From the NCBI RefSeq assembly GCF_008727875.1, contig NZ_VTWS01000002.1, positions 186,001 through 250,000 of the forward strand: DNA of 64,000 nucleotides, given 5' to 3'. Position 1 is the first letter of the stretch. Each line of letters opens with the position of its first letter. A model generated the notes under the pieces. It did no database searches. It was not told where the DNA came from and was given only the letters and a program-made list of their open reading frames with translations. The DNA comes from Larkinella humicola (lineage in GTDB: Bacteria; Bacteroidota; Bacteroidia; Cytophagales; Spirosomataceae). Below, piece after piece: positions 1-64,000 of this stretch. Position numbers and translations under genes: made by a program.

Positions 1-1
1 T

Positions 2-439
2 GTTCCCACGGCTTTTGTCGGCCAATGCAATCAATGGGATGGCTGCACCGAACCCCTGATGACCACTGAACAGCTTAAACAGTTGGCTCCCACCTTCGAA
101 CTCGCCTTGCATTCACACCAGCACCTGAACTATAAAGCCCTGCCCATCAGTGACATCCAGGCCGACCTGACGCAGAACATAACGGCTTGCGATTCCCTGG
201 GAATACCGTATGTTCGGGCCTTTGCGTATCCCTACGGTGGGCGACCGAAAGACCCGGCGACCAAACGGGCGATGCAGGATGCGATGCAACAGGCAGGCAT
301 CCGGATCGCGTTCCGGATCGGAAACCGCCTGAACCGTTTCCCGGTGAACAACCGGTTTGAATGGCAACGACTGGACATTCGCGGAACGGATTCCATGGCC
401 CGGTTTGTCCGGCAGGTGCGGTTTGGGAAACTAATTTAA
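2..439 (+). CDS. Polysaccharide deacetylase family protein, C-terminal part (5' end outside window)
   Basis: The reading frame is open from base 2 through an internal ATG at 59 to the stop at 437-439, so this is the 3' end of a gene starting left of the window. The translation carries NodB-like features: a PTAF segment just before the internal ATG, then LMTTEQLKQLA, ALHSHQHLNY (the metal-binding HSHxH-type motif) and AFAYPYGG, which resembles the usual FxYPxG motif. The family hydrolyses N- or O-acetyl groups on cell-surface glycans. The next gene, a glycosyltransferase, begins 3 bp after the stop, so the two are probably co-transcribed parts of a surface-polysaccharide cluster to the left. 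The N-terminal catalytic Asp motif is not visible, and substrate cannot be inferred. Confidence 0.75.
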   Translation, partial: VPTAFVGQCNQWDGCTEPLMTTEQLKQLAPTFELALHSHQHLNYKALPISDIQADLTQNITACDSLGIPYVRAFAYPYGGRPKDPATKRAMQDAMQQAGIRIAFRIGNRLNRFPVNNRFEWQRLDIRGTDSMARFVRQVRFGKLI

Positions 440-442
440 CAT

Positions 443-1489
443 ATGACCTTATTCATCGATACCGAACGTCTGCGGGATTTAAACAGCGGTTTGGGGCAAT
501 TCTGCCTGCAACTGGGCCTGGAACTGGTGCGGCAGCGCCCTGATTCTGCCCAACTCACGTTTCTGGTTCCGGAAGGGCAACAGGGCATTTTCGGCCCGGA
601 TGTGGCCTATCAAACGGCAACCTGGTGGCGGAAATGGTATTCGCCGGGCCGCTACGACATCTGGCATTGTTTGCACCAGGATTCCCGGTTTCTGCCCGCT
701 TCGAAAAAAAACCGCCTGATTCTGACAATCCACGATCTTAATTTTCTGGAACGACCGGATTATGACGACGCGAAAAAAGCCCACAAACTGGCAGTTCTGC
801 AACGCAAAGTCGACCGGGCCTCGGCCCTAACCACGATCTCGGAGTATACGGCTTCGGTCGTCCGCCAGCACCTGAAATTGCCGCCCATGCCCTTGTCGGT
901 CATCCACAACGGGTATTCAGCTCCCGGCGACTTACTCAACCGCTCGTTATCACTTTCTGTCCAGAGTCCATATTTCCTGTTTGTCGGCGTCATTCATCCC
1001 CGGAAAAACCTGCACACCCTCCTGCCGCTGCTTGAAGCCTTCCCGGAATGGCGGCTGGTGCTGGCCGGGCCCGACGGCCATCCGTATGCTACCCACCTGC
1101 GGCAACAGGCTCAGCAACTGGAGGTTGCGGATCGGCTGATTGTGACTGGTGCCGTTGACGAAGCGACCAAAAACGGCTTGTATCAGGCTTGCGATGCGTT
1201 TCTGTTTCCGTCACTTTCCGAAGGGTTTGGACTTCCCGTGGTCGAGGCCATGAGTTATGGCAAACCGGTTTTCCTGTCGCGACGCACGAGCCTGCCCGAA
1301 ATTGGTGGAAAAGATGCCTATTATTTCGATTCGGACGACCCGGAGTCGATGGCTGAAACCATTTTCGACGGCCTGAACGATTTTCGCGCCAATCCCTTCC
1401 GCGCCGACCGGCTCCGCCAGCAAGCCGCCCGGTTTAGCTGGGAGCGGGCGGCCCAACAGTATTGGAAGTTGTATTCAGAAGTGTTGTAA
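443..1489 (+). CDS. Glycosyltransferase family 4 (GT-B fold)
   Basis: 348 residues. The C-terminal half has the GT4 donor-binding signature: FVGVIHPRKN (about 175-184), LAGPDG, and SEGFGLPVVEAMSYGKPV, which contains the EX7E pair. The N-terminal half is the acceptor Rossmann-like domain with LTIHDLNF. Such enzymes transfer a sugar from a nucleotide-sugar to a growing glycan at the cytoplasmic face of the inner membrane. There is no signal peptide or transmembrane segment. The start ATG lies 3 bp after the preceding deacetylase stop, suggesting translational coupling. The donor sugar and acceptor cannot be told from sequence alone; a mannosyl- or glucosyltransferase is most typical of the group. 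Confidence 0.88.
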   Translation: MTLFIDTERLRDLNSGLGQFCLQLGLELVRQRPDSAQLTFLVPEGQQGIFGPDVAYQTATWWRKWYSPGRYDIWHCLHQDSRFLPASKKNRLILTIHDLNFLERPDYDDAKKAHKLAVLQRKVDRASALTTISEYTASVVRQHLKLPPMPLSVIHNGYSAPGDLLNRSLSLSVQSPYFLFVGVIHPRKNLHTLLPLLEAFPEWRLVLAGPDGHPYATHLRQQAQQLEVADRLIVTGAVDEATKNGLYQACDAFLFPSLSEGFGLPVVEAMSYGKPVFLSRRTSLPEIGGKDAYYFDSDDPESMAETIFDGLNDFRANPFRADRLRQQAARFSWERAAQQYWKLYSEVL

Positions 1490-1506
1490 TCGATTTTACC
1501 ATCGGC

Positions 1507-1537
1507 TTGATAGGCGGACATACTTTGGCTACCTTTG
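1507..1537 (+). promoter_or_regulatory. Bacteroidota-type promoter of aspS
   Basis: TTG at 1507-1509 and TACCTTTG at 1530-1537 are separated by 20 bp. This matches the Bacteroidota -33/-7 consensus (TTG, then TAnnTTTG about 19-21 bp later). Initiation would fall near 1544, shortly before the aspS ATG at 1564. No other coding frame explains the 74-bp gap. Confidence 0.7.
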
Positions 1538-1563
1538 CGGCTTATTGAACCATTTTTAGCAGT

Positions 1564-3333
1564 ATGCTACGTACTCATACCTGCGGAGAAATTCGCATCG
1601 AACACGTTACCAAACAGGTTATTCTTTGCGGCTGGGTGCAGCGCATTCGCGACAAAGGCGGTTTGATCTGGATCGACCTGCGTGACCGCTACGGCCTGAC
1701 CCAATTGTTGCTCGAAGAAGGCAAAACCGACCCGGAAACCATTGCGATGGTTCGGACGCTGGGCCGCGAATTCGTTCTGAAAGCCACCGGCGAAGTGATC
1801 GAACGCAAATCCAAGAACCCCAATCTGCCAACGGGTGACATCGAAATCCGGCTGGAAAAGCTGGAAATATTGAACCCCGCCAAACTGCCGCCGTTTCTGA
1901 TTGAAGACGAAACCGACGGGGGCGACGACCTACGGATGAAATACCGCTACCTCGATTTGCGCCGGAATCCCGTCCGGAAGAACCTCGAACTGCGCCATAA
2001 AATGGCACAGCAAACGCGGATTTACATGGACGGCCAGGATTTTATCGAAGTCGAAACGCCGGTTTTGATCAAATCGACGCCGGAAGGTGCCCGCGATTTT
2101 GTGGTGCCGAGCCGCATGAATCCCGGCGAATTCTACGCCCTGCCGCAGTCGCCCCAGACCTTCAAGCAATTGCTGATGGTATCGGGATTCGACCGGTATT
2201 ACCAGATTGTCAAGTGTTTCCGCGATGAAGACCTGCGCGCCGACCGCCAGCCGGAATTCACACAAATCGACTGCGAGATGTCGTTCATCGAACAGGAAGA
2301 CATCCTTCAGATGTTCGAGGGACTGGTTCGGCATCTGTTTGAAACCGTAAAAGGAATCGGGCTGGACGAAGTACCCCGGATGACCTACGCAGAAGCCATG
2401 CGGCTGTATGGTTCAGACAAACCGGATACGCGTTTCGGCATGCCGTTCGTCGAACTGAAAGGAGCTTTCGATACGGTGGATCTGACATCGGGAAAAAACT
2501 TCGTCGTGTTCGATTCAGCCGAAATCGTGATCGGAATCAACGCCAAAGGCTGCGCCCACTACACGCGCAAGCAGATGGACGAACTGACCGACTTCATCAA
2601 ACGGCCGCAGATCGGCGGAAAAGGGCTGATTTATGTGCGGTATAACGAAGACGGGACGGTCAAATCGTCGGTCGACAAGTTTTATTCGGAAGAAGATCTG
2701 AAACATTGGGTGGTCCAGTTTCAGGCCGAACCGGGTGATTTGCTGCTAATTATGTCCGGCGAAACCAGCAAGGCCCGCAAACAATTGAGCGAACTCCGGC
2801 TGGAAATGGGCAACCGCCTGGGCTTGCGCGATCCCAACACGTTCAGTGCGTTGTGGGTATTGGATTTTCCGTTGCTGGAATACGGCGAAGAAGAAAAACG
2901 CTGGTTTGCCATGCACCACCCGTTCACATCGCCCAAACCGGAAGATATTCAACTGCTGGAAACCGATCCGGGTGCCGTGCGGGCTAATGCCTACGACATG
3001 GTGATCAACGGCACGGAAGTCGGTGGCGGTTCCATCCGGATTTTTCAGCGCGATTTGCAGTCGCGCATGTTCGATCTGCTCGGTTTCTCGCCCGAAGAAG
3101 CCAAAGCACAGTTCGGTTTTCTGCTGGATGCATTTGAGTTTGGTGCTCCCCCACACGGCGGCATTGCCTTCGGCTTCGACCGGCTTTGCTCCATTTTCGG
3201 AGGTGCCGATTCCATCCGCGATTTCATCGCTTTCCCCAAAAACAACTCGGGCCGCGACGTCATGATCGATTCCCCATCCGTTATTGCCCAGGGACAGTTG
3301 GAGGAGTTGCAGATTGCGGTAGCGAAGAAATAA
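1564..3333 (+). CDS. aspS: Aspartate--tRNA ligase
   Basis: 589 residues, the usual length of bacterial-type AspRS. The order is an N-terminal OB-fold anticodon-binding domain (about 1-105), the class II catalytic core, a GAD insertion (about 285-420) and the core's C-terminal part. Motif 2 is seen as [18 protein letters not shown] and motif 3 as [10 protein letters not shown] near the C-terminus. The enzyme activates aspartate with ATP and charges tRNA-Asp in the cytoplasm. It has its own promoter just upstream and is probably monocistronic, since a long inverted repeat follows its stop. Whether it also charges tRNA-Asn cannot be judged from this window. Confidence 0.97.
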
Positions 3334-3349
3334 CAAAAGAGAATATTAG

Positions 3350-3428
3350 AATGTAAAATGATGAATGCTAAATGTAAAAGTGCTTCACAGCCAGACACTT
3401 TTACATTTAGCATTCATCATTTTACATT
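3350..3428. repeat. Perfect 33-bp inverted repeat between convergent genes (terminator-like)
   Basis: Arms 3350-3382 and 3396-3428 are perfect reverse complements around a 13-base loop. The arm is made of repeated words (ATGTAAA, AATGCTAA). It lies between the convergent genes aspS and the DinB-like gene and would form a very stable cruciform or a two-way terminator hairpin. Confidence 0.85.
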
Positions 3429-3441
3429 TGAAATTTTTTCC

Positions 3442-3978
3442 CTAAAACAGCTTCTCATTCGGCGGTTTGATCCCCTTCATCCGGATGTAGATCGTGGCCT
3501 GTCCACGGTGGTGCGTCTGGTGCTCGAAAGCTTTGGCAAACACGGTTTCGCGGGACATTTCGCGCGGTCCCATCTTCACATTTTCGGCCAGTTGCGCATC
3601 ACTCAGTCCTTTAATGCCGTCCAGCACATAATCGTAGCTGTCCATAACGGTTTTGGTCAGGGCGGCTTTCGTTTTCAACTCATCCATCGTCTCCAGTTTT
3701 TTCCCCTGCATGGGGTTGGCTTTCCCGGTCGCGGCCGCCGTGAAGTTGTAGTTTGCTGCGGTTAAGTGCAGCATCTGTTCCGCAAAGCTCCGGATTTCCG
3801 GTGTCGGTTTGTAGCCCATCCCGTCTTCCGGCATGGCGTCCAGGTATTCCTTCGTAAACTCTTTGGCACGCTGCCATTCCGTCGTCATCTGAGCAACGGT
3901 TTTGGGTTTGATCGAAAAACCGCTGAATGCCATCCAGAGCATCAGGGCAAGGGCCGTAAATCCAAGTTTTTGTTTCAT
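3442..3978 (-). CDS. Secreted DinB-like protein
   Basis: 178 residues with an N-terminal hydrophobic stretch (LGFTALALMLWMAFSGFS) that reads as a signal peptide, unusual for DinB folds, which are mostly cytoplasmic. The rest has the four-helix DinB/YfiT layout: EQMLHLTAANY (about 67-77) and EHQTHHRGQATIY (about 153-165), which supply the His residues of the metal-binding triad. DinB/YfiT proteins are metal-dependent enzymes or thiol transferases of mostly unknown role; no substrate is inferred. The Bacteroidota-type promoter directly upstream supports the ATG at 3978. Convergent with aspS. Confidence 0.8.
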   Translation of the reverse strand: MKQKLGFTALALMLWMAFSGFSIKPKTVAQMTTEWQRAKEFTKEYLDAMPEDGMGYKPTPEIRSFAEQMLHLTAANYNFTAAATGKANPMQGKKLETMDELKTKAALTKTVMDSYDYVLDGIKGLSDAQLAENVKMGPREMSRETVFAKAFEHQTHHRGQATIYIRMKGIKPPNEKLF

Positions 3979-4003
3979 GATGAAAAGGTAATGGTTTGAG
4001 TAC

Positions 4004-4033
4004 CAAAGTTAAACCCGATAAGTAGCTTTGCAA
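4004..4033 (-). promoter_or_regulatory. Bacteroidota-type promoter of the secreted DinB-like gene
   Basis: Read on the minus strand, TTG (4033-4031) and TAACTTTG (4011-4004) are 19 bp apart, a full match to the TTG-N19-TAnnTTTG pattern. The expected start site is about 20 bp upstream of the ATG at 3978. Confidence 0.65.
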
Positions 4034-4151
4034 GTTCAAGGTCAGGATTTCTACTTAAGGGAGTGTCGTAAAATAAATTATGAACGCAAAATGTAAATCG
4101 AATTGCTTTTTCGTTTAAAATGTAGTGCGGTAACTCAACAACAAATCGACT

Positions 4152-5297
4152 ATGCTCCGACCTGCAGAATACGCCCGTTACGAAAAACACCTGAATCTTC
4201 CCGAAATTGGCGTGGAAGGCCAACTGAAATTACAACAGGCTCGTGTGCTGGTTGTGGGCGCAGGCGGGTTGGGTTGCCCGGTATTGTTGTATTTGACGGC
4301 GGCCGGAGTCGGCACGATTGGGGTCATCGACCCGGACACGGTTGCCATCAGCAACCTGCAACGGCAGGTTCTTTATACGACCGAGCAGGTCGGTAAACCC
4401 AAAGCCACGATTGCCGTCAATTCACTCAAAAAAATCAATCCCGAAATCAGCTTCAACTCCTATGCGTATGCCCTCGACCGTTCCAATGCGCGTTCGCTCA
4501 TCGAGGAGTATGATCTGGTGGTGGATTGCACCGATAATTTTACCGTTCGGTATCTGGTCAACGACGTTTGCGTGATGCAGGAAAAACCGTTTATCTACGG
4601 TGCCATTCACCGGTTCGAAGGCCAGGTGGCGGTGTTGAACGCCCGGCTGGCGGCATCGGCCGTTCAACCCGAAGAAGTACGGCGTGGCCCCACCTACCGG
4701 TGTCTGTTCCCGGAATTTCCGAATCAGATGGAGATCCCGAACTGCGCCGAAACGGGGGTCATGGGCGTTTTGCCCGGGGTTATCGGTACCTATCAGGCCA
4801 ACGAAGTGATCAAGCTCATTACCGGTATCGGACACTCGCTGAACGAAGAACTGCTGATGGTGGATTTACTGGCGATGTCGTTCCAGAAAATTCGCGTTCG
4901 CCGTCGGCTCGATGCCGAAGCTGCAGCCCAAAACGCTTGGGAAGAGGGCCAGCGGGTTGCCGTCAAAACCGATGTTCGCAAAACCATCACGGCCACCGAA
5001 CTGGCCGAGAGACTGGCGCAGGACGAAGATATTTTCCTGCTGGACGTCCGCGAGCGGCCCGAATACAACATTTGCCACCTCGACAATGCGGTATTGATCC
5101 CGGTCAACATCATCGCCAACAACGTCAAACGCATCCCCGTCGACCGTCCGGTGGTGGTGTATTGCCACCACGGCATCCGCAGTCAGTACGTGGTCGATTA
5201 CCTGCAAAAAGAATTCAATTTTACCAACCTCATGAACCTTCAGGGCGGCATCAATAGCTGGGCGCGCGATGTGCAGCCGGAGATGGAGGTGTATTGA
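4152..5297 (+). CDS. moeB: MoeB/ThiF-type adenylyltransferase fused to a rhodanese domain
   Basis: 381 residues. Residues 1-250 form an E1-like adenylyltransferase with VVGAGGLGCP (ATP-binding loop), DTVAISNLQRQVL, VVDCTDNF and the conserved Cys in NCAETGVMG. Residues about 275-378 are a rhodanese domain with the active-site loop CHHGIRS and the closing motif LQGGINSWA. Such fusions adenylate the C-terminal glycine of a ubiquitin-like sulfur carrier (MoaD/ThiS type) and deliver sulfur for molybdopterin, thiamine or thiolated tRNA synthesis. The usual zinc-binding CxxC pairs look degenerate: the first reads TYRC and no C-terminal CxxC is visible. No molybdopterin or thiamine gene is adjacent, so the partner carrier is unknown. 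Confidence 0.88.
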   Translation: MLRPAEYARYEKHLNLPEIGVEGQLKLQQARVLVVGAGGLGCPVLLYLTAAGVGTIGVIDPDTVAISNLQRQVLYTTEQVGKPKATIAVNSLKKINPEISFNSYAYALDRSNARSLIEEYDLVVDCTDNFTVRYLVNDVCVMQEKPFIYGAIHRFEGQVAVLNARLAASAVQPEEVRRGPTYRCLFPEFPNQMEIPNCAETGVMGVLPGVIGTYQANEVIKLITGIGHSLNEELLMVDLLAMSFQKIRVRRRLDAEAAAQNAWEEGQRVAVKTDVRKTITATELAERLAQDEDIFLLDVRERPEYNICHLDNAVLIPVNIIANNVKRIPVDRPVVVYCHHGIRSQYVVDYLQKEFNFTNLMNLQGGINSWARDVQPEMEVY

Positions 5298-5407
5298 AAA
5301 TTCATTTCCGAAGAATTACCTTCCTGTCCTACGGTTAAAATCGTGGGTTGTTATATTATTCCACAAAAGCAGCGAACAACCTGGTTTGAATTTTGTAACT
5401 TCGCACT

Positions 5408-6310
5408 ATGTCAAAACCGGAATCGCTCGAAGATTTTTACCAGATCAAGTTCAACTGGTTGCCCGATAACCTGCAACAGGACAGAGGACATTTCAATGTC
5501 TTCCGGCTGGAGGATTGCATTGGGGAGGGGAAAGAACCGGTCCAGTACAGCCGCCGGGATTTTTACAAAGTCACCTTGATCCGGGGCCGGAACGTGTATC
5601 ATTACGCGGATAAAAGCCTGGAAATCAACGGAACGACGCTGATGTTTTTCAACCCGCAGGTACCCTACAGTTGGGAATCGTTGTCGGAGGATACCAGCGG
5701 TTTTTTCTGCATTTTTAAGGAAGCGTTTTTTACCGAAAAAATTAGGGGAAACCTGAACGAGCTGCCGATGTATGCCATCGGCGGTAAACCGGCCTACGTT
5801 CTGAACGACATTCAGGATCAGCAAGTGAGCCAGTTGTTCGAAAAAATGCTTGCGGAAATCAATTCGGATTACCTCTACAAATACGATCTGCTGCGGAATT
5901 ATGTAACGGAGTTGGTGCATTATGCGCTGAAAATGCAGCCCTCCGAAACGCTCTACCAGCATACGGATGCGAAATCCCGGATTACGGCCGTTTTTACGGA
6001 ATTACTCGAACGTCAGTTTCCCATCGAATCGCCTTCGCAACGGTTCCGGATGCGGTCGGCGAAGGATTTTGCCGACCAGCTTGCCGTGCACGTCAACCAC
6101 CTCAACCGCTCCATCCGCGAAACCACCGGCAAAACCACCACCGACCACATTGCCGAGCGGCTGGCCAGTGAAGCCAAAGCCTTATTGAAGCATACGGACT
6201 GGAACATTTCCGAAATCAGCTACACCCTGGGTTTTGAAGAACCGGCCCATTTCAACAACTTTTTCAAGAAACATACCCACCTGACCCCCTCGGCTTTTCG
6301 CACGGTTTGA
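5408..6310 (+). CDS. AraC-family transcriptional regulator
   Basis: 300 residues. The N-terminal two thirds form a cupin-like sensory domain (GTTLMFFNPQVPYSW). The last 100 residues hold the double helix-turn-helix: DFADQLAVHVNHLNRSIRETTG, then WNISEISYTLGFEEPAHFNNFFKKH, the classic AraC signature, ending TPSAFRTV. It is followed 81 bp later by a short-chain dehydrogenase in the same direction. This pairing is common in Bacteroidota and suggests that the regulator controls the neighbouring oxidoreductase. The ligand is unknown. Confidence 0.9.
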   Translation: MSKPESLEDFYQIKFNWLPDNLQQDRGHFNVFRLEDCIGEGKEPVQYSRRDFYKVTLIRGRNVYHYADKSLEINGTTLMFFNPQVPYSWESLSEDTSGFFCIFKEAFFTEKIRGNLNELPMYAIGGKPAYVLNDIQDQQVSQLFEKMLAEINSDYLYKYDLLRNYVTELVHYALKMQPSETLYQHTDAKSRITAVFTELLERQFPIESPSQRFRMRSAKDFADQLAVHVNHLNRSIRETTGKTTTDHIAERLASEAKALLKHTDWNISEISYTLGFEEPAHFNNFFKKHTHLTPSAFRTV

Positions 6311-6362
6311 ATTTCGCAAGGATCGGTTTGAAAACCGCAAGGCCCGGCCCGTCATACGCACC

Positions 6363-6370
6363 TACTTTTG
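6363..6370 (+). promoter_or_regulatory. TAnnTTTG (-7) box upstream of the SDR gene
   Basis: TACTTTTG matches the Bacteroidota -7 consensus and lies 22 bp before the SDR start. No TTG is seen at the proper -33 distance, so the SDR promoter may need an activator, possibly the AraC regulator upstream. Confidence 0.4.
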
Positions 6371-6391
6371 CGGCATCATTAAACAAACAAA

Positions 6392-7255
6392 ATGATGAGC
6401 ACACAAAAAGTATGGTTTGTCACCGGAGCTTCGAAAGGCCTGGGACTTTCACTGGTAAAACAATTGATAAACACCGGGTATCGGGTTGCCGCGACCTCCC
6501 GGAACCTCGAAGATCTGCGCCGGGCCGTTGGCGCGACCGATGACCGTTTTCTGCCCCTGGCGGTCGATCTGAAAACCGAGTCCAGTGTGGCCGAAGCGAT
6601 TCAGAAAACCGTCGATCAGTTTGGTCAGATCGATGTAGTGGTCAACAACGCCGGCTACGGTTTGCTCGGCAGCATCGAAGAACTGACCGACGAGGAATCC
6701 CGCGAAAATTTTGACGTCAACGTGTTCGGTTCCCTAAACGTCATTCGGAAAGCACTTCCCTATCTGCGCGAACAGAAATCGGGACACATCATTAACATCT
6801 CCTCCATCGGCGGTTTTACGGGTGCCTTCCCCGGTTTCGGGATTTACTGCGCCACCAAGTTTGCTGTCGAAGGCTTTTCGGAATCCCTCGCAGCCGAAGC
6901 CAAACCGCTGGGTATCAACGTCACGGTGGTCGAACCCGGTTATTTCCGCACGGATTTCCTGACGTCCGATTCTCTGGGCGTTCCCAAAAACCAGATCGAC
7001 GCGTACCAGGAGGTGCGAAATTCGCAGCAGGCCCATCAGAGTCAGATTAACGGCAACCAGCCGGGCGATTCCGAAAAAGCCGTTGCAGCCCTGATCCGGA
7101 TCGCGTCGGAAGCCAACCCGCCCCTGCATTTATTTTTGGGTCAGGACGCGTATGATCTGGCCTACCAAAAAATAAACGCGGTTCAATCCGACCTGGAAAC
7201 CTGGAAAGATGTGACGGTTTCAACCGGTTTTGAAGCCGGAAAGGTTACGGTCTGA
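6392..7255 (+). CDS. Short-chain dehydrogenase/reductase (classical SDR)
   Basis: 287 residues, slightly longer than the usual 250. Visible motifs: TGASKGLG (about 10-17, the cofactor-binding glycine motif), NNAGYG (about 88-93), the catalytic Ser in NISSIGG and YCATK for the Tyr/Lys pair. The enzyme is an NAD(P)-dependent oxidoreductase of the cytoplasm; the substrate is not predictable. The ATG at 6392 is used here, but the next codon is also ATG (6395). The gene follows an AraC regulator in the same direction, and the hairpin at 7280-7340 ends the unit. Confidence 0.9.
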   Translation: MMSTQKVWFVTGASKGLGLSLVKQLINTGYRVAATSRNLEDLRRAVGATDDRFLPLAVDLKTESSVAEAIQKTVDQFGQIDVVVNNAGYGLLGSIEELTDEESRENFDVNVFGSLNVIRKALPYLREQKSGHIINISSIGGFTGAFPGFGIYCATKFAVEGFSESLAAEAKPLGINVTVVEPGYFRTDFLTSDSLGVPKNQIDAYQEVRNSQQAHQSQINGNQPGDSEKAVAALIRIASEANPPLHLFLGQDAYDLAYQKINAVQSDLETWKDVTVSTGFEAGKVTV

Positions 7256-7279
7256 CAGTCTATTTCCACTAAATTCGGT

Positions 7280-7340
7280 TTTAAAGTACAAAAAGCGTTT
7301 GGCGATTTATCAATATCTCCGAACGCTTTTGTACTTTAAA
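7280..7340. terminator. Inverted repeat after the SDR gene, probable terminator
   Basis: Arms 7280-7302 and 7319-7340 pair over more than 20 bp with a single extra A in the left arm; the shared word is TTTAAAGTACAAAA. It sits 25 bp after the SDR stop and well before the next gene, so it likely terminates the AraC-SDR unit. Confidence 0.6.
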
Positions 7341-7402
7341 CACCGGATCGGTTACTCATCGGTCAACGTTCCCTATCCAGCTATTCCAAACCCGGTCAGA
7401 TC

Positions 7403-8764
7403 ATGCGCACCCTTCTATCGTTTCTCTTCGTTTTCCTGACGCCATCGGTTTTTGCGCAGGAACTGGTCAGCAATCGCCAGAACGAAATTGTCTTCCAATC
7501 GGTCAACGTCATCCCGATGGATCAGGAGCGGGTTCTGGAAAACCAGACCGTGGTGGTCAAAAATGGCCGGATTACGGCCATGGGCGCAGAGGGAAAAGTA
7601 AAATACGGTAAAGACGCTCAGGTGGTCGATGCCAAAGGAAAATACCTGACGCCCGGCTGGGCCGAAATTCACGCCCACGTGCCGCCGATCGACGACATCG
7701 AGCCGATGAAGGAAGTGCTGATGCTGTATCTGGCCAACGGCATTACGACCATTCGCGGGATGCTGGGTCACCCCCGGCACCTCGAACTCCGCAGCAAAAT
7801 CAACAGCGGAGACATTCTGGGACCGCATTTTTACGCGTCCGGGCCGTCGTTCAGCGGGCAGACCGTGAAGTCGGCAGAACAAGGGGCTAAGATGGTGCGC
7901 GATCAGAAAGCCGCCGGGTATGATTTCCTGAAACTACACCCCGGTTTGACCAAAGAGACGTTTCCGGCCATTGCCAAAACCGCCAAGGAAGTTGGCATTC
8001 CGTTTGTCGGCCACGTTTCGTTCAACGTCGGGGCCTGGATGGCGATCGATGCGGGCTATTCTTCCATAGACCATTTAGATAGTTTTATGGAAGCCATCAC
8101 GCCCGGTTCCGACACGCTGGTCGAGCAGGAAACCGGTTTATTCGGCTCCTGGATTGGCTACCGTGCTGATCCGGCGCTGATTCCGAAACTGGTGAAAGGC
8201 TTGCACGACCAGAACATTCGGGTGGTTCCGACCGAAGCCCTCGCCGAACGTTGGCTCTCGCCCCTCCCGGCGGAAGAATTCACGAAAGATCCCGAAATGA
8301 AATACATGAAACCGGAGGAGGTGCAGAACTGGACGAGGACCAAAAACAACTATAATAACAACCCGAAATTCACGAAAGAACGCGCAGAAAAGTACATCCA
8401 GATGCGCCGTAAAATCCTCTACGAATGCCAGAAAAACGGCGTCGATATTCTTCTGGGTTCCGATGCTCCCCAGGTTTTCAACGTACCCGGGTTTTCGATT
8501 CACCACGAAATGAAGTTCCTCGTCGGCGCCGGGTTGACGCCCTACGAAACCCTGCGCACCGGAACCGTCAATGTGGCTTCGTACTTCAAAAAACCGGATT
8601 CGGGCGTCATCAAAACCGGTAATGTGTCGGATCTGGTCTTGCTCAGCGGCAACCCGCTGAAAGACATCAGCCAGACCAGAAACATCGAAGGCGTGATGAT
8701 CGGGACCAACTGGCTGTCGAAAGCGTATATTCAGAAAGAATTGAAGAAGCTGGAGAAGAATTGA
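7403..8764 (+). CDS. Secreted amidohydrolase-family protein
   Basis: 453 residues. The N-terminus MRTLLSFLFVFLTPSVFAQ is a clear signal peptide with cleavage after AQ. The amidohydrolase barrel follows: an N-terminal beta-sandwich strand (VKNGRITAMGAEGKVKYG), metal ligands in AEIHAHV (HxH), a possible carboxylated Lys in FLKLHPG, His in VGHVSF and the catalytic Asp in LLGSDAPQV. The C-terminus closes with GNVSDLVLLSGNPLKDI, typical of imidazolonepropionase-like and prolidase-like members. It likely hydrolyses a cyclic amide, peptide or similar bond in the periplasm. Substrate unknown. No operon partner on the same strand. Confidence 0.87.
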   Translation: MRTLLSFLFVFLTPSVFAQELVSNRQNEIVFQSVNVIPMDQERVLENQTVVVKNGRITAMGAEGKVKYGKDAQVVDAKGKYLTPGWAEIHAHVPPIDDIEPMKEVLMLYLANGITTIRGMLGHPRHLELRSKINSGDILGPHFYASGPSFSGQTVKSAEQGAKMVRDQKAAGYDFLKLHPGLTKETFPAIAKTAKEVGIPFVGHVSFNVGAWMAIDAGYSSIDHLDSFMEAITPGSDTLVEQETGLFGSWIGYRADPALIPKLVKGLHDQNIRVVPTEALAERWLSPLPAEEFTKDPEMKYMKPEEVQNWTRTKNNYNNNPKFTKERAEKYIQMRRKILYECQKNGVDILLGSDAPQVFNVPGFSIHHEMKFLVGAGLTPYETLRTGTVNVASYFKKPDSGVIKTGNVSDLVLLSGNPLKDISQTRNIEGVMIGTNWLSKAYIQKELKKLEKN

Positions 8765-8780
8765 GTCAAAAGCCACCTTT

Positions 8781-9692
8781 TCAATACGCCACATACGTTC
8801 GCTCCACCCAGCCGTCGTCGAACAGGTCGATGAGGGCGTAACCGGCGCGGGTTTGGTGATAGGTCGGTTTGTCCCACCAGTCGCCGGAAAGTGCGCCGTT
8901 GCAGAGATACGTCACGCCGTTGTAATCGACCCGGTCGAGCAGGTGCGTGTGGCCGCTCAGACAGACTTTTACGTTGGAACGTTTGTGAAACAACTGGATC
9001 AAATCCGCAGCGTCGGTGTGCAGCAAACCACCCGAAATTTCCCGACGGCCATTTTTCTGCACCCGTTGGTTGGAAAGCACCGACGCCGACAGAATGGGAA
9101 TGTGCGACAGAATGAGCACCGGTTTTTTCGCATCGGTTTTCCGCAGATCGTTTTCCAGCCAGTCGCGCTGCTTTTCGTCAAGCCGGGCCGTATACCAGCC
9201 GCCCTCGGGTCGGGGCTGCGTGCTGTCCAGCACCACAAAATGCCAGCCGCTGTGGTCGAAACTGTAATACCGGTTGGAAAGTCCTAACTGCTCCACGGCC
9301 CACGCTTTGCCGTAGAGCGGATCTTTTTTGGAACCGTTATAGCCCCAGACATCGTGATTACCAATGCAGGCATGAATGGGCAGTGAATTTTCCGCTTTGA
9401 TGATCCGGTTCCAGACGTTCCACTGTTTCCGCACCGTGTTTTTATCCCGCGAAAGGGCGTCCATGATCGTGTCGCCCCCGTTCAGAATAAACGCCGGACG
9501 ATCTTTCATCGACTGCAGGCAGTGCAAACATTTCGCCAGCGCGACTTCGGCGTTGGCTCGGGGCATCATGTGCATATCGGTCAGATGCGCCACCCGCAAC
9601 ACGCGTTTTCGCCGGTAGGTTTCGGTGAGTTCAGGTGTGCTCAGACGGGTGGTCAACAGCCCGAGGGAGGCAAGTGCTTCGCGACGATTCAT
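8781..9692 (-). CDS. Calcineurin-like metallophosphoesterase, probably exported
   Basis: 303 residues. All five blocks of the metallophosphoesterase fold are present: LTDMHMM (DxH), NGGDTIMD (GD), IGNHDVWG (GNHD), LSHIPIL (H) and SGHTHLLDR (GHxH). The N-terminus MNRREALASLGLLTT resembles a Tat-type signal (RRE followed by a weakly hydrophobic stretch), so export of a folded, metal-loaded enzyme is plausible but not certain. The family hydrolyses phosphomonoesters or diesters with a dinuclear metal centre. Convergent with the amidohydrolase, whose stop is only 16 bp away; the partner substrate is unknown. Confidence 0.88.
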   Translation of the reverse strand: MNRREALASLGLLTTRLSTPELTETYRRKRVLRVAHLTDMHMMPRANAEVALAKCLHCLQSMKDRPAFILNGGDTIMDALSRDKNTVRKQWNVWNRIIKAENSLPIHACIGNHDVWGYNGSKKDPLYGKAWAVEQLGLSNRYYSFDHSGWHFVVLDSTQPRPEGGWYTARLDEKQRDWLENDLRKTDAKKPVLILSHIPILSASVLSNQRVQKNGRREISGGLLHTDAADLIQLFHKRSNVKVCLSGHTHLLDRVDYNGVTYLCNGALSGDWWDKPTYHQTRAGYALIDLFDDGWVERTYVAY

Positions 9693-9811
9693 GACAGGTT
9701 GTTTAGCGTTACGGAGTCACTATTCGCGACGTCCTCCTTCTGCAACCTTATTTTCGGGCATCCTTCCCCAAAATCTTACTGAAAAAAGAAAATAGTGTAT
9801 CTTGCGAAACG

Positions 9812-10342
9812 ATGTTTTCAATTGTTGACGTAGAAACGACGGGGGGAATCGGTGGACAAACCCGTCTGACAGAGGTGGCCATTTTTCGGTATGATGGTGT
9901 TGAGGTAGTCGATAGCTTTCATTCGCTTTTGAACCCCCACTGCCCCATTCCGCCCTTTATTGCCCGTATGACCGGCATTTCGGATGAGATGGTGCAGGAA
10001 GCGCCCGACTTTGCCGACGTTGCTCACCACATTGTGCGGGTAACGGAAGGAGCGGTTTTTGTGGCCCACAACGCGCCGTTCGACTACGGTTTTCTGAAAA
10101 AAGAATTTGCCTGGATTGGCCTGCCCTTTGAGCGTCACCGGCTCTGCACCGTGCAACTCAGCCGCCGGATTTTCCCGGGATTGCCCTCGTATAGCCTCGG
10201 CAAATTATGTCGTTCGCTCGAAATTCCGGTCAAAAACCGCCACCGCGCCGACGGCGACGCGGCCGCAACGGTGAAGCTTTTCGAACTGCTGCTGATGAAC
10301 GATATGCACGGACTGATCAAAACCTGGCGGGTCAGCGTTTAG
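9812..10342 (+). CDS. DnaQ-like 3'-5' exonuclease (DNA polymerase III epsilon-type)
   Basis: 176 residues covering the exonuclease domain only. ExoI is IVDVETTGG (Asp/Glu pair), ExoII is HNAPFDYGFLKKEF and ExoIII is HRADGDAAAT (His and Asp). These are the DEDDh catalytic residues for two-metal removal of 3' nucleotides. It is shorter than the E. coli epsilon subunit and lacks a visible clamp-binding tail, so it may be proofreading-related or a stand-alone RNase T/Orn-like enzyme. A second domain (GIY-YIG or helicase) is absent. Confidence 0.88.
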   Translation: MFSIVDVETTGGIGGQTRLTEVAIFRYDGVEVVDSFHSLLNPHCPIPPFIARMTGISDEMVQEAPDFADVAHHIVRVTEGAVFVAHNAPFDYGFLKKEFAWIGLPFERHRLCTVQLSRRIFPGLPSYSLGKLCRSLEIPVKNRHRADGDAAATVKLFELLLMNDMHGLIKTWRVSV

Positions 10343-10359
10343 CCGCTCCGGTTTCCGGC

Positions 10360-11025
10360 TTATTCAACGATTTTATACACCTTTTTGGCTTCGGCGCGGG
10401 ACAGGGCGTTGAAGTGCCACCACTCGGTTTTCAGAGACGAGAAGCCCGCCGTTCGCATCACCGAGCGCAACAGCCGCCGGTTTTCCACCTGTTTCTGGGT
10501 CAGTTTCCCCTGTTTCAACATCTGGAGTTCTTTATCGGGATGTCCCAATTCGCCGAAGTAATCGAATTTTGTTCCCATATCGAGCGGTTTTCCGGCTTTT
10601 GTCGCCAGCGTCAGATCGACGGCGCAACCGTAGTTATGAACCGAGCCGTTGCGCGGATTGGAAACGTATTTTCCGCGTTCATTGACTGGCAGGTGGCTCA
10701 GCGTATTCCACAAATCCCACTGCACCGAGCGGGGGCGGGTAGCATCGTAGACCAGCAGACGAAAATCCGGGTGTTTTTGCTGAAGAAGTTTGCTTGCTTT
10801 CGCCAGTTTTTGAGCTGCCATCGGTTGCAAATACGCCCGCGTCAAATCGCCATACACATCTTTTTCCACAAAATTATCAGTAGTAGAATACTTCAATTCG
10901 ACCAGAACCGTCTGGTCAATTGTCTGAATATCAACCAATCCCTGCCGAATCATGGCCTGCTCCAGTTCCCCCTGAGCGAGAAGAAGCCGGGGAAACAACA
11001 AAAGAAACAAAGCGAGGTTTCTCAT
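10360..11025 (-). CDS. D-alanyl-D-alanine dipeptidase, M15D (VanX/DdpX-like), secreted
   Basis: The frame could open at 11076, but the ATG at 11025 gives a proper signal peptide (MRNLALFLLLFPRLLLAQ), so this start is preferred; 221 residues. Zinc-site motifs of the M15 family are clear: SVHNYGCAVDLTL (SxHxxGxAxD, ligands His and Asp) and TEWWHF (ExxH with the catalytic Glu and third ligand). VYDATRPRSVQ is the usual substrate-binding Arg motif. The enzyme cleaves D-Ala-D-Ala or similar wall-derived dipeptides in the periplasm, for recycling rather than vancomycin resistance, since no VanH/VanA partner is adjacent. The gene is convergent with the exonuclease, 17 bp apart. Confidence 0.9.
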   Translation of the reverse strand: MRNLALFLLLFPRLLLAQGELEQAMIRQGLVDIQTIDQTVLVELKYSTTDNFVEKDVYGDLTRAYLQPMAAQKLAKASKLLQQKHPDFRLLVYDATRPRSVQWDLWNTLSHLPVNERGKYVSNPRNGSVHNYGCAVDLTLATKAGKPLDMGTKFDYFGELGHPDKELQMLKQGKLTQKQVENRRLLRSVMRTAGFSSLKTEWWHFNALSRAEAKKVYKIVE

Positions 11026-11043
11026 TATACAATCTCTGATAAA

Positions 11044-11118
11044 CTCTGATGTTCTCTGCTTAACTCTGCGATACAACTCTTTTAACTGTTTCTCAGAGTT
11101 AATCAGAGAACATCAGAG
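11044..11118. repeat. 25-bp inverted repeat of CTCTGAT-type words
   Basis: Arms 11044-11068 and 11094-11118 pair over 25 bp with one mismatch. The arm consists of the words CTCTGATGTTCTCTG and TTAACTCTG. It lies between the divergent dipeptidase and SpmAB-like genes, so it is not a simple terminator. The same words recur in the repeat at 22780-22851. Confidence 0.8.
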
Positions 11119-11185
11119 GGAACCAGAGTTAATTCGTTGCGAAATAACGAAAAACCACCTATTTTGCCATGAACAACGTGTAAAC

Positions 11186-12421
11186 ATGGCCCTCAACTAC
11201 ATCTGGGTAGCTTTTTTCCTGATTGCCTTTCTGATTGCGCTCTTTAAACTGATTTTTCTGGGCGATACCGAGATTTTTAAAGTCATTGTCGAAGGGCTAT
11301 TCGATTCCTCCAAAACGGCGGTGATGGACATTGCCCTGCCCCTGGCGGGCGTGATGACCTTTTTTCTGGGTCTGCTCAACATTGGCGAAAAAGCCGGAGC
11401 CATCAATTTTCTGGCGCGCATCATCGGCCCGTTTTTCAATAAACTCTTCCCGGAAGTGCCGAAAAACCACCCCGCCAACGGGCAGATGATCATGAACTTT
11501 TCGGCCAATATGCTCGGGCTCGACAATGCCGCCACGCCCTTCGGTCTGAAAGCCATGCAGAGTTTGCAGGAACTGAACCCGGAGAAGGAAACCGCTTCCA
11601 ACGCCCAGATCATGTTTCTGGTGCTGCACACCTCCGGGCTGACCATCGTTCCGCTCGGGATCATGGCGCAACGGGCCATTCTGGGGGCCAAAGACCCGTC
11701 CGACATTTTCATTCCCTGCCTGATCGGGACGTATGTAGCCACGGTTTTCAGTATGTTTCTGGTCGCCCTGAAACAACGGATCAACCTGTTCAACGGGCTG
11801 GTGATGGGCTGGCTGGGCGGTATTACGGCTTTTCTCGCGCTGGCGTTGTGGTATTTGTCGTCGCTGCCGAAAGAAGAAATCGAGCAGATTTCGAAAGTCG
11901 TTGGCAACGTCATTCTGTTCGTAATCATCGTGGCATTTCTGCTCGGTGCGATGCGAAAGAAGGTCGATATTTTCGACACGTTTATCGAGGGCGCGAAAGG
12001 CGGTTTTGAAACCTCCGTCCGAATTATTCCGTATCTGGTCGGGATGCTGGTTGCCATCAGTGCGCTGCGGAATTCCGGGGCAATGACCTACATCGTGGAC
12101 GGGATGAAGTACGTCATTGGGTTGATGGGCGTCAATACCGATTTTACCGATGCGTTACCCGTCGCACTCATGCGGCCCCTGAGCGGCAGCGCGTCGCGGG
12201 CGTTGATGATCGACGCCATGAAGGAGTTTGGACCGGATTCGTTCGTGGGTCGGCTGTCCTGCATTTTTCAGGGGGCTGCCGATACAACGTTTTACATCGT
12301 CGCGTTGTATTTCGGGTCGGTCGGTATCAAGAAAACCCGGTACGCGATCGTCGCCGGCCTGATTGCCGATGCCGCCGGCGTCATCGCTGGCATTGCGCTG
12401 GGATACTTCTTTTTTCACTGA
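11186..12421 (+). CDS. Fused SpmA-SpmB nucleoside-recognition membrane protein
   Basis: 411 residues with many hydrophobic segments. Two Gate/nucleoside-recognition domains follow each other: the first about 40-165 (LPLAGVMTFFLGLLNIGEKAG and NFSANMLGLDNAATPFGLKA, the SpmA hallmark), the second about 275-400 (SVRIIPYLVGMLVAISALRNSG and LMRPLSGSASRALMID, the SpmB hallmark). In Bacillus the two are separate genes needed for spore-core dehydration; in Bacteroidota they are usually fused and the bacteria do not sporulate, so the role is unknown, perhaps transport of a small metabolite. It diverges from the dipeptidase across the inverted repeat. Confidence 0.87.
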   Translation: MALNYIWVAFFLIAFLIALFKLIFLGDTEIFKVIVEGLFDSSKTAVMDIALPLAGVMTFFLGLLNIGEKAGAINFLARIIGPFFNKLFPEVPKNHPANGQMIMNFSANMLGLDNAATPFGLKAMQSLQELNPEKETASNAQIMFLVLHTSGLTIVPLGIMAQRAILGAKDPSDIFIPCLIGTYVATVFSMFLVALKQRINLFNGLVMGWLGGITAFLALALWYLSSLPKEEIEQISKVVGNVILFVIIVAFLLGAMRKKVDIFDTFIEGAKGGFETSVRIIPYLVGMLVAISALRNSGAMTYIVDGMKYVIGLMGVNTDFTDALPVALMRPLSGSASRALMIDAMKEFGPDSFVGRLSCIFQGAADTTFYIVALYFGSVGIKKTRYAIVAGLIADAAGVIAGIALGYFFFH

Positions 12422-12498
12422 GCAGAGTGCCAAAGTAATTGAAAAAGCGTTATACCACTTGGTAAACATCCATTTATCTATTCTATAGTGAGTCTCTA

Positions 12499-12546
12499 AT
12501 CCCGAAGGGGTTACATTTGGATAACCCCGGATGCAATCTGGGGGCT
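12499..12546. repeat. Short double-hairpin repeat (CCCGAAGGGG / CCCCGGA-N-TCTGGGG)
   Basis: Two small hairpins lie side by side: CCCGAAGGGG, then about 10 bases, then CCCCGGATGCAATCTGGGG. Elements of this design (GGGGTT-CATTTGGATAACCCC) occur repeatedly between genes in Bacteroidota; I recognise the type but cannot count copies here. It may also terminate the SpmAB-like gene, whose stop is 78 bp upstream. Confidence 0.55.
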
Positions 12547-12560
12547 AGCGAAATAAAAGC

Positions 12561-12734
12561 ATGAATATCAACGAAATACGCGAACAGCTGCACCTGCTTA
12601 TTGACGAAGTAGACGACATCTATGTCCTGAACGGATTATACCGCAACCTCTCGGCCGAAAAACGCCACCGCCAGGAATACGAACGGGAACAGACGCAAAA
12701 GGCGCAGGCGGCTCGCCCTAAACGCAGCAAATAA
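12561..12734 (+). CDS. Small protein of 57 residues, possible orphan antitoxin-like
   Basis: ATG at 12561, stop TAA at 12732-12734. The translation begins MNINEIREQLHLLIDEVDD and ends in a strongly charged, helical tail (EKRHRQEYEREQTQKAQ, then KRSK). The N-terminal half resembles the short helical proteins annotated in Bacteroidota as addiction-module components, but no toxin gene follows; the next gene is a glycoside hydrolase. Amphipathic helix pattern and good codon use support a real gene. Function not assigned. Confidence 0.55.
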   Translation: MNINEIREQLHLLIDEVDDIYVLNGLYRNLSAEKRHRQEYEREQTQKAQAARPKRSK

Positions 12735-12748
12735 GCCCTTGATTTTGT

Positions 12749-12756
12749 TACTTTTG
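12749..12756 (+). promoter_or_regulatory. TAnnTTTG (-7) box upstream of the NagZ-beta-lactamase gene
   Basis: TACTTTTG fits the Bacteroidota -7 consensus and is 33 bp before the ATG at 12790. No TTG lies at the proper -33 distance. Its place downstream of any upstream start codon in this frame argues for the ATG at 12790. Confidence 0.45.
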
Positions 12757-12789
12757 CTGAACCGTTGCATTAACAGGAATCCATCGCTT

Positions 12790-15786
12790 ATGCTTTTCTC
12801 CGTCCGCTTACGTTTGCTGGCTTGTACGCTCTGTTTTTTAGTTTCCTTTCAGGCCGCTCATTCCCAGACGGTTCCCTCTTTTCTGAAAGCAAATCCGCGC
12901 TGGGTCGATTCGGTGTTTAACGCCCTGACGCCCGACCAGCGGATTGCCCAGTTGATCATGGTAGCCGGGTTTTCCAACCGCAGCAAAGGGTACGAAGATT
13001 CGCTGATGACGCTGATTCAAACGTACCAGATTGGTGGCGTGGTGTTTTTTCAGGGCGGTCCGATCCGGCAGGCTCGGCTGGTCAACCGGCTGCAAACCGT
13101 TGTGAAAGTCCCGATGCTGGTGGCTATCGACGGCGAGTGGGGATTGGGCATGCGGCTCGACAGCACCGTGCGGTTTCCGTATCAGATGACACTAGGAGCC
13201 ATTCAGGGACGCGACGATTTGATTTATAAAATGGGTGCCGCCGTGGCCCGCCAGAGCCGCCGACTGGGCATTCACATCAATTTTGCCCCGGTAGCCGATG
13301 TCAACAATAACCCCAACAACCCGGTCATCAACTTCCGCTCGTTTGGCGAAGACAAAGAGTCGGTAGCCAGCAAGGCCCTGGCCTACATGAAAGGCATGCA
13401 GGACAACGGTTTGCTGACTTCTCTGAAGCACTTTCCCGGCCACGGCGACACCGGCACGGATTCACACTATGACTTACCGTTGATCTCGAAAAACCGCCAG
13501 CAACTGGATAATCTGGAGTTGTATCCGTTTCGGAAGCTGATCGACGCAGGGGCTTCGGGGGTGATGATTGCCCACTTAAGCATCCCGGCACTGGACTCCA
13601 CCCCTAACCTGCCCAGTACGCTTTCGCGCCGGGTGGTTTCCGATTTGCTGAAAAACGAACTCGGTTTCGGCGGCCTCATTTTTTCTGACGCCATGAACAT
13701 GAAGGGTGTCATGAAATATTTTCCGTCTGGCATTGCCGATCGGATGGGCATCGAAGCAGGCATGGATGTGCTGGAATACACGCTGGACATCCCCCGCGCC
13801 ATTGCGGAGATCAAACAGGCGGTTGCTGACGGTCGGCTTTTGCAAACGGACATCGACGCCCGCTGCCGTAAAGTGCTGGCCGCCAAAGCCTGGGCGGGTC
13901 TGGATCGGTACAAGCCCGTCAACCTAATGAATCTGGTTCGGGAACTGAACGAACCCGAATCCAACCTGATCAATCGGTTGCTGACCGAAGAAGCCCTGAC
14001 GGTGCTGAAAAACGACAAAGAACCGTCGGGGGAACCCATCATTCCGGTATCGAATCTGGGTACCAAACGCATTGCCTCGGTGTCGCTGGATGCGGCTGAC
14101 GAAACCTATTTCCAGAAAATGCTCGCCAACTATACGGCGGTCAAACACTTCAACATCGCGGCTGCAACAGCGGATACGACCCTGGAACGGATTCGGAACG
14201 AGTTGAAAACGTACGATTTACTGTTGGTGGGCGTACATCTGAGCAACATTCGCCCGGCGGTACAGTACGGCGTTACGCCCAAAACCGTCGCGCTGTTGAA
14301 AGAATTATGCGAAACCGGAAAAGCCGTCGTCTCGATTTTTGGAAATCCGTATGCACTGGACAAACTCGAAGGGCTGGACAAGGCCAAGGGCCTGATTATG
14401 GCCTACCAGCTCACCCAATTCACGGAAGAACTGGCCGCCCAACTGATTTTTGGCGCGATTCCGGCGAAAGGCAAATTGCCCGTAACGGTTAATTCACAAT
14501 ACAAACTGAACGACGGCATCACCACGCCCGCCATTGCCCGGTTGAAATACACCATTCCGGAAGAGGTGGGGGTCGATTCGTATTTTCTGACGGCAAAGAT
14601 TGACTCTCTGATGCAGATGGCGATGCGCGAGAAAGCAACGCCGGGCGGTGTGGTTCAGATGGCGAAAGACGGCAAGGTGATTTTCCGGAAAGCTTACGGA
14701 ACGCATACCTACGAAGGGTTGACCCCGACCAAAGAAGACGATTTATTCGATCTGGCTTCCGTAACCAAAGTCAGCACCTCGACGCTCGCGCTGATGCGGC
14801 TGGTGGACGAAGGGAAGTTCGATCTGAACAAAACCATGGGGGACTACCTGCCGGATTTTAAACACTCGAACAAGGCCAATCTGGTCTGGCGGGACGTTTT
14901 GACCCACCAGGCGGGTTTGAAAGCTTCCATTGCCTTCTGGACGGCGACCAAAAATCCAGACGGAACCTGGAAGGACCATACCTTCGACGAGGAGAAACAC
15001 GGGCCGTATAAAGTGCAGATTACGGACAATCTGTTCATGCACCGAAAATACCGGAAAACCATTTTCGAGACGATTCGCGATTCGCCGGTTAGTGACAAAA
15101 AAGACTACGTCTACAGTGATTTGTCATTTATTCTGTATCCGCAGATTGTTGAAAAAATGACGCACCAGCCATTTGAAGATTATCTGAAGCAGAATGTGTA
15201 TGAACCCTTGGGCGCTACCACACTGACTTTCAACCCGATGCGGTTTTATCCCCTGCCGCGCATGGTGCCGACGGAATACGATTCGGTGTTTCGCAAAACG
15301 CTGGTGTGGGGCCGCGTACACGACGAAGGCGCAGCCATGCTCGGCGGAGTTTCAGGCCATGCCGGTTTGTTTGGTTCGTCCAACGACTTGATGAAACTGG
15401 TTCAAATGTATTTGCAGAAGGGCTATTACGGTGGAAAGCAGTTTATCAGTCCGGCCACCATCACGGAATTTACGCGGTATCAATTCCCGGAAAAAGGGAG
15501 TCGGCGCGGCCTGGGATTTGACAAACCCACGTTCAAATATTCGGGAAACGCGCCTAAATACGCCAGTCCGCAGAGCTACGGACACTCCGGTTTTACCGGA
15601 ACCTTTATCTGGGTTGACCCGCAATACAACACTTCGTACGTGTTCATGTCGAACCGGGTTTATCCAAGCCGGAGCCACACCAAGCTCCTTACGATGAACG
15701 TACGGACGAACATTGCCGACGCGTTGTATGAAGCCATTCGGCGGGGACCAACGTCCAATCTGGCGAGCATCCTGATGACGCCGTAA
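12790..15786 (+). CDS. Bifunctional GH3 (NagZ-type) beta-N-acetylhexosaminidase / serine beta-lactamase-like hydrolase
   Basis: 998 residues from the ATG at 12790, which gives a signal peptide (LRLLACTLCFLVSFQAAHSQ). An upstream TTG in frame is less likely. The GH3 part (about 30-370) holds the NagZ signature KHFPGHGDTGTDSHYDLP (from about 211) with the catalytic Asp/His loop, and the nucleophile Asp in SDAMNMKG (about 298-305). A GH3 C-terminal domain follows (about 400-590). The last 400 residues are a class C beta-lactamase/esterase fold: SVTK (657-660, acyl-enzyme Ser and Lys), YSD (775-777) and HSG (932-934). In Bacillus the comparable enzymes (NagZ and AmiE/NamZ region) are separate but adjacent. 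The fusion likely degrades muropeptides or peptidoglycan fragments in the periplasm. Confidence 0.92.
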   Translation: MLFSVRLRLLACTLCFLVSFQAAHSQTVPSFLKANPRWVDSVFNALTPDQRIAQLIMVAGFSNRSKGYEDSLMTLIQTYQIGGVVFFQGGPIRQARLVNRLQTVVKVPMLVAIDGEWGLGMRLDSTVRFPYQMTLGAIQGRDDLIYKMGAAVARQSRRLGIHINFAPVADVNNNPNNPVINFRSFGEDKESVASKALAYMKGMQDNGLLTSLKHFPGHGDTGTDSHYDLPLISKNRQQLDNLELYPFRKLIDAGASGVMIAHLSIPALDSTPNLPSTLSRRVVSDLLKNELGFGGLIFSDAMNMKGVMKYFPSGIADRMGIEAGMDVLEYTLDIPRAIAEIKQAVADGRLLQTDIDARCRKVLAAKAWAGLDRYKPVNLMNLVRELNEPESNLINRLLTEEALTVLKNDKEPSGEPIIPVSNLGTKRIASVSLDAADETYFQKMLANYTAVKHFNIAAATADTTLERIRNELKTYDLLLVGVHLSNIRPAVQYGVTPKTVALLKELCETGKAVVSIFGNPYALDKLEGLDKAKGLIMAYQLTQFTEELAAQLIFGAIPAKGKLPVTVNSQYKLNDGITTPAIARLKYTIPEEVGVDSYFLTAKIDSLMQMAMREKATPGGVVQMAKDGKVIFRKAYGTHTYEGLTPTKEDDLFDLASVTKVSTSTLALMRLVDEGKFDLNKTMGDYLPDFKHSNKANLVWRDVLTHQAGLKASIAFWTATKNPDGTWKDHTFDEEKHGPYKVQITDNLFMHRKYRKTIFETIRDSPVSDKKDYVYSDLSFILYPQIVEKMTHQPFEDYLKQNVYEPLGATTLTFNPMRFYPLPRMVPTEYDSVFRKTLVWGRVHDEGAAMLGGVSGHAGLFGSSNDLMKLVQMYLQKGYYGGKQFISPATITEFTRYQFPEKGSRRGLGFDKPTFKYSGNAPKYASPQSYGHSGFTGTFIWVDPQYNTSYVFMSNRVYPSRSHTKLLTMNVRTNIADALYEAIRRGPTSNLASILMTP

Positions 15787-15800
15787 AAGAATCCGTTTCG

Positions 15801-15808
15801 TATTTTTG
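15801..15808 (+). promoter_or_regulatory. TAnnTTTG (-7) box upstream of the second DinB gene
   Basis: TATTTTTG fits the -7 consensus and lies 33 bp before the ATG at 15842. A clear -33 TTG at the right distance is not seen. Confidence 0.4.
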
Positions 15809-15841
15809 TCTTAACTAATGCGGTAAAACGCCCGGCTGCGG

Positions 15842-16294
15842 ATGAAAAACTACCTGATTCGCCTGGTTGACTACGAGCGGTGGGCCAACCGAACCGTGAT
15901 CGATGCACTCGACACCGTGGCCAGCCCTCCACTTCGGGCGGTGCAACTGATGGGGCATATTCTGTCTGCCCAGCAGATCTGGCTGTCGCGGGTGACGGGC
16001 GAAGTCAGTTACGTTGCCATTTGGGAAGACATTCCGATTGCCTGGATGGCCGAAACATCCGAACGGAATTTCCTGCGCTTGAAAACCCTCCTGGAAAGTG
16101 AATCGGACGACAGCCTGAACCGGATTATTTCGTATACCACCTCGAACGGCCAGCCTTTCAAAAGCCCCCTGATTGATATTTTGACGCAGTTGAGTCACCA
16201 TGCTGCCTACCACCGCGGACAGATCGTCCAGTTGATTCGCCCGCAACTCGACCAGGCACCGCTGACCGATTTTATATTCTGGTCGCGGGACTGA
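15842..16294 (+). CDS. DinB-family protein (cytoplasmic)
   Basis: 150 residues, no signal peptide. The four-helix DinB fold is indicated by YLIRLVDYERWANRTVIDAL at the N-terminus, LMGHILSAQQIWLSRVTG (about 35-52, first metal His) and LSHHAAYHRGQIVQLIRPQL (about 118-137, HxxxHRGQ, the other two His). Family members bind a divalent metal and some act as thiol-dependent enzymes. Compared with the secreted homologue at 3442-3978, it keeps the same His triad but lacks the leader. Substrate unknown. Convergent with the next gene. Confidence 0.88.
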   Translation: MKNYLIRLVDYERWANRTVIDALDTVASPPLRAVQLMGHILSAQQIWLSRVTGEVSYVAIWEDIPIAWMAETSERNFLRLKTLLESESDDSLNRIISYTTSNGQPFKSPLIDILTQLSHHAAYHRGQIVQLIRPQLDQAPLTDFIFWSRD

Positions 16295-16331
16295 GTCGTT
16301 CCACATTGCCTCTGTCCGTTTGTGTCTTCCG

Positions 16332-18284
16332 TTATTTCAAGCGGTAGGAATGCATCGTAACCTCTATATCCGGGTCGAATCCGGGTTTCCACCGAATTTT
16401 CTCATGAAAGGCAAGCGCCGTAACCCGTTTCTGACGAACCTGTAACGTTTCCAGAAACTCTTTAGCGTCAGCCAGATGATCGACCCGGGCATTCACCACC
16501 ATTCCCTTCTCCAGTAATACAGGCACAGCCCGGTAGGTGACGGTCGAATTATTTTCCGCCCCAATGCTCATGGTCAGTTGCGGAGGCTGAAACAGGAAAT
16601 TCAGGATTTTCCCATACAGGGAATAATGGATTTTAGTATAAACGACATGCAGCAGGGAGTCTGCTCCCGAAAAATGGAGTTGTTCACCCATCCGCAGCCG
16701 GATGGTTTCTTTTTTGACGAGATGCAGCGGCCGGATATCATCCGTTTTTTTCAGAAAAAGGCGACCATCTGTCTGGTCGGCCATTCGGTAACGTTGCAAA
16801 ATGGCCAACAGCGTTTGCGTCTCATCCGCAAGCGGGTATTTTCCGTCAATACTTTCGTAGGAATAGATAATCCAGTCGGGCGCGGTTTTGGAGAGATACT
16901 TTTCCCGGTTCTTCGTATCCAGATACCAGTTGTATGCCTGATAGGATTGAATAACCGGACGAGGATTGTAGTTCAATCCGTTAAAATAAATTTCTGAAAT
17001 TTCATTGGGAATTCGATCCGTCGTCTGATTCCCGATTTTTTGACGAATTCGGGCGGGAATTGTTGCTCTGGGAACTGGATACGTTTCCGTTAATGCTGAT
17101 TGAAAATAATGCGTTAGGATGTATACTTTCTGGGTAAACATCGTCGTATAATTAACCGACATTTTTCCAAAAACCGGTACATAAAAAACAAGATAAAAAC
17201 TGCTATTCAGGAGTAAATAGACAAAGAATATTTTCCGGATCCAGTCTTCTTTTGCGGAAACGATAATCAGCACCAGCAATATGCTTGATTGCTTTATATA
17301 AACCGTTAAGTGGCCGCTATCGGCTCGGGTGAATGCATATTTCAGGAGTACAAAGGAAATGATCAGCAACCATACCAGACTGAATAAAGCAGCATAAGGT
17401 TTGTTTTTAGGCTTGTTAGCGGATGTCGCCAGGGTATAAAAGTAAAGCAAGGTGGTTGCGATTTGCAGGAGATACATTCCATACGAGAGCAGCACGAGCC
17501 TGAGCCTGTTATCCGGATAAATAGCTTGCGATTCGTTATAACCGCTGATTATATGCAGGCTGGAAATAAAGTAATTCACTAAATCGGTGTGCAAAAAATG
17601 AGCACCCGCCATCAATAACGCCAGCAGAATCGCTACCTGATAAAGAAAGCAATGTCCTTTTTTTTGTTTGCTCAAGTAAACATAAATTAACAATGAGACA
17701 ACAAAACCTAGACTGAGAATGCCATAATTGGCCTTCATGAAAAAATTAACGGTGGAGAGAACAAATAGGTAGTAGAGCAAACCCTGCCTTGGCCGGTAGA
17801 TATAGCGAACACCCCAGTAGATCACCCAATAAAACCACAGAAAATGAACCCATTCACCGTGCATACTGCTGATCGAGGCCCAGATTAAGAAGTAAATACA
17901 CAAATGCCATATTTTAAGGGGATTTGGCAACAGGTCGTAGAGCAAAACGGCCAAATTAACCGCGAAGAAAAGATCAACCGCTAAAAGCTCCAAACGACCG
18001 GTCGTAATCGTATACCGCTGTAGCCATCGACCCAACGGCCCGTATGTATAAATAATATCCTGCCCCCAGACCAGGTTCTTTTCCTGACTAAGTTCCAACG
18101 CAATACGCCATGAATTATCGACCCCGGCACCCGGTATATGGACGAAATCCAGGTACGGAAAGCTTAAAATTAAAAGGATTAATACGAAACTAACTTTGAC
18201 AGCCTGGTGCTCAATTTTCGTCGTAATGAATTTCTCTAACCCGATTAAGAGGTAGATCCTACAATAGTTTATCGCTAATATCAT
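16332..18284 (-). CDS. Polytopic membrane protein of unknown function (possible GT-C-type)
   Basis: 650 residues. The first 400 residues hold about ten hydrophobic segments (for example VKVSFVLILLILSFPYLDFV, AVNLAVLLYDLL, FVLSTVNFFM). The rest is soluble and beta-rich. A short conserved-looking region (GQDIIYTYGPLG) near residue 95 resembles the first periplasmic loop of GT-C-type membrane glycosyltransferases, but no catalytic motif can be named with confidence. The gene is clearly richer in A+T and in codons such as ATA, AAT and TTA than its neighbours, which suggests recent acquisition. A hypothetical membrane protein is the safe label. Confidence 0.7.
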   Translation of the reverse strand: MILAINYCRIYLLIGLEKFITTKIEHQAVKVSFVLILLILSFPYLDFVHIPGAGVDNSWRIALELSQEKNLVWGQDIIYTYGPLGRWLQRYTITTGRLELLAVDLFFAVNLAVLLYDLLPNPLKIWHLCIYFLIWASISSMHGEWVHFLWFYWVIYWGVRYIYRPRQGLLYYLFVLSTVNFFMKANYGILSLGFVVSLLIYVYLSKQKKGHCFLYQVAILLALLMAGAHFLHTDLVNYFISSLHIISGYNESQAIYPDNRLRLVLLSYGMYLLQIATTLLYFYTLATSANKPKNKPYAALFSLVWLLIISFVLLKYAFTRADSGHLTVYIKQSSILLVLIIVSAKEDWIRKIFFVYLLLNSSFYLVFYVPVFGKMSVNYTTMFTQKVYILTHYFQSALTETYPVPRATIPARIRQKIGNQTTDRIPNEISEIYFNGLNYNPRPVIQSYQAYNWYLDTKNREKYLSKTAPDWIIYSYESIDGKYPLADETQTLLAILQRYRMADQTDGRLFLKKTDDIRPLHLVKKETIRLRMGEQLHFSGADSLLHVVYTKIHYSLYGKILNFLFQPPQLTMSIGAENNSTVTYRAVPVLLEKGMVVNARVDHLADAKEFLETLQVRQKRVTALAFHEKIRWKPGFDPDIEVTMHSYRLK

Positions 18285-18469
18285 ACAAGAATGGATAGAG
18301 GTTTTACATGGTAGAACGGGTTAGAAAATTGTACAATAAAAAATCCTGCCATCAGGAATAAACAGCACCGTACCCTCGGCTAAAATGCATGATAGACCGA
18401 ACCGATGCATGTTTGCAAAAGCAAATATAATACCAATACAATTACCTGCTAAGCCAGAAAGAGAGTTGA

Positions 18470-19798
18470 TCAGAAAATCATCGAAAATGTGCTGCCTTGT
18501 CCGGGTGTGGAGGTCACTTTTAATTGCCCGTTGTGAAGCTGCATAATCTGCCGGGAAAGGCTTAAACCGATGCCTGAACCAGTTTTTTTAGTAGTGTAAA
18601 AGGGGATAAAAATCTTCTCGATGGCTTCCGGCTCAATGCCCGGCCCGTTGTCGGAAACGTAAATCATCAGCCGGTTGTCCTGCGATTTAACCTCCAGCCG
18701 GAGTTTTGGCTTTCGGTGTCCGTCCAGACTTTCCATTGCGTTTTTGATCAGGTTGATCAACACCATTTCAATTTGCCCGGCATCGGCAAAAATCATCAGG
18801 TACGACGGCACGGGAGGAGCCTGCAAAATAATATGCCGCTGCTGCAACTCCGTTTGTACCAGCGCAATGACATTTTTCAACAGGTTCTCGACGGAGATTT
18901 CGGCCAGTCGTGGTTGCGGAATGGCCGTGAAATTACGATAGGCATCCACAAACCGCATGATGCCACGCCCCCGGTGTTCGATGGTCGTCAGGGCTTCGCG
19001 CAGGTCATTGACCGCTTCGGTATCCGCCCCGGCCAGTTCCGTATTGACAATCTGCTGCATGGTGCCGACCAGCGAAACAATCGGCGTAACCGAATTCATG
19101 ATCTCATGGCGGAGTACCTTGGTCAAATTCTGCCAGGCTTCCAGTTCTTTCTGTTGCAGTTCGGAGCGAATGTTCTGAATCGACGCCACCGTGACCGGAC
19201 GCCCCCGCAGGCTGACCGTCGCACAGCGTACGGAAAGTTCCTGTTCGAAGCTGGTCTGGTAAATGGCGGGCGTGCTGCTGGGCGTTCCGGTCAGAATATC
19301 GTATAATCCGGCATGAACCGACTGTAAATCAGAAAGATTACGAAGCCGGTAAATGCCCAGCAAACGCAAAGCGGCCTGGTTCGTCATCTCGACGTTGCCG
19401 ACCATATCGAACGAAATCAGCCCCACACTGACTTGTTGAACAATCGTATTGAGGTAGTGCAAATTCGCTTCTTTCTCGGCCCGCGCCTGCCGGAAAGCTT
19501 CCAGCACTTCGTTGAACTGCTGGTTCAACTCCTTAAAACTGGGTCCCAACTCGCTATCGGCTTTGAAGGCCACGGCGAAATCTGAATACCGTACCGACTC
19601 CATAAACCGGGTCAGCTTGCGGTTCAGGCTGGTGATGTAGCGGTGTAGGTTGGCCGTTTGAACCGTCAGCAAAATAAGCCCGACCCCGACCAGCAGCGAC
19701 CGGCTGGCCGGAACCGTCCACCAGGCATACGCAATGAGCAGACAGGTAATCAGAATAATGGCAATCCGAATAAAGAGCCCGGTGGCGAATCGTTTCAT
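18470..19798 (-). CDS. Sensor histidine kinase
   Basis: 442 residues. Two transmembrane segments at the start (about 8-25 and 33-49) with almost no periplasmic loop, so it probably senses a signal in the membrane or cytoplasm. A HAMP-like linker and PAS-like region follow (about 50-215). The phospho-acceptor is His231 in LRHEIMNSVTPI; the ATPase domain has NLIKNAMES (349-357), DNGPGI (383-388) and GSGIGLSLSRQ (407-417). Its ATG lies 3 bp beyond the stop of the response regulator gene, so the two form one operon. It presumably phosphorylates that regulator and so controls the divergent transporter operon. Confidence 0.92.
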   Translation of the reverse strand: MKRFATGLFIRIAIILITCLLIAYAWWTVPASRSLLVGVGLILLTVQTANLHRYITSLNRKLTRFMESVRYSDFAVAFKADSELGPSFKELNQQFNEVLEAFRQARAEKEANLHYLNTIVQQVSVGLISFDMVGNVEMTNQAALRLLGIYRLRNLSDLQSVHAGLYDILTGTPSSTPAIYQTSFEQELSVRCATVSLRGRPVTVASIQNIRSELQQKELEAWQNLTKVLRHEIMNSVTPIVSLVGTMQQIVNTELAGADTEAVNDLREALTTIEHRGRGIMRFVDAYRNFTAIPQPRLAEISVENLLKNVIALVQTELQQRHIILQAPPVPSYLMIFADAGQIEMVLINLIKNAMESLDGHRKPKLRLEVKSQDNRLMIYVSDNGPGIEPEAIEKIFIPFYTTKKTGSGIGLSLSRQIMQLHNGQLKVTSTPGQGSTFSMIF

Positions 19799-19801
19799 AA
19801 A

Positions 19802-21187
19802 TCAGAGTCCGTATTTCTCCAGACGGCGGTACAATGCCTGCCGCGACAGCCCAAGTTCACGGGCGATGTCGGTGATGTTGCCGTGGTACTTTTGCATGGC
19901 CTGCTGAATCATTTTCTTCTCCATATCTTCAATCTGAAGATTCTCCTGGAACGGCAAATCCTTGTCCGTCGGAATCGCGGCCGGGGTGCTGGTACCAAAG
20001 TAAAAATCTTCCGGTTCCAGCACATTGCCCTGCGCCAGAATAACCGCCCGCTCGATGGCGTGCTGCAATTCCCGGATGTTCCCCGGCCAGCGGTACTGCT
20101 GCAATTGCCGGGTTAGGGCCGGACTGATCGAAGCGACTTTGCGGTTGTATTGCTTGCGGTATTGCTTCAGAAAATGCTCGGCCAGCGGCACAATGTCTTC
20201 GGGCCGTTCGCGCAGGGGCGGAATGTGAATCTCGATGGTATTGATCCGGTAGAGCAAATCCTGCCGGAATGACCGGTCACTGACGTGCTGGTAAATCGGT
20301 GAGTTCGTGGCGCAAATCAGGCGGACGTCGATATTTTTGGGCTTGTTCGTTCCCAGTCGGGTCACCACCCGCTGTTGCAAAACCGTCAGCAGTTTAGCCT
20401 GCTGGGGCAGTGAAATGTTGCCGATTTCATCCAGAAAAATCGTGCCACCCTGAGCTTCTTCAAACCGCCCGGTCCGGTCTTCGCGGGCATCGGTGAAAGC
20501 ACCCTTGACGTGGCCGAACAATTCACTCTCGAACAGACTGTCGCTCAAAGCGCCCAGATCGACGCTCACAAACGGTTTGTCACGCCGGAGCGATCGCTGG
20601 TGTAACGCTCTGGCGACCACATCCTTCCCGGTTCCGTTCTCACCCAGAATCAGCACATTGGCATCCGTTTCGGCCACGCGCTCCACGGTGGCAAACACCT
20701 GCCGCATGGAGGGGCTGACGGCTATGTAGCCGGATTGGTTTTGCGACTTGCCGCCCACCGACGCCGATCCGGCCGGGCTGCTGGTTTTCGACAGTCCGTT
20801 GCTGTCGTCTTTCCGCCCTTCCAGCGCACTTTGCAGGGTGGCCAGTAGTTTATCATTTTCCCAGGGTTTCAACACAAAATCCCGGGCGCCGGATTTGATG
20901 GCCCGCACTGCCATTTCAACGTCGCCATAAGCTGTGATCAGCACAACCGCCGTGGTGGGTTTAATGTCCAGAATCCGGTCGAGCCACAGAAAACCCTCGC
21001 GGCCACTGCTGTTGTCGCGCTGGAAATTCATGTCGAGCAGCACGAGATCGTAGCTTCCGTTGGTGATCAGAAACGGAATTCGCTCAGGATTTTTTTCAAT
21101 ATCAACCTGGGGATAATGGCGTTTGAGCAACAATTTGGCTGCGCTCAACACATCGACGTCGTCGTCGATAATCAGAAGTTTCGACAT
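19802..21187 (-). CDS. NtrC-family sigma-54-dependent response regulator
   Basis: 461 residues in the NtrC order. Receiver domain 1-118 with acceptor Asp52, Thr85 and Lys107. Sigma-54 AAA+ domain about 153-380 with Walker A GENGTGKD (182-189), the loop GAFTDA (229-234) and Walker B TIFLDEI (249-255). C-terminal Fis-type helix-turn-helix (ITDIARELGLSRQALYRRLE). The loop is GAFTGA in most family members; here the fifth residue is Asp233. The protein should bind dyad enhancers and drive sigma-54 promoters. Matching sites lie immediately upstream of the divergent adaptor gene (21332-21368) and again before permease P10. It is co-transcribed with the kinase. Confidence 0.94.
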   Translation of the reverse strand: MSKLLIIDDDVDVLSAAKLLLKRHYPQVDIEKNPERIPFLITNGSYDLVLLDMNFQRDNSSGREGFLWLDRILDIKPTTAVVLITAYGDVEMAVRAIKSGARDFVLKPWENDKLLATLQSALEGRKDDSNGLSKTSSPAGSASVGGKSQNQSGYIAVSPSMRQVFATVERVAETDANVLILGENGTGKDVVARALHQRSLRRDKPFVSVDLGALSDSLFESELFGHVKGAFTDAREDRTGRFEEAQGGTIFLDEIGNISLPQQAKLLTVLQQRVVTRLGTNKPKNIDVRLICATNSPIYQHVSDRSFRQDLLYRINTIEIHIPPLRERPEDIVPLAEHFLKQYRKQYNRKVASISPALTRQLQQYRWPGNIRELQHAIERAVILAQGNVLEPEDFYFGTSTPAAIPTDKDLPFQENLQIEDMEKKMIQQAMQKYHGNITDIARELGLSRQALYRRLEKYGL

Positions 21188-21331
21188 AAAATTTTCAGGA
21201 CGGTGCTAGAAACAGTGCGGTTTTTCCAGTCAGGATGCCCGTTTACCGCCTAAAGATAGGCAGTCTGTTGGTTCGCTGCAAAACAGCTTGTCAGGAAGCC
21301 CTGACACGACAATATTCAGCGGTTTTACCCG

Positions 21332-21347
21332 TGTCCGCTTTCGGACA
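21332..21347. promoter_or_regulatory. Enhancer dyad 1a (TGTCCG-N4-CGGACA)
   Basis: TGTCCGCTTTCGGACA, a dyad with 6-bp perfect arms. It is the distal of two dyads in the 342-bp gap between the regulator gene and the adaptor gene and is a probable binding site of the Fis-type helix-turn-helix regulator. Confidence 0.7.
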
Positions 21348-21352
21348 AAACT

Positions 21353-21368
21353 TGTCCGCATGTGGACA
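21353..21368. promoter_or_regulatory. Enhancer dyad 1b (TGTCCG-N5-GGACA)
   Basis: TGTCCGCATGTGGACA pairs at seven of eight positions. Its centre is 21 bp (two helical turns) from dyad 1a, so two regulator dimers would bind the same DNA face. Confidence 0.7.
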
Positions 21369-21423
21369 GGAATTAGCCCTCAAAATCACCATAACTTACT
21401 GTCTATCAGCACTTGTAAATTAC

Positions 21424-21440
21424 TGGCACGTCAATTGGCA
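21424..21440 (+). promoter_or_regulatory. Sigma-54-like promoter of the adaptor/ABC operon
   Basis: TGGCACGTCAATTGGCA matches the sigma-54 consensus TGGCACG-N4-TTGCW except that TTGG replaces TTGC. The -24 GG lies 65 bp from the centre of dyad 1b, a usual enhancer distance. Initiation near 21451 leaves about 80 nt of leader before the ATG at 21530. Apart from these sites the rest of the 21188-21529 gap shows nothing recognisable. Confidence 0.65.
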
Positions 21441-21529
21441 TTAGACTATCCAAATGGATGATGCTGAAAAATCATTTTCTTGCAGCCTTATTCAGGAATC
21501 AATTAGTCAACCAATCAATCAACGAATTA

Positions 21530-22777
21530 ATGGATCGCGTATTACCTAAACGATTTTGGACAAGCCAGCGGATTGCCATTGCAATCGGCGGAGTAGCCGT
21601 AATCGGATTACTGGCTTACAACTTTCTATGGGCCGATCACCGTTCGAAACTGAACGTCGAAAAGGATAAAATTACGATTTCAACCGTTTCAACCGGCACT
21701 TTCGACGATTTCATTGTCGTAACCGGTGTGGTTCAGCCTTTGAAAACCATCCGGCTCGATGCCATCGCCGGGGGTTATGTAACCGAGAAACTCGTAGAGG
21801 GTGGAGCAATGGTGAAACAGGGCGAAGTATTGCTGAAGCTGGAAAACCAGAACCTGCGACTCAACTTCCTCCAGTCGGAAACCGAAGCCAACCGATTGGT
21901 CAACGATTTGCAAAATACCCGTCAACGCTTGCGGGTGGAACGCTATACGCTGCAAAAAACGCTCTCAGATCTGGATTTTCAGCTCGACAAGGCCAAAGAT
22001 GCGTACGATCGCCAGGCGAGATTGTTTAAAGACAAAGCCGTTCCCGAACAGGAGTACCTGACGGCCAAACGGGATTATGACCGGCTGGTTGAACAACGGA
22101 AAATTGAAGTAGAATCGCAGAAATACCAGCAGGAAAACTCGCTGATTCAGATCAAGCAACTGGAAGAAACGCTGGCCCGGACGCAGAAAAACGTGGCCCT
22201 CTGGCAGCAAACACTGAATAACCTGGTGGTCAAAGCACCGGTTTCGGGTCAGTTATCGTCGATGGACGTGGAAGTCGGTTCCAACATCAACCAGGGCCAG
22301 AACATTGGCCAGATCGATGACCTCAACGGTTTCAAAATGCGGGTCGGCATTGACGAACACTACAACAGCCGCATCTTCGCCGGGTTGAACGGAACATTTG
22401 AATACAGCGGCACCAACAACGCCTTACAGATTACGCGGGTTTATCCGGAGGTTCGGAACGGACGGTTTGAGGTGGACATGATTTTCCCGAAAGGCGCTCC
22501 GGCGGGGATCAAACGTGGCCAGTCGACGCCCATTCAACTCGAACTGGGCAAGGCTTCGAAAGCGACGCTGTTGCCGGTGGGCGGTTTCTTCTCCGATACG
22601 GGTGGCAACTGGGTGTATGTGGTGGATAAAGTGGGCAACCGGGCAGTGAAACGGAGCATTACGCTGGGTCGTAAAAACCCCGAATATTTCGAAGTGCTGA
22701 CCGGCCTCGAACCAGGCGAACAGGTCATTACGTCATCGTACGAGAACTTTGGTGATAACGAAGTCCTTGAATTTTAA
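21530..22777 (+). CDS. HlyD/RND-type periplasmic adaptor of an ABC exporter
   Basis: 415 residues from the ATG at 21530 (MDRVLPKRFW). An ATG at 21458 is also in frame but begins only a few bases after the predicted start site, so it is less likely. A transmembrane anchor (RIAIAIGGVAVIGLLAYNFL) is followed by a lipoyl/biotinyl-like half (TGVVQPLKTIRLDAIAGGYV), a long alpha-helical hairpin (about 115-215) and the second lipoyl half (VKAPVSGQLSSMDVEVGS), then beta-barrel and membrane-proximal domains. The adaptor bridges an inner-membrane permease to an outer-membrane channel. It leads the operon; the ATPase follows 113 bp later across an inverted repeat. Confidence 0.9.
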   Translation: MDRVLPKRFWTSQRIAIAIGGVAVIGLLAYNFLWADHRSKLNVEKDKITISTVSTGTFDDFIVVTGVVQPLKTIRLDAIAGGYVTEKLVEGGAMVKQGEVLLKLENQNLRLNFLQSETEANRLVNDLQNTRQRLRVERYTLQKTLSDLDFQLDKAKDAYDRQARLFKDKAVPEQEYLTAKRDYDRLVEQRKIEVESQKYQQENSLIQIKQLEETLARTQKNVALWQQTLNNLVVKAPVSGQLSSMDVEVGSNINQGQNIGQIDDLNGFKMRVGIDEHYNSRIFAGLNGTFEYSGTNNALQITRVYPEVRNGRFEVDMIFPKGAPAGIKRGQSTPIQLELGKASKATLLPVGGFFSDTGGNWVYVVDKVGNRAVKRSITLGRKNPEYFEVLTGLEPGEQVITSSYENFGDNEVLEF

Positions 22778-22779
22778 CG

Positions 22780-22851
22780 CTGATATTCTCTGATAAACTC
22801 TGTGAAATAGTTTTTAAGAATTATATCACAGAGTTTATCAGAGAATATCAG
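22780..22851. repeat. Perfect 26-bp inverted repeat between adaptor and ATPase genes
   Basis: Arms 22780-22805 and 22826-22851 are perfect reverse complements, made of the words CTGATATTCTCTGATAAACT and its complement. It begins 3 bp after the adaptor stop. It may slow or partly end transcription between adaptor and ATPase, or process the mRNA. Confidence 0.85.
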
Positions 22852-22890
22852 AGGTTATCAGAGTTGTAAATCAGAAACCAGTCAGACAAT

Positions 22891-23568
22891 ATGATACGTA
22901 CCGTAAACCTACAAAAAGTTTTTGCGACTGAAGAAGTCGAAACCACCGCGCTGCACGGCATTTCCATGGATGTTAAGGACGGCGAATTTGTGGCTATGAT
23001 GGGTCCGTCGGGCTGTGGAAAGTCCACGCTGCTCAACATCCTCGGCCTGCTGGACAACCCGTCGGAAGGCGAATACCACTTCTACGGCACCGAGGTGTCG
23101 AAGATGTCGGAACGTCAGCGGGCGCAGTTGCGGAAAGGCTCCATCGGCTTTGTGTTTCAGAGCTTTAACCTCATCGACGAGCTAACGGTTTACGAAAACG
23201 TCGAACTGCCGCTGCTGTATCTGAAAACCCCCGCCGAAGACCGTAAGAAAGCGGTGGAGGAAGTACTCGAACGGATGAACATCATGCACCGTCGCAACCA
23301 CTTTCCGCAGCAACTCTCCGGTGGTCAGCAGCAACGGACGGCCATTGCCCGCGCGGTGGTTGCCAAACCCAAGATGATCCTGGCCGATGAGCCGACGGGT
23401 AACCTGGACTCCACCAACGGGGAGGAAGTGATGAAATTGCTGAACCAGTTGAACACGGAAGGTACAACCATCATCATGGTGACGCACTCACCCTACGATG
23501 CCGGTTTTGCCCACCGCATCGTCAACCTGTTCGACGGCAAGATTGTGACGGAGAATTTCCACGTGTGA
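22891..23568 (+). CDS. MacB/LolD-type ABC transporter ATP-binding protein
   Basis: 225 residues, a single nucleotide-binding domain. Walker [10 protein letters not shown] (38-46), Q-loop Gln90 in VFQSFNL, signature LSGGQQQR (142-149), Walker B MILADE (162-167), D-loop NLDS (171-174) and H-loop His199. The domain is of the MacB/LolD class that pairs with FtsX-type permeases, in which ATP hydrolysis drives periplasmic conformational work rather than passage through the membrane. It is the only ATPase gene seen in the window while thirteen permease genes follow, so it probably energises several of them. Confidence 0.95.
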
Positions 23569-23574
23569 TACATT

Positions 23575-23605
23575 CTGAACCGCACGGGTGGCCCGTGCGG
23601 TTCAG
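23575..23605 (+). terminator. Perfect 14-bp stem hairpin after the ATPase gene
   Basis: Arms 23575-23588 and 23592-23605 (CTGAACCGCACGGG and its complement) with a 3-base loop, followed by AAACCTTTTTA. It looks like an intrinsic terminator or attenuator, yet the small secreted-protein ATG lies only 11 bp downstream and permeases follow, so it may modulate rather than end transcription. Confidence 0.65.
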
Positions 23606-23615
23606 AAACCTTTTT

Positions 23616-23810
23616 ATGAAAACGCTGATCCTTTTGTTTCTTATGGTTTGTATCGGCCAGTCGGCTTCGGCCATTGGTCATCCACACAACCTTTTTTCGG
23701 CCCACCGGAAGGTGAAACAGTATGTCCCGAAGACAAAGGATAGCCAGCGAACCCCTTGCCAGGTATCCCAACCAACGCTGGTGAAGTTCGTGCGGACTCT
23801 GGCACAGTAG
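23616..23810 (+). CDS. Small secreted protein (64 residues), possible peptide cargo
   Basis: ATG at 23616, just after the hairpin and its T-run, stop at 23808-23810. Residues 1-19 (MKTLILLFLMVCIGQSASA) form a textbook signal peptide. The mature 45 residues are basic, rich in Lys/Arg/His and contain one Cys and no recognisable domain. An upstream in-frame start at 23565 would overlap the ATPase gene and bury the leader, so it is rejected. The gene sits between the ATPase and permease P1, where exported peptide substrates are often encoded, but nothing else supports a cargo role. The short length leaves doubt that it is real. Confidence 0.5.
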   Translation: MKTLILLFLMVCIGQSASAIGHPHNLFSAHRKVKQYVPKTKDSQRTPCQVSQPTLVKFVRTLAQ

Positions 23811-23843
23811 TACGACGGCTCACCGACGATCCCGCTTTTTCTT

Positions 23844-26264
23844 ATGCTTCTCAACTACACTAAAATTGCGCTGCGTAATCTGTGGAAACACAAAACGTTT
23901 GCGTTGGTCAACGTCATTGGCATGTCGGTAGCGTTTGCGAGCTGCCTTTTGCTGTTTCTGGCCGCCTGGTCGCACCTGACGTTCGATAACTTCCACACCA
24001 ACGGCAAGCAGTTGTTCATGGTGTATGAGCAGTCGGGACCCACGAACAAATCGGCGACGATGCCTGCTCCCCTGGCACCGTCGCTCCGCAAAGAACTCCT
24101 GCCGGAGATCGCGCACATTACGCGGGTGGTCGATGGCGGTGGAGCGGTACGGTACGGCGATCAGGAATTTGACAAGAGCGTCCGGTTTGTCGATCCCGAT
24201 TTTTTCGAAATGTTTTCGTTTCCGATGCGGAAGGGCAATTCACTCACTGTTCTGAACAGCCTGAGTAACATCGTCATCAGCGAAAAAACCGCCCAGTCGA
24301 TTTTCGGAACCGCCGACCCTGTTGGAAAAACCCTGTCGCTGCGGTTGAACGAAACCTGGAAACCGTTCGTGGTGTCGGGCGTGATTGCCGATGCGCCCAC
24401 CAATTCCAGCCTGAAGTTCGACCTGCTGGCCCGGTTTGAAGCCTACCCGGAATACCAGCAAAACAAAGACCAGTGGGACAACCGGTTTCATTCGGTATTC
24501 GTCCAGGTCGATCCGAAAATAAGCGAAGCCACGTTTGAACAACGACTCCGGCCTTTCGTCACCAAATACCTCGCCAATTCGATCCTGAACCTCAAACGCG
24601 ACGGCGGGCAGCCCGACGAAAACGGCGACCTGACCAGCCTGCGGTTGTTGCCGATGACCGACATGCACTTCGACACCGAGGTGGGCGGAGGCAATGGCTC
24701 GCCCGTCAAACGTTCTTACCCGATTCTGCTGCTGGTGGTGGCCGGTTTCATCGTGCTGATTGCCTGCATCAACTTCATCAATCTTTCTACGGCCCGGTCC
24801 ATGACGCGCTCCCGCGAGGTCGGTATGCGCAAGGTGCTGGGGGCCTTAAAACAACAACTGGTCTTTCAATTCTGGGGCGAAGCCTTCATCCTTTGCCTGA
24901 TTTCGCTGGTCCTGGGTGGTTTGCTGGTCACGGCTTTGGTCGCCGAGTTGAACAGCATTCTACGAACCAAAGCGTCCCTCTCCTCCCTCGCCGACCCTAC
25001 CGTAATCGTCTCCATGCTGATGGCTTTTCTGGTGATTACCTTCGTAGCTGGCGGCTATCCGGCCCTGTTTGTAACTCGACTGAACACCATTCAGATTCTG
25101 AAAGGAAAAGTTTCACTGGGAAAAACCGGAGCGGTTCGCAACACCCTGCTCATTGTTCAGTTTGCCATTGCCACGTTTCTGATGGCCTGTACGCTCATTG
25201 CCTGGCAACAAGTCAACTTCCTGCGCACCATGCCCCTGGGATTTAATGAAAACCAGGTCGTTAGCATCCCCATTGGCAGCTCGGTCAATGGACGGCAGGC
25301 GTTGAATCTTTTCCGGGACAAGCTGGCACAACAGCCCCGGGTGCTAAGCGTAACGGGCGCGTATAAAAACTTTGGCCGTGGTCTGGATGGTTCCACGGTG
25401 ACGTCGATTGTGGGCTTTGACCACAAGAACCGGACGATTCGGAGCCACTGGCAACCCGTCGATTACGACTACCTGAAAACCCTGGACATCAAATTGCTGG
25501 CCGGGCGCGATTTCTCCCGTCAGTACGCAACCGACACCACCACCAGCGTCATCATCAACGAAACGATGGCGAAGGAACTGGGCGAGAAAAACCCGGTCGG
25601 CACCCTGCTGAACGTGAGCGATGGCGAGCCGCCTTTGGTGGTCATCGGCGTGGTGAAAGACTACCACCACGAATCGCTCAAGAAAACCGTGCAGCCCAAT
25701 ACCCTTCTCATGAGCCACGACTGGCCGATTGGCTACGTTCTGGTCAAAATTGCTCCGGACAACGTGCCGGCCACGATGGCGGTTTTGAAAAAAGCCTGGG
25801 AGGAAGTTGCTCCAAAATCTGAATTTGAAGGCAGTTTCCTCGACGAAAATACCGACCGGCAATACCAGTCGGAAGAACAAATGGCCAAACTATTCATTAC
25901 AGCCGCCGGAGTGGCCATCGTGCTGTCGTGCATGGGTCTGTTTGCCATCGCCATCATGATCATGGCGCAGCGAATCAAAGAAATTGGCGTGCGTAAAGTA
26001 CTGGGTGCCAGCGTGACCAGCATTGTCATCCTGCTATCGAAAGACTTCCTGAAGCTGGTGCTGATCGGCATTGTCATCGCATCCCCGCTGGCGTGGTGGC
26101 TGATGAGTCAGTGGCTGAAAGAATACGCGTTCAAAATCGAACTGGCCTGGTGGATGTTCGCCGTCGCGGGTTTGCTCGCCATTCTGATCGCCCTGGTCAC
26201 CGTCAGTTTCCAGAGTATCAAAGCGGCCTTAACCAATCCGGTATCCTCACTTCGTTCGGAGTGA
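23844..26264 (+). CDS. FtsX/MacB-type ABC permease P1
   Basis: 806 residues with a duplicated MacB layout that recurs in all the permeases below: a first transmembrane helix (about 20-42), periplasmic domain PCD1 (about 45-275), an FtsX block of three helices (about 285-425), a second helix and PCD2 (about 430-670), then a second FtsX block (685-800). Each FtsX block has a cytoplasmic coupling helix that contacts the ATPase: SREVGMRKVLGA (about 321) and RIKEIGVRKVLGAS (about 709). One polypeptide therefore equals a MacB dimer. P1 differs from the rest in its N-terminus (MLLNYTKIALRNLWKHKTF). Such proteins move envelope substrates from the periplasmic face. Directly after the small secreted gene; ends SSLRSE. 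Confidence 0.92.
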   Translation: MLLNYTKIALRNLWKHKTFALVNVIGMSVAFASCLLLFLAAWSHLTFDNFHTNGKQLFMVYEQSGPTNKSATMPAPLAPSLRKELLPEIAHITRVVDGGGAVRYGDQEFDKSVRFVDPDFFEMFSFPMRKGNSLTVLNSLSNIVISEKTAQSIFGTADPVGKTLSLRLNETWKPFVVSGVIADAPTNSSLKFDLLARFEAYPEYQQNKDQWDNRFHSVFVQVDPKISEATFEQRLRPFVTKYLANSILNLKRDGGQPDENGDLTSLRLLPMTDMHFDTEVGGGNGSPVKRSYPILLLVVAGFIVLIACINFINLSTARSMTRSREVGMRKVLGALKQQLVFQFWGEAFILCLISLVLGGLLVTALVAELNSILRTKASLSSLADPTVIVSMLMAFLVITFVAGGYPALFVTRLNTIQILKGKVSLGKTGAVRNTLLIVQFAIATFLMACTLIAWQQVNFLRTMPLGFNENQVVSIPIGSSVNGRQALNLFRDKLAQQPRVLSVTGAYKNFGRGLDGSTVTSIVGFDHKNRTIRSHWQPVDYDYLKTLDIKLLAGRDFSRQYATDTTTSVIINETMAKELGEKNPVGTLLNVSDGEPPLVVIGVVKDYHHESLKKTVQPNTLLMSHDWPIGYVLVKIAPDNVPATMAVLKKAWEEVAPKSEFEGSFLDENTDRQYQSEEQMAKLFITAAGVAIVLSCMGLFAIAIMIMAQRIKEIGVRKVLGASVTSIVILLSKDFLKLVLIGIVIASPLAWWLMSQWLKEYAFKIELAWWMFAVAGLLAILIALVTVSFQSIKAALTNPVSSLRSE

Positions 26265-26267
26265 AAA

Positions 26268-26340
26268 GAGTGAAGAGTTATGAGTTAAGAGTTAAAATGG
26301 ATGTCTGCATTTCTAACTCTTAACTCATAACTCTTCACTC
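26268..26340. repeat. 27-bp perfect inverted repeat of GAGTKAW heptads, P1-P2 gap
   Basis: Left arm 26268-26294 reads as heptads GAGTGAA, GAGTTAT, GAGTTAA, GAGTTA; the right arm 26314-26340 is its exact complement with a 19-base loop. It fills the whole gap between permeases. Confidence 0.9.
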
Positions 26341-26355
26341 ATAATTTTACACAAC

Positions 26356-28773
26356 ATGCTAACGAACTATTTCAAAATCGCGTTTCGGAATCTGGTGCGC
26401 CACAAGGTGTTTTCGGCCATCAACATTGTCGGACTGTCCATCGGGATTGCGGCTTGTCTCCTGATTCTGCAATATGTGGATTTTGAGCTGAGCTACGACC
26501 AGTTTCACGCGAAGGGCGATCGGATTTACCGCGTCAAACAGGATCGGTATGACAAGGGCAAACTGAGCACGCAATGGGCCGGGGGTGCCCAGGCGGCTGG
26601 CAACTCGTTCAAAGCGACCTTCCCGGAGGTGGAAGATTACGTCAAAGTGCTGAAGCGCCGGGCATTGATTGCCGATTACGGCGAAAAAAGCCTGAAAGTC
26701 GAGAAGGTTTTTGTGGCCAGCCAATCGTTCTTCAAAATCTTCTCCTATCCCCTGCTCGCCGGTGATCCCACCACCGCGCTGGCTGAACCCAATACCGTCG
26801 TACTTTCCGAAACCGTTGCGAAAAAGCTATTCGGAAACGAACAGGCCATGGGCAAAACCATCCGGTTCAACCAGCGGAAAGCAGTTAAAGTAACGGGCGT
26901 TTACAAAGATATGCCGGCCAACACGCACCTGCACCCGGATCTGCTGATTCCGCACGTGACGTTTGTGAAAGAAATGGGGCCGGACAACAATCCGGACAAT
27001 GCCTGGATGTGGGACGGAGCGATGTCGTATTTGTTGCTGCGCCCCGACGCCAATCCGAAAGCCCTCGAAGCCAAATTTGTGCCGTATATTGAAAAAACCA
27101 TTGGGGCCGAACTGAAAAAATACGATGCCGGTGCGGTCTATACGCTGCAACCCCTGAAAGACATTCACCTCTACTCGCACCTGATGGAGGAAGCCGAGCC
27201 CAATGGCGACGGCAACACGGTGTATCTGCTGCTGGCGATTGCGTTCTTCATCGTCGTCATTGCCTGGGTTAACTACATCAATCTGGCGACGGCGCGGGCC
27301 ATCAACCGGGCCAAAGAAGTCGGCATTCGCAAGGCCGTCGGTTCGCAACGGGGGCAGTTGATCCGGCAATTCCTGATCGAATCGGTCTTGCTGAATGGCC
27401 TGGCGGTGATTCTGGCGCTGGGTTTTGTCGTGGCCGTGATGCCGCTGTTCAACGCACTGTCGGGCCAGCACCTGACGCTGTCGTTGCTGGGCAACGGGTC
27501 GTTCTGGTTGGCGTTGGCAACCTTGTTCATCATTGGAACCTTCTTTTCGGGTTTGTATCCGGCGTTTGTTTTGTCCGGTTTCCGGCCGGTCACGGTGTTG
27601 AAAGGCAAGATGGTGACGTCGCGGCAGGGCATCATTCTGCGGAAATCGCTGGTCATTTTTCAGTTTGCGGCTTCGCTGTTTCTGCTCGTCGGCACGCTGG
27701 CGGTTTTTCGGCAAATCAGCTTCATGCAGGAACAAAGTCTGGGTATCAACATCGATCAGACGCTGGTCGTCAATCCGCCCATCATCCGTTCAGATTCCAC
27801 GTTCATGCGGCAGATGGTGGCTTTTAAAGAAGAACTGCTGCGCCAACCCGCCATCCGGCACGTAGCCGCGTCGTCGGTGGTGCCGGGTCAGGCGTCGGAC
27901 TGGAACGCGGGCGGCATTCGATTGAAAGGCACCGACGAAAGCAAGGGAAGCCAATACCGGGTGATTGCCGTCGATTACGACTTCCTGAAAACCTTCGACC
28001 TGAAACTGCTGGCCGGGCGCGATTTTTCGAAAGAGTACGGCCTGGAAAAGAAAGCCGTCATTTTCAACAAAATGGCGATCAAGCAACTGGGTTTCAACAA
28101 GCCGGAAGAGTCGATTGGCAAAGAAATTGATTTCTGGGGCGAAACGTTTACCATCGTTGGCGTCACCGACAATTTTCACCAGCAATCGCTGCGGGATGCC
28201 TTCGAACCGCTGATTCTCCGGCTCATTCCGGATGCGGGCGGTTATTTTTCGATCAAAATGGCTTCCAGTCAACTAAACACCACAATTGCTACCGTCCGGA
28301 GCGAATGGAACCGGTTTTTCCCCGGCAATCCGTTTGAATACTTCTTTCTGGACGAACATTTCAACGCGCAATACCAGGCCGATCAGCGGTTTGGGCAGGT
28401 GTTCGGTCTGTTCACCGGTTTAGCGATTCTGGTCGCGTGCCTGGGCTTGTTCGGGCTGGCGTCGTTCACCACGGCCCAGCGGACCAAAGAAATTGGCATT
28501 CGCAAGGTGCTGGGCGCCACGGTGCCCGAGATCGTGCGGATGTTGTATAAAGAATTTGCGATTTTGATTCTGATTGCCTGCGTGGTAGCGACTCCGCTGG
28601 CGTGGCTGGCCGTGAGCCAGTGGCTCAACACGTATGCCTTTCGGGCCGATATAAACTGGTGGCTTTTTGCACTCCCGTTCGTGCTGGTACTGGCGATTGC
28701 GCTGCTGACGGTTTCGTTTCAGTCCGTAAAAGCGGCTCTGATGAATCCGGTTACCTCGCTGCGTTCGGAATAA
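26356..28773 (+). CDS. FtsX/MacB-type ABC permease P2
   Basis: 805 residues with N-terminal motif MLTNYFKIAFRNLVRHKVF and the extracytoplasmic starter FELSYDQFHAKGDRIYRV. First coupling helix RAKEVGIRKAVGSQRGQL (about 318), second RTKEIGIRKVLGATVPEI (about 708). It departs from the others after the second coupling helix: MLYKEFAILILIACVVAT replaces the common LLSKDFLKLVLI segment, so the last helices may pack differently. PCD2 has VGVTDNFHQQSLRDAFEP where most copies have GVVKDFH. Ends TSLRSE. The gap to P1 is a heptad inverted repeat and the gap to P3 a 38-bp inverted repeat. Confidence 0.92.
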   Translation: MLTNYFKIAFRNLVRHKVFSAINIVGLSIGIAACLLILQYVDFELSYDQFHAKGDRIYRVKQDRYDKGKLSTQWAGGAQAAGNSFKATFPEVEDYVKVLKRRALIADYGEKSLKVEKVFVASQSFFKIFSYPLLAGDPTTALAEPNTVVLSETVAKKLFGNEQAMGKTIRFNQRKAVKVTGVYKDMPANTHLHPDLLIPHVTFVKEMGPDNNPDNAWMWDGAMSYLLLRPDANPKALEAKFVPYIEKTIGAELKKYDAGAVYTLQPLKDIHLYSHLMEEAEPNGDGNTVYLLLAIAFFIVVIAWVNYINLATARAINRAKEVGIRKAVGSQRGQLIRQFLIESVLLNGLAVILALGFVVAVMPLFNALSGQHLTLSLLGNGSFWLALATLFIIGTFFSGLYPAFVLSGFRPVTVLKGKMVTSRQGIILRKSLVIFQFAASLFLLVGTLAVFRQISFMQEQSLGINIDQTLVVNPPIIRSDSTFMRQMVAFKEELLRQPAIRHVAASSVVPGQASDWNAGGIRLKGTDESKGSQYRVIAVDYDFLKTFDLKLLAGRDFSKEYGLEKKAVIFNKMAIKQLGFNKPEESIGKEIDFWGETFTIVGVTDNFHQQSLRDAFEPLILRLIPDAGGYFSIKMASSQLNTTIATVRSEWNRFFPGNPFEYFFLDEHFNAQYQADQRFGQVFGLFTGLAILVACLGLFGLASFTTAQRTKEIGIRKVLGATVPEIVRMLYKEFAILILIACVVATPLAWLAVSQWLNTYAFRADINWWLFALPFVLVLAIALLTVSFQSVKAALMNPVTSLRSE

Positions 28774-28796
28774 CGAGTTATGAGTGAAGAGTTAGG

Positions 28797-28897
28797 ACTT
28801 CCGCTTTTGCCCCTAAATCCCCTAAAGGGGACTTTTAGCATCCGGATTAGACTGCGTCCAAGTCCCCTTTAGGGGATTTAGGGGCAAAAGCGGAAGT
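28797..28897. repeat. Perfect 38-bp inverted repeat (CCCCTAAA type) inside P2-P3 gap
   Basis: Arms 28797-28834 and 28860-28897 are perfect reverse complements with a 25-base loop that holds ATCCGGATT. The core words are GCCCCTAAATCCCCTAAAGG and complement. Remnants of GAGTGAAGAGTTA heptads flank it, so this element seems to have been placed inside an older heptad repeat. A close relative lies between susC and susD (62040-62108). Confidence 0.9.
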
Positions 28898-28974
28898 GCA
28901 ATGAATTATCAGACGTAAGTCCTAAAAGTGATGAGTTTGGTTAATGCTCTTCACTCTTAACTAAAAAAAGGGGT

Positions 28975-31353
28975 ATGATTCGCAATTACTTCAAAACCGC
29001 CTGGCGGGGTTTGCTCAACAACAAAGGCTACTCGGCCATCAACATTGGCGGACTGGCCGTGGCGTTGGGAATCGGTATTCTGCTGCTCTGGTGGGTGAAA
29101 GACGAAACGAGTTTCGACCGTTTTCATTCGAATGCGGATCGGATCTACCGCATCAATGGCGGTTTTGGCTCCGGCACGGCGCAGCAGTTTTCGGGCCAGA
29201 TCGTGGCCCCCGTGGCGGCTTATGCCAAACAGCAGATGCCGTCGGTGGAAGACGCCGTGCGCATCGTCGGGAATTATGATGTCTCGCCTTTCAAGGTGCA
29301 GGAAAAAACGCTGGTGGAGGAAAAAGCCGTCTACGTCGATCCGGGTTTCTTTACGTTTTTCAGCTTCGAATGGGTGAAAGGCAACCGCGAACGTCCTTTC
29401 CCGGACCTGCAATCGGTCGTTCTGACGGAGTCAGCGGCTTTGAAATACTTTGGCTCGGCTGAACCGGTTGGAAAGGTACTGTATTCCGTTCCGAAAAAGC
29501 AGAACTTTGTCGTGAGTGGCGTCATCCGGGATTTTCCCGACAACTCCAGCATCCGGTGTAATATGCTGTTTCCGTTGCAGATTTTGGCGAATCAATACAG
29601 TGGCGCTCCCGGTGATTACTGGAAAACCATGGATTCGGACTGGGGCAACTGGTTCGCCCAAACGTATTTCCGGGTCGATCCGCGCGCCAATCTGGACAAG
29701 CTGGTAAAAACCCTGAACGACGTTCACCATGCCAGCAATAAATATGATCAGGTGACGGTGTACCGCCTGCAACCGCTGACCGACATCCACCTCTACCGGC
29801 CCGACGGCACACCGGGAGCCATACAGGAAGTAAAAATGATGGGCATCGTCGCCCTGATTCTGCTGGCCATCGGCTGCATCAACTACGTCAACCTGGCCAC
29901 GGCGCGGGCCACGCAACGGGCGAAGGAAGTGAGTGTCCGGAAGGTCGTCGGGGCGGGTCGCGAACACCTGATTGGCCAGTTTCTGGCCGAATCGCTCCTG
30001 ATTTTTGTCGTCGCGCTGCTGCTGGCCATCGGGCTGATCAAAGGGCTGGAATCGACCTATCAGGAACTAACCGGCAAAACCCAGCCCTTCTCGCTGGCCG
30101 ATCCGCAGACCTGGCTGGTGCTGGTGGGCGCGCTGGTATTTACCCTCGCCGTTGCGGGCATCTATCCGGCTCTGGTTTTGTCGTCGTTCGAACCCTTGAA
30201 AGTGTTGCGCGGAAAAATGGCCACGGGCGGCAAAGGCGTTACGTTCCGGCAAACACTGGTGATCACCCAATTTGCCTTTTCGACGGCCTTGATCGTAGGA
30301 ACTCTGGTCATCGGCAACCAACTGCGGTTTATGCGCGAGCGCAACCTGGGTTATGACCGGGAAAATGTCTTCGCGTTCTGGATGACCGGCGATATGTTGA
30401 AGCATTTCGATGCGATCAAGGCCGAATTGTCGCGCCAGCCCAGCGTCCGGAGCGTAACCGCTTCGAATGGCAATCTGCTCAGTTTAGGCAATTCGACCGG
30501 CGATACGGACTGGGACGGAAAGCCCAAAAACAGCATGTTTATCATCAACCGGATGCAGGTCGAGAAAGATTTCATTGCCACCTTCGGCCTGAAAATGGTG
30601 CAGGGCGAGACCTTTACCGGCTCCTCCGCCGACTCGATGCACGTCATCCTGAACGAAACCGCCGTGAAAAATACGGGCATTAAAAATCCCATCGGCAAGC
30701 GTTTTACGCTCGGTCAGACGAAGGGAATCATCATCGGTGTCGTGAAAGATTTCCATTTTGCTTCCCTGCGTCAGAAAGTAGAACCGGCGGTTTTCTTTTA
30801 CCGAAACAACACCAATTTGGGGCGGCTTTACGTCAAAACCACGGGTCGGGATGCGTCCAAAGCCATTGCGGCTACCGAAAAACTCTGGAAAAAGTACAGC
30901 CCCGATTATCCGTTCGACTACCAGTTTATGGACGTGCAATACAACGAAATGTATAAATCGGAACAGCGGACGGGGCAGTTGTTCAACTTCTTTGCGGGAA
31001 TCGCCATTCTGGTTTCCTGCCTCGGTTTATTTGGGTTAGCGACCTTCACAGCTCAGCAACGTACCAAAGAAATCGGCATCCGCAAGGTGCTGGGTGCGTC
31101 GATTACGGGCATTGTCGCGCTGCTTTCCAAAGATTTTCTGAAGCTGGTGCTGATCGGAATCCTGATCGCAACCCCGATTGCCTGGTGGACGATGAGCCAG
31201 TGGCTAACTGCCTTTGCCTATAAGATTGACCTGGCGTGGTGGGTGTTTGCGCTGGCGGGGCTGCTGGCCGTTCTGATTGCCTTTGCCACCGTCAGTTTTC
31301 AAAGCATCAAAGCCGCCTTGATGAATCCGGTGAAGAGTTTGAAATCAGAATAG
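28975..31353 (+). CDS. FtsX/MacB-type ABC permease P3
   Basis: 792 residues. N-terminus MIRNYFKTAWRGLLNNKGY, then TSFDRFHSNADRIYRI at the start of PCD1. The first coupling helix is unusual, AKEVSVRKVVGAGREHL (about 315), with Ser where the other copies carry Gly; the second is standard RTKEIGIRKVLGASITGI (about 695). PCD2 keeps GVVKDFHFASL. The C-terminus is KSLKSE rather than LRSE. The TAG stop (31351-31353) directly abuts the stop of the oppositely oriented Uma2 gene. Confidence 0.92.
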   Translation: MIRNYFKTAWRGLLNNKGYSAINIGGLAVALGIGILLLWWVKDETSFDRFHSNADRIYRINGGFGSGTAQQFSGQIVAPVAAYAKQQMPSVEDAVRIVGNYDVSPFKVQEKTLVEEKAVYVDPGFFTFFSFEWVKGNRERPFPDLQSVVLTESAALKYFGSAEPVGKVLYSVPKKQNFVVSGVIRDFPDNSSIRCNMLFPLQILANQYSGAPGDYWKTMDSDWGNWFAQTYFRVDPRANLDKLVKTLNDVHHASNKYDQVTVYRLQPLTDIHLYRPDGTPGAIQEVKMMGIVALILLAIGCINYVNLATARATQRAKEVSVRKVVGAGREHLIGQFLAESLLIFVVALLLAIGLIKGLESTYQELTGKTQPFSLADPQTWLVLVGALVFTLAVAGIYPALVLSSFEPLKVLRGKMATGGKGVTFRQTLVITQFAFSTALIVGTLVIGNQLRFMRERNLGYDRENVFAFWMTGDMLKHFDAIKAELSRQPSVRSVTASNGNLLSLGNSTGDTDWDGKPKNSMFIINRMQVEKDFIATFGLKMVQGETFTGSSADSMHVILNETAVKNTGIKNPIGKRFTLGQTKGIIIGVVKDFHFASLRQKVEPAVFFYRNNTNLGRLYVKTTGRDASKAIAATEKLWKKYSPDYPFDYQFMDVQYNEMYKSEQRTGQLFNFFAGIAILVSCLGLFGLATFTAQQRTKEIGIRKVLGASITGIVALLSKDFLKLVLIGILIATPIAWWTMSQWLTAFAYKIDLAWWVFALAGLLAVLIAFATVSFQSIKAALMNPVKSLKSE

Positions 31354-31833
31354 TTAAGCGAAAATATCATTTAGCGGTAGTTCAATCCCGGTTACCGGGT
31401 CGGTAAGAGTGGTATCATCGGTAAAAAACTGGTATTTCCCAATGGCCGAATAAACCGAAATCGCTTTAAAACTGGGCAAAACCAGCCAGCATGATTGAAC
31501 ACCGGCCAGAAAATACCGCTCGAATTTAGCCAGAATATCGTCATTGGATTTCGAAGGCGAAACAATCTCAATGACCGTGAGCGGCATTTGAGTCATGGAC
31601 GTAACGTCGTGCAGAAAGTCGACCTGGAGTTTAGGATAAATGGCAATGTCCGGTACGGTATCCGGGCGTTCCGGCATAGTTAAATTAATCTCCGGCAGAA
31701 AGGTGTATTTGGTTCGATAATGCAGTTGCAAAGCAAAAGTTAAATTGCCTTGCACAATAGAGTGATTCAGTGTGGGCATTGGTTTTCCGCGTTCGCGTTC
31801 GTAGTCAGAGAGTTGTTCAATGGTAGCTTCCAT
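31354..31833 (-). CDS. Uma2-family (DUF820) putative PD-(D/E)XK nuclease
   Basis: 159 residues from the ATG at 31833 (an upstream TTG in frame is less likely). The Uma2 core is recognised by NHSIVQGNL (about 23), the active-site Asp in VPDIAIYPK, the Glu in VIEIVSPSKSN and LAKFERYFLAGVQSCW. Uma2 proteins are single-domain nuclease-fold proteins, very numerous in Cytophagales and cyanobacteria, with no settled function; they have been linked loosely to mobile elements. It sits backwards inside the permease array, in the gap that would otherwise hold a heptad inverted repeat, suggesting a later insertion. Its base composition is slightly more A+T-rich than that of the permeases. Confidence 0.82.
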   Translation of the reverse strand: MEATIEQLSDYERERGKPMPTLNHSIVQGNLTFALQLHYRTKYTFLPEINLTMPERPDTVPDIAIYPKLQVDFLHDVTSMTQMPLTVIEIVSPSKSNDDILAKFERYFLAGVQSCWLVLPSFKAISVYSAIGKYQFFTDDTTLTDPVTGIELPLNDIFA

Positions 31834-31876
31834 AACCAAGAGAGTTTTTTCGGATTGAAGTTTAAAGATAACAAAA

Positions 31877-34327
31877 ATGCTAACGAACTATCTGAAAATT
31901 GCCGTTCGGAACTTGCTGAGAAACAAGTCGTTTTCGGCCATCAACATTCTGGGCCTTTCGGTCGGTTTGACGTGCTGCATGTTGTTACTACTTTACATCC
32001 GGAGCGAGTTATCGTTCGATCAGCACCACCAGCACGCGAAGCAATTGTATTTGATGTCGAGCGCCGTCAAATCGCCTGGATTAAATGAAGAATATCCCCG
32101 CCTTTCGGGGCCGATGGCAGCCGCGATTCAATCGGAATTTCCGGAGGTCGAAAAAGTCGCGCGGCTTTATGTCAACATCATGGATGACAAAACGTTGCTG
32201 CAGGTGCAGGAAACCGGCAAGCCGATGAAGTCATTTTACGAAACCCAGGGCTATCAGGTCGACTCGACGTTCTTTGATCTTTTTTCCTACGAATTCACGG
32301 AAGGCAGTTCTAAAAAGGCCCTGTTTCAGCCCAACTCGATTGTGTTATCCGAAGAGGTCGCCCATAAACTTTTCGGAAATACACCCGCCTTGAACAAAAC
32401 CGTTCGGATCAGCGGTTCGACAGGCAACGGCGACAATTTCCGGGTGTCGGGCGTTTACCGCGATGAAAGTTCGCGTTCCCACATCGATGCCCGGTTTTTT
32501 GTACCGATGTATGTCGGCATGATCGGCAATTACCTTCGGCAGCCCAATCTGGATTATACCAATAACAACCTCTTTACTACTTACCTCCGGTTAAGACCGG
32601 ATGCCGACGCACAGCAGTTGGAACAGAAAATACCGGCGTTTGTCGAAAAATACATGCGCAGTGAGCTGAAACGGTACGGTTACGATAAACGACTCTTCCT
32701 GATTCCCGTTCCGGAGCTTCATTTATACAGCCAGATTCAGGCTATTGTGACGCCGACCAACAGCACCACCTATCTGTACATCCTGGCATCGATTGCGGTT
32801 TTCACCCTGTTGATTGCCTGTATTAATTTCATGAATCTTTCAACGGCCCGGTCGGCCAAACGGGCGGCTGAAGTCGGTATTCGGAAGGTGATGGGCGCGG
32901 AACGGGGTTCACTAATCGGGCAGTTTCTGGGCGAGTCGATGATCCTGTCGTTGCTGGGGCTTGTCATTGCATTGGGGCTGATTGCCCTGCTTCTGCCGGT
33001 ATTCAATCAACTGGCCGGCAAATCCTTGCAGGTGTCGGAATTGCTGGAACCGTCAATTGCTCTGTCTTTCATCGGGTTGACGCTGTTGACGGGCTTAATC
33101 GCGGGCAGTTACCCGGCGTTTTTCCTGTCGATGTTCAATCCGGCTCAGGTGCTGAAGGGCAAGTTTGTCAACAGCCTGTCGGCGGTGGCTTTGCGTCGCG
33201 GGCTGGTGGTTTTTCAGTTTGTGGTCGCCATCGGGCTGGTGCTGGCCACGTTCGTGATTCAGGAACAGATGCGGTTTTTGCGGAATCAGTCGCTGGGTTT
33301 TACGCAGGATCAGCAAATTGCCATTCCGTTGCGGAGCAGTGAGTCGCGCGGGATGTATACGGCGTTTCGGAATGAGATTTTACGGAATAACCAGGTGGTT
33401 TCGGCGGCCGGAACCCAGTATTATCCCGGCATTATGAACCCCACGGATTTTGGTTTGTATCGCCCGGATCAAACCGTCAATGAAATGCAGAATGTCAAAA
33501 ACAGCGAGGTCGATTTTGAGTACCTTCAAACGATGGGTTTCAAACTGGTAGCCGGACGGTTGTTCTCGCGGCAATTTCCCGGCGATACTAATAACCGGCT
33601 CGTTGTCAATGAATCAACCCTGCGAAAGCTTCAGATTCCACTCCGCAAAGCCATTGGGCAAAAACTGAATTTTAATTGGCACGGGCAGACGTACCAGTAC
33701 GAAGTGGTTGGTGTTCTGAAAGACTTTCACCACGAAAACCTGCATCAACCCATTGAGCCCTACGCTTTTATGCTGATGACCCGCCCGAATTTCAACTACA
33801 TCATTGCGCACGTCAATTCAGACAACATGGAAACCGTGCTGGGTTTTCTGGAACGGAAATGGAAAGCCCTGCGCCCCGACGAGCCGTTCGAATATTCGTT
33901 TTTGAACGAAGATTTCCAGAAAAATTACCAGGCCGAAATCCGTACGTCGCGCATCGTGACTTATTTCACCGCCATTTCCATCCTGATTTCCTGCCTCGGG
34001 CTGTTCGGGTTAGCGGCTTTTGCGGCTCAGCAACGCACCAAGGAAATTGGCGTTCGGAAGGTGCTGGGCGCTTCGATATCCCACATCGTGCTGCTACTTT
34101 CCACCGATTTTTTAAAGCTGGTCGTCATCGCCATTCTGATTGCGTCACCGATGGCGTGGTGGGCCATGAATCGATGGCTGCAAAACTTTGCGTATAAGAT
34201 CACAATTCCGTGGTGGATTTTCGTAGCCGCTGGCGGTTTGGCGTTACTGATCGCGTTCATCACCGTCAGTTTCCAGAGCATCAAAGCCGCGTTGATGAAC
34301 CCGGTGAAATCACTGCGTTCGGAATGA
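31877..34327 (+). CDS. FtsX/MacB-type ABC permease P4
   Basis: 816 residues, one of the longer copies. N-terminus MLTNYLKIAVRNLLRNKSF; after the first helix it has RSELSFDQHHQHAKQLYLM in place of the DRIYRV motif of most others. First coupling helix RAAEVGIRKVMGAERGSL (about 326), second RTKEIGVRKVLGASISHI (about 718). PCD2 includes GVLKDFHHENLHQPIEP. No ATPase or adaptor gene lies nearby; its own promoter was not seen. The gap before it contains the Uma2 gene, so it may need a start site downstream of 31353. Ends KSLRSE. Confidence 0.92.
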   Translation: MLTNYLKIAVRNLLRNKSFSAINILGLSVGLTCCMLLLLYIRSELSFDQHHQHAKQLYLMSSAVKSPGLNEEYPRLSGPMAAAIQSEFPEVEKVARLYVNIMDDKTLLQVQETGKPMKSFYETQGYQVDSTFFDLFSYEFTEGSSKKALFQPNSIVLSEEVAHKLFGNTPALNKTVRISGSTGNGDNFRVSGVYRDESSRSHIDARFFVPMYVGMIGNYLRQPNLDYTNNNLFTTYLRLRPDADAQQLEQKIPAFVEKYMRSELKRYGYDKRLFLIPVPELHLYSQIQAIVTPTNSTTYLYILASIAVFTLLIACINFMNLSTARSAKRAAEVGIRKVMGAERGSLIGQFLGESMILSLLGLVIALGLIALLLPVFNQLAGKSLQVSELLEPSIALSFIGLTLLTGLIAGSYPAFFLSMFNPAQVLKGKFVNSLSAVALRRGLVVFQFVVAIGLVLATFVIQEQMRFLRNQSLGFTQDQQIAIPLRSSESRGMYTAFRNEILRNNQVVSAAGTQYYPGIMNPTDFGLYRPDQTVNEMQNVKNSEVDFEYLQTMGFKLVAGRLFSRQFPGDTNNRLVVNESTLRKLQIPLRKAIGQKLNFNWHGQTYQYEVVGVLKDFHHENLHQPIEPYAFMLMTRPNFNYIIAHVNSDNMETVLGFLERKWKALRPDEPFEYSFLNEDFQKNYQAEIRTSRIVTYFTAISILISCLGLFGLAAFAAQQRTKEIGVRKVLGASISHIVLLLSTDFLKLVVIAILIASPMAWWAMNRWLQNFAYKITIPWWIFVAAGGLALLIAFITVSFQSIKAALMNPVKSLRSE

Positions 34328-34336
34328 AGAAGGAAG

Positions 34337-34372
34337 AGTTATGAGTGAAGAATTAACTCTTCATTCATAACT
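34337..34372. repeat. 15-bp inverted repeat, P4-P5 gap (one mismatch)
   Basis: Arms 34337-34351 (AGTTATGAGTGAAGA) and 34358-34372 pair with one mismatch. It is a shortened version of the heptad inverted repeats of the neighbouring gaps. Confidence 0.75.
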
Positions 34373-34389
34373 CGTAACTAAAGAAGGAT

Positions 34390-36807
34390 ATGCTGCGTAA
34401 CTACTTCAAAATCGCCTGGCGGAACCTGTTGAAACACCCGACCACCACGAGCATTCACCTGATCGGCTTGACGCTCGGCCTGACGACCTGTCTGTTGATC
34501 CTGCTCTTTATTCAGAACGAATGGGGGTATGACCGACACCTCAAGCAGGGCGACCGGATCTACCGCGTGAACCTCATCCGTACAACGGGTGCCGAGGCCG
34601 AAAAGTCGGGAATTACCCCCTATCCGCTGGCGCCCGCGATTCGTACCGACTTCGCCGACTGGTCCAAAGTGACCCGCATTCACGCCGACCGCGACCTTTC
34701 CGTGCTGGTTTCGCCCCAGAAAATTCTGAAAGAAGACAACGTCGTTTTTGCGGAACCCGACTTCATCGATCTGTTTGATATTGAAATGGTCGAAGGAAAC
34801 GGGAAGAATGTTCTCGCCGAACCCAATAAAGTCATCTTAACCCAGAAAACCGCTCAAAAGTATTTCGGCTCGGCTTCGGCCCTCGGAAAAACGCTGCGAC
34901 TCAACAACGACCTGAAGGTGCAGGTGGCGGGTGTCATGCGGGATATGCCTTCCCAAACGAATTTTCCGGTAACGATGCTGGTGTCTTTCCTGTCGATGAA
35001 ATCCTATTTTTCATTCGGCATCGACCAATGGGGACTTCGCTCCGGCGGGAGTGTGTTTGCGGTTTTGCCCGAGGGCCAATCGCCGGAGCAGTATGCCGCC
35101 CGGCTTCGACAGGCTGAGAAAAAATACTTTTCCAGCCGCGACGGCGAAACCAGCACCTTGGTTCTCCAGCCGCTCCACGACATCCATTTCAACCCCGACT
35201 ACGAGGGCACCATCCTGACGGCTGCCATTTCGCCCACGTATCTCTACGTTTTCGGTGCCGTTGGTCTGTTTGTTTTGCTGATAGCCTGCGTGAATTTTAT
35301 CAACATGTCGACGGCACGCGCCATGACGCGCGCCAAGGAAGTGGGCGTCCGGAAAGTGATTGGGGCCACGCAAAGCCAGTTGGTCTGGCAGTTTCTGAGC
35401 GAAGCCCTGTGGCTGACCGGTATTTCGGCTCTGCTGTCGTTGCTGCTGACCAACGCTTTATTACCGGTCGTCAACGATTTTTTGCAGAAACAGATTACCT
35501 CTGAGTGGCTTCAGACCAGCAGTATTCTGGCGGCTCTGGCGTTGTTCACGGCCTTGCTGGCGGGTCTGTATCCGGCGTTTTTCCTGGCCCGTTTCCGACC
35601 CATCCGCGCGTTGAAAACCGTACCCGAAGCTGGTGGTCTTCGCTCCGGACGCGTCTGGCTGCGGCAGGGACTGGTCGTTTTCCAGTTTTCCGTATCCCTC
35701 ATTCTGGCGGTGGGCGTGCTGATCATTTACCGGCAGATGAACTATTTCCGGCAGAAAGACCTGGGTTTCAAACGGGATGCCATTGTTACGGTTGCCATCC
35801 CGGATTCGAAGAAAATGGCGGTATTGGGACACTCGCTGCGGCAAATTCCGGGGGTCGAGCACCTTTCGTTTGCGCTTGGAGCGCCGACATCACCCAACAA
35901 TTTCGGTACCGACATGCGCCCCGACCCCGCCAATCCGACGAAGAAAATAAACATCTCGCTCAAACTGGCCGACGCCGATTACCTCAAGACGTACGGCTTA
36001 AAACTGGTCGCCGGACGGTTTCTCGAACACCGCGATACCGTGGCGATTTCGGGTGCTATACCGGAAGAAAAGCGCCGGTATGCTTTTGTGGTGAACGAAA
36101 ATACCGTCAAGGCACTGGGCTATGCCAAACCTGAACAGATGCTGGGGCGTCGGATTCGGGTGGGTATCAACGATATTGAAGCCGAAGTGGTGGGCGTCGT
36201 GAAGGATTTTCACACCAGTTCGCTGCACAAACCGATTGAGCCAATGGTGCTGATGAACCTGCCGGAGTTCTACTTTTCCGTTGGACTCAACTTGCGGACG
36301 AGCAACTACACGGCCACGATGGCGGCCATTGAAACAGCCTGGAAAAGAATTTATCCGGAAAGCTTGTTTGATGCCAAATTCCTGGACGACAGCCTGCAGG
36401 AACTGTACGAAGACGAACAGCGGCAATTCTCGCTCCTCCGCGTTTTTGCCGGTATTGCCCTGGTAATCTGCTGTCTTGGGTTGTGGGGACTGGCCACGTT
36501 CACCATCGAACGGCGCACCAAAGAGATTGGCGTTCGGAAAGTGTTGGGGGCGTCCGTTACGGGAATTGTCGCTCTGATTTCCAAAGACTTTCTGAAACTG
36601 GTGCTGCTGGCGCTCGTCATTGCGACCCCGATTGCGTGGTATGCGATGGAAAGCTGGCTGAAAGAATTCAGTTACCGAATCGACGTGGAATGGTGGGTGT
36701 TTGCGCTGGTCGGCGCGGTTTCCATCCTGATCGCCTTTGCCACGGTTTCGTTTCAAAGCATCAAAGCCGCTTTGATGAACCCGGTTACCTCACTTCGTTC
36801 GGAATGA
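34390..36807 (+). CDS. FtsX/MacB-type ABC permease P5
   Basis: 805 residues. N-terminus MLRNYFKIAWRNLLKHPTTT, with NEWGYDRHLKQGDRIYRV opening PCD1. First coupling helix RAKEVGVRKVIGATQSQL (about 314), second RTKEIGVRKVLGASVTGI (about 707). The helix before the second coupling segment reads CCLGLWGLATFTIERR, with Trp in place of the common Phe. PCD2 carries VGVVKDFHTSSLHKPIEP. Immediately upstream is the short inverted repeat of the P4-P5 gap. Ends TSLRSE. Confidence 0.92.
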   Translation: MLRNYFKIAWRNLLKHPTTTSIHLIGLTLGLTTCLLILLFIQNEWGYDRHLKQGDRIYRVNLIRTTGAEAEKSGITPYPLAPAIRTDFADWSKVTRIHADRDLSVLVSPQKILKEDNVVFAEPDFIDLFDIEMVEGNGKNVLAEPNKVILTQKTAQKYFGSASALGKTLRLNNDLKVQVAGVMRDMPSQTNFPVTMLVSFLSMKSYFSFGIDQWGLRSGGSVFAVLPEGQSPEQYAARLRQAEKKYFSSRDGETSTLVLQPLHDIHFNPDYEGTILTAAISPTYLYVFGAVGLFVLLIACVNFINMSTARAMTRAKEVGVRKVIGATQSQLVWQFLSEALWLTGISALLSLLLTNALLPVVNDFLQKQITSEWLQTSSILAALALFTALLAGLYPAFFLARFRPIRALKTVPEAGGLRSGRVWLRQGLVVFQFSVSLILAVGVLIIYRQMNYFRQKDLGFKRDAIVTVAIPDSKKMAVLGHSLRQIPGVEHLSFALGAPTSPNNFGTDMRPDPANPTKKINISLKLADADYLKTYGLKLVAGRFLEHRDTVAISGAIPEEKRRYAFVVNENTVKALGYAKPEQMLGRRIRVGINDIEAEVVGVVKDFHTSSLHKPIEPMVLMNLPEFYFSVGLNLRTSNYTATMAAIETAWKRIYPESLFDAKFLDDSLQELYEDEQRQFSLLRVFAGIALVICCLGLWGLATFTIERRTKEIGVRKVLGASVTGIVALISKDFLKLVLLALVIATPIAWYAMESWLKEFSYRIDVEWWVFALVGAVSILIAFATVSFQSIKAALMNPVTSLRSE

Positions 36808-36810
36808 AGA

Positions 36811-36880
36811 GTTATGAGTGAAGAGTTATGACGGGGCCACCCGCACGGTTGGCTGACGCATATAACTCTTCACTCATAAC
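36811..36880. repeat. 19-bp perfect inverted repeat of GAGTKAW heptads, P5-P6 gap
   Basis: Arms 36811-36829 and 36862-36880 (GTTATGAGTGAAGAGTTAT and complement) are perfect. The loop holds TTGGCTGACGCA (36849-36860), half of the palindromic core found whole in the P6-P7 and P8-P9 gaps. Confidence 0.88.
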
Positions 36881-36897
36881 TCATAACTAAAAAATGT

Positions 36898-39306
36898 ATG
36901 CTACAAAATTACTTCAAAATCGCCTTTCGCAATCTGTGGAGAAACAAGGTTTTTTCCGGAATCAACGTATTTGGACTGGCCGTCGGGCTGGCGTCCTGCC
37001 TGTTGCTGTATCTGTACATTTCGCACGAATTAAGTTACGATTCCTTTCAGCAGAAAGCCGACCGGACAGTGCGGGTCGTGATGGAATACAGCATGGAAGG
37101 GCAGGTCAATAAAGTACCACAAACCGGAACGAAGGTGGCTCCGGAATTCGGGCGGCAGTTTCCCGAAGTAGAATCGGGTGTCCGGATGGAAAACCGGCAG
37201 GCCGTGGTCAGTTATGCCGACCGGAAATTCAGTGAGAAAAAAGTGGTCTACGCCGATTCAGCCTTGTTCCACATCTTCTCGTTTCGGTTGAAACAGGGAA
37301 ATCCGAAAACCGCCCTGGCTGGCCCCAATCTGGTCGTCCTGTCGGAGTCGTCGGCCAAAAAGTATTTCGGCAGCGAAAACCCGATTGGGAAAACCGTGCG
37401 GATTAACGCCGGGGGTGGAGACAAAGACTATGCCGTCACGGGCGTGGTGGAAGATTGCCCGGACAATTCCCAAATCAAATACGACCTGCTGGCTTCGTTT
37501 ACGACCCTCTCCGCGTCGAAAGAAGAACAGTGGTTTTCGGCCAACTATGCCACCTATTTGCTGCTGCGCAAACCGGAGTCGATTGCCACTTTACAGGCCA
37601 AAATTCCGGGTTTCATGAAAACGCAGTTCAGCAAGGAAGAGATGACGGGCGGGAATTACCTGACCTACCACCTCGAACCGCTGCAAAAGGTGCATCTTCA
37701 CTCCGATGTCGAGGGTAATTTCGAACCCAACGGCGACCTGGTTTATCTCTACATTTTCGGCTCCGTGGCGGTGTTGATTCTGATCATTGCCTGCGTCAAT
37801 TACATCAATCTGGCCACCTCGCGGGCCGTGGAGCGGGCGCAGGAAGTGGGCGTTCGGAAGGTGATGGGCGCGTTGCAGGGGCAATTGTTCGGGCAGTTCA
37901 TTGGCGAGTCGGTGATCGTCACCTTTGCGGCCCTGGGGCTGGGCCTGTTGCTGGTTTACCTGGGTCTTCCGCTTTTCAACGACTTGTCCGACCGGGAATT
38001 TTCATTCGATGTTCTGATGGAATCCCGGAATCTGTTGCTGCTGTTGGGGATTGTGCTGCTGGTCAGTTTCATCGCGGGCGGTTATCCGGCCCTGGTACTG
38101 GCCCGCTATGAACCCGTTCATGTCCTGAAAGGGCATTTAAAAACCGCCGGAGCCGGACAATTCCGCCGGGCGCTGATCGTGTTTCAATTCGCCATCACCG
38201 CCTTTTTGATTGTCTGTACGATGCTGGTTCGCAACCAGTTGTCCTACATTCAGGACAAAAAACTGGGTTACAACAAAGATCATGTGCTGGTGTTGCCCGC
38301 CGACCGGCAGGTGAACGAAAAAATCCGGGCCTTAAAATCCGAATTCAAACGGAACGCCGATGTGCAGCAGGTGACCCGGGCCTATGAATCACCGGTGTAC
38401 ATCAACGGCGGCTACGGCATGCACCGAACCGGCACCCCGGATGACCAGTACAAATCGGTGACGGCCCTGCCCGCCGATGAGGATTTCGTCAAAACGATGG
38501 GCCTTCGGATTGTGGCGGGTCGCGACTGGACGCCAACCGATCTGGAGCAGGCAACCACGCCCGGCAGCGACAGCCTGCGTCATTTTCATTTCATTCTGAA
38601 CGAAGCCGCCGTGAAAGAAATGGGCTGGAAGTCGCCCCAGGAAGCGGTTGGGCAGAAAATGGATATGGGCAACCAAAGACCAGGCATTGTCGGAGCGGTG
38701 GTGGAAGACTTTCACTTTGCTTCCATGAAACAGAAAATCAGTTCGCTGGTCATTTTTCCGGAAGCCAGTGGCAATGTCCTGCTGGTCAAATTGTCGGGAA
38801 GCCGGTTGCCCGCGACCCTTCAGTTTATGGAAGAAAAGTGGAAAGCAGTCGTCCCCTCCCGCCCGTTCGAATACGAGTTTATGGACGAAGAATTCAACAA
38901 ACTCTATTCCGGCGAAACCCGTACGGGCCAGATTTTCAGCGTCTTTTCCTTTCTATCCATTTTGCTCGCGTGCTTAGGTTTGTTCGGTTTATCGGCCTAT
39001 ACAACCGCCCAACGGACCAAGGAGATCGGCATCCGGAAAGTGCTGGGTGCGTCGGTGCCCAATATTGTTTTGTTGCTTTCCAAAGATTTCTTGAAGCTGG
39101 TTCTGATCGCCATCGTGCTGGCTTCGCCCCTCGCGTGGTGGGCCATGAACCGGTGGTTGCAGGATTTCGCCTATAAAATCGACGTAGAGTGGTGGGTGTT
39201 TGTCATCGCCGGAGTCATTGCCGTTGCCATTGCATTTTTGACGGTTTCATTCCAAAGCATCAAAGCCGCTTTGATGAATCCGGTTACCTCACTGCGTTCG
39301 GAATGA
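36898..39306 (+). CDS. FtsX/MacB-type ABC permease P6
   Basis: 802 residues. N-terminus MLQNYFKIAFRNLWRNKVF; an ATG 4 bp earlier is out of frame. PCD1 opens with HELSYDSFQQKADRTVRV, where Thr-Val replaces the usual Ile-Tyr. First coupling helix RAQEVGVRKVMGALQGQL (about 313), second RTKEIGIRKVLGASVPNI (about 704). PCD2 has AVVEDFHFASM and a conspicuous insertion around DWTPTDLEQATTPGS (about 543). The last 39 bases (39268-39306) are identical to those of P7. Ends TSLRSE. Confidence 0.92.
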   Translation: MLQNYFKIAFRNLWRNKVFSGINVFGLAVGLASCLLLYLYISHELSYDSFQQKADRTVRVVMEYSMEGQVNKVPQTGTKVAPEFGRQFPEVESGVRMENRQAVVSYADRKFSEKKVVYADSALFHIFSFRLKQGNPKTALAGPNLVVLSESSAKKYFGSENPIGKTVRINAGGGDKDYAVTGVVEDCPDNSQIKYDLLASFTTLSASKEEQWFSANYATYLLLRKPESIATLQAKIPGFMKTQFSKEEMTGGNYLTYHLEPLQKVHLHSDVEGNFEPNGDLVYLYIFGSVAVLILIIACVNYINLATSRAVERAQEVGVRKVMGALQGQLFGQFIGESVIVTFAALGLGLLLVYLGLPLFNDLSDREFSFDVLMESRNLLLLLGIVLLVSFIAGGYPALVLARYEPVHVLKGHLKTAGAGQFRRALIVFQFAITAFLIVCTMLVRNQLSYIQDKKLGYNKDHVLVLPADRQVNEKIRALKSEFKRNADVQQVTRAYESPVYINGGYGMHRTGTPDDQYKSVTALPADEDFVKTMGLRIVAGRDWTPTDLEQATTPGSDSLRHFHFILNEAAVKEMGWKSPQEAVGQKMDMGNQRPGIVGAVVEDFHFASMKQKISSLVIFPEASGNVLLVKLSGSRLPATLQFMEEKWKAVVPSRPFEYEFMDEEFNKLYSGETRTGQIFSVFSFLSILLACLGLFGLSAYTTAQRTKEIGIRKVLGASVPNIVLLLSKDFLKLVLIAIVLASPLAWWAMNRWLQDFAYKIDVEWWVFVIAGVIAVAIAFLTVSFQSIKAALMNPVTSLRSE

Positions 39307-39317
39307 AAAAGAGTAAT

Positions 39318-39402
39318 GAGTTAAGAGTGATGAGTTAAGAGTTGGCTGACGCACGTGTTTTCAGCTTGCGTCAGCCAACTCTTAACTCATCGCTCTTAAC
39401 TC
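39318..39402. repeat. 36-bp inverted repeat (one mismatch) with palindromic core, P6-P7 gap
   Basis: Arms 39318-39353 and 39367-39402. The outer part is heptads (GAGTTAA, GAGTGAT, GAGTTAA, GAGTTGG). The inner 37 bp (39342-39378) is a TTGGCTGACGCA palindrome that is shared, with a single change, with the P8-P9 gap. Confidence 0.9.
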
Positions 39403-39418
39403 TTAACTAAAAAAGCTT

Positions 39419-41827
39419 ATGATCTGGAACTACTTCAAAATCGCCTGGCGGACGTTCTGGAAAAACCGCACCACCAGCCTGGTCAATGTGTTGGGGCTGG
39501 CCATGGGCCTGGTCGTGACCTTGCTGATCGTGCTCTATGTGGCCCATGAGTACAGCTACGACCGGTTTCACGCCAATGGACGCCGGATCGTGAAGGTGGA
39601 ACTCCGGCACGAGGAGGGCGAGCGGTCGTATTCAGCCCCCACGATGTCATTCCGGTTTGGCGAAACGGTCAAAGCAGCCTGCCCTGGTGTTGACGACTTT
39701 GCCCGTTTGACGGAAAAAGGCTTTAACAGCAAACTGATTCAGAGCGATGCCGACCACAAAGCCTTTGAATCAGACTTCCGGTTTGCCGACCCCGGTTTTC
39801 TGCGGTTATTTTCTTTTCAACTCCTGAAAGGTGATCCCAAAACCGTGTTGACCCGCCCGGCGACGGTGGTGCTGACCGAGCGCATGGCCCGCAAGTATTT
39901 CGGTGATACGGACCCGCTGGGAAAAACGATCCTGTACGATAAAGCCCACCGGTTACAAGTAGTCGGTGTGGTAAAAAATCCGCCGTTTAACTCGTCCATC
40001 CAGTTTGATTTTCTGGGCGATATGACAACCCATCGCGCGATTGAACGGAACTGGCATGCCGGTTTTCTGGGCGAAAAGAAAGCCGACGAAATTCAGGAGA
40101 GCGTGGGAACCGGCGGAAGTTATGAAACGTATTTCCTGCTCAGCGCCCGGACGACCACGCACGACATTGAACAGAAAATACCATCGTTGCTGAGTAAAGA
40201 AGAAAGGATAAAAGATGGTAGAGACCGTTACCGGCTCTATCCGCTTTTCGACTATCATTTTCGCTTCCAGAACCTAACCTACAAACGGGTCGGTATCTTT
40301 TCAGTGGTCGGTGGGCTCATTCTGCTGCTGGCACTCATCAATTACGTGAGTCTGACCACGGCCCGTTCCGTGATCCGCGCGAAGGAAATTGGCGTTCGGA
40401 AGGTGGTGGGAGCCGCCCGCAAAGCACTCGTCGTTCAGTTTTACCTGGAATCAGCGCTGTATGTAACCCTCGCGTTCTGTTTTGCCATGCTGATTTTCAC
40501 CGTATTGCAACCGGTTTTCTGCAATACACTCCAAATCACCATCGATCCTAACTTTCTGACAAGCCCCTTCTTCCTGATTCCAACGGCTGGTTTTTTCATC
40601 CTGAGCATTCTGCTTTCGGGAAGTTATCCGGCTTTGCTGCTTTCCGGTTTTTCACCAATTCAGTCGTTAAAAGGCAAATTCAGCGCAGCGGGTAGTGCGC
40701 TCTGGATTCGGAAAGGGCTGACGGTTTTTCAGTTTACGGTTTCCATTGCGCTGATGATCGGTTCCATTCTGATTAAAAATCAGTTGGATTTGTTCCTACA
40801 GAAAGACCTCGGCATTGATCGCGATCGGGTGGTGACGGTACATCTGGACCCGGAAGACGGTCTGGATAAATACAGCAAAGCCATTCGGGCCGAGATCAAT
40901 CAGTTGAAAGGCGTTGAATCGGTGGCGGCTTCAACCCTGCTGATGTATGGCCCCTATTCGAGTAGCTGGCAGCTGAAACGAATGGATGGCAAAAAAGAAG
41001 TGATCGCTACCACGTATACGGTAGATGCCGAATTTATCGAAACCATGAACATCAAGTGGGCCATCGCTCCCCGAAAAGGGCTTAATTGGACGACCAGCAA
41101 CCAGATCGTCCTCAATGAAAGTGCAGCGAAACAACTGGGAGTTAACCAAAAAAACTACGAACAAAGCCTTGATTTAGGGCGGGGAATGACAAAAACCGTA
41201 GTGGGCGTTGTGAAGGATTTTAATTTCATGACGATGGCTTATGGCATTGCACCCATGGCTTTGTTTGTCGGGAGTGATACGACTTTCCGGGATTATTTGT
41301 ACATAAAGCTGGCAAAAGGGGCACCCACTTCGGAAACGCTGGCATCCATTCAGCAGGTGTATGATCGCTATAAAACCGCCAAACCGTTTGCGTATGCGTT
41401 TCTGGATCACACCTACCGCCAACTGTACGTCAATGAGCTGAGTATGGGCAAAATCATTCTGGCTCTCACCGGCTTTGCCATCCTGATTGCCTGCCTCGGT
41501 CTGTTTGGGCTGGCGGCTTTTACAGCGGAACAACGGACCAAGGAAATTGGCGTTCGGAAGGTATTAGGAGCCAGTGTTACCAACATTGTCCGGTTGCTTT
41601 CTGTGGATTTTCTGAAACTGGTTCTGATTTCCATCGGAATAGCCACGCCCATTGCGGGCTATGTGATGAAAAACTGGTTGCAGGATTTTGCGTACAAAGT
41701 GGAATTGTCGTGGTGGGTTTTCGCGCTGGCGGGGTCGCTGGCGGTTATCATTGCGTTCTTAACGGTTTCGTTCCAAAGTGTTAAAGCGGCTTTGATGAAT
41801 CCGGTTACCTCACTGCGTTCGGAATGA
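39419..41827 (+). CDS. FtsX/MacB-type ABC permease P7
   Basis: 802 residues. N-terminus MIWNYFKIAWRTFWKNRTT, then HEYSYDRFHANGRRIVKV. First coupling helix RAKEIGVRKVVGAARKAL (about 317), second RTKEIGVRKVLGASVTNI (about 704) followed by LLSVDFLKLVLI, where Val replaces Lys. PCD2 has VGVVKDFNFMTM, so the His of the common KDFH motif is lost. Its 3' end is identical to that of P6 over 39 bases, pointing to gene conversion or recent duplication. Ends TSLRSE. Confidence 0.92.
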   Translation: MIWNYFKIAWRTFWKNRTTSLVNVLGLAMGLVVTLLIVLYVAHEYSYDRFHANGRRIVKVELRHEEGERSYSAPTMSFRFGETVKAACPGVDDFARLTEKGFNSKLIQSDADHKAFESDFRFADPGFLRLFSFQLLKGDPKTVLTRPATVVLTERMARKYFGDTDPLGKTILYDKAHRLQVVGVVKNPPFNSSIQFDFLGDMTTHRAIERNWHAGFLGEKKADEIQESVGTGGSYETYFLLSARTTTHDIEQKIPSLLSKEERIKDGRDRYRLYPLFDYHFRFQNLTYKRVGIFSVVGGLILLLALINYVSLTTARSVIRAKEIGVRKVVGAARKALVVQFYLESALYVTLAFCFAMLIFTVLQPVFCNTLQITIDPNFLTSPFFLIPTAGFFILSILLSGSYPALLLSGFSPIQSLKGKFSAAGSALWIRKGLTVFQFTVSIALMIGSILIKNQLDLFLQKDLGIDRDRVVTVHLDPEDGLDKYSKAIRAEINQLKGVESVAASTLLMYGPYSSSWQLKRMDGKKEVIATTYTVDAEFIETMNIKWAIAPRKGLNWTTSNQIVLNESAAKQLGVNQKNYEQSLDLGRGMTKTVVGVVKDFNFMTMAYGIAPMALFVGSDTTFRDYLYIKLAKGAPTSETLASIQQVYDRYKTAKPFAYAFLDHTYRQLYVNELSMGKIILALTGFAILIACLGLFGLAAFTAEQRTKEIGVRKVLGASVTNIVRLLSVDFLKLVLISIGIATPIAGYVMKNWLQDFAYKVELSWWVFALAGSLAVIIAFLTVSFQSVKAALMNPVTSLRSE

Positions 41828-41828
41828 T

Positions 41829-41913
41829 GAGTTAAGAGTGATGAGTTAGAACCTGGCGGCATCGGCCGTCCGTAGGGTTGGCTGACCCTTTTTTAACTCA
41901 TCACTCCTAACTT
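41829..41913. repeat. 20-bp inverted repeat (two mismatches), P7-P8 gap
   Basis: Left arm 41829-41848 (GAGTTAAGAGTGATGAGTTA) and right arm 41894-41913 pair except at two positions. The long loop contains TTGGCTGAC, a remnant of the palindromic core seen in two other gaps. Confidence 0.8.
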
Positions 41914-41929
41914 TTAACTAAAAAAACTT

Positions 41930-44305
41930 ATGATCCGGAACTACTTCAAAATCGCCCTTCGCCAGTTGCGATACAACCCGCTGTTCAGTTTCCTGAACAT
42001 CCTCGGCTTAACCGTCGGACTGGCCGTCAGCACCTTCATTGCCCTGTATGTCTGGCACGAATTCCATTACGACCGCCATCATCCGTTTGCCGACCAGACC
42101 TACCGTCTGCTGTCCGTTGCCAACTACGGAGGTGATGATTTTATGATGGCCGGTTTGCACGAGTCGTTCGCTACGGCCATCAAACGGCAGATTCCGGAAG
42201 CGGAAGAAGTAGTGCGATTATCGGAAGGGCTTGGCGATATTGTGTTGCAATCGGACGAAAACCACCGGTTTAAAGAAGAAAAAATCGGAATTGCCGATAG
42301 CCCGGCCCTGTCGGTTCTGGGACTTCGCCTGCTCAGCGGAAATCCGAAAACGGCGCTCAGTGAACCGGGCCGCATCGTGCTGACCCGCGCCATGGCCGAA
42401 AAGTATTTCGGAAACCAGTATCCCATCGGTCGCCCGTTGGTCTACGACAAACATTACACGCTCACGGTTTCAGGCGTGCTGGACGACCTGCCGACCAACT
42501 CGGTTATCCAATTCAACGCACTGGTTTCCCTCAGTTCGATGCCAACGCTGGGAGCTACGGCACAAAACGTCTATAAATCAGCCGGTTTTTTAACCCATTA
42601 CCTGGTGCTTCGTCCGGGAGCCCAGGTAGCCCAGGTTGAAGCCAAGCTCAAAAAAGTAAAAGCCGGGATTCAATTCGTGGATATGACGGCCAACTACATT
42701 CTCGAAGCGATGCCTGCGCTGCACCTCGACAGCCGAATGGCGCCCAAAACCGGGCGACAGTCGCTCTACATTCTCCTGACCGTCGCCCTCGTCATTCTGG
42801 CGTTGGCAGTCATCAATTACGTGAGCCTGACCACCGCCCGCGCCACCAAACGCGCCCGGGAGGTGGGCGTTCGGAAGGCCGTCGGCGGACAACGCGGAGA
42901 ACTGATCGGCCAGTTTTTCACGGAATCGTTCCTGACCACCACGTTGGCGTTTGCGCTGTCGCTGGGCATTTTGCAGGCGCTGTTTCCGTGGGCCAATCAG
43001 GCGCTGGATCTGCACATGGACAACCGGGTGTTGCAACAGGGACCCTACTGGATTCTGCTGCTGACCCTGTGGCTGGGCTGTTCGCTGCTGGCGGGTAGCT
43101 ATCCGGCCTTGTTGTTATCCCGGTTTCGGCCGCAGGAGGTTTTGAAAGGTACGATGAGTTCGGGGCGGAGCGGGGCCACGGTTCGGCGGGTGTTCACCAC
43201 CGTGCAGTTTGCCACCTCGATTGGCCTGCTGATTTGCAGCATCGTGTTGAATACCCAGATGCGGTTTTTACGCACCAAAAACCTGGGCATCAACCGGTCG
43301 CAGGTCGTAGCGATGAAAATCGATGCTGAAATGGCTACACAATTTCCGGCCCTTCGCGACGCCGTTCGGCAATGGGCGGGTCCCGAAAACGTGGCGGTTT
43401 CCAACACGGCTTTGTTTACCAACAACATTTCTACCTGGTTTATGAAGACGGAAAAAACCAAAAAACAGATGATGGTGAATGTTCTGTCGGTGGACAAAAC
43501 GTTCTTCAAAATGATGGGCATTCGCTGGTTGTACACGCCCGTCGGCTGGGAACAAAAGCCGGTGACAAACGAACTGACGGTTTTCAACCAGACGCTGATG
43601 AAAGAAGCCGGGATCAAGGGCAATCCGCAGCAACAGGCCCCGCCGTTTAAAGGGTCGAAAACCGCCGGTGTGGTCGCCGATTTCCACGTACGAAGCCTGC
43701 ACGGGCCGGTGTCGCCCATGCAACTGAGTGTCGTCAGTGATTCAGCCCGGGCTCTGGTTGCCAACGGCGGTTTTCTGCTGGTCCGACTGAATGCCCACTC
43801 GGACGTGGCAAAATCACTGGAAAAACTGAAAGCGCTTTACGACAGCAGCAAGCCCGTCGTGCCCTTCGATTATTATTTTCTCGACGACGCCTACGACAAA
43901 CTCTACGCCAAAGAACAGCAACTGATGCGGTTGTTCAACGGATTTACGGGCCTGACGTTGCTGGTGGCCAGTCTGGGCTTGCTCGGCCTGATCACGTTCT
44001 CGGTGGAGGCTCGTACCAAGGAAATCGGCATCCGGAAAGTGCTGGGCGCGTCGGTTTCCGGTATTGTCACGCTGCTGTCGAAAGACTTCCTGAAACTGGT
44101 GCTGCTGTCGATGCTCATTGCATCGCCCGTTGCCTGGTATGCGATGGACAAATGGTTGCAGGATTTTGAATACAAAGTGGACATTCAATGGTGGATGTTC
44201 GCGCTGGCGGGTGGTTCGGCCCTGGTCATTGCCGGTCTGACGGTCAGTTTTCAAAGCATCAAAGCCGCGTTGATGAACCCGGCCTCCTCACTTCGTTCGG
44301 AATAA
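41930..44305 (+). CDS. FtsX/MacB-type ABC permease P8
   Basis: 791 residues, the shortest of the first nine copies. N-terminus MIRNYFKIALRQLRYNPLF, then HEFHYDRHHPFADQTYRL. First coupling helix RAREVGVRKAVGGQRGEL (about 307), second RTKEIGIRKVLGASVSGI (about 692), the latter preceded by LITFSVEA instead of the common ATFTAEQ. PCD2 has AGVVADFHVRSLHGPVSP. C-terminus ASSLRSE. A TTGGCTGACGCA palindrome lies in the following gap. Confidence 0.92.
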   Translation: MIRNYFKIALRQLRYNPLFSFLNILGLTVGLAVSTFIALYVWHEFHYDRHHPFADQTYRLLSVANYGGDDFMMAGLHESFATAIKRQIPEAEEVVRLSEGLGDIVLQSDENHRFKEEKIGIADSPALSVLGLRLLSGNPKTALSEPGRIVLTRAMAEKYFGNQYPIGRPLVYDKHYTLTVSGVLDDLPTNSVIQFNALVSLSSMPTLGATAQNVYKSAGFLTHYLVLRPGAQVAQVEAKLKKVKAGIQFVDMTANYILEAMPALHLDSRMAPKTGRQSLYILLTVALVILALAVINYVSLTTARATKRAREVGVRKAVGGQRGELIGQFFTESFLTTTLAFALSLGILQALFPWANQALDLHMDNRVLQQGPYWILLLTLWLGCSLLAGSYPALLLSRFRPQEVLKGTMSSGRSGATVRRVFTTVQFATSIGLLICSIVLNTQMRFLRTKNLGINRSQVVAMKIDAEMATQFPALRDAVRQWAGPENVAVSNTALFTNNISTWFMKTEKTKKQMMVNVLSVDKTFFKMMGIRWLYTPVGWEQKPVTNELTVFNQTLMKEAGIKGNPQQQAPPFKGSKTAGVVADFHVRSLHGPVSPMQLSVVSDSARALVANGGFLLVRLNAHSDVAKSLEKLKALYDSSKPVVPFDYYFLDDAYDKLYAKEQQLMRLFNGFTGLTLLVASLGLLGLITFSVEARTKEIGIRKVLGASVSGIVTLLSKDFLKLVLLSMLIASPVAWYAMDKWLQDFEYKVDIQWWMFALAGGSALVIAGLTVSFQSIKAALMNPASSLRSE

Positions 44306-44333
44306 CAAAGAGTTAAGAGTGAAGAGTTAAGAG

Positions 44334-44384
44334 TTAAGAGTTGGCTGACGCACGTGTTTTCAGCATGCGTCAGCCAACTCTTAA
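44334..44384. repeat. 19-bp perfect inverted repeat with palindromic core, P8-P9 gap
   Basis: Arms 44334-44352 and 44366-44384. The 37-bp stretch 44341-44377 equals that of the P6-P7 gap except for one base at the centre. Further heptads flank it (GAGTTAA, GAGTGAA on the left; complement words up to 44420 on the right). Confidence 0.9.
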
Positions 44385-44425
44385 TTCTAAACTCTTAATT
44401 CCTAACTCATAACTCTTCACTAAAA

Positions 44426-46885
44426 ATGCTACGCAACTACTTTAAAATCGCCTGGCGGACGTTGTGGAAAAACCGCTCCTACAGCCTGATCAACGTGCTC
44501 GGTTTGTCGTTGGGAATCACCTGCTGTCTCGTCATTTACGTGTTCATCCGGTATGAACTGAGCTTCGATCATTTCCATTCAAACGCCGATCGAACGTACC
44601 GGATCGTGGAACACAACCGGAAAGCCGACGGAGTTCAATACTGGTCGAGCACCGCCTACCCGCTGGCCGAAGCCATTCGCCGGGAGATTCCAGGGGTGGG
44701 CGTGACGCAAACCGCCGGCCCTGATTCGCGCATCATCAGTTCGACGGATGGAAACGGTACGGTATCCCGGTTTGATGAAAAACGGGTGCTGTTTGCCGAC
44801 GCGGAATACCTGAAAACGTTCGATTTTAAAGCGATTGCGCCGGACGGAATCTGGCTGGCGGGGAATGCAATGACGGCCTTTCAGCAACCGAATGCCGTGG
44901 TACTGACCCAGAAAATGGCCGAACGGTATTTTGCCGGAACCGCGCTTCCCTATGAAAGGTTGCTTGGAAAAACGCTGACCATCAACAATTCGGACCCGCT
45001 AGTGGTGTCTGGAATCATTCAAAACCCACCCCGGAACACCAATCTGCTGTTCGATATCCTGATCAATTACCAATTCTACAAAGCCAATAACCCGTATTAT
45101 GCAACGAACTGGTCGGGCAACTACCAGGGTACCACCTACGTCACGCTGCCCGTTGGTGCTGATCCGCAGGCGTTTGAGCGCAAGTTGGTGGCCTTGCAGA
45201 AGAAATACATGAACGCCGAAGACCTCCGACGAAAAACCTACGTGCTGCAGCCACTGGCCGATGTGCACACCGAAACGCGCTATGGCGACAATATTGGCAG
45301 TTACGTCCTTAGCCGCACGGTGTTGGCCGGGCTGGCAAGTCTGGCGGTTTTTCTGATTCTGATCGGCGCGTTTAATTTCATCAACCTCAGCGTTGCGCAG
45401 GCCATTCAACGGCGGAAGGAAGTGGGGGTTCGGAAAGTAGTGGGCAGCTCGCAGCAGCAATTATTTTTTCAGTTTATCGGTGAAAGTCTGGTGATCACGG
45501 TGGTTGCGGGAATCCTGTCGCTGGGCGTCCTGAACGGATTGCTGGCGGTAATCAACCAATCCATGACCCTCATCGAACTCGACCTGCACGCCGATTACAC
45601 GGTCCGGTGGTTCGGAGCGGGTCTGGTGGTGGTTGTGGCGGTTTTAGCAGGCTCCTATCCGGCGATTGTGTTGTCAAGGTTCCAGCCCATCAAAGCCCTG
45701 AAAAATACGTTTTCGGCACCTCAGAAAGGGTTTTCGCTGCGACAGGGACTGATTGTTCTCCAGTTTTGCATTACCTACGGATTGCTGGTTGGCACGCTGG
45801 TGGTTTCGCGGCAGATGGCATTTTTCCAGCAAAAAGAATTGGGTTTTACGAAGGACGCGGTGATGACGATCAATAGTCCGCGCAACCAGCAGGACAGCAA
45901 GCTGGCCGTATTTCGGGAGCATTTACGGCAAAATCCGGCCGTCAAAAACGTGAGCTTTTCGTCGGGTGCTCCCCTGACCGAAAACCACTACGGAACGGAT
46001 TTCCGCCTGAAATCGGAGTCGGAGCAAATGAAACGACAATCTGAACTGAAGGTGGTGGACCTGGACTATTCATCACTTTTTGGCCTCCAGTTGGTCAGCG
46101 GCCGTTGGTTCACAACCTCGAATATCGTTCCCAATGGTCAACCTTTTAACGGTTTTGTCGTCAACGAAACGCTGGTGAAAATGCTGGGACTCACACCCGA
46201 AACCGCTATTGGTCAAACCGTTGTCATCAACGAAGGCGAAGCCCCGATTCTGGGTGTAGTGAAGAACTTTCACAACCGGTCGTTGCAAAATGCGATCGAA
46301 CCCTGTGTCATGACATGCTGGAACAGCGGATTTTACGGACAGATTCACCTGCAACTCACCCCGCACACCGGCAATGAACCGAACTTGCGCCAAGCCCTGC
46401 AGGCGATTGAACAGATCTGGAAGCAGATTTTTCCGGACGATGTGTATCGGTATACCTTCCTCGACGAAGACCTGGCCCGGAATTACCTGATCGAGCAACT
46501 GGTTTTCGATGCCTTCCGAATCTTTGCCGCCATCTCCATTTTCATTTCCTGCCTGGGTCTGTTCGGCCTCATTACGTTTGCAGCCAACCAGCGGACGAAA
46601 GAAATTGGCGTTCGCAAGGTGCTGGGCGCGTCGGTGGGCAGCATCGTCGGGTTGTTATCGAAAGATTTTCTGAAACTGATTTTCGTCTCTATTCTGATTG
46701 CGACGCCCATCGCCTGGTACGGCATGAACCAGTGGCTACAGGATTTTGCCTACAAAATCGATGTGGAATGGTGGATGTTCGCCCTCGCCGGTTTTGCCGC
46801 CGTCGTCATTGCCTTCGCCACGGTTTCATTTCAAAGCATCAAAGCCGCGTTGATGAATCCGGTGAAAAGTTTACGGTCGGAATAA
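44426..46885 (+). CDS. FtsX/MacB-type ABC permease P9
   Basis: 819 residues, the longest copy. N-terminus MLRNYFKIAWRTLWKNRSY, then YELSFDHFHSNADRTYRI. First coupling helix RRKEVGVRKVVGSSQQQL (about 328), second RTKEIGVRKVLGASVGSI (about 721). Both periplasmic domains carry extra loops: around TDGNGTVSRFDEKRV (about 111) and SNIVPNGQPFNGF (about 565). PCD2 has GVVKNFHNRSLQNAIEP. It is the last permease of the first group; a REP-like cluster and then unrelated genes follow. Ends KSLRSE. Confidence 0.92.
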   Translation: MLRNYFKIAWRTLWKNRSYSLINVLGLSLGITCCLVIYVFIRYELSFDHFHSNADRTYRIVEHNRKADGVQYWSSTAYPLAEAIRREIPGVGVTQTAGPDSRIISSTDGNGTVSRFDEKRVLFADAEYLKTFDFKAIAPDGIWLAGNAMTAFQQPNAVVLTQKMAERYFAGTALPYERLLGKTLTINNSDPLVVSGIIQNPPRNTNLLFDILINYQFYKANNPYYATNWSGNYQGTTYVTLPVGADPQAFERKLVALQKKYMNAEDLRRKTYVLQPLADVHTETRYGDNIGSYVLSRTVLAGLASLAVFLILIGAFNFINLSVAQAIQRRKEVGVRKVVGSSQQQLFFQFIGESLVITVVAGILSLGVLNGLLAVINQSMTLIELDLHADYTVRWFGAGLVVVVAVLAGSYPAIVLSRFQPIKALKNTFSAPQKGFSLRQGLIVLQFCITYGLLVGTLVVSRQMAFFQQKELGFTKDAVMTINSPRNQQDSKLAVFREHLRQNPAVKNVSFSSGAPLTENHYGTDFRLKSESEQMKRQSELKVVDLDYSSLFGLQLVSGRWFTTSNIVPNGQPFNGFVVNETLVKMLGLTPETAIGQTVVINEGEAPILGVVKNFHNRSLQNAIEPCVMTCWNSGFYGQIHLQLTPHTGNEPNLRQALQAIEQIWKQIFPDDVYRYTFLDEDLARNYLIEQLVFDAFRIFAAISIFISCLGLFGLITFAANQRTKEIGVRKVLGASVGSIVGLLSKDFLKLIFVSILIATPIAWYGMNQWLQDFAYKIDVEWWMFALAGFAAVVIAFATVSFQSIKAALMNPVKSLRSE

Positions 46886-46920
46886 AAACCCGAGGCTAAT
46901 CATTCCGACGGTCGGTCCTA

Positions 46921-47106
46921 CAAAATGGTCCATCCCTACGGGATTCATCCCCGGATAAGCGCGCGATTTCTACAAAATGGGCTGTCTCAATGGGACAGAT
47001 GTCGTAACCAGTTTCCCGCATGAAAAACCAAAAACAATCCCGTAGGGATAATCCATTTTGTAGAAACCGTATCGCGCGAAAAACCAAAAACAATCCCGTA
47101 GGGATG
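46921..47106. repeat. REP-like cluster (ATCCCGTAGGGAT and CTACAAAATGG words)
   Basis: A 28-bp direct repeat occurs at 47022-47049 and 47078-47105. It ends in ATCCCGTAGGGAT, itself a small palindrome. CTACAAAATGG occurs at 46920-46927 (partly) and 46970-46980 and in reverse at 47053-47063. The word ATCCCTACGGGATT at 46932-46945 is the reverse form. No open frame fills the 297-bp gap. The cluster resembles the short palindromic units scattered in Bacteroidota genomes. Confidence 0.75.
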
Positions 47107-47182
47107 GCTCATTTAGCGATTTCTACCAGATAGCCCCTTCTGCCGGGATTGTTCCTGGAACGCCCCTGTAACCACTCCTCTG

Positions 47183-48097
47183 TCACGCCCCCACCGTCTG
47201 GCGATAAACCGTGGGCGTTACGCCTTCCAGCATTTTGAACAGGCGGGAAAAATAATGCAGGTTGTTGAATCCCACTTGATAACACACCTCGGTGACCGTA
47301 GCCGTCGGATTGGCCAGCAGCCGTTTGGCCAATCCGATCCGTTCGCGGATGATAAACTCCACCGGCGATAGCCCAAAAGCTTCCTTGAAGGTTCGGAAAA
47401 AACCGGATTTGCTCATGCAGGCTTTTTGACACAGGACCTCGATGCTGATTTTCGCAGTCAGGTTTTCGCGGATATACTCGACCACGGCGGCAAACCGGTT
47501 GTTCGTCGCCAGCCCGTCTTCAATCAGCGCCATGTTCTGCGTCTGAATCACCCGGATCAGCAGGGATTTGAGCGTCAGGTCAGCCAGGGCGTCTTTGGCC
47601 AAATCGTCTTCCATGCTGATGTTGATCAGCTTGTTCATGACGTTGGCCAGTTCCCGGTTGTTGTAAAAGTGATACTGACTAAAATTCAGCTTCCACTCCC
47701 CTACCTTATCTTTCCGGGGATAATTTTCGTTCAGAAAATCCAGCATTTGCGTCACTACGTTCCAGTCGAGGGCAATGGTGGCGCATTGTACCGGGTGTTT
47801 TTCGTCGGCTTCCGGAAAATCCACTTTCATCGAAATGCCTTCCGGTAAAATGACGGTTTCGCCGGGCAGAAAATCAAAACCGGGTTTCTGGGATAAATGC
47901 ATCACTTTTTTCCCGCGCAACATGCTGGTAATAACCAGTCCGTTGTACGACAACACCACATCGGAACAAGAGTGGTAGGTTTCGAAAATATTTAATTCGC
48001 AGTGATTCAGGGTAAAAACCCGGCGGTGTTCGACCAGCGAATCCAGCTCTCGGGTGTCCGACAAATTGATGGTCTGTAAGGGAAATCCGTTGTTCAT
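47183..48097 (-). CDS. AraC-family transcriptional regulator
   Basis: 304 residues. An N-terminal cupin-like domain (PGFDFLPGETVILPEGISM, about 68-86) is followed by a C-terminal AraC double helix-turn-helix: ISIEVLCQKACMSKSGFFRTF (about 215-235) and ATVTEVCYQVGFNNLHYFSRLF (about 267-288). It diverges from the HbpS/GlcG-like gene and the formaldehyde dehydrogenase, which it likely regulates, perhaps in response to an aldehyde. Its closest context in the window is this dehydrogenase module rather than the permeases. Confidence 0.9.
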   Translation of the reverse strand: MNNGFPLQTINLSDTRELDSLVEHRRVFTLNHCELNIFETYHSCSDVVLSYNGLVITSMLRGKKVMHLSQKPGFDFLPGETVILPEGISMKVDFPEADEKHPVQCATIALDWNVVTQMLDFLNENYPRKDKVGEWKLNFSQYHFYNNRELANVMNKLINISMEDDLAKDALADLTLKSLLIRVIQTQNMALIEDGLATNNRFAAVVEYIRENLTAKISIEVLCQKACMSKSGFFRTFKEAFGLSPVEFIIRERIGLAKRLLANPTATVTEVCYQVGFNNLHYFSRLFKMLEGVTPTVYRQTVGA

Positions 48098-48284
48098 CGT
48101 GTTTCAGGGTATGCCCTATAAATGTTTTTTGATAAGAAAATTTGCTGATCACTACGATAGGATTGGATAATAGTAGTATTTGTTGGTATTATCGTGTAAC
48201 TAGAAGCTTTTCTGAATGCCTAGTTTTGCTCAGGTTCACCGAAGGAACCAACAGATTGATCACTTTATCCAAAAGAACGAAATC

Positions 48285-48695
48285 ATGAGCACAACTGGCA
48301 TCACATTAGAACAGGCAGAGGTTGCGGTAAAAGCCGCTAAAGCCAAAGCCGCAGAATTAGGAACCGTCATGAACATCACCGTCGTCGACGCAGGGGCCAA
48401 CCTGACGGCTTTTGCCCGCATGGATGGCGCCTAGCTGGGATCGGTCGATATTTCGCAGAAGAAGGCGAAAACCGCCCGCTTTTTTGATATGAACACGGGT
48501 GAACTCGGAAAGTTATCACAACCGGGTGGCTCGTTGTTTAATATTGAACACGCGAACGGCGGACTGATTACCTTTCCGGGCGGTATTCCGATCAAGAATG
48601 CCGACGGCGACGTGATTGGGGCCATCGGCGTATCCGGCAGCACTGTCGAAAACGACCATGCCGTCGCCAAAGCGGGAGCCGAAGCGGTTCATTAA
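48285..48695 (+). pseudogene. HbpS/GlcG-like (DUF336) gene with in-frame amber stop
   Basis: One continuous frame runs from the ATG at 48285 to the TAA at 48693-48695, 136 sense codons, but is cut by TAG at 48432-48434 after ARMDGA. The two parts join into a normal DUF336 protein: [21 protein letters not shown], then [17 protein letters not shown] and [20 protein letters not shown]. In relatives the stop position usually holds a sense codon such as Trp or Leu, and a single base change (TGG or TTG to TAG) explains it. HbpS/GlcG proteins bind haem or cobalamin-like cofactors or redox ligands. It may be a recent null mutation or a sequencing error. An internal ATG (48489) could give a shorter product. 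Confidence 0.8.
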
Positions 48696-48738
48696 TAATA
48701 CTTTATTTGAATTTCTAAACCCTCTAAACCCTAGAAGT

Positions 48739-49929
48739 ATGTGTCAAAACCACGGTGTTGCGTACATTAAACCCGGTGTGGTGGAAGTACAGTCCATTGA
48801 ATACCCCAAACTGGCGATCGGCGATCGAATGTGCCACCACGGCGTCATCCTGCAAATCGTTTCAACCAACATCTGCGGCAGCGACCAGCACATGGTGCGG
48901 GGCCGGACCACTGCCCCGGCAGGCCTGGTACTGGGTCACGAGATCACAGGCCTGGTCATCGAAGCCGGGCGCGATGTGGAGTTTGTCAAAGTCGGGGACC
49001 TGGTGTCGGTTCCGTTCAACATTGCCTGCGGACGCTGCCGGAATTGCAAAGTGGGCCAAACCGGAATCTGTCTGAATGTCAATCCCGCCCGGCCCGGCGC
49101 AGCCTACGGCTACGTCGACATGGGCGGCTGGGTTGGCGGTCAGGCCGAATATGTGATGGTTCCTTATGCCGATTTTAACCTGCTGAAATTTCCGGACAAA
49201 GACCAGGCAATGGCGAAAATCCGGGATCTGACGCTGCTGTCGGACATTTTTCCGACGGGCTACCACGGTGCCGTGACGGCGGGTGTGGGGCCGGGTTCCA
49301 TTGTGTACGTGGCTGGAGCCGGGCCGGTTGGGCTGGCTTGTGCGGCTTCGTGCCATTTGCTGGGAGCCGCCGTCGTCATTGTCGGCGACATGATTCCCGA
49401 ACGACTGGAGCAGGCCAAAAGCTTTGGTTGCGAAATTGTCGATTTGCGGAAAGACACGCCACTGGCCGATCAGATTGCCGCTATTATTGGCGTTCCGGAG
49501 GTCGATTGTGCCGTCGATTGCGTCGGTTTCGAAGCCCGGGGCCACGGTTCGGATGCCGGTGTTGAACGGCCAGCCACGGTTTTGAATGCTATCATGAGCG
49601 TTACCCGGGCCGGGGGCGCGCTGGGCATTCCGGGACTGTACGTAACGGGCGATCCGGGAGCCGCCGACGATGCCGCCAAGGAAGGAAGCCTGAGCATCCG
49701 GATTGGTTTAGGCTGGGCTAAGTCGCATTCGTTCTATACGGGTCAGTGCCCGGTGATGAAATACCACCGGCAATTGATGAACGCCATTCTGTACGACAAA
49801 ATCCAGATTGCCAAAGCCGTGAATGTGGAAGTGATCAGCCTGGATAAAGCGCCGAAAGGCTACCAGGATTTTGACAAAGGAGCGGCCAAGAAATTCGTCA
49901 TCGATCCACACGGCATGATTCCGAATTAA
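48739..49929 (+). CDS. fdhA: Glutathione-independent formaldehyde dehydrogenase (zinc-dependent)
   Basis: 396 residues from the ATG at 48739; an earlier in-frame ATG lies inside the preceding gene and is rejected. Zinc-dependent MDR family. Catalytic zinc ligands appear as Cys46 (NICGSDQHM), His67 (LGHE) and Asp169 (LSDIFPTGYH). The structural zinc has Cys97, 100, 103 and 111, the same spacing as the Pseudomonas putida enzyme. NAD site: AGAGPVGLAC. The enzyme dismutates or oxidises formaldehyde to formate with tightly bound NAD, without glutathione. It follows the broken HbpS/GlcG-like gene by 43 bp, so both are probably one AraC-controlled unit. Confidence 0.92.
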   Translation: MCQNHGVAYIKPGVVEVQSIEYPKLAIGDRMCHHGVILQIVSTNICGSDQHMVRGRTTAPAGLVLGHEITGLVIEAGRDVEFVKVGDLVSVPFNIACGRCRNCKVGQTGICLNVNPARPGAAYGYVDMGGWVGGQAEYVMVPYADFNLLKFPDKDQAMAKIRDLTLLSDIFPTGYHGAVTAGVGPGSIVYVAGAGPVGLACAASCHLLGAAVVIVGDMIPERLEQAKSFGCEIVDLRKDTPLADQIAAIIGVPEVDCAVDCVGFEARGHGSDAGVERPATVLNAIMSVTRAGGALGIPGLYVTGDPGAADDAAKEGSLSIRIGLGWAKSHSFYTGQCPVMKYHRQLMNAILYDKIQIAKAVNVEVISLDKAPKGYQDFDKGAAKKFVIDPHGMIPN

Positions 49930-49965
49930 GAGCCTATCGGTTCGCAACTACCGCCCCATCCAACC

Positions 49966-49981
49966 TGTCCGTAAATGTACG
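49966..49981. promoter_or_regulatory. Enhancer dyad 2a (degenerate, intact TGTCCG half-site)
   Basis: TGTCCGTAAATGTACG keeps the left half-site TGTCCG while the right half is degenerate. Its centre lies 21 bp upstream of dyad 2b, the same spacing as the pair before the adaptor gene. Confidence 0.5.
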
Positions 49982-49986
49982 CACCG

Positions 49987-50002
49987 CGTCCGTTTACGGA
50001 CA
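49987..50002. promoter_or_regulatory. Enhancer dyad 2b (GTCCGT-TT-ACGGAC)
   Basis: CGTCCGTTTACGGACA equals TGTCCG-N4-CGGACA except for its first base. It has 6-bp perfect arms (GTCCGT, ACGGAC) and a centre 62 bp from the sigma-54-like GG downstream. Probable binding site for the NtrC-type regulator of this locus. Confidence 0.65.
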
Positions 50003-50054
50003 TTTTATTTTATTTTCATTCCCTATAAAATTGATTATCAGATTGTTAAAATTC

Positions 50055-50070
50055 TGGTATGTCATTTGGT
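50055..50070 (+). promoter_or_regulatory. Sigma-54-like promoter before permease P10
   Basis: TGGTATGTCATTTGGT keeps TGG, the G at position 7 and TTGG, with the same -12 variant (TTGG) as the promoter at 21424. Initiation near 50081 gives a leader of about 35 nt to the ATG at 50116. An ATG at 50059 lies inside this element and cannot be the start codon if the promoter is used. Confidence 0.5.
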
Positions 50071-50115
50071 CGTGCTAGGTCGGTACCTGCCTTATTTCCT
50101 TTGATCCGGCCGATT

Positions 50116-52491
50116 ATGTTACGAAACTACTTCAAGATCGCCCTCCGAAACCTGGCTAAAAACAAGGTTTTTTCGTTTATTAACATCCTGGGTCTGGCGG
50201 TAGGAATGGCTGTGGCCATGATGATCGGGCTGTGGATTTACGACGAAGTATCATTCAACGCCTACCACCGGAATTACGACCGGCTGGCGCAGGTCTACAT
50301 CAACCAGACCTTCAATGGCACCACCGGCACCAGCCGGGCGATTTCGTTGCCGTCAATGGCTGAAATCAAAAACAAATACGCGTCTAATTTCGAAGCGGTA
50401 TCGCTCGGATCCTGGAGTTACGGACACCTGCTGGTGCACGGCGAAAAGAAGATCAACAAAGATGGCATGTTCGTGGAGCCGGTTTTTCCGCAGATGCTTT
50501 CGCTGACAATGCTGAAAGGTACGGCGGCCAACGCCCTGAAAGACCCCCGCTCGATCCTGCTTTCGGAGTCGATTGCCAAAGCCCTGTTCGGTGATGCCAA
50601 TCCGATGAACAAAATCATTAAAATCGACTCCCAGAATAACGTCAGGGTAACGGGCGTTTTTGAAGACCTGCCCTTCAATTCGGACTTCTACCGCGTGCAA
50701 TTCTATTTGCCCTGGAGCGACTATGTGGCCGATCAGTCCTGGGTAAAAGAATCCCAACAGCAATGGAGCAACCACTCGTTTCAATGTTTTGCCCAAATTG
50801 CCAACCACACCACGATGGAAGGCGTGTCGGCAAAAATCCGCGATGTGGAAAAAAAGCATACGTCAGCCCGCGAAAACCCGGAGCACTTTTTGCACCCGAT
50901 GAGCCGCTGGCATTTGTACTCTGACTTCAAGAATGGGAAAAATACCGGTGGCGGCATTCAGTTCGTGTGGCTGTTCAGCATCATCGGCGCCTTCGTTTTG
51001 CTGCTGGCGTGCATCAATTTCATGAACCTGAGCACCGCCCGCTCCGAAAAACGGGCCAAGGAAGTCGGGATTCGCAAAGCCGTGGGTTCGCAACGGCGGC
51101 AACTGATCACCCAGTTCATCAGTGAGTCGATGCTGGTCGTTTTCTTCGCGCTATTCCTGGCCATCGTTCTGGTGTTGCTTTCGATACCTGCCTTTAACGA
51201 ACTGGCGGGAAAGAAGGTGAGTCTACCGTATCAGAATCCGGCTTTCTGGGGACTTCTCCTTTCATTTTCGTTGATAACCGGTTTGCTGTCAGGCAGCTAT
51301 CCTGCCTTTTATTTATCCTCTTTCAACCCGCTGAAGGTATTGAAAGGCACGTTTAAAGTAGGCCGATGGGCCACGCTGCCCCGCAAAGTTCTGGTGGTCA
51401 TTCAGTTTACGGTTTCCATAACGCTCATCATCGGAACGCTCATGGTTTTCCGGCAAATCCAGCACGCTAAAAATCGTCCGGTGGGATACAACCGCGAGGG
51501 CTTGTTGCAGATTTACATCAGCAGTACCCTCCGCGATAAATATGATCCACTACGGAATGATCTGCTAAAATCGGGAGCGGTTTTTGAAGTGAGCAAATCA
51601 TCGAGTCCCACCACCTACATCAGTTCCAACCAGATTGGCTTTGAATGGGAAGGCAAAGATCCTCAGGCAATTCCGTTATTTGGTGTGGTGGCCTGCTCGC
51701 ACGACTTCGGAAAAACTATTGGCTGGCAAATCAAGGAAGGACGTGACTTTTCCCGGAAGTACTCCACCGATTCCAGCGCTTTTGTCCTGAACGAAGCGGC
51801 TGTCAAACTGACGGGATTAAAGGACATCGTGGGCAAAATCATTCGCTACAACGGCAAATCGTGCCAGGTGGTGGGTGTCGTGAAAGATATGGTGATGGAA
51901 TCGCCATACACGCCCATCAAGCCGACCATTTTTATGATTAATTACGATTGGGCCAGTGTTTTCAATGTCAAGTTGATGCCCAACGCACCGGTAGAAACGG
52001 CCGTCAAAAAAGTGGAAGCGGTTTTTAAAAAATACGACCCCGACACTCCGTTTAGTTTTCAGTTTGCTGACGAGGAATACAACGCCAAATTCAGGGCCGA
52101 AGAGCGCGTCGGAAAGCTGGCCCGGATTTTTGCGACGCTGGCCATATTCATCAGTTGCCTGGGGCTTTTTGGCCTGGCGTCCTTTGTTGCCGAACAGCGC
52201 ATCAAAGAAATCGGCGTGCGCAAAGTGCTGGGAGCATCAGTATTCAGTTTGTGGAGTCTGCTTTCCAAAGACTTCGTGCGGCTGGTGCTCATTTCCTTTT
52301 TAATCGCCATTCCAATTGCCTATTATTTTCTGAGTGACTGGTTGTTGCAATACGAATACCGAACCACCATTTCGTGGTGGGTTTTTGGTCTATCCGGTCT
52401 GGGAGCAGCCATCATTACCATCGTAACCGTCAGTTTTCAAGCCATCAAAGCCGCTTTGATGAACCCGGTTAAGTCACTTCGTTCCGAATAA
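50116..52491 (+). CDS. FtsX/MacB-type ABC permease P10, first of the second group
   Basis: 791 residues from the ATG at 50116 (MLRNYFKIALRNLAKNKVF), chosen because it aligns with the N-termini of the other copies and because the earlier ATG at 50059 overlaps the predicted promoter. First coupling helix RAKEVGIRKAVGSQRRQL (about 312), second RIKEIGVRKVLGASVFSL (about 693), followed by WSLLSKDFVRLVLI. PCD2 has VGVVKDMVMESPYTPIKP, in which the DFH motif is replaced by DMV. It has its own twin-dyad enhancer and sigma-54-like promoter, so this second group could be co-regulated with the first. Ends KSLRSE. Confidence 0.92.
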   Translation: MLRNYFKIALRNLAKNKVFSFINILGLAVGMAVAMMIGLWIYDEVSFNAYHRNYDRLAQVYINQTFNGTTGTSRAISLPSMAEIKNKYASNFEAVSLGSWSYGHLLVHGEKKINKDGMFVEPVFPQMLSLTMLKGTAANALKDPRSILLSESIAKALFGDANPMNKIIKIDSQNNVRVTGVFEDLPFNSDFYRVQFYLPWSDYVADQSWVKESQQQWSNHSFQCFAQIANHTTMEGVSAKIRDVEKKHTSARENPEHFLHPMSRWHLYSDFKNGKNTGGGIQFVWLFSIIGAFVLLLACINFMNLSTARSEKRAKEVGIRKAVGSQRRQLITQFISESMLVVFFALFLAIVLVLLSIPAFNELAGKKVSLPYQNPAFWGLLLSFSLITGLLSGSYPAFYLSSFNPLKVLKGTFKVGRWATLPRKVLVVIQFTVSITLIIGTLMVFRQIQHAKNRPVGYNREGLLQIYISSTLRDKYDPLRNDLLKSGAVFEVSKSSSPTTYISSNQIGFEWEGKDPQAIPLFGVVACSHDFGKTIGWQIKEGRDFSRKYSTDSSAFVLNEAAVKLTGLKDIVGKIIRYNGKSCQVVGVVKDMVMESPYTPIKPTIFMINYDWASVFNVKLMPNAPVETAVKKVEAVFKKYDPDTPFSFQFADEEYNAKFRAEERVGKLARIFATLAIFISCLGLFGLASFVAEQRIKEIGVRKVLGASVFSLWSLLSKDFVRLVLISFLIAIPIAYYFLSDWLLQYEYRTTISWWVFGLSGLGAAIITIVTVSFQAIKAALMNPVKSLRSE

Positions 52492-52492
52492 G

Positions 52493-52542
52493 GAGTTAAG
52501 AGTTAAAAGTTTTGAATTGCCAGAGGCATTAACTCTTAACTC
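52493..52542. repeat. 14-bp perfect inverted repeat of GAGTTAA heptads, P10-P11 gap
   Basis: Arms 52493-52506 (GAGTTAAGAGTTAA) and 52529-52542 (complement). A further TAACTC copy follows at 52551. It fills most of the 74-bp gap. Confidence 0.85.
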
Positions 52543-52565
52543 ATAGCTCTTAACTCAAAAAGGGT

Positions 52566-54992
52566 ATGCTACAAAACTATTTCAAAATCGCCTGGCGGAA
52601 TCTTGTCAAAAACAAGGCATTTTCGCTCATCAACATCATCGGTTTATCGGTCGGATTAACCTGCTGCATTCTCATCACGGCGTTCGTCGTTGATGAACTT
52701 AGCTATGACCGGTATCCGGCACAAGCCGACCAGATTTACCGGGTTGGTCTGCATCTGACGGTCAATGACGGCATCACCGACTTCCCCAACGTCGATGTTG
52801 CCGTGGGCCAGGGCATCAAAAACGCGTTTCCGGAGGTCGAGGCATCCACCCGGCTGCTGCGGTGGAACCAGGTTTTTATTCGCTACCAGGAGAAGCAGAT
52901 CAAGGAAAAATCCATTGCGGTGGTGGACTCCAATTTCCTGACGATTTTCTCCCTGCCGTTTTTGGAAGGTGACTCAAAAACCGCCCTGAAAGAGCCGAAT
53001 TCCGTGGTGGTAACGGAGGAATTTGCCACGCGTTTTTTTGGCAATGAATCCGCGCTCGGCAAACTGCTGGTCTTTGGTACCAACGGCGATGTCCGCAAAA
53101 TCACCGGCGTCATCCGCGAAATTCCAAAGAACTCGCACTTTCACTTCAGCCTGTTTTTCAGCACCGCCGACGTAAAATACGCCCAGAACCAGACCTGGAG
53201 CAACGTGGGCTGCTATACCTATCTGGTGCTCAAAAAAGGCACCGATCCGCAGAAGCTGGAAGCGAAATTCCCGCAACTGGTTGCCAAACACGTCGTTCCC
53301 GAGATTCAGCACGATATGGGCGTCAGCCGGGCCGAAGCGCAGAAATCGGTCAATACTTTCCGGTTTTTTCTCCAGCCGCTAACCGACATTCATTTGCACT
53401 CGGCCACGAAGTACGAACTGGAGCCCAACGGCAACATCAGCTACGTGTATATTTTCAGTGTTCTGGCGGTTTTTATCCTCCTGCTGGCCATCGTCAATTT
53501 CACCAACCTGTCGACGGCGGGAGCCGCCAAACGCTCCAAAGAAATCGGGATCCGGAAAGTGATGGGGTCGATCAAGACCCAGTTGATGGGGCAGTTTCTG
53601 CTCGAATCGGTCATTATTACATTTCTGGCCCTGCTGCTTTCGGTTGGGATGGTGACGGTGCTCCTTCCCTTTTTCAATGATTTGGCCGGGAAGCAAATTG
53701 AAGCCTATACGGTATTTAACCCGAAAAGTATCGCCGGTTTTCTGGCGTTCGGCGTCTTGGTCGGCATTCTGGCGGGCATCTACCCGGCGTTCTTCCTCGC
53801 TTTTTCCAAAATCACCGCTGTTCTCAAAGGCGGCTCGGTTCTCCAGAACGCCGGTCGCGGTGGCTTACGGAGTGGCCTGGTGGTTTTTCAGTTTGCCATT
53901 TCCGGGGCGCTCATCATTGCCACCCTGGTGTCGTACCAGCAACTGAAATTCATGCAGACCAAAACGCAGGGCTTTGATAAAGAGCAGGTTCTGGTCATTC
54001 ACGACACCTACATGCTGGGAACGAACGAAACCGCGTTCAAAGATCAGTTACGGCAGGACAGCCGGGTGGTTCAGGCGAGTCTTTCCCGCAGCATTCCGCT
54101 CAGTAATGAGACCCAGGAAGGCACGCAGATTTTCGGAAAAGACCCGGTCAAAAAGGCCAATACCAACGAAATTCAGGCTACGGTTTTTCGCATCGACGAC
54201 GCGTATTTGCCCACGCTGGGCATTTCGTTGCGGGCGGGGCGGAATTTCTCGAAGGCATTTTCAACGGATTCTGCCGCCGTGATCATCAACGAAGCCACGG
54301 TTCGGGATTTGGGCTGGGGACGCAGCAATCCGATCGGCAAAACCATCGTCCGTTCAGGGCGTCGGGAATTTACGGTAATCGGCGTCGTCAAGGATTTTCA
54401 TTATGCCTCCGCCCGGCAAAAAATTGCTCCGCTCATAATGATTCTGGGCGGTAATTCGGGCGCCATTCAGGTGAAGGTGAAGGCCGATGATGCTTCCGGT
54501 GTGGTCGAATCGTTCAAGCAGAAGTGGGCCGCCCTGAGTCCTCCCGCCCCTTTTACCTACACGTTTCTGGATGATCGCTTTGCGGCTTTGTACGAAGCGG
54601 AGCAAAAAACCGGTCGGCTCTTCACGGTTTTTGCCGGCATTTCGATCGTCATCGCCTGCCTGGGCCTGTTCGGGCTGGCCACGTTCACCGCCGAACAGCG
54701 CACGAAGGAAATTGGCGTCCGGAAGGTCATGGGCGCCACCTCGTCCAGCATTGTTGTGCTGCTCTCGAAAGACTTCCTGAAACTGGTTTTCATTTCGGTC
54801 CTGATTGCCTTCCCCATCGCGGGCTGGACGATGCATGCCTGGTTACAGGATTTTGCGTACCGCATCGAAATCGCCTGGTGGATCTACGTCCTGGCGGCTT
54901 TTCTGGCCGTCGGCATTGCGTTGCTGACGGTTTCGTTCCAGTCGATCAAAGCATCGTTGATGAATCCCGTGAAGAGTTTAAAGAGTGAATAA
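52566..54992 (+). CDS. FtsX/MacB-type ABC permease P11
   Basis: 808 residues. N-terminus MLQNYFKIAWRNLVKNKAF, then DELSYDRYPAQADQIYRV. First coupling helix RSKEIGIRKVMGSIKTQL (about 320), second RTKEIGVRKVMGATSSSI (about 710), where Met replaces the common Leu. The segment between FtsX block 1 and PCD2 has the small residues GGSVLQNAGRGGLRSG. PCD2 keeps GVVKDFHYASA. The C-terminus is SLMNPVKSLKSE. P12 begins only 29 bp later with no inverted repeat between them, the tightest junction in the array. Confidence 0.92.
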   Translation: MLQNYFKIAWRNLVKNKAFSLINIIGLSVGLTCCILITAFVVDELSYDRYPAQADQIYRVGLHLTVNDGITDFPNVDVAVGQGIKNAFPEVEASTRLLRWNQVFIRYQEKQIKEKSIAVVDSNFLTIFSLPFLEGDSKTALKEPNSVVVTEEFATRFFGNESALGKLLVFGTNGDVRKITGVIREIPKNSHFHFSLFFSTADVKYAQNQTWSNVGCYTYLVLKKGTDPQKLEAKFPQLVAKHVVPEIQHDMGVSRAEAQKSVNTFRFFLQPLTDIHLHSATKYELEPNGNISYVYIFSVLAVFILLLAIVNFTNLSTAGAAKRSKEIGIRKVMGSIKTQLMGQFLLESVIITFLALLLSVGMVTVLLPFFNDLAGKQIEAYTVFNPKSIAGFLAFGVLVGILAGIYPAFFLAFSKITAVLKGGSVLQNAGRGGLRSGLVVFQFAISGALIIATLVSYQQLKFMQTKTQGFDKEQVLVIHDTYMLGTNETAFKDQLRQDSRVVQASLSRSIPLSNETQEGTQIFGKDPVKKANTNEIQATVFRIDDAYLPTLGISLRAGRNFSKAFSTDSAAVIINEATVRDLGWGRSNPIGKTIVRSGRREFTVIGVVKDFHYASARQKIAPLIMILGGNSGAIQVKVKADDASGVVESFKQKWAALSPPAPFTYTFLDDRFAALYEAEQKTGRLFTVFAGISIVIACLGLFGLATFTAEQRTKEIGVRKVMGATSSSIVVLLSKDFLKLVFISVLIAFPIAGWTMHAWLQDFAYRIEIAWWIYVLAAFLAVGIALLTVSFQSIKASLMNPVKSLKSE

Positions 54993-55021
54993 AGTGCTCA
55001 GTACCAAACCTATCCTATGAG

Positions 55022-57472
55022 ATGATTAAAAATTACCTGAAAATTGCCTACCGAAACCTGCTTCGTCAGAAGACGTTTTCGATCATCAACATCGTCGGTT
55101 TAACCGTCGGGCTGACATGCTGTTTCCTGATTCTGCTCTTCGTGCGGCACGAATTGAGCTACGATACGTTTCAGCAGAAATTCGACCGGATTTACCGGGT
55201 CAGCTACCTGCCCAAATTCGCAGGGCTGGAAGAACCGCTGGCTCTGACGCCCCCCCCGGTTTCGCCCTTGTTGACCTCCAACTTTTCGGAAATTGAGAAA
55301 TCAGCCCGGGTCTACCGCAGCAGTGCCACCATCGAGCTGATGGACAACCGGCAGTCGCAACCCGTCAAATACGACGAGGAACGGTTTTTCTTCAGCGATT
55401 CAACCCTGCTCGACATCTTCTCGTTCAAGTTCCTGCAAGGCGATCCGCGTACAGCCCTGAAGGACAAATTTACGGTGGTGATTACCGATGAAATGGCCAC
55501 GAAGTATTTCGGTAAAACCAGTCCGCTCGGCAAAACCCTGCTCTACGAAGGCCAGCATCCGCTGCGGGTGACAGGCGTGGTAGAAAAATTTCCGGACCAT
55601 TCGCACATTCACATCGACCTGCTGTCGAATTACGAAACGATGTTTGCCACTGAAAGTGAGAACGTTCGGCAAAATCTTCCGCAAAACTGGGTCATTTCCC
55701 ACGGCTACACCTACGTCCTGCTGCGCCCCGGAACATCGCCGGAGTCGGTCAACGCCCGGTTTCCGAAGTTTCTGCTGACACACGCCGACAAGCAGTTCGC
55801 CAAAGACATTGTGTATGCGCTGGACCCGATGCGGGATTTTCACCTGCGTTCGCGGGCGCAGGGCGCTCCGGAGGCTCCCGGCAGCATGACCTACATTTAC
55901 GTTTTTCTCGGCATTGCGGTGATCACCCTGCTGATTGCCTGCATCAATTTTGTCAACCTCTCGACAGCTCGCTCCCTCAAACGGGCGAAAGAGGTCGGAA
56001 TTCGGAAAGTACTGGGCAGTGAAAAACAGCAACTGATTGCGCAATTTCTGGGCGAATCCCTCCTCCTGAGCGTCATCGCTCTGGTGTTTTCCTTCGTTCT
56101 CATTGCGGTTTTGCTACCGGTTCTTAACAACCTGACGGGCAAAGAACTGACCATTCGCTACTTCCTGTCCGACACCGGTTTGCTGGTCCTATTTGTCGGG
56201 ATTGCGCTACTAACCGGTTTATTATCCGGCAGTTACCCCGCTTTTTTCGTGTCCGGTTTTCAGCCGATTGCGACCCTGAAAGGCAGTTTTGTCAGTGGAA
56301 AAGCCCGGGGTGGGCGGTTGCGGCAGGTGTTGTTGGGCGCGCAGTTTGTGGCCTCGATTGCGCTGATCATCGGTGCGTTGGTGGCTTTCCAGCAACTGGA
56401 ATACATGAAAAACCGTCCGCTCGGATTTGAGAAAGACTTTATCATTACGGCCAATACGCGAAACGAAAAGATTACCAACGTTTTCGCCAACCGCTCCGAC
56501 AGTACGTATTTGCGGTTGCGGACCTTCCGGGATATTCTGCTCAAAAATCCGCAGATTCGGCAGGTCACGCTGTCGACCCAGCAGATGGGTTCCGGTTCGG
56601 TTCGGCGGAATGTGATTGCCGAGGGCCATTCGCCCGACGAGAACATTTTTATCGGAACGATGGGCGTCGATCACAACTTTGCCCAAACTTACGGACTCAA
56701 ATTTGTGGCCGGACGGGATTTCTCGGAGTCGTTTCCCACGGATAAAACGGCGGCTTTTCTGATCAACGAAACCGGCGTGAAGCAACTGGGCTGGAAATCG
56801 GCCACCGAAGCCGTTGCCAAGTCGGTCAATCTGGAAGGCAAACAGGGCAAGATTGTCGGCGTTTTAAAAGATTTCCACAACCAATCGCTGCAACGCCCCA
56901 TCGAAGGCATGCTGATGACGATCGACCAGCCGTTGCTGCGGCTTTTCTCGATCAAAATTCAGTCGCAAAACCGGGCCGAAACCCTGAAGTTCATTCAGCA
57001 GGAATGGGACCGGTATTTTCCGGAAAAAGGCTTCGCTTCGCAGTTTCTGGACGATAACCTCGCCCGGCTGTATGAAAACGAGCAACGGCTGAGCCAACTC
57101 ATCGGCTACTTTGCCGGGCTAGCGGTTCTCATTTCGTGCCTGGGTTTATACGGTCTGGTGTCGCTCGTTACGCAGCAGAAAACCAAGGAAATCGGCATTC
57201 GCAAAGTGCTGGGTGCCACCATCAGCAGCATCGTTGGGCTGGTCTCGCGTGATTTTGTGATTCTGGTGGTCATCTCGCTGGTTATTGCCTCGCCGGTGGC
57301 GTGGTGGGCCATGACGAAATGGCTGGCAGAGTTTGCGTATAAAATTGACATCGAGTGGTGGATGTTCGCGCTGGCGGGCATTCTGGCGGTTTTGGTAACC
57401 CTGATCACGGTGAGTTTTCAAAGCATCAAAGCCGCCCTGAAAAATCCGGTAAACTCACTTCGTTCGGAGTGA
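55022..57472 (+). CDS. FtsX/MacB-type ABC permease P12
   Basis: 816 residues. N-terminus MIKNYLKIAYRNLLRQKTF, then HELSYDTFQQKFDRIYRV. First coupling helix RAKEVGIRKVLGSEKQQL (about 320), second KTKEIGIRKVLGATISSI (about 719), preceded by YGLVSLVTQQ instead of the common GLATFTAQQ. After it comes LVSRDFVILVVI, a variant of the LLSKDFLKLVLI helix. PCD2 has VGVLKDFHNQSLQRPIEG. C-terminus KNPVNSLRSE. It is coupled closely to P11 (29 bp). Confidence 0.92.
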   Translation: MIKNYLKIAYRNLLRQKTFSIINIVGLTVGLTCCFLILLFVRHELSYDTFQQKFDRIYRVSYLPKFAGLEEPLALTPPPVSPLLTSNFSEIEKSARVYRSSATIELMDNRQSQPVKYDEERFFFSDSTLLDIFSFKFLQGDPRTALKDKFTVVITDEMATKYFGKTSPLGKTLLYEGQHPLRVTGVVEKFPDHSHIHIDLLSNYETMFATESENVRQNLPQNWVISHGYTYVLLRPGTSPESVNARFPKFLLTHADKQFAKDIVYALDPMRDFHLRSRAQGAPEAPGSMTYIYVFLGIAVITLLIACINFVNLSTARSLKRAKEVGIRKVLGSEKQQLIAQFLGESLLLSVIALVFSFVLIAVLLPVLNNLTGKELTIRYFLSDTGLLVLFVGIALLTGLLSGSYPAFFVSGFQPIATLKGSFVSGKARGGRLRQVLLGAQFVASIALIIGALVAFQQLEYMKNRPLGFEKDFIITANTRNEKITNVFANRSDSTYLRLRTFRDILLKNPQIRQVTLSTQQMGSGSVRRNVIAEGHSPDENIFIGTMGVDHNFAQTYGLKFVAGRDFSESFPTDKTAAFLINETGVKQLGWKSATEAVAKSVNLEGKQGKIVGVLKDFHNQSLQRPIEGMLMTIDQPLLRLFSIKIQSQNRAETLKFIQQEWDRYFPEKGFASQFLDDNLARLYENEQRLSQLIGYFAGLAVLISCLGLYGLVSLVTQQKTKEIGIRKVLGATISSIVGLVSRDFVILVVISLVIASPVAWWAMTKWLAEFAYKIDIEWWMFALAGILAVLVTLITVSFQSIKAALKNPVNSLRSE

Positions 57473-57473
57473 A

Positions 57474-57540
57474 GAGTTAAGAGTTAAGAGTTGCTGACGC
57501 ATTATTTAACCCTTCACTCATCACTCTTAACTCTTCACTC
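57474..57540. repeat. 17-bp inverted repeat (one mismatch) of GAGTTAA heptads, P12-P13 gap
   Basis: Left arm 57474-57490 (GAGTTAAGAGTTAAGAG) pairs with 57524-57540 except at one base. The loop includes TTGCTGACGCA, a deletion form of the TTGGCTGACGCA core. Additional TCACTC and CTTCAC words extend to 57552. Confidence 0.85.
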
Positions 57541-57556
57541 ATAATTCTTCACTAAA

Positions 57557-59989
57557 ATGTTTATGAACTACCTCACAACCACCCTGCGGCACCTCTGGCG
57601 GAACCGGTTATTTACCGCCCTCAACATCCTGGGCCTGGCCATTGGCATCAGCGGGTGCTGGGTGATTTACCGGATTGTCAGCTATGAATTCAGCTTCGAC
57701 ACCCAACAGCCCAACCGCGAGCGGATTTACCGGGTGGTGAGCCACTTTAAATCGGAGGGGAATGAAGGAAAAAATGCCGGAGTGCCAATGCCGATGGCCG
57801 AAGCCATCCAGGAACAGGTGCCGGGGCTGGAGAAGGTAGTGCCGGTTTGGGATCACTGGAAACAAAGCGTTCTGATTCCGGGCGGAAAAGCCGGTTCCAA
57901 TCAGTTTTCGGAGCCTGAAAAGCTCATCGTCACCACCAACGCGTATTTTGAGATGGTGCCCCATCGGTGGTTGGCCGGCAACCTGGCCACGGCCCTGGAT
58001 GCGCCCAACCAGGTGGTCCTGACGCAAAGCCGGGCAGAAAACTATTTTCCGGGCGTTCCCATGGCGAAGGTGCTGGGCCGCACAATCATTTACGACGATA
58101 CCGTCACGGTACGGGTTTCGGGCGTGGTGGCCGACCTCGCTTTTCCGAGCAGTTTCGATGCCAAAGAGTTCTTTCCCATAAAAGGAACGACCAACCGGAA
58201 CCCGAGCTGGGGCGGGGTCAGCTCCAACAATAGGCTGTATATCCAACTCGTACCGAATGCGGTTCCGGCGAAGGTGTTGAAGCAGATCAATGCGATTTCT
58301 GCCCTGAACGGCGCGGAAAATATGAAAAAGTACCACTTCAAACGCTGGCATGAACTGCTTCCGCTGGCGCAGGTGCATTTCTCGACCGAATACGGCGAAA
58401 ACCTGCGCAAGGCCAACCGGAATGTGCTCTACGGTTTGATGGGTATTGCGGCTTTTCTGCTGCTGCTGGCCTGCATCAATTACATCAACCTTACCACAGC
58501 GCAGATGCCGCAGCGGGCGAAAGAAGTCGGCATTCGCAAAACGCTGGGTAGCTCACGCTGGCACCTGATCCGGCAGTTTCTGGGCGAAACGCTGGTGATC
58601 ACAATCCTGGCGGTTTTGCTTTCGGCTTTCCTGTCGCAGTGGGTGCTGACGTATTTTGAGAAGTTGATTCCGGACGGCATGAATGCCTATACGGATTACG
58701 GAAAGATGGCCCTTTTTCTGGCGGTATTGGTGGTGGGGGTTACCGGTTTTTCCGGCCTGTACCCCGGCTGGCTCGTCACCCGCGTTCAGGCTGTGAGCAT
58801 GATGCGCGGACAGGTCACGGCGGAAGTCGGAAAAGGCGGTTTGACGATGCGCAAAAGCCTGATCGTCTTTCAGTTTGTGATCGCCCAACTGTTCATTGTC
58901 GGAACGATGCTGGTGGGACGGCAACTGAATTACCTGCTCCATAAAGACCTGGGATTCAACCGGGAAGCCGTGTTGCTGGTCAATGTTCCCTGGAAACTGA
59001 GCGACAAACCCGCTTACAAGCACCGCCAGTTTACCATGCAGCAGGAACTGGCCAAACAACCCGGTATTGCCGGTGTCGCGCTCGGCAATGCGCCCATGAA
59101 CCAGTCGTTTAACAGCAACAGTTATCAGTATAAAACGAAGAAAGGCGAGGTGATTGAAAAGGGAATGTATCTCAAACACATCGATACGACCTTGCTGGCG
59201 ATGTATAAAATTCCGCTGCTGGCCGGCCGGAATCTAACGGCATCCGACACCGCCCGCGAATACATCATCAACGAAACCGCCCTGCACGAATTCGGGATTG
59301 CGTCGCCCCAGGAAGCGATTGGCAAATACATTCAGGAGGTTGATGGACATCCGATCCCGATTGTCGGCGTGGTGAAAGATTTTCACATCGGCTCGTTTTA
59401 CCAGAAAATTGATCCGGTTCTGCTGATGACGAACAAAAATAGCCTGACGACTTTCAACATCAAACTCAGTACGTCGAATCCGGAACAGTGGCAGACAGCC
59501 ATCCAACAGATCGGAAAAATCTGGAAAAACTTCTACCCGACCGAACCGTTTGAATACAAGTTCTACGACAGCACGCTGGAAGAAATCTACGCCAGTGATC
59601 GGAATATGTCCCAGGTCATTAAGCTGGCCACCGCCGTGGCCGTGGTCATCAGTTGCCTGGGGCTGTTCGGATTGTCAACCCTGATTGCCTATCAGCGGAT
59701 TAAAGAGGTGGGGGTTCGTAAGGTTTTGGGGGCAACGGTCGTTAGTATTGTAAGCCTGTTGACGAGGGATTTCCTGAAGCTGGTGTTGGTCGCCATCCTG
59801 ATTGCGTCGCCGATTGCCTACTACTTTACCGACAAGTGGTTGCAGGATTTTGCGTATAAAGTGGCTATTGAATGGTGGATTTTTGGCGCCGGGGCTGTTC
59901 TCGCCCTGGTTATTGCTTTTGTAACCGTGAGTTTTCAGAGCATCAAAGCGGCTTTGACCAACCCGGTTAAAAGTCTTCGGAGTGAATAA
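57557..59989 (+). CDS. FtsX/MacB-type ABC permease P13, last of the array
   Basis: 810 residues. N-terminus MFMNYLTTTLRHLWRNRLF, the least like the other copies; an alternative ATG lies 6 bp later. PCD1 opens with YEFSFDTQQPNRERIYRV. First coupling helix RAKEVGIRKTLGSSRWHL (about 319), second RIKEVGVRKVLGATVVSI (about 713), both with Val-Gly. The helix after it is LLTRDFLKLVLV. PCD2 has VGVVKDFHIGSFYQKIDP. C-terminus LTNPVKSLRSE. A small unknown gene follows 25 bp later and may be co-transcribed. Confidence 0.92.
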   Translation: MFMNYLTTTLRHLWRNRLFTALNILGLAIGISGCWVIYRIVSYEFSFDTQQPNRERIYRVVSHFKSEGNEGKNAGVPMPMAEAIQEQVPGLEKVVPVWDHWKQSVLIPGGKAGSNQFSEPEKLIVTTNAYFEMVPHRWLAGNLATALDAPNQVVLTQSRAENYFPGVPMAKVLGRTIIYDDTVTVRVSGVVADLAFPSSFDAKEFFPIKGTTNRNPSWGGVSSNNRLYIQLVPNAVPAKVLKQINAISALNGAENMKKYHFKRWHELLPLAQVHFSTEYGENLRKANRNVLYGLMGIAAFLLLLACINYINLTTAQMPQRAKEVGIRKTLGSSRWHLIRQFLGETLVITILAVLLSAFLSQWVLTYFEKLIPDGMNAYTDYGKMALFLAVLVVGVTGFSGLYPGWLVTRVQAVSMMRGQVTAEVGKGGLTMRKSLIVFQFVIAQLFIVGTMLVGRQLNYLLHKDLGFNREAVLLVNVPWKLSDKPAYKHRQFTMQQELAKQPGIAGVALGNAPMNQSFNSNSYQYKTKKGEVIEKGMYLKHIDTTLLAMYKIPLLAGRNLTASDTAREYIINETALHEFGIASPQEAIGKYIQEVDGHPIPIVGVVKDFHIGSFYQKIDPVLLMTNKNSLTTFNIKLSTSNPEQWQTAIQQIGKIWKNFYPTEPFEYKFYDSTLEEIYASDRNMSQVIKLATAVAVVISCLGLFGLSTLIAYQRIKEVGVRKVLGATVVSIVSLLTRDFLKLVLVAILIASPIAYYFTDKWLQDFAYKVAIEWWIFGAGAVLALVIAFVTVSFQSIKAALTNPVKSLRSE

Positions 59990-60014
59990 CTGAAACTTCC
60001 AATCTCCTATACCT

Positions 60015-60311
60015 ATGGCAGCACATATCGCTATCCCAATTCCTATGATGCCCGGCAAACAGGACATCGAAATCGAAGTCACCATCAACGGCAAGCGGCA
60101 GGAATTGCACTACCGCGTGGAGCTGTTTTACTGGGAAGACTGCAACATTCCGACCATCGACCGCGTTGATTGCATCCGACAGATGCTGGCGGGTTATGAT
60201 CAGGACTGGACGCTCTACTACATTGGCTCGCCCACCGACCAGTTTGTGCCGATCACCTTCGTGAAGCGGGAGGATCTGGTGAAACAACGGCGTATGCTGG
60301 TGGAGTCTTGA
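60015..60311 (+). CDS. Unknown small protein (98 residues)
   Basis: No family is recognised. The translation is soluble, without signal peptide or transmembrane segment. It opens MAAHIAIPIPMMPGKQDIEI, has a dense aromatic/acidic middle (VELFYWEDCNIPT, GYDQDWTLYYIGSP) and ends in a charged helix (KREDLVKQRRMLVES). The gene begins 25 bp after permease P13 with an ordinary ATG and no hairpin between them, so it is likely translated from the same transcript. An inverted repeat follows its stop. Good codon use and the fixed position argue that it is a real gene; function cannot be guessed. Confidence 0.65.
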   Translation: MAAHIAIPIPMMPGKQDIEIEVTINGKRQELHYRVELFYWEDCNIPTIDRVDCIRQMLAGYDQDWTLYYIGSPTDQFVPITFVKREDLVKQRRMLVES

Positions 60312-60321
60312 GTAGAAGAGG

Positions 60322-60418
60322 TTATTTCGCGGAGTTGAGCGGAGGAAAAAAGAGGAGTTAAGCAGAGATTTATACCTCCGCTTAACTCCTTTCTTCTCCG
60401 CTCAACTCCGCGAAATAA
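60322..60418. terminator. Nested inverted repeat between convergent genes (two-way terminator)
   Basis: Outer arms 60322-60344 and 60396-60418 are perfect over 23 bp (TTATTTCGCGGAGTTGAGCG and so on). Inner arms 60353-60367 and 60376-60390 pair with one mismatch. It lies between the stop of the small unknown gene and the susD stop. Confidence 0.8.
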
Positions 60419-60422
60419 TCAC

Positions 60423-62003
60423 TTATTTATTCTTATCCCACCACAACGGCGTTGCCGCGTTGTCCGGGCCGCCTAGCAGGGCAACGGCTGCTTTGACCGC
60501 TGCCGTGTTGGAAGTTTCTTCCAGCAGCAGGAACGGGATCCGGCGGGGATAGGACGTCGTCGGAACATCGGTGTTGACCGAGTTGACCACCGGGTACAAT
60601 TTCGGAAACCGGGTCCGGCGAACTTCGGCCCACGCTTCGATGCCGTCTGGATACACCGCCAGCCATTTCTGCGTACCAATCTGCTCCCGCTGAATGGCTT
60701 CCGTCGCGCCCCATTTGACCGGGATCGTCGACAAAGCCGGTGATTTCTGTTGATCCTGCGGAGCAACCGGCGTTTTGGTGCTGACGATGTACGCGTCGGT
60801 CAGGGCGCTGCTGATTCCCCAGCCATCCATCGACGCCCGGATGCCTTTCTCATAGGCCTGTTGTGCCGTAGTACCACCCACATTCCAGCCATTCAGAGCC
60901 GCTTCAGCCACCAGAAAATACGCTTCGGCGGTGTGCATAATGTCCTGTTTGGTAGCGTATTGCTGCGCCCAGGCCGACCCGACTCCGGTATTTTTAACCC
61001 AACGATCGCCAATGTTGGAATTGTTGTCGTTGTTGTTGAGCGGATCGGTCAACTCAACGGAACCCAGTCCGTTGCGGACGCCTTCGTACGTTTTGGTGTT
61101 GAAAGCCGGCTGAAAATAAATCCCAATCCGGGGATCATCGAAGCCTTTCAGGATCGACTCCATCGACGCACTCATCCGAAACTCACCCCAGCCGGAAATT
61201 GTCGCCAGACCGTTGTAATCATTCCCCACCTGGTTTTTGGTCATCAGCGCATTGTCGGCAACGTCGGTCAGCAAGCCGCCCGCGATGGCAGCCTCCGCTT
61301 CGGTTTTAGCCCGAGCCGGGTCTACTTTCGAAATCCGCATTGCCAGCCGCAACCGCAGCGTGTTGGCAAATTTGATCCATTTGTTGACATCGCCCGCGTA
61401 GATGATGTCGTAGCTTCCGTACGGTTTTTCCGCCGTTTTGCCTTTCAAAACCGTCGTAGCAGCCGCCAGGCGTTTGAAAAAGTCGTCGTAAATTTTGTCC
61501 TGCGGATCATATTTGACGCTGTTGGCCGGAATACCCGCGTCGAAATACGGCACCGGGCCGTAGTAATCCGTCAGGCGGTGAAACGCAAACACCCACCAGA
61601 TGCTGGCCAGTGCATACTGCGACGAAGTCGGGTCGGTCTGGTCGAACAGTGTTTTCAACTGCGGCACCACCTGTGTGTAAATCGGATTCCAGTGCGAGTT
61701 GATCCAGGTGCGGTGCATAAAATACCGGTCCGACTGGAAGTTCGGCGTCGTGGTAGCGTAGTATTGGGCATACAGATCCGCAAACAGATTCTGGGCTGTC
61801 TGGTACGTACCGGCGGCATACGACGCCTGTTGTTGCGCCCGCGAAAACAAATACGGAAGTTCCGTCGCGCTCAACGTAGTGATGGCGGTTTTGCTGGTAT
61901 TGATTTCGTCAAAATCGCTTGTGCAGCCACTCCAAATGCCGGCTGCCCCGGCAATCAGGACCCCAATTGATAACTTGGTAAATTTATTGACGGGTATTTT
62001 CAT
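60423..62003 (-). CDS. SusD/RagB-like outer-membrane lipoprotein (SusD-like_2 type)
   Basis: 526 residues from the ATG at 62003; an upstream in-frame start gives no better leader. The N-terminus has a lipoprotein signal (SIGVLIAGAAGIWSGC) with Cys in the lipobox, then DFDEINTSKTAITTL, typical of the SusD-like_2 family. Many helices follow, with the TPR-like pattern WWVFAFHRLTDYYGPVPYFD (about 130). SusD proteins sit on the cell surface and help load nutrients, usually glycans or peptides, into the SusC channel. It is the second gene of the susC-susD pair; an inverted repeat separates the two. No glycoside hydrolase or sensor is next to it here, so the substrate is open. Confidence 0.92.
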   Translation of the reverse strand: MKIPVNKFTKLSIGVLIAGAAGIWSGCTSDFDEINTSKTAITTLSATELPYLFSRAQQQASYAAGTYQTAQNLFADLYAQYYATTTPNFQSDRYFMHRTWINSHWNPIYTQVVPQLKTLFDQTDPTSSQYALASIWWVFAFHRLTDYYGPVPYFDAGIPANSVKYDPQDKIYDDFFKRLAAATTVLKGKTAEKPYGSYDIIYAGDVNKWIKFANTLRLRLAMRISKVDPARAKTEAEAAIAGGLLTDVADNALMTKNQVGNDYNGLATISGWGEFRMSASMESILKGFDDPRIGIYFQPAFNTKTYEGVRNGLGSVELTDPLNNNDNNSNIGDRWVKNTGVGSAWAQQYATKQDIMHTAEAYFLVAEAALNGWNVGGTTAQQAYEKGIRASMDGWGISSALTDAYIVSTKTPVAPQDQQKSPALSTIPVKWGATEAIQREQIGTQKWLAVYPDGIEAWAEVRRTRFPKLYPVVNSVNTDVPTTSYPRRIPFLLLEETSNTAAVKAAVALLGGPDNAATPLWWDKNK

Positions 62004-62039
62004 GGTTCGTTCAATATTGATTATTGATTCTGAAAAATT

Positions 62040-62108
62040 AGCCCCCAATCCCCTAAAGGGGGCTCAAAAATCCGGATTGATAAAGCCCCCTTTAGGGGGT
62101 TGGGGGCT
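62040..62108. repeat. 25-bp inverted repeat between susC and susD (CCCCTAAA type)
   Basis: Arms 62040-62064 and 62084-62108 pair with one mismatch; the loop holds TCCGGATTGA. The words AGCCCCCAATCCCCTAAAGG match the repeat at 28797-28897, which also has ATCCGGATT in its loop. In the susC-susD direction it could reduce read-through, lowering or stabilising susD mRNA. Confidence 0.85.
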
Positions 62109-62142
62109 TTTATCGGACAATTCTTTTATTTCAGAATGTCGA

Positions 62143-64000
62143 TTAGAATCCTAATTTTAAGTTAAGACCAACCGTGCGGGTCGACGGCAACGCGCCGTAT
62201 TCAGAACCCTGGTAGTTGGCCGCACTCAGGTTCACATCCGGGTCAAACGGCAGCTTGCGGGTTTTCAAACCGGGAATGTCCATCGTGGCGTTGCCCCGGT
62301 AGAAGAAAAACAGGTTGCGGGCCGTGAGGGACAAGCGGGCGTTTTTGATGAAAAAGCCTTGCGGGAAAGGAATATTATACCCCAAAGTTGCTTCTCTCAG
62401 CCGAACGTTCGTGGTTGAATACGCAAAAAACTCGCCCCAGGTATAGCGTCCCTGCGATACGGTTTGCCAGAATTGCTCAGCCGTAACCGCTTTCGTGTTG
62501 GTTTCGCCCGTTGCCGTTACGCCCGGCAATACCCAGCCGCCTTCGCGGTTTTCGAGGGTGTATTCGGCCGTTCCGTCATACGCCAGGTTGCCATCCGTTC
62601 CGGAAACCATGATGCCACCCACCCGGCCGTCGACCAGGAAGCTCATCACGAAATTCTTGTACGAAAACGTGTTGCTAAACCCGAACGTCAGCTTGGGGTT
62701 GAAGTTTCCGATGGTTTTGAAAGCACTCACCACCGGCAAGCCACTGGCATTCACGAGCAAACGATCCTGCGCGTCTCTTGCCCAGCCATACGCCTGAAGA
62801 TCCCCGTAGGAACCGCCTTCCGTCACCACGGCTGTCGTCGTCCGTGTGTTTCCGCCCAGCGTAGCACTCTTGATGTTCGGGTGGAGTTCAACGATGGTAT
62901 TGACGTTCCGGGCAAAGTTCAGCGAGGCATCCCAGGTAAAGCTATTGCCTTTCAACGGCGACGCACTCAGGGTCAGTTCAAAACCTTTGTTGTTGATTTT
63001 TCCGGCATTGACGAACTGGCTGGCAAAACCCGATGCCGGAGCCAGACCCAGCGAAAGCAACTGGTTGACCGTGTTGCTGTTGTAGTAAGTAAAATCAACC
63101 CCTAAGCGGCCACCCAAAAACCGGACATCGGCCCCGAATTCGGTGGATGACGAGATTTCCGGTTTCAGGTTTTCAGCCGGGCGGGTCGTGCTGCGGGAAA
63201 TATAACCGCCCGTTCCACCCTGTGAGAACGCATACGTCTGGAGCAGGCTATATGGCGCGGCATCGTTCCCCACCTGCGCCCACGACCCCCGCAGTTTGGC
63301 AAAGCTGATCCAGTTTGGCAGTTTAACCGCATCGGAAAGAATGACGTTGGCACCAAATGACGAATAAATGTAGGAATATGGTTTGGGCAGCGTAGACGAC
63401 CAGTCGTTCCGCACTGAAGCATCGACGGTCAGGTAATCGCGGAACGAAACCGAAGCGGTTCCGAATACGTATTGCAGTTCTTTTTCGCTATACCCGGTAA
63501 TCTGGGTCAGGTTCGACGCAAACGACAGATCGAAGCGGTTGGCAACCGACAAACCGTTGGTGCTGGCTCCCACCTGGGAGAACCGGTTATAAGTCGATCC
63601 GGCTCCCACGTTGTAGGTCACGGCGAAGTCTTTTCCGACGTTGTTGTTTCCGGAAATGATCACATCCATGTTGCGCTCCAGTTGCTCGCCCGTATAATCC
63701 GAATACGATCCACCCGCACCGGCAAACAGCAGCGTGTTGTTGGCATACCCGAAGTTGTAGCGATCGGCATACCAGTCATAACTGAGCCGCCCCTGCACAT
63801 TCAGCCAGTCGGTCAACTGGTATTTGGCCGAACCGAGGGCAATCACCCGGTTCCGTTTTTCGAGCGCAAACGTTTTGTTGAGCGTCCAGTAGGGGTTCAT
63901 ATAAATCCCCGAGCTGGTCCAGTAGGTCGGTTTGCCGTTGGCGTCTTCATACGTATTGTAGACGTTGTTCAGATCAACACTGCGCGGCACTTTGTAGAGG
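62143..64000 (-). CDS. SusC/RagA-type TonB-dependent outer-membrane receptor, C-terminal part (5' end outside window)
   Basis: The frame is open to the right edge (LYK precedes the GTG at 63990), so this is the C-terminal 619 residues or so of a protein usually about 1000 residues long. It contains repeated beta-barrel strand patterns such as YNSNTVNQLLSLGLAPASGF, NKGFELTLSASPLKGNSFTW and LTARNLFFFYRG, and ends in GLNLKLGF with the terminal Phe typical of outer-membrane barrels. SusC forms the channel whose lid is SusD and uses TonB energy. The plug domain and CarboxypepD-like N-terminal extension lie outside the window. susD follows in the same operon. Confidence 0.93.
   Translation of the reverse strand, partial: LYKVPRSVDLNNVYNTYEDANGKPTYWTSSGIYMNPYWTLNKTFALEKRNRVIALGSAKYQLTDWLNVQGRLSYDWYADRYNFGYANNTLLFAGAGGSYSDYTGEQLERNMDVIISGNNNVGKDFAVTYNVGAGSTYNRFSQVGASTNGLSVANRFDLSFASNLTQITGYSEKELQYVFGTASVSFRDYLTVDASVRNDWSSTLPKPYSYIYSSFGANVILSDAVKLPNWISFAKLRGSWAQVGNDAAPYSLLQTYAFSQGGTGGYISRSTTRPAENLKPEISSSTEFGADVRFLGGRLGVDFTYYNSNTVNQLLSLGLAPASGFASQFVNAGKINNKGFELTLSASPLKGNSFTWDASLNFARNVNTIVELHPNIKSATLGGNTRTTTAVVTEGGSYGDLQAYGWARDAQDRLLVNASGLPVVSAFKTIGNFNPKLTFGFSNTFSYKNFVMSFLVDGRVGGIMVSGTDGNLAYDGTAEYTLENREGGWVLPGVTATGETNTKAVTAEQFWQTVSQGRYTWGEFFAYSTTNVRLREATLGYNIPFPQGFFIKNARLSLTARNLFFFYRGNATMDIPGLKTRKLPFDPDVNLSAANYQGSEYGALPSTRTVGLNLKLGF

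Follow-up and report, generated by a model that had tools for sequence, protein, structure and literature searches.

An NtrC-type response regulator and a short-loop membrane kinase, encoded side by side in Larkinella humicola, probably activate a sigma-54 regulon devoted to export permeases, judging from sequence features. The window, that is the whole 64,000-nucleotide stretch of DNA analysed here (C13:186001-250000 of the 7.86 Mb host genome, G000), carries both genes together with two twin-dyad enhancers and two arrays of permease genes (Table 1). Since the arrangement recurs before about 20 operons, most of them for permeases, one sensor-regulator pair probably switches a whole export regulon. 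The first-pass annotation had proposed control of the export operon by the adjacent kinase-regulator pair, and this proposal is supported at the sequence level by the domains of the regulator, the presence of rpoN, the conservation of dyads and promoter across families and phyletic coupling. However, it missed the scale of the system, namely the genome-wide set of sites, the second enhancer in the window and the two-phase spacing.

Direct reading of the first site confirmed two TGTCC-N6-GGACA dyads with centres 21 bp apart, followed by the TGGCACG-N4-TTGG element, in the gap between the response regulator gene and the divergent HlyD gene, as originally described. The distance of 65 bp given at that time has to be restated: 55 bases separate the TGG from the end of dyad 2, and about 63.5 separate it from the centre of that dyad. 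The degenerate IHF-like element of this site begins 20 nt ahead of the TGG. With both strands of the window counted, 8 loose dyads (up to two mismatches) were found where 6.8 would be expected, and 10 loose sigma-54 strings where 25 would be; neither element singly is above chance or significant within the window, and an argument from the window alone was dropped. Among nine genomes of the same genus, identity is 97% and 99% in the two dyads and 100% in the 15-base promoter, as against 73% in the spacer between them, 76% in the upstream 100 bases and 64% in the downstream sequence.

Table 1. Features of the regulatory and export loci in the window
Feature	Sequence	Positions	Strand	Basis or remark
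Histidine kinase, two N-terminal TM segments, very short loop		18470..19798	-	Hydropathy
NtrC-type response regulator: receiver, sigma-54 AAA+ with GAFTDA loop, Fis HTH		19802..21187	-	
Enhancer dyad 1, TGTCC-N6-GGACA	TGTCCGCTTTCGGACA	21332..21347	none	Read directly
Enhancer dyad 2, TGTCC-N6-GGACA	TGTCCGCATGTGGACA	21353..21368	none	Read directly
Degenerate IHF-like element, core TATCAG intact		21404..21416	+	2 mismatches to WATCARNNNNTTR; factor inferred
Sigma-54-like promoter TGGCACG-N4-TTGG (-24/-12; -12 C replaced)	TGGCACGTCAATTGG	21424..21438	+	Sigma factor inferred
HlyD-family adaptor		21529..22777	+	Start probably MDRVLPKRFW; ORF call begins 21458
ABC ATPase, MacB/LolD/DarD-like		22891..23568	+	Domain and family matches
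Tandem array of ~800-aa permeases		23844..46885	+	First: MacB_PCD/FtsX tested; rest: PF12704 matches
Second twin-dyad enhancer	TGTCCGTAAATGTACG / CGTCCGTTTACGGACA	49966..50002	none	Genome pattern search
IHF-like element, 0 mismatches	TATCAGATTGTTA	50036..50048	+	Factor inferred
Second promoter TGGTATG-N4-TTGG		50055..50069	+	
Second permease array, downstream of second enhancer		50116..59989	+	Likely start MLRNYFKI at 50116

The Response_reg, Sigma54_activat and HTH_8 domains of the regulator each score above the Pfam cut-off. The sigma-54-contact loop could be read in 70 of 80 orthologues, 69 of which have GAFTDA and one GSFTDA instead of GAFTGA. The best 25 of 70 NCBIfam equivalog matches are all below cut-off, the top one being PEP_resp_reg (391.4 bits against 502.6), and the named equivalogs compared include NtrC, ZraR, AtoC, PrsR and GlrR; by its domains the regulator is thus placed in the NtrC family, yet it falls below the cut-off of the named equivalogs shown. 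The nearest named relatives, at 87-92% identity, are from three Larkinella species. In the partner kinase the loop comprises a few residues by hydropathy, and two N-terminal segments with a short loop were predicted, on hydropathy only, in 16 of 19 kinases (that of the window and 18 picked by hand), the exceptions being L098 with no segment and L121 and L127 with one. The partner kinase resembles, by analogy, intramembrane-sensing kinases, a class with some members that detect their signal by way of FtsX-type transporters. Elsewhere in the genome, a paralogous module HlyD'-ABC-MacB-RR2-HK2 occupies 7008-16068 on the minus strand of C1:1-20000 (L175). The nearest paralogue of the regulator, at C1:8429 (43% identity), lies in this module and has its own TGTGC-type twin dyad, with a spacing of 19 and a promoter 53 bp away, and probably recognises the related dyad TGTGC-N6-GCACA; it and the window regulator are two sister regulators with different dyads.

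Searches of the whole genome recovered the window arrangement repeatedly. The twin dyad with up to three mismatches matched at 15 sites and its reversed form at none, a variable linker with degenerate half sites gave 12 places against 0 in the control, with centre spacings of 21-23 bp, and a dyad followed by TGGYA-N5-WTTG within 43-73 bp gave 15 matches at 13 promoters, again against 0. A profile of 13 sites of the genome recovered its training sites and five more at E < 0.1 (C18:275867, C16:558633, C11:194180, C13:256875 and C16:570133), and reading parts of the permease arrays yielded two others, C16:619589 and C16:626181. The assembled set of 22 sites excludes C3:51393 and C11:1348117 from the 15-site search, which are twin repeats of other sequence with a strict promoter on neither side. 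A strict promoter lies 45-75 bp downstream, on the gene side, at 20 of the 22 sites, part of which had been located with the help of the promoter pattern, and on the mirror side at none; random windows from the same loci contain one in 200 of 34,000 cases (0.6%). Of 19 sites identified from their dyads alone, 15 possess the strict promoter; the 19 include the two rejected sites, which had been excluded for lacking it.

Operons for FtsX/MacB permeases lie downstream of 16 of the 22 sites: the HlyD-ABC-permease operon of the window, seven permease-first operons and eight PadR-permease pairs. In the sample taken to Pfam, MacB_PCD/FtsX was found in all three permeases and PadR in both candidates, one of them at the cut-off. 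Small DUF3244-type proteins follow three sites (L013 above the Pfam cut-off, L016 below it and L015 assigned by similarity), a protein with a beta-lactamase domain follows one, and proteins judged by eye to be secreted, just upstream of a PadR-permease pair, follow two. The three unlinked DUF3244 sites (L013, L015 and L016) have the second dyad TGTCCGGCTTCGTACA in common and similar promoters. MacB_PCD matches in the genome number 114, of which 111 exceed the Pfam cut-off, and many proteins have two; many of these matches on contigs C13, C16, C18 and C20 are in long tandem arrays of 800-900-aa permeases. The genome holds dozens of FtsX/MacB permeases of unknown role, and a single sensor, enhancer and promoter code common to 16 permease operons would offer a handle on the function of the set, through one regulator and one signal.

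The distance between enhancer and promoter is confined to two ranges. The gap between dyad and TGG was compared for the 140 matches listed in relatives, where a few promoters are entered twice, once for each dyad: 82 have 51-55 bp and 50 have 61-66 bp. No match lies at 57-60, and the remaining eight are elsewhere in the allowed 43-73. At the sites of the genome itself the gap is 52-55, 63-64 and once 68 bp. The two values are one helical turn apart, and as the gap is restricted to them, enhancer and promoter would lie on one face of the helix. In three Runella loci (L083, L086 and L087, about 4774-4868) a single twin dyad is flanked on either side, at 53-54 bp, by promoter-like elements, and there the enhancer may serve both HlyD and the regulator gene.

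The spacers themselves appear to be of two kinds. The IHF consensus is WATCARNNNNTTR, and perfect copies begin 18-21 or 29-31 nt before the TGG in 16 of 83 fully read sites and in 0 at three shifted sets of offsets, these offsets having been picked after a scan of the entire spacer that gave 16 perfect matches against 0.4 in shuffles. With up to two mismatches the count is 35, against 4, 3 and 11 at the shifted sets. Downstream of the second enhancer of the window, TATCAGATTGTTA begins 19 nt ahead of the TGG of the second promoter; the first ORF of the array behind it had been called from 50059, inside the promoter. The IHF-like sites of the genome belong mainly to the HlyD, PadR-less permease, DUF3244 and beta-lactamase promoters, and the PadR-permease promoters mostly have spacers of A-tract, GC and T-tract, some of which can be folded as hairpins. 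Hairpins with z <= -2 were found in 14 of 48 spacers of this second promoter type and 3 of 35 in the other group, the groups being split by the IHF-like score itself, and with such counts they are kept as a tendency only. There are exceptions to the grouping, with the PadR site L019 among the IHF-like spacers and the PadR-less permease site L006 in the other group. Only one DNABII protein (HU/IHF family, PF00216) was found in the genome, which makes an alpha-beta IHF doubtful. At L220, L222, L225, L226, L186, L213 and L236 the stretch from enhancer to promoter contains strong hairpins with T runs; if these act as terminators, they would shield the promoter from transcription entering from upstream, with the enhancer still active. 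The two gap lengths, together with spacers of the IHF-like or hairpin kind, provide a natural series on the minimum distance between an enhancer and a sigma-54 promoter.

The site beside the regulator is conserved well beyond the genus. A twin dyad adjoins the regulator in 23 of 30 orthologue loci of the family, one of them weak (L071), and a promoter was also detected by script in 16 of these 23; in the other 7 of the 30 a different divergent gene adjoins the regulator and there are no dyads at that place. A divergent arrangement of the regulator with HlyD and ABC genes is common among 80 named loci. Of 33 loci in which a regulator of at least 63% identity is immediately next to HlyD, 32 have twin dyads and, by a somewhat looser expression, a promoter-like element 52-55 or 64-65 bp away; the 33 are drawn from Larkinella, Emticicia, Runella, Dyadobacter, Persicitalea, Chitinophaga, Ferruginibacter and Flavihumibacter; Chitinophaga costaii (L108) is the only one of the 33 without such a site. 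No site was found in the Spirosoma, Fibrella and Fibrisoma loci, where regulator and HlyD are not adjacent. L119, L120, L122 and L127, in which HlyD adjoins an orthologue of 58-60%, have no such site, and among the named loci with 51-60% orthologues no consensus site was seen beside HlyD except for the doubtful or displaced ones of L124, L125 and L126.

The genome encodes eight proteins with a strong Sigma54_activat match, and the dyads could belong to an activator other than the neighbouring regulator, such as the C1:8429 paralogue with its related dyad; this is considered unlikely in the light of coupling across genomes, which was examined for the neighbouring regulator and for one rival NtrC-type enhancer-binding protein (EBP) of the eight. 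The dyad-promoter pattern gave 437 matches in 121 genomes of the family, against 6 for the reversed control, and sites are numerous only where the regulator is close: 419 of the 437 are in genomes with a match of at least 64% identity, 64 of 66 of which have sites. At 50-63% identity sites occur in 8 of 31 genomes, one each, and where there is no full-length match in 7 of 24, with 10 matches in total, so that 15 of the 55 genomes lacking an orthologue of at least 64% have any; this cut was set after inspection of the data, the counts are uncorrected for relatedness and many of the genomes that lack the regulator are small and related to one another. Within one genus (g27), two genomes without the regulator have 0 matches and seven with it have 1-7. 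Of the genomes without a full-length regulator, G001, G037, G053 and G078 have matches mainly of the ..GCACA type, as expected of the paralogue; G025 is only 66% complete, G089 retains a regulator fragment and the match in G115 looks like chance. The rival EBP is evidently dispensable, its orthologue (scored as missing at E above 1e-120) being absent from 10 of the 66 genomes, 9 of which still have sites, and the site and the neighbouring regulator are syntenic across families. Nevertheless, among the 55 genomes without a close regulator, sites accompany the rival EBP in 10 of 16 (12 matches) and occur in 5 of 39 that also lack it (6 matches), and because sites are commoner where the rival is present, the attribution to the neighbouring regulator is not absolute.

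It is also quite unlikely that the regulator binds at a promoter of the primary sigma factor, activated or repressed, rather than one dependent on sigma-54. The Bacteroidota primary-sigma -7 element is TAnnTTTG, and the downstream half of the promoters is mostly TTTG, with the classical -12 C in only 1 of 21 aligned promoters (L015, with spacing one shorter, is left out of the alignment). Against this, all 21 share GG at -24 and TTG at -12 at fixed spacing, a TA two bases ahead of TTTG occurs in 0/21, and the regulator has a sigma-54 AAA+ domain. One rpoN match was found in the genome, and its protein ends in the ARRTVAKYRE box, which we take to be the hallmark of rpoN. The alignment suggests that this lineage has its own form of sigma-54 promoter, and a form without the -12 C may receive low scores from standard matrices. 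It is highly improbable that the elements are palindromes arisen by chance or remnants of repeats, without any part in regulation: single loose elements in the window are indeed no commoner than expected, but this reading has to contend with the empty reversed control in the genome, the excess over controls in the family, the conservation across families and the two discrete gaps.

In the favoured reading, a dedicated sigma-54 switch for export, the two dyads would form an enhancer for the product of the adjacent response regulator gene in its phosphorylated state. This protein would bind as adjacent dimers two helical turns apart and then assemble its AAA+ ring, which would open the sigma-54 RNA polymerase held at TGGYA-N5-(A/T)TTG about 53 or 64 bp from the enhancer, on the same face of the helix. 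One type of promoter would have an IHF-like bend site at a fixed place in between. The kinase is predicted to have nearly no periplasmic part, and the switch would control some 22 promoters, most for FtsX/MacB-type permeases and including both arrays of the window. A wider speculation is that this represents a Bacteroidota-wide export switch, in which an intramembrane-type kinase senses via its own regulated FtsX-like permeases and signals to the NtrC-type regulator and on to the permease promoters, with short-range, phase-locked enhancers and a fixed IHF-like bend or an A-tract/hairpin between; such a scheme is tentative and, as a whole, rather doubtful.

Several known systems share parts of this design. 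BceRS/BceAB-type modules have a two-TM kinase with a tiny loop, linked to FtsX-type permeases; the kinase here appears alike by analogy, whereas the regulator would be a sigma-54 activator and one kinase would serve many permeases. As in MacAB-TolC and DarBCD, there are an HlyD adaptor, an ABC ATPase and a MacB_PCD/FtsX permease, and the best NCBIfam matches of the exporter proteins are to DarC, DarD and ADOP/DarB, with equivalog and subfamily models all below cut-offs; unlike those systems, there are many long permeases per ATPase. NtrC-, ZraR- and GlrR-type systems likewise have a receiver-AAA+-Fis-HTH regulator with a partner kinase and a palindromic enhancer upstream of a -24/-12 promoter, but here the sites are mainly at FtsX/MacB permeases, the -12 C is missing, the dyads are two turns apart and there are two helical-phase distances to the promoter. 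The GlrR site, given as TGTC-N10-GACA in a table of PMC4987338, resembles the TGTC-N8-GACA seen here, with a half-site spacing of N8 instead of N10. A literature search, with most subscription journals outside its coverage, found nothing on this enhancer, regulator or regulon beyond a 2025 survey (PMC12316311), in which sigma-54 promoters predicted by PSSM are reported as enriched at COG0577 FtsX-like permeases in gamma-Proteobacteria, Opitutia and Bacteroidia, a result that its authors call the first evidence linking sigma-54 to the COG0577 family. The promoter class and the target family of that survey are the same as those described here; the available parts of it name no enhancer, regulator or kinase, and, relative to those parts, the enhancer, the regulator, the kinase and their geometry are what is added here.
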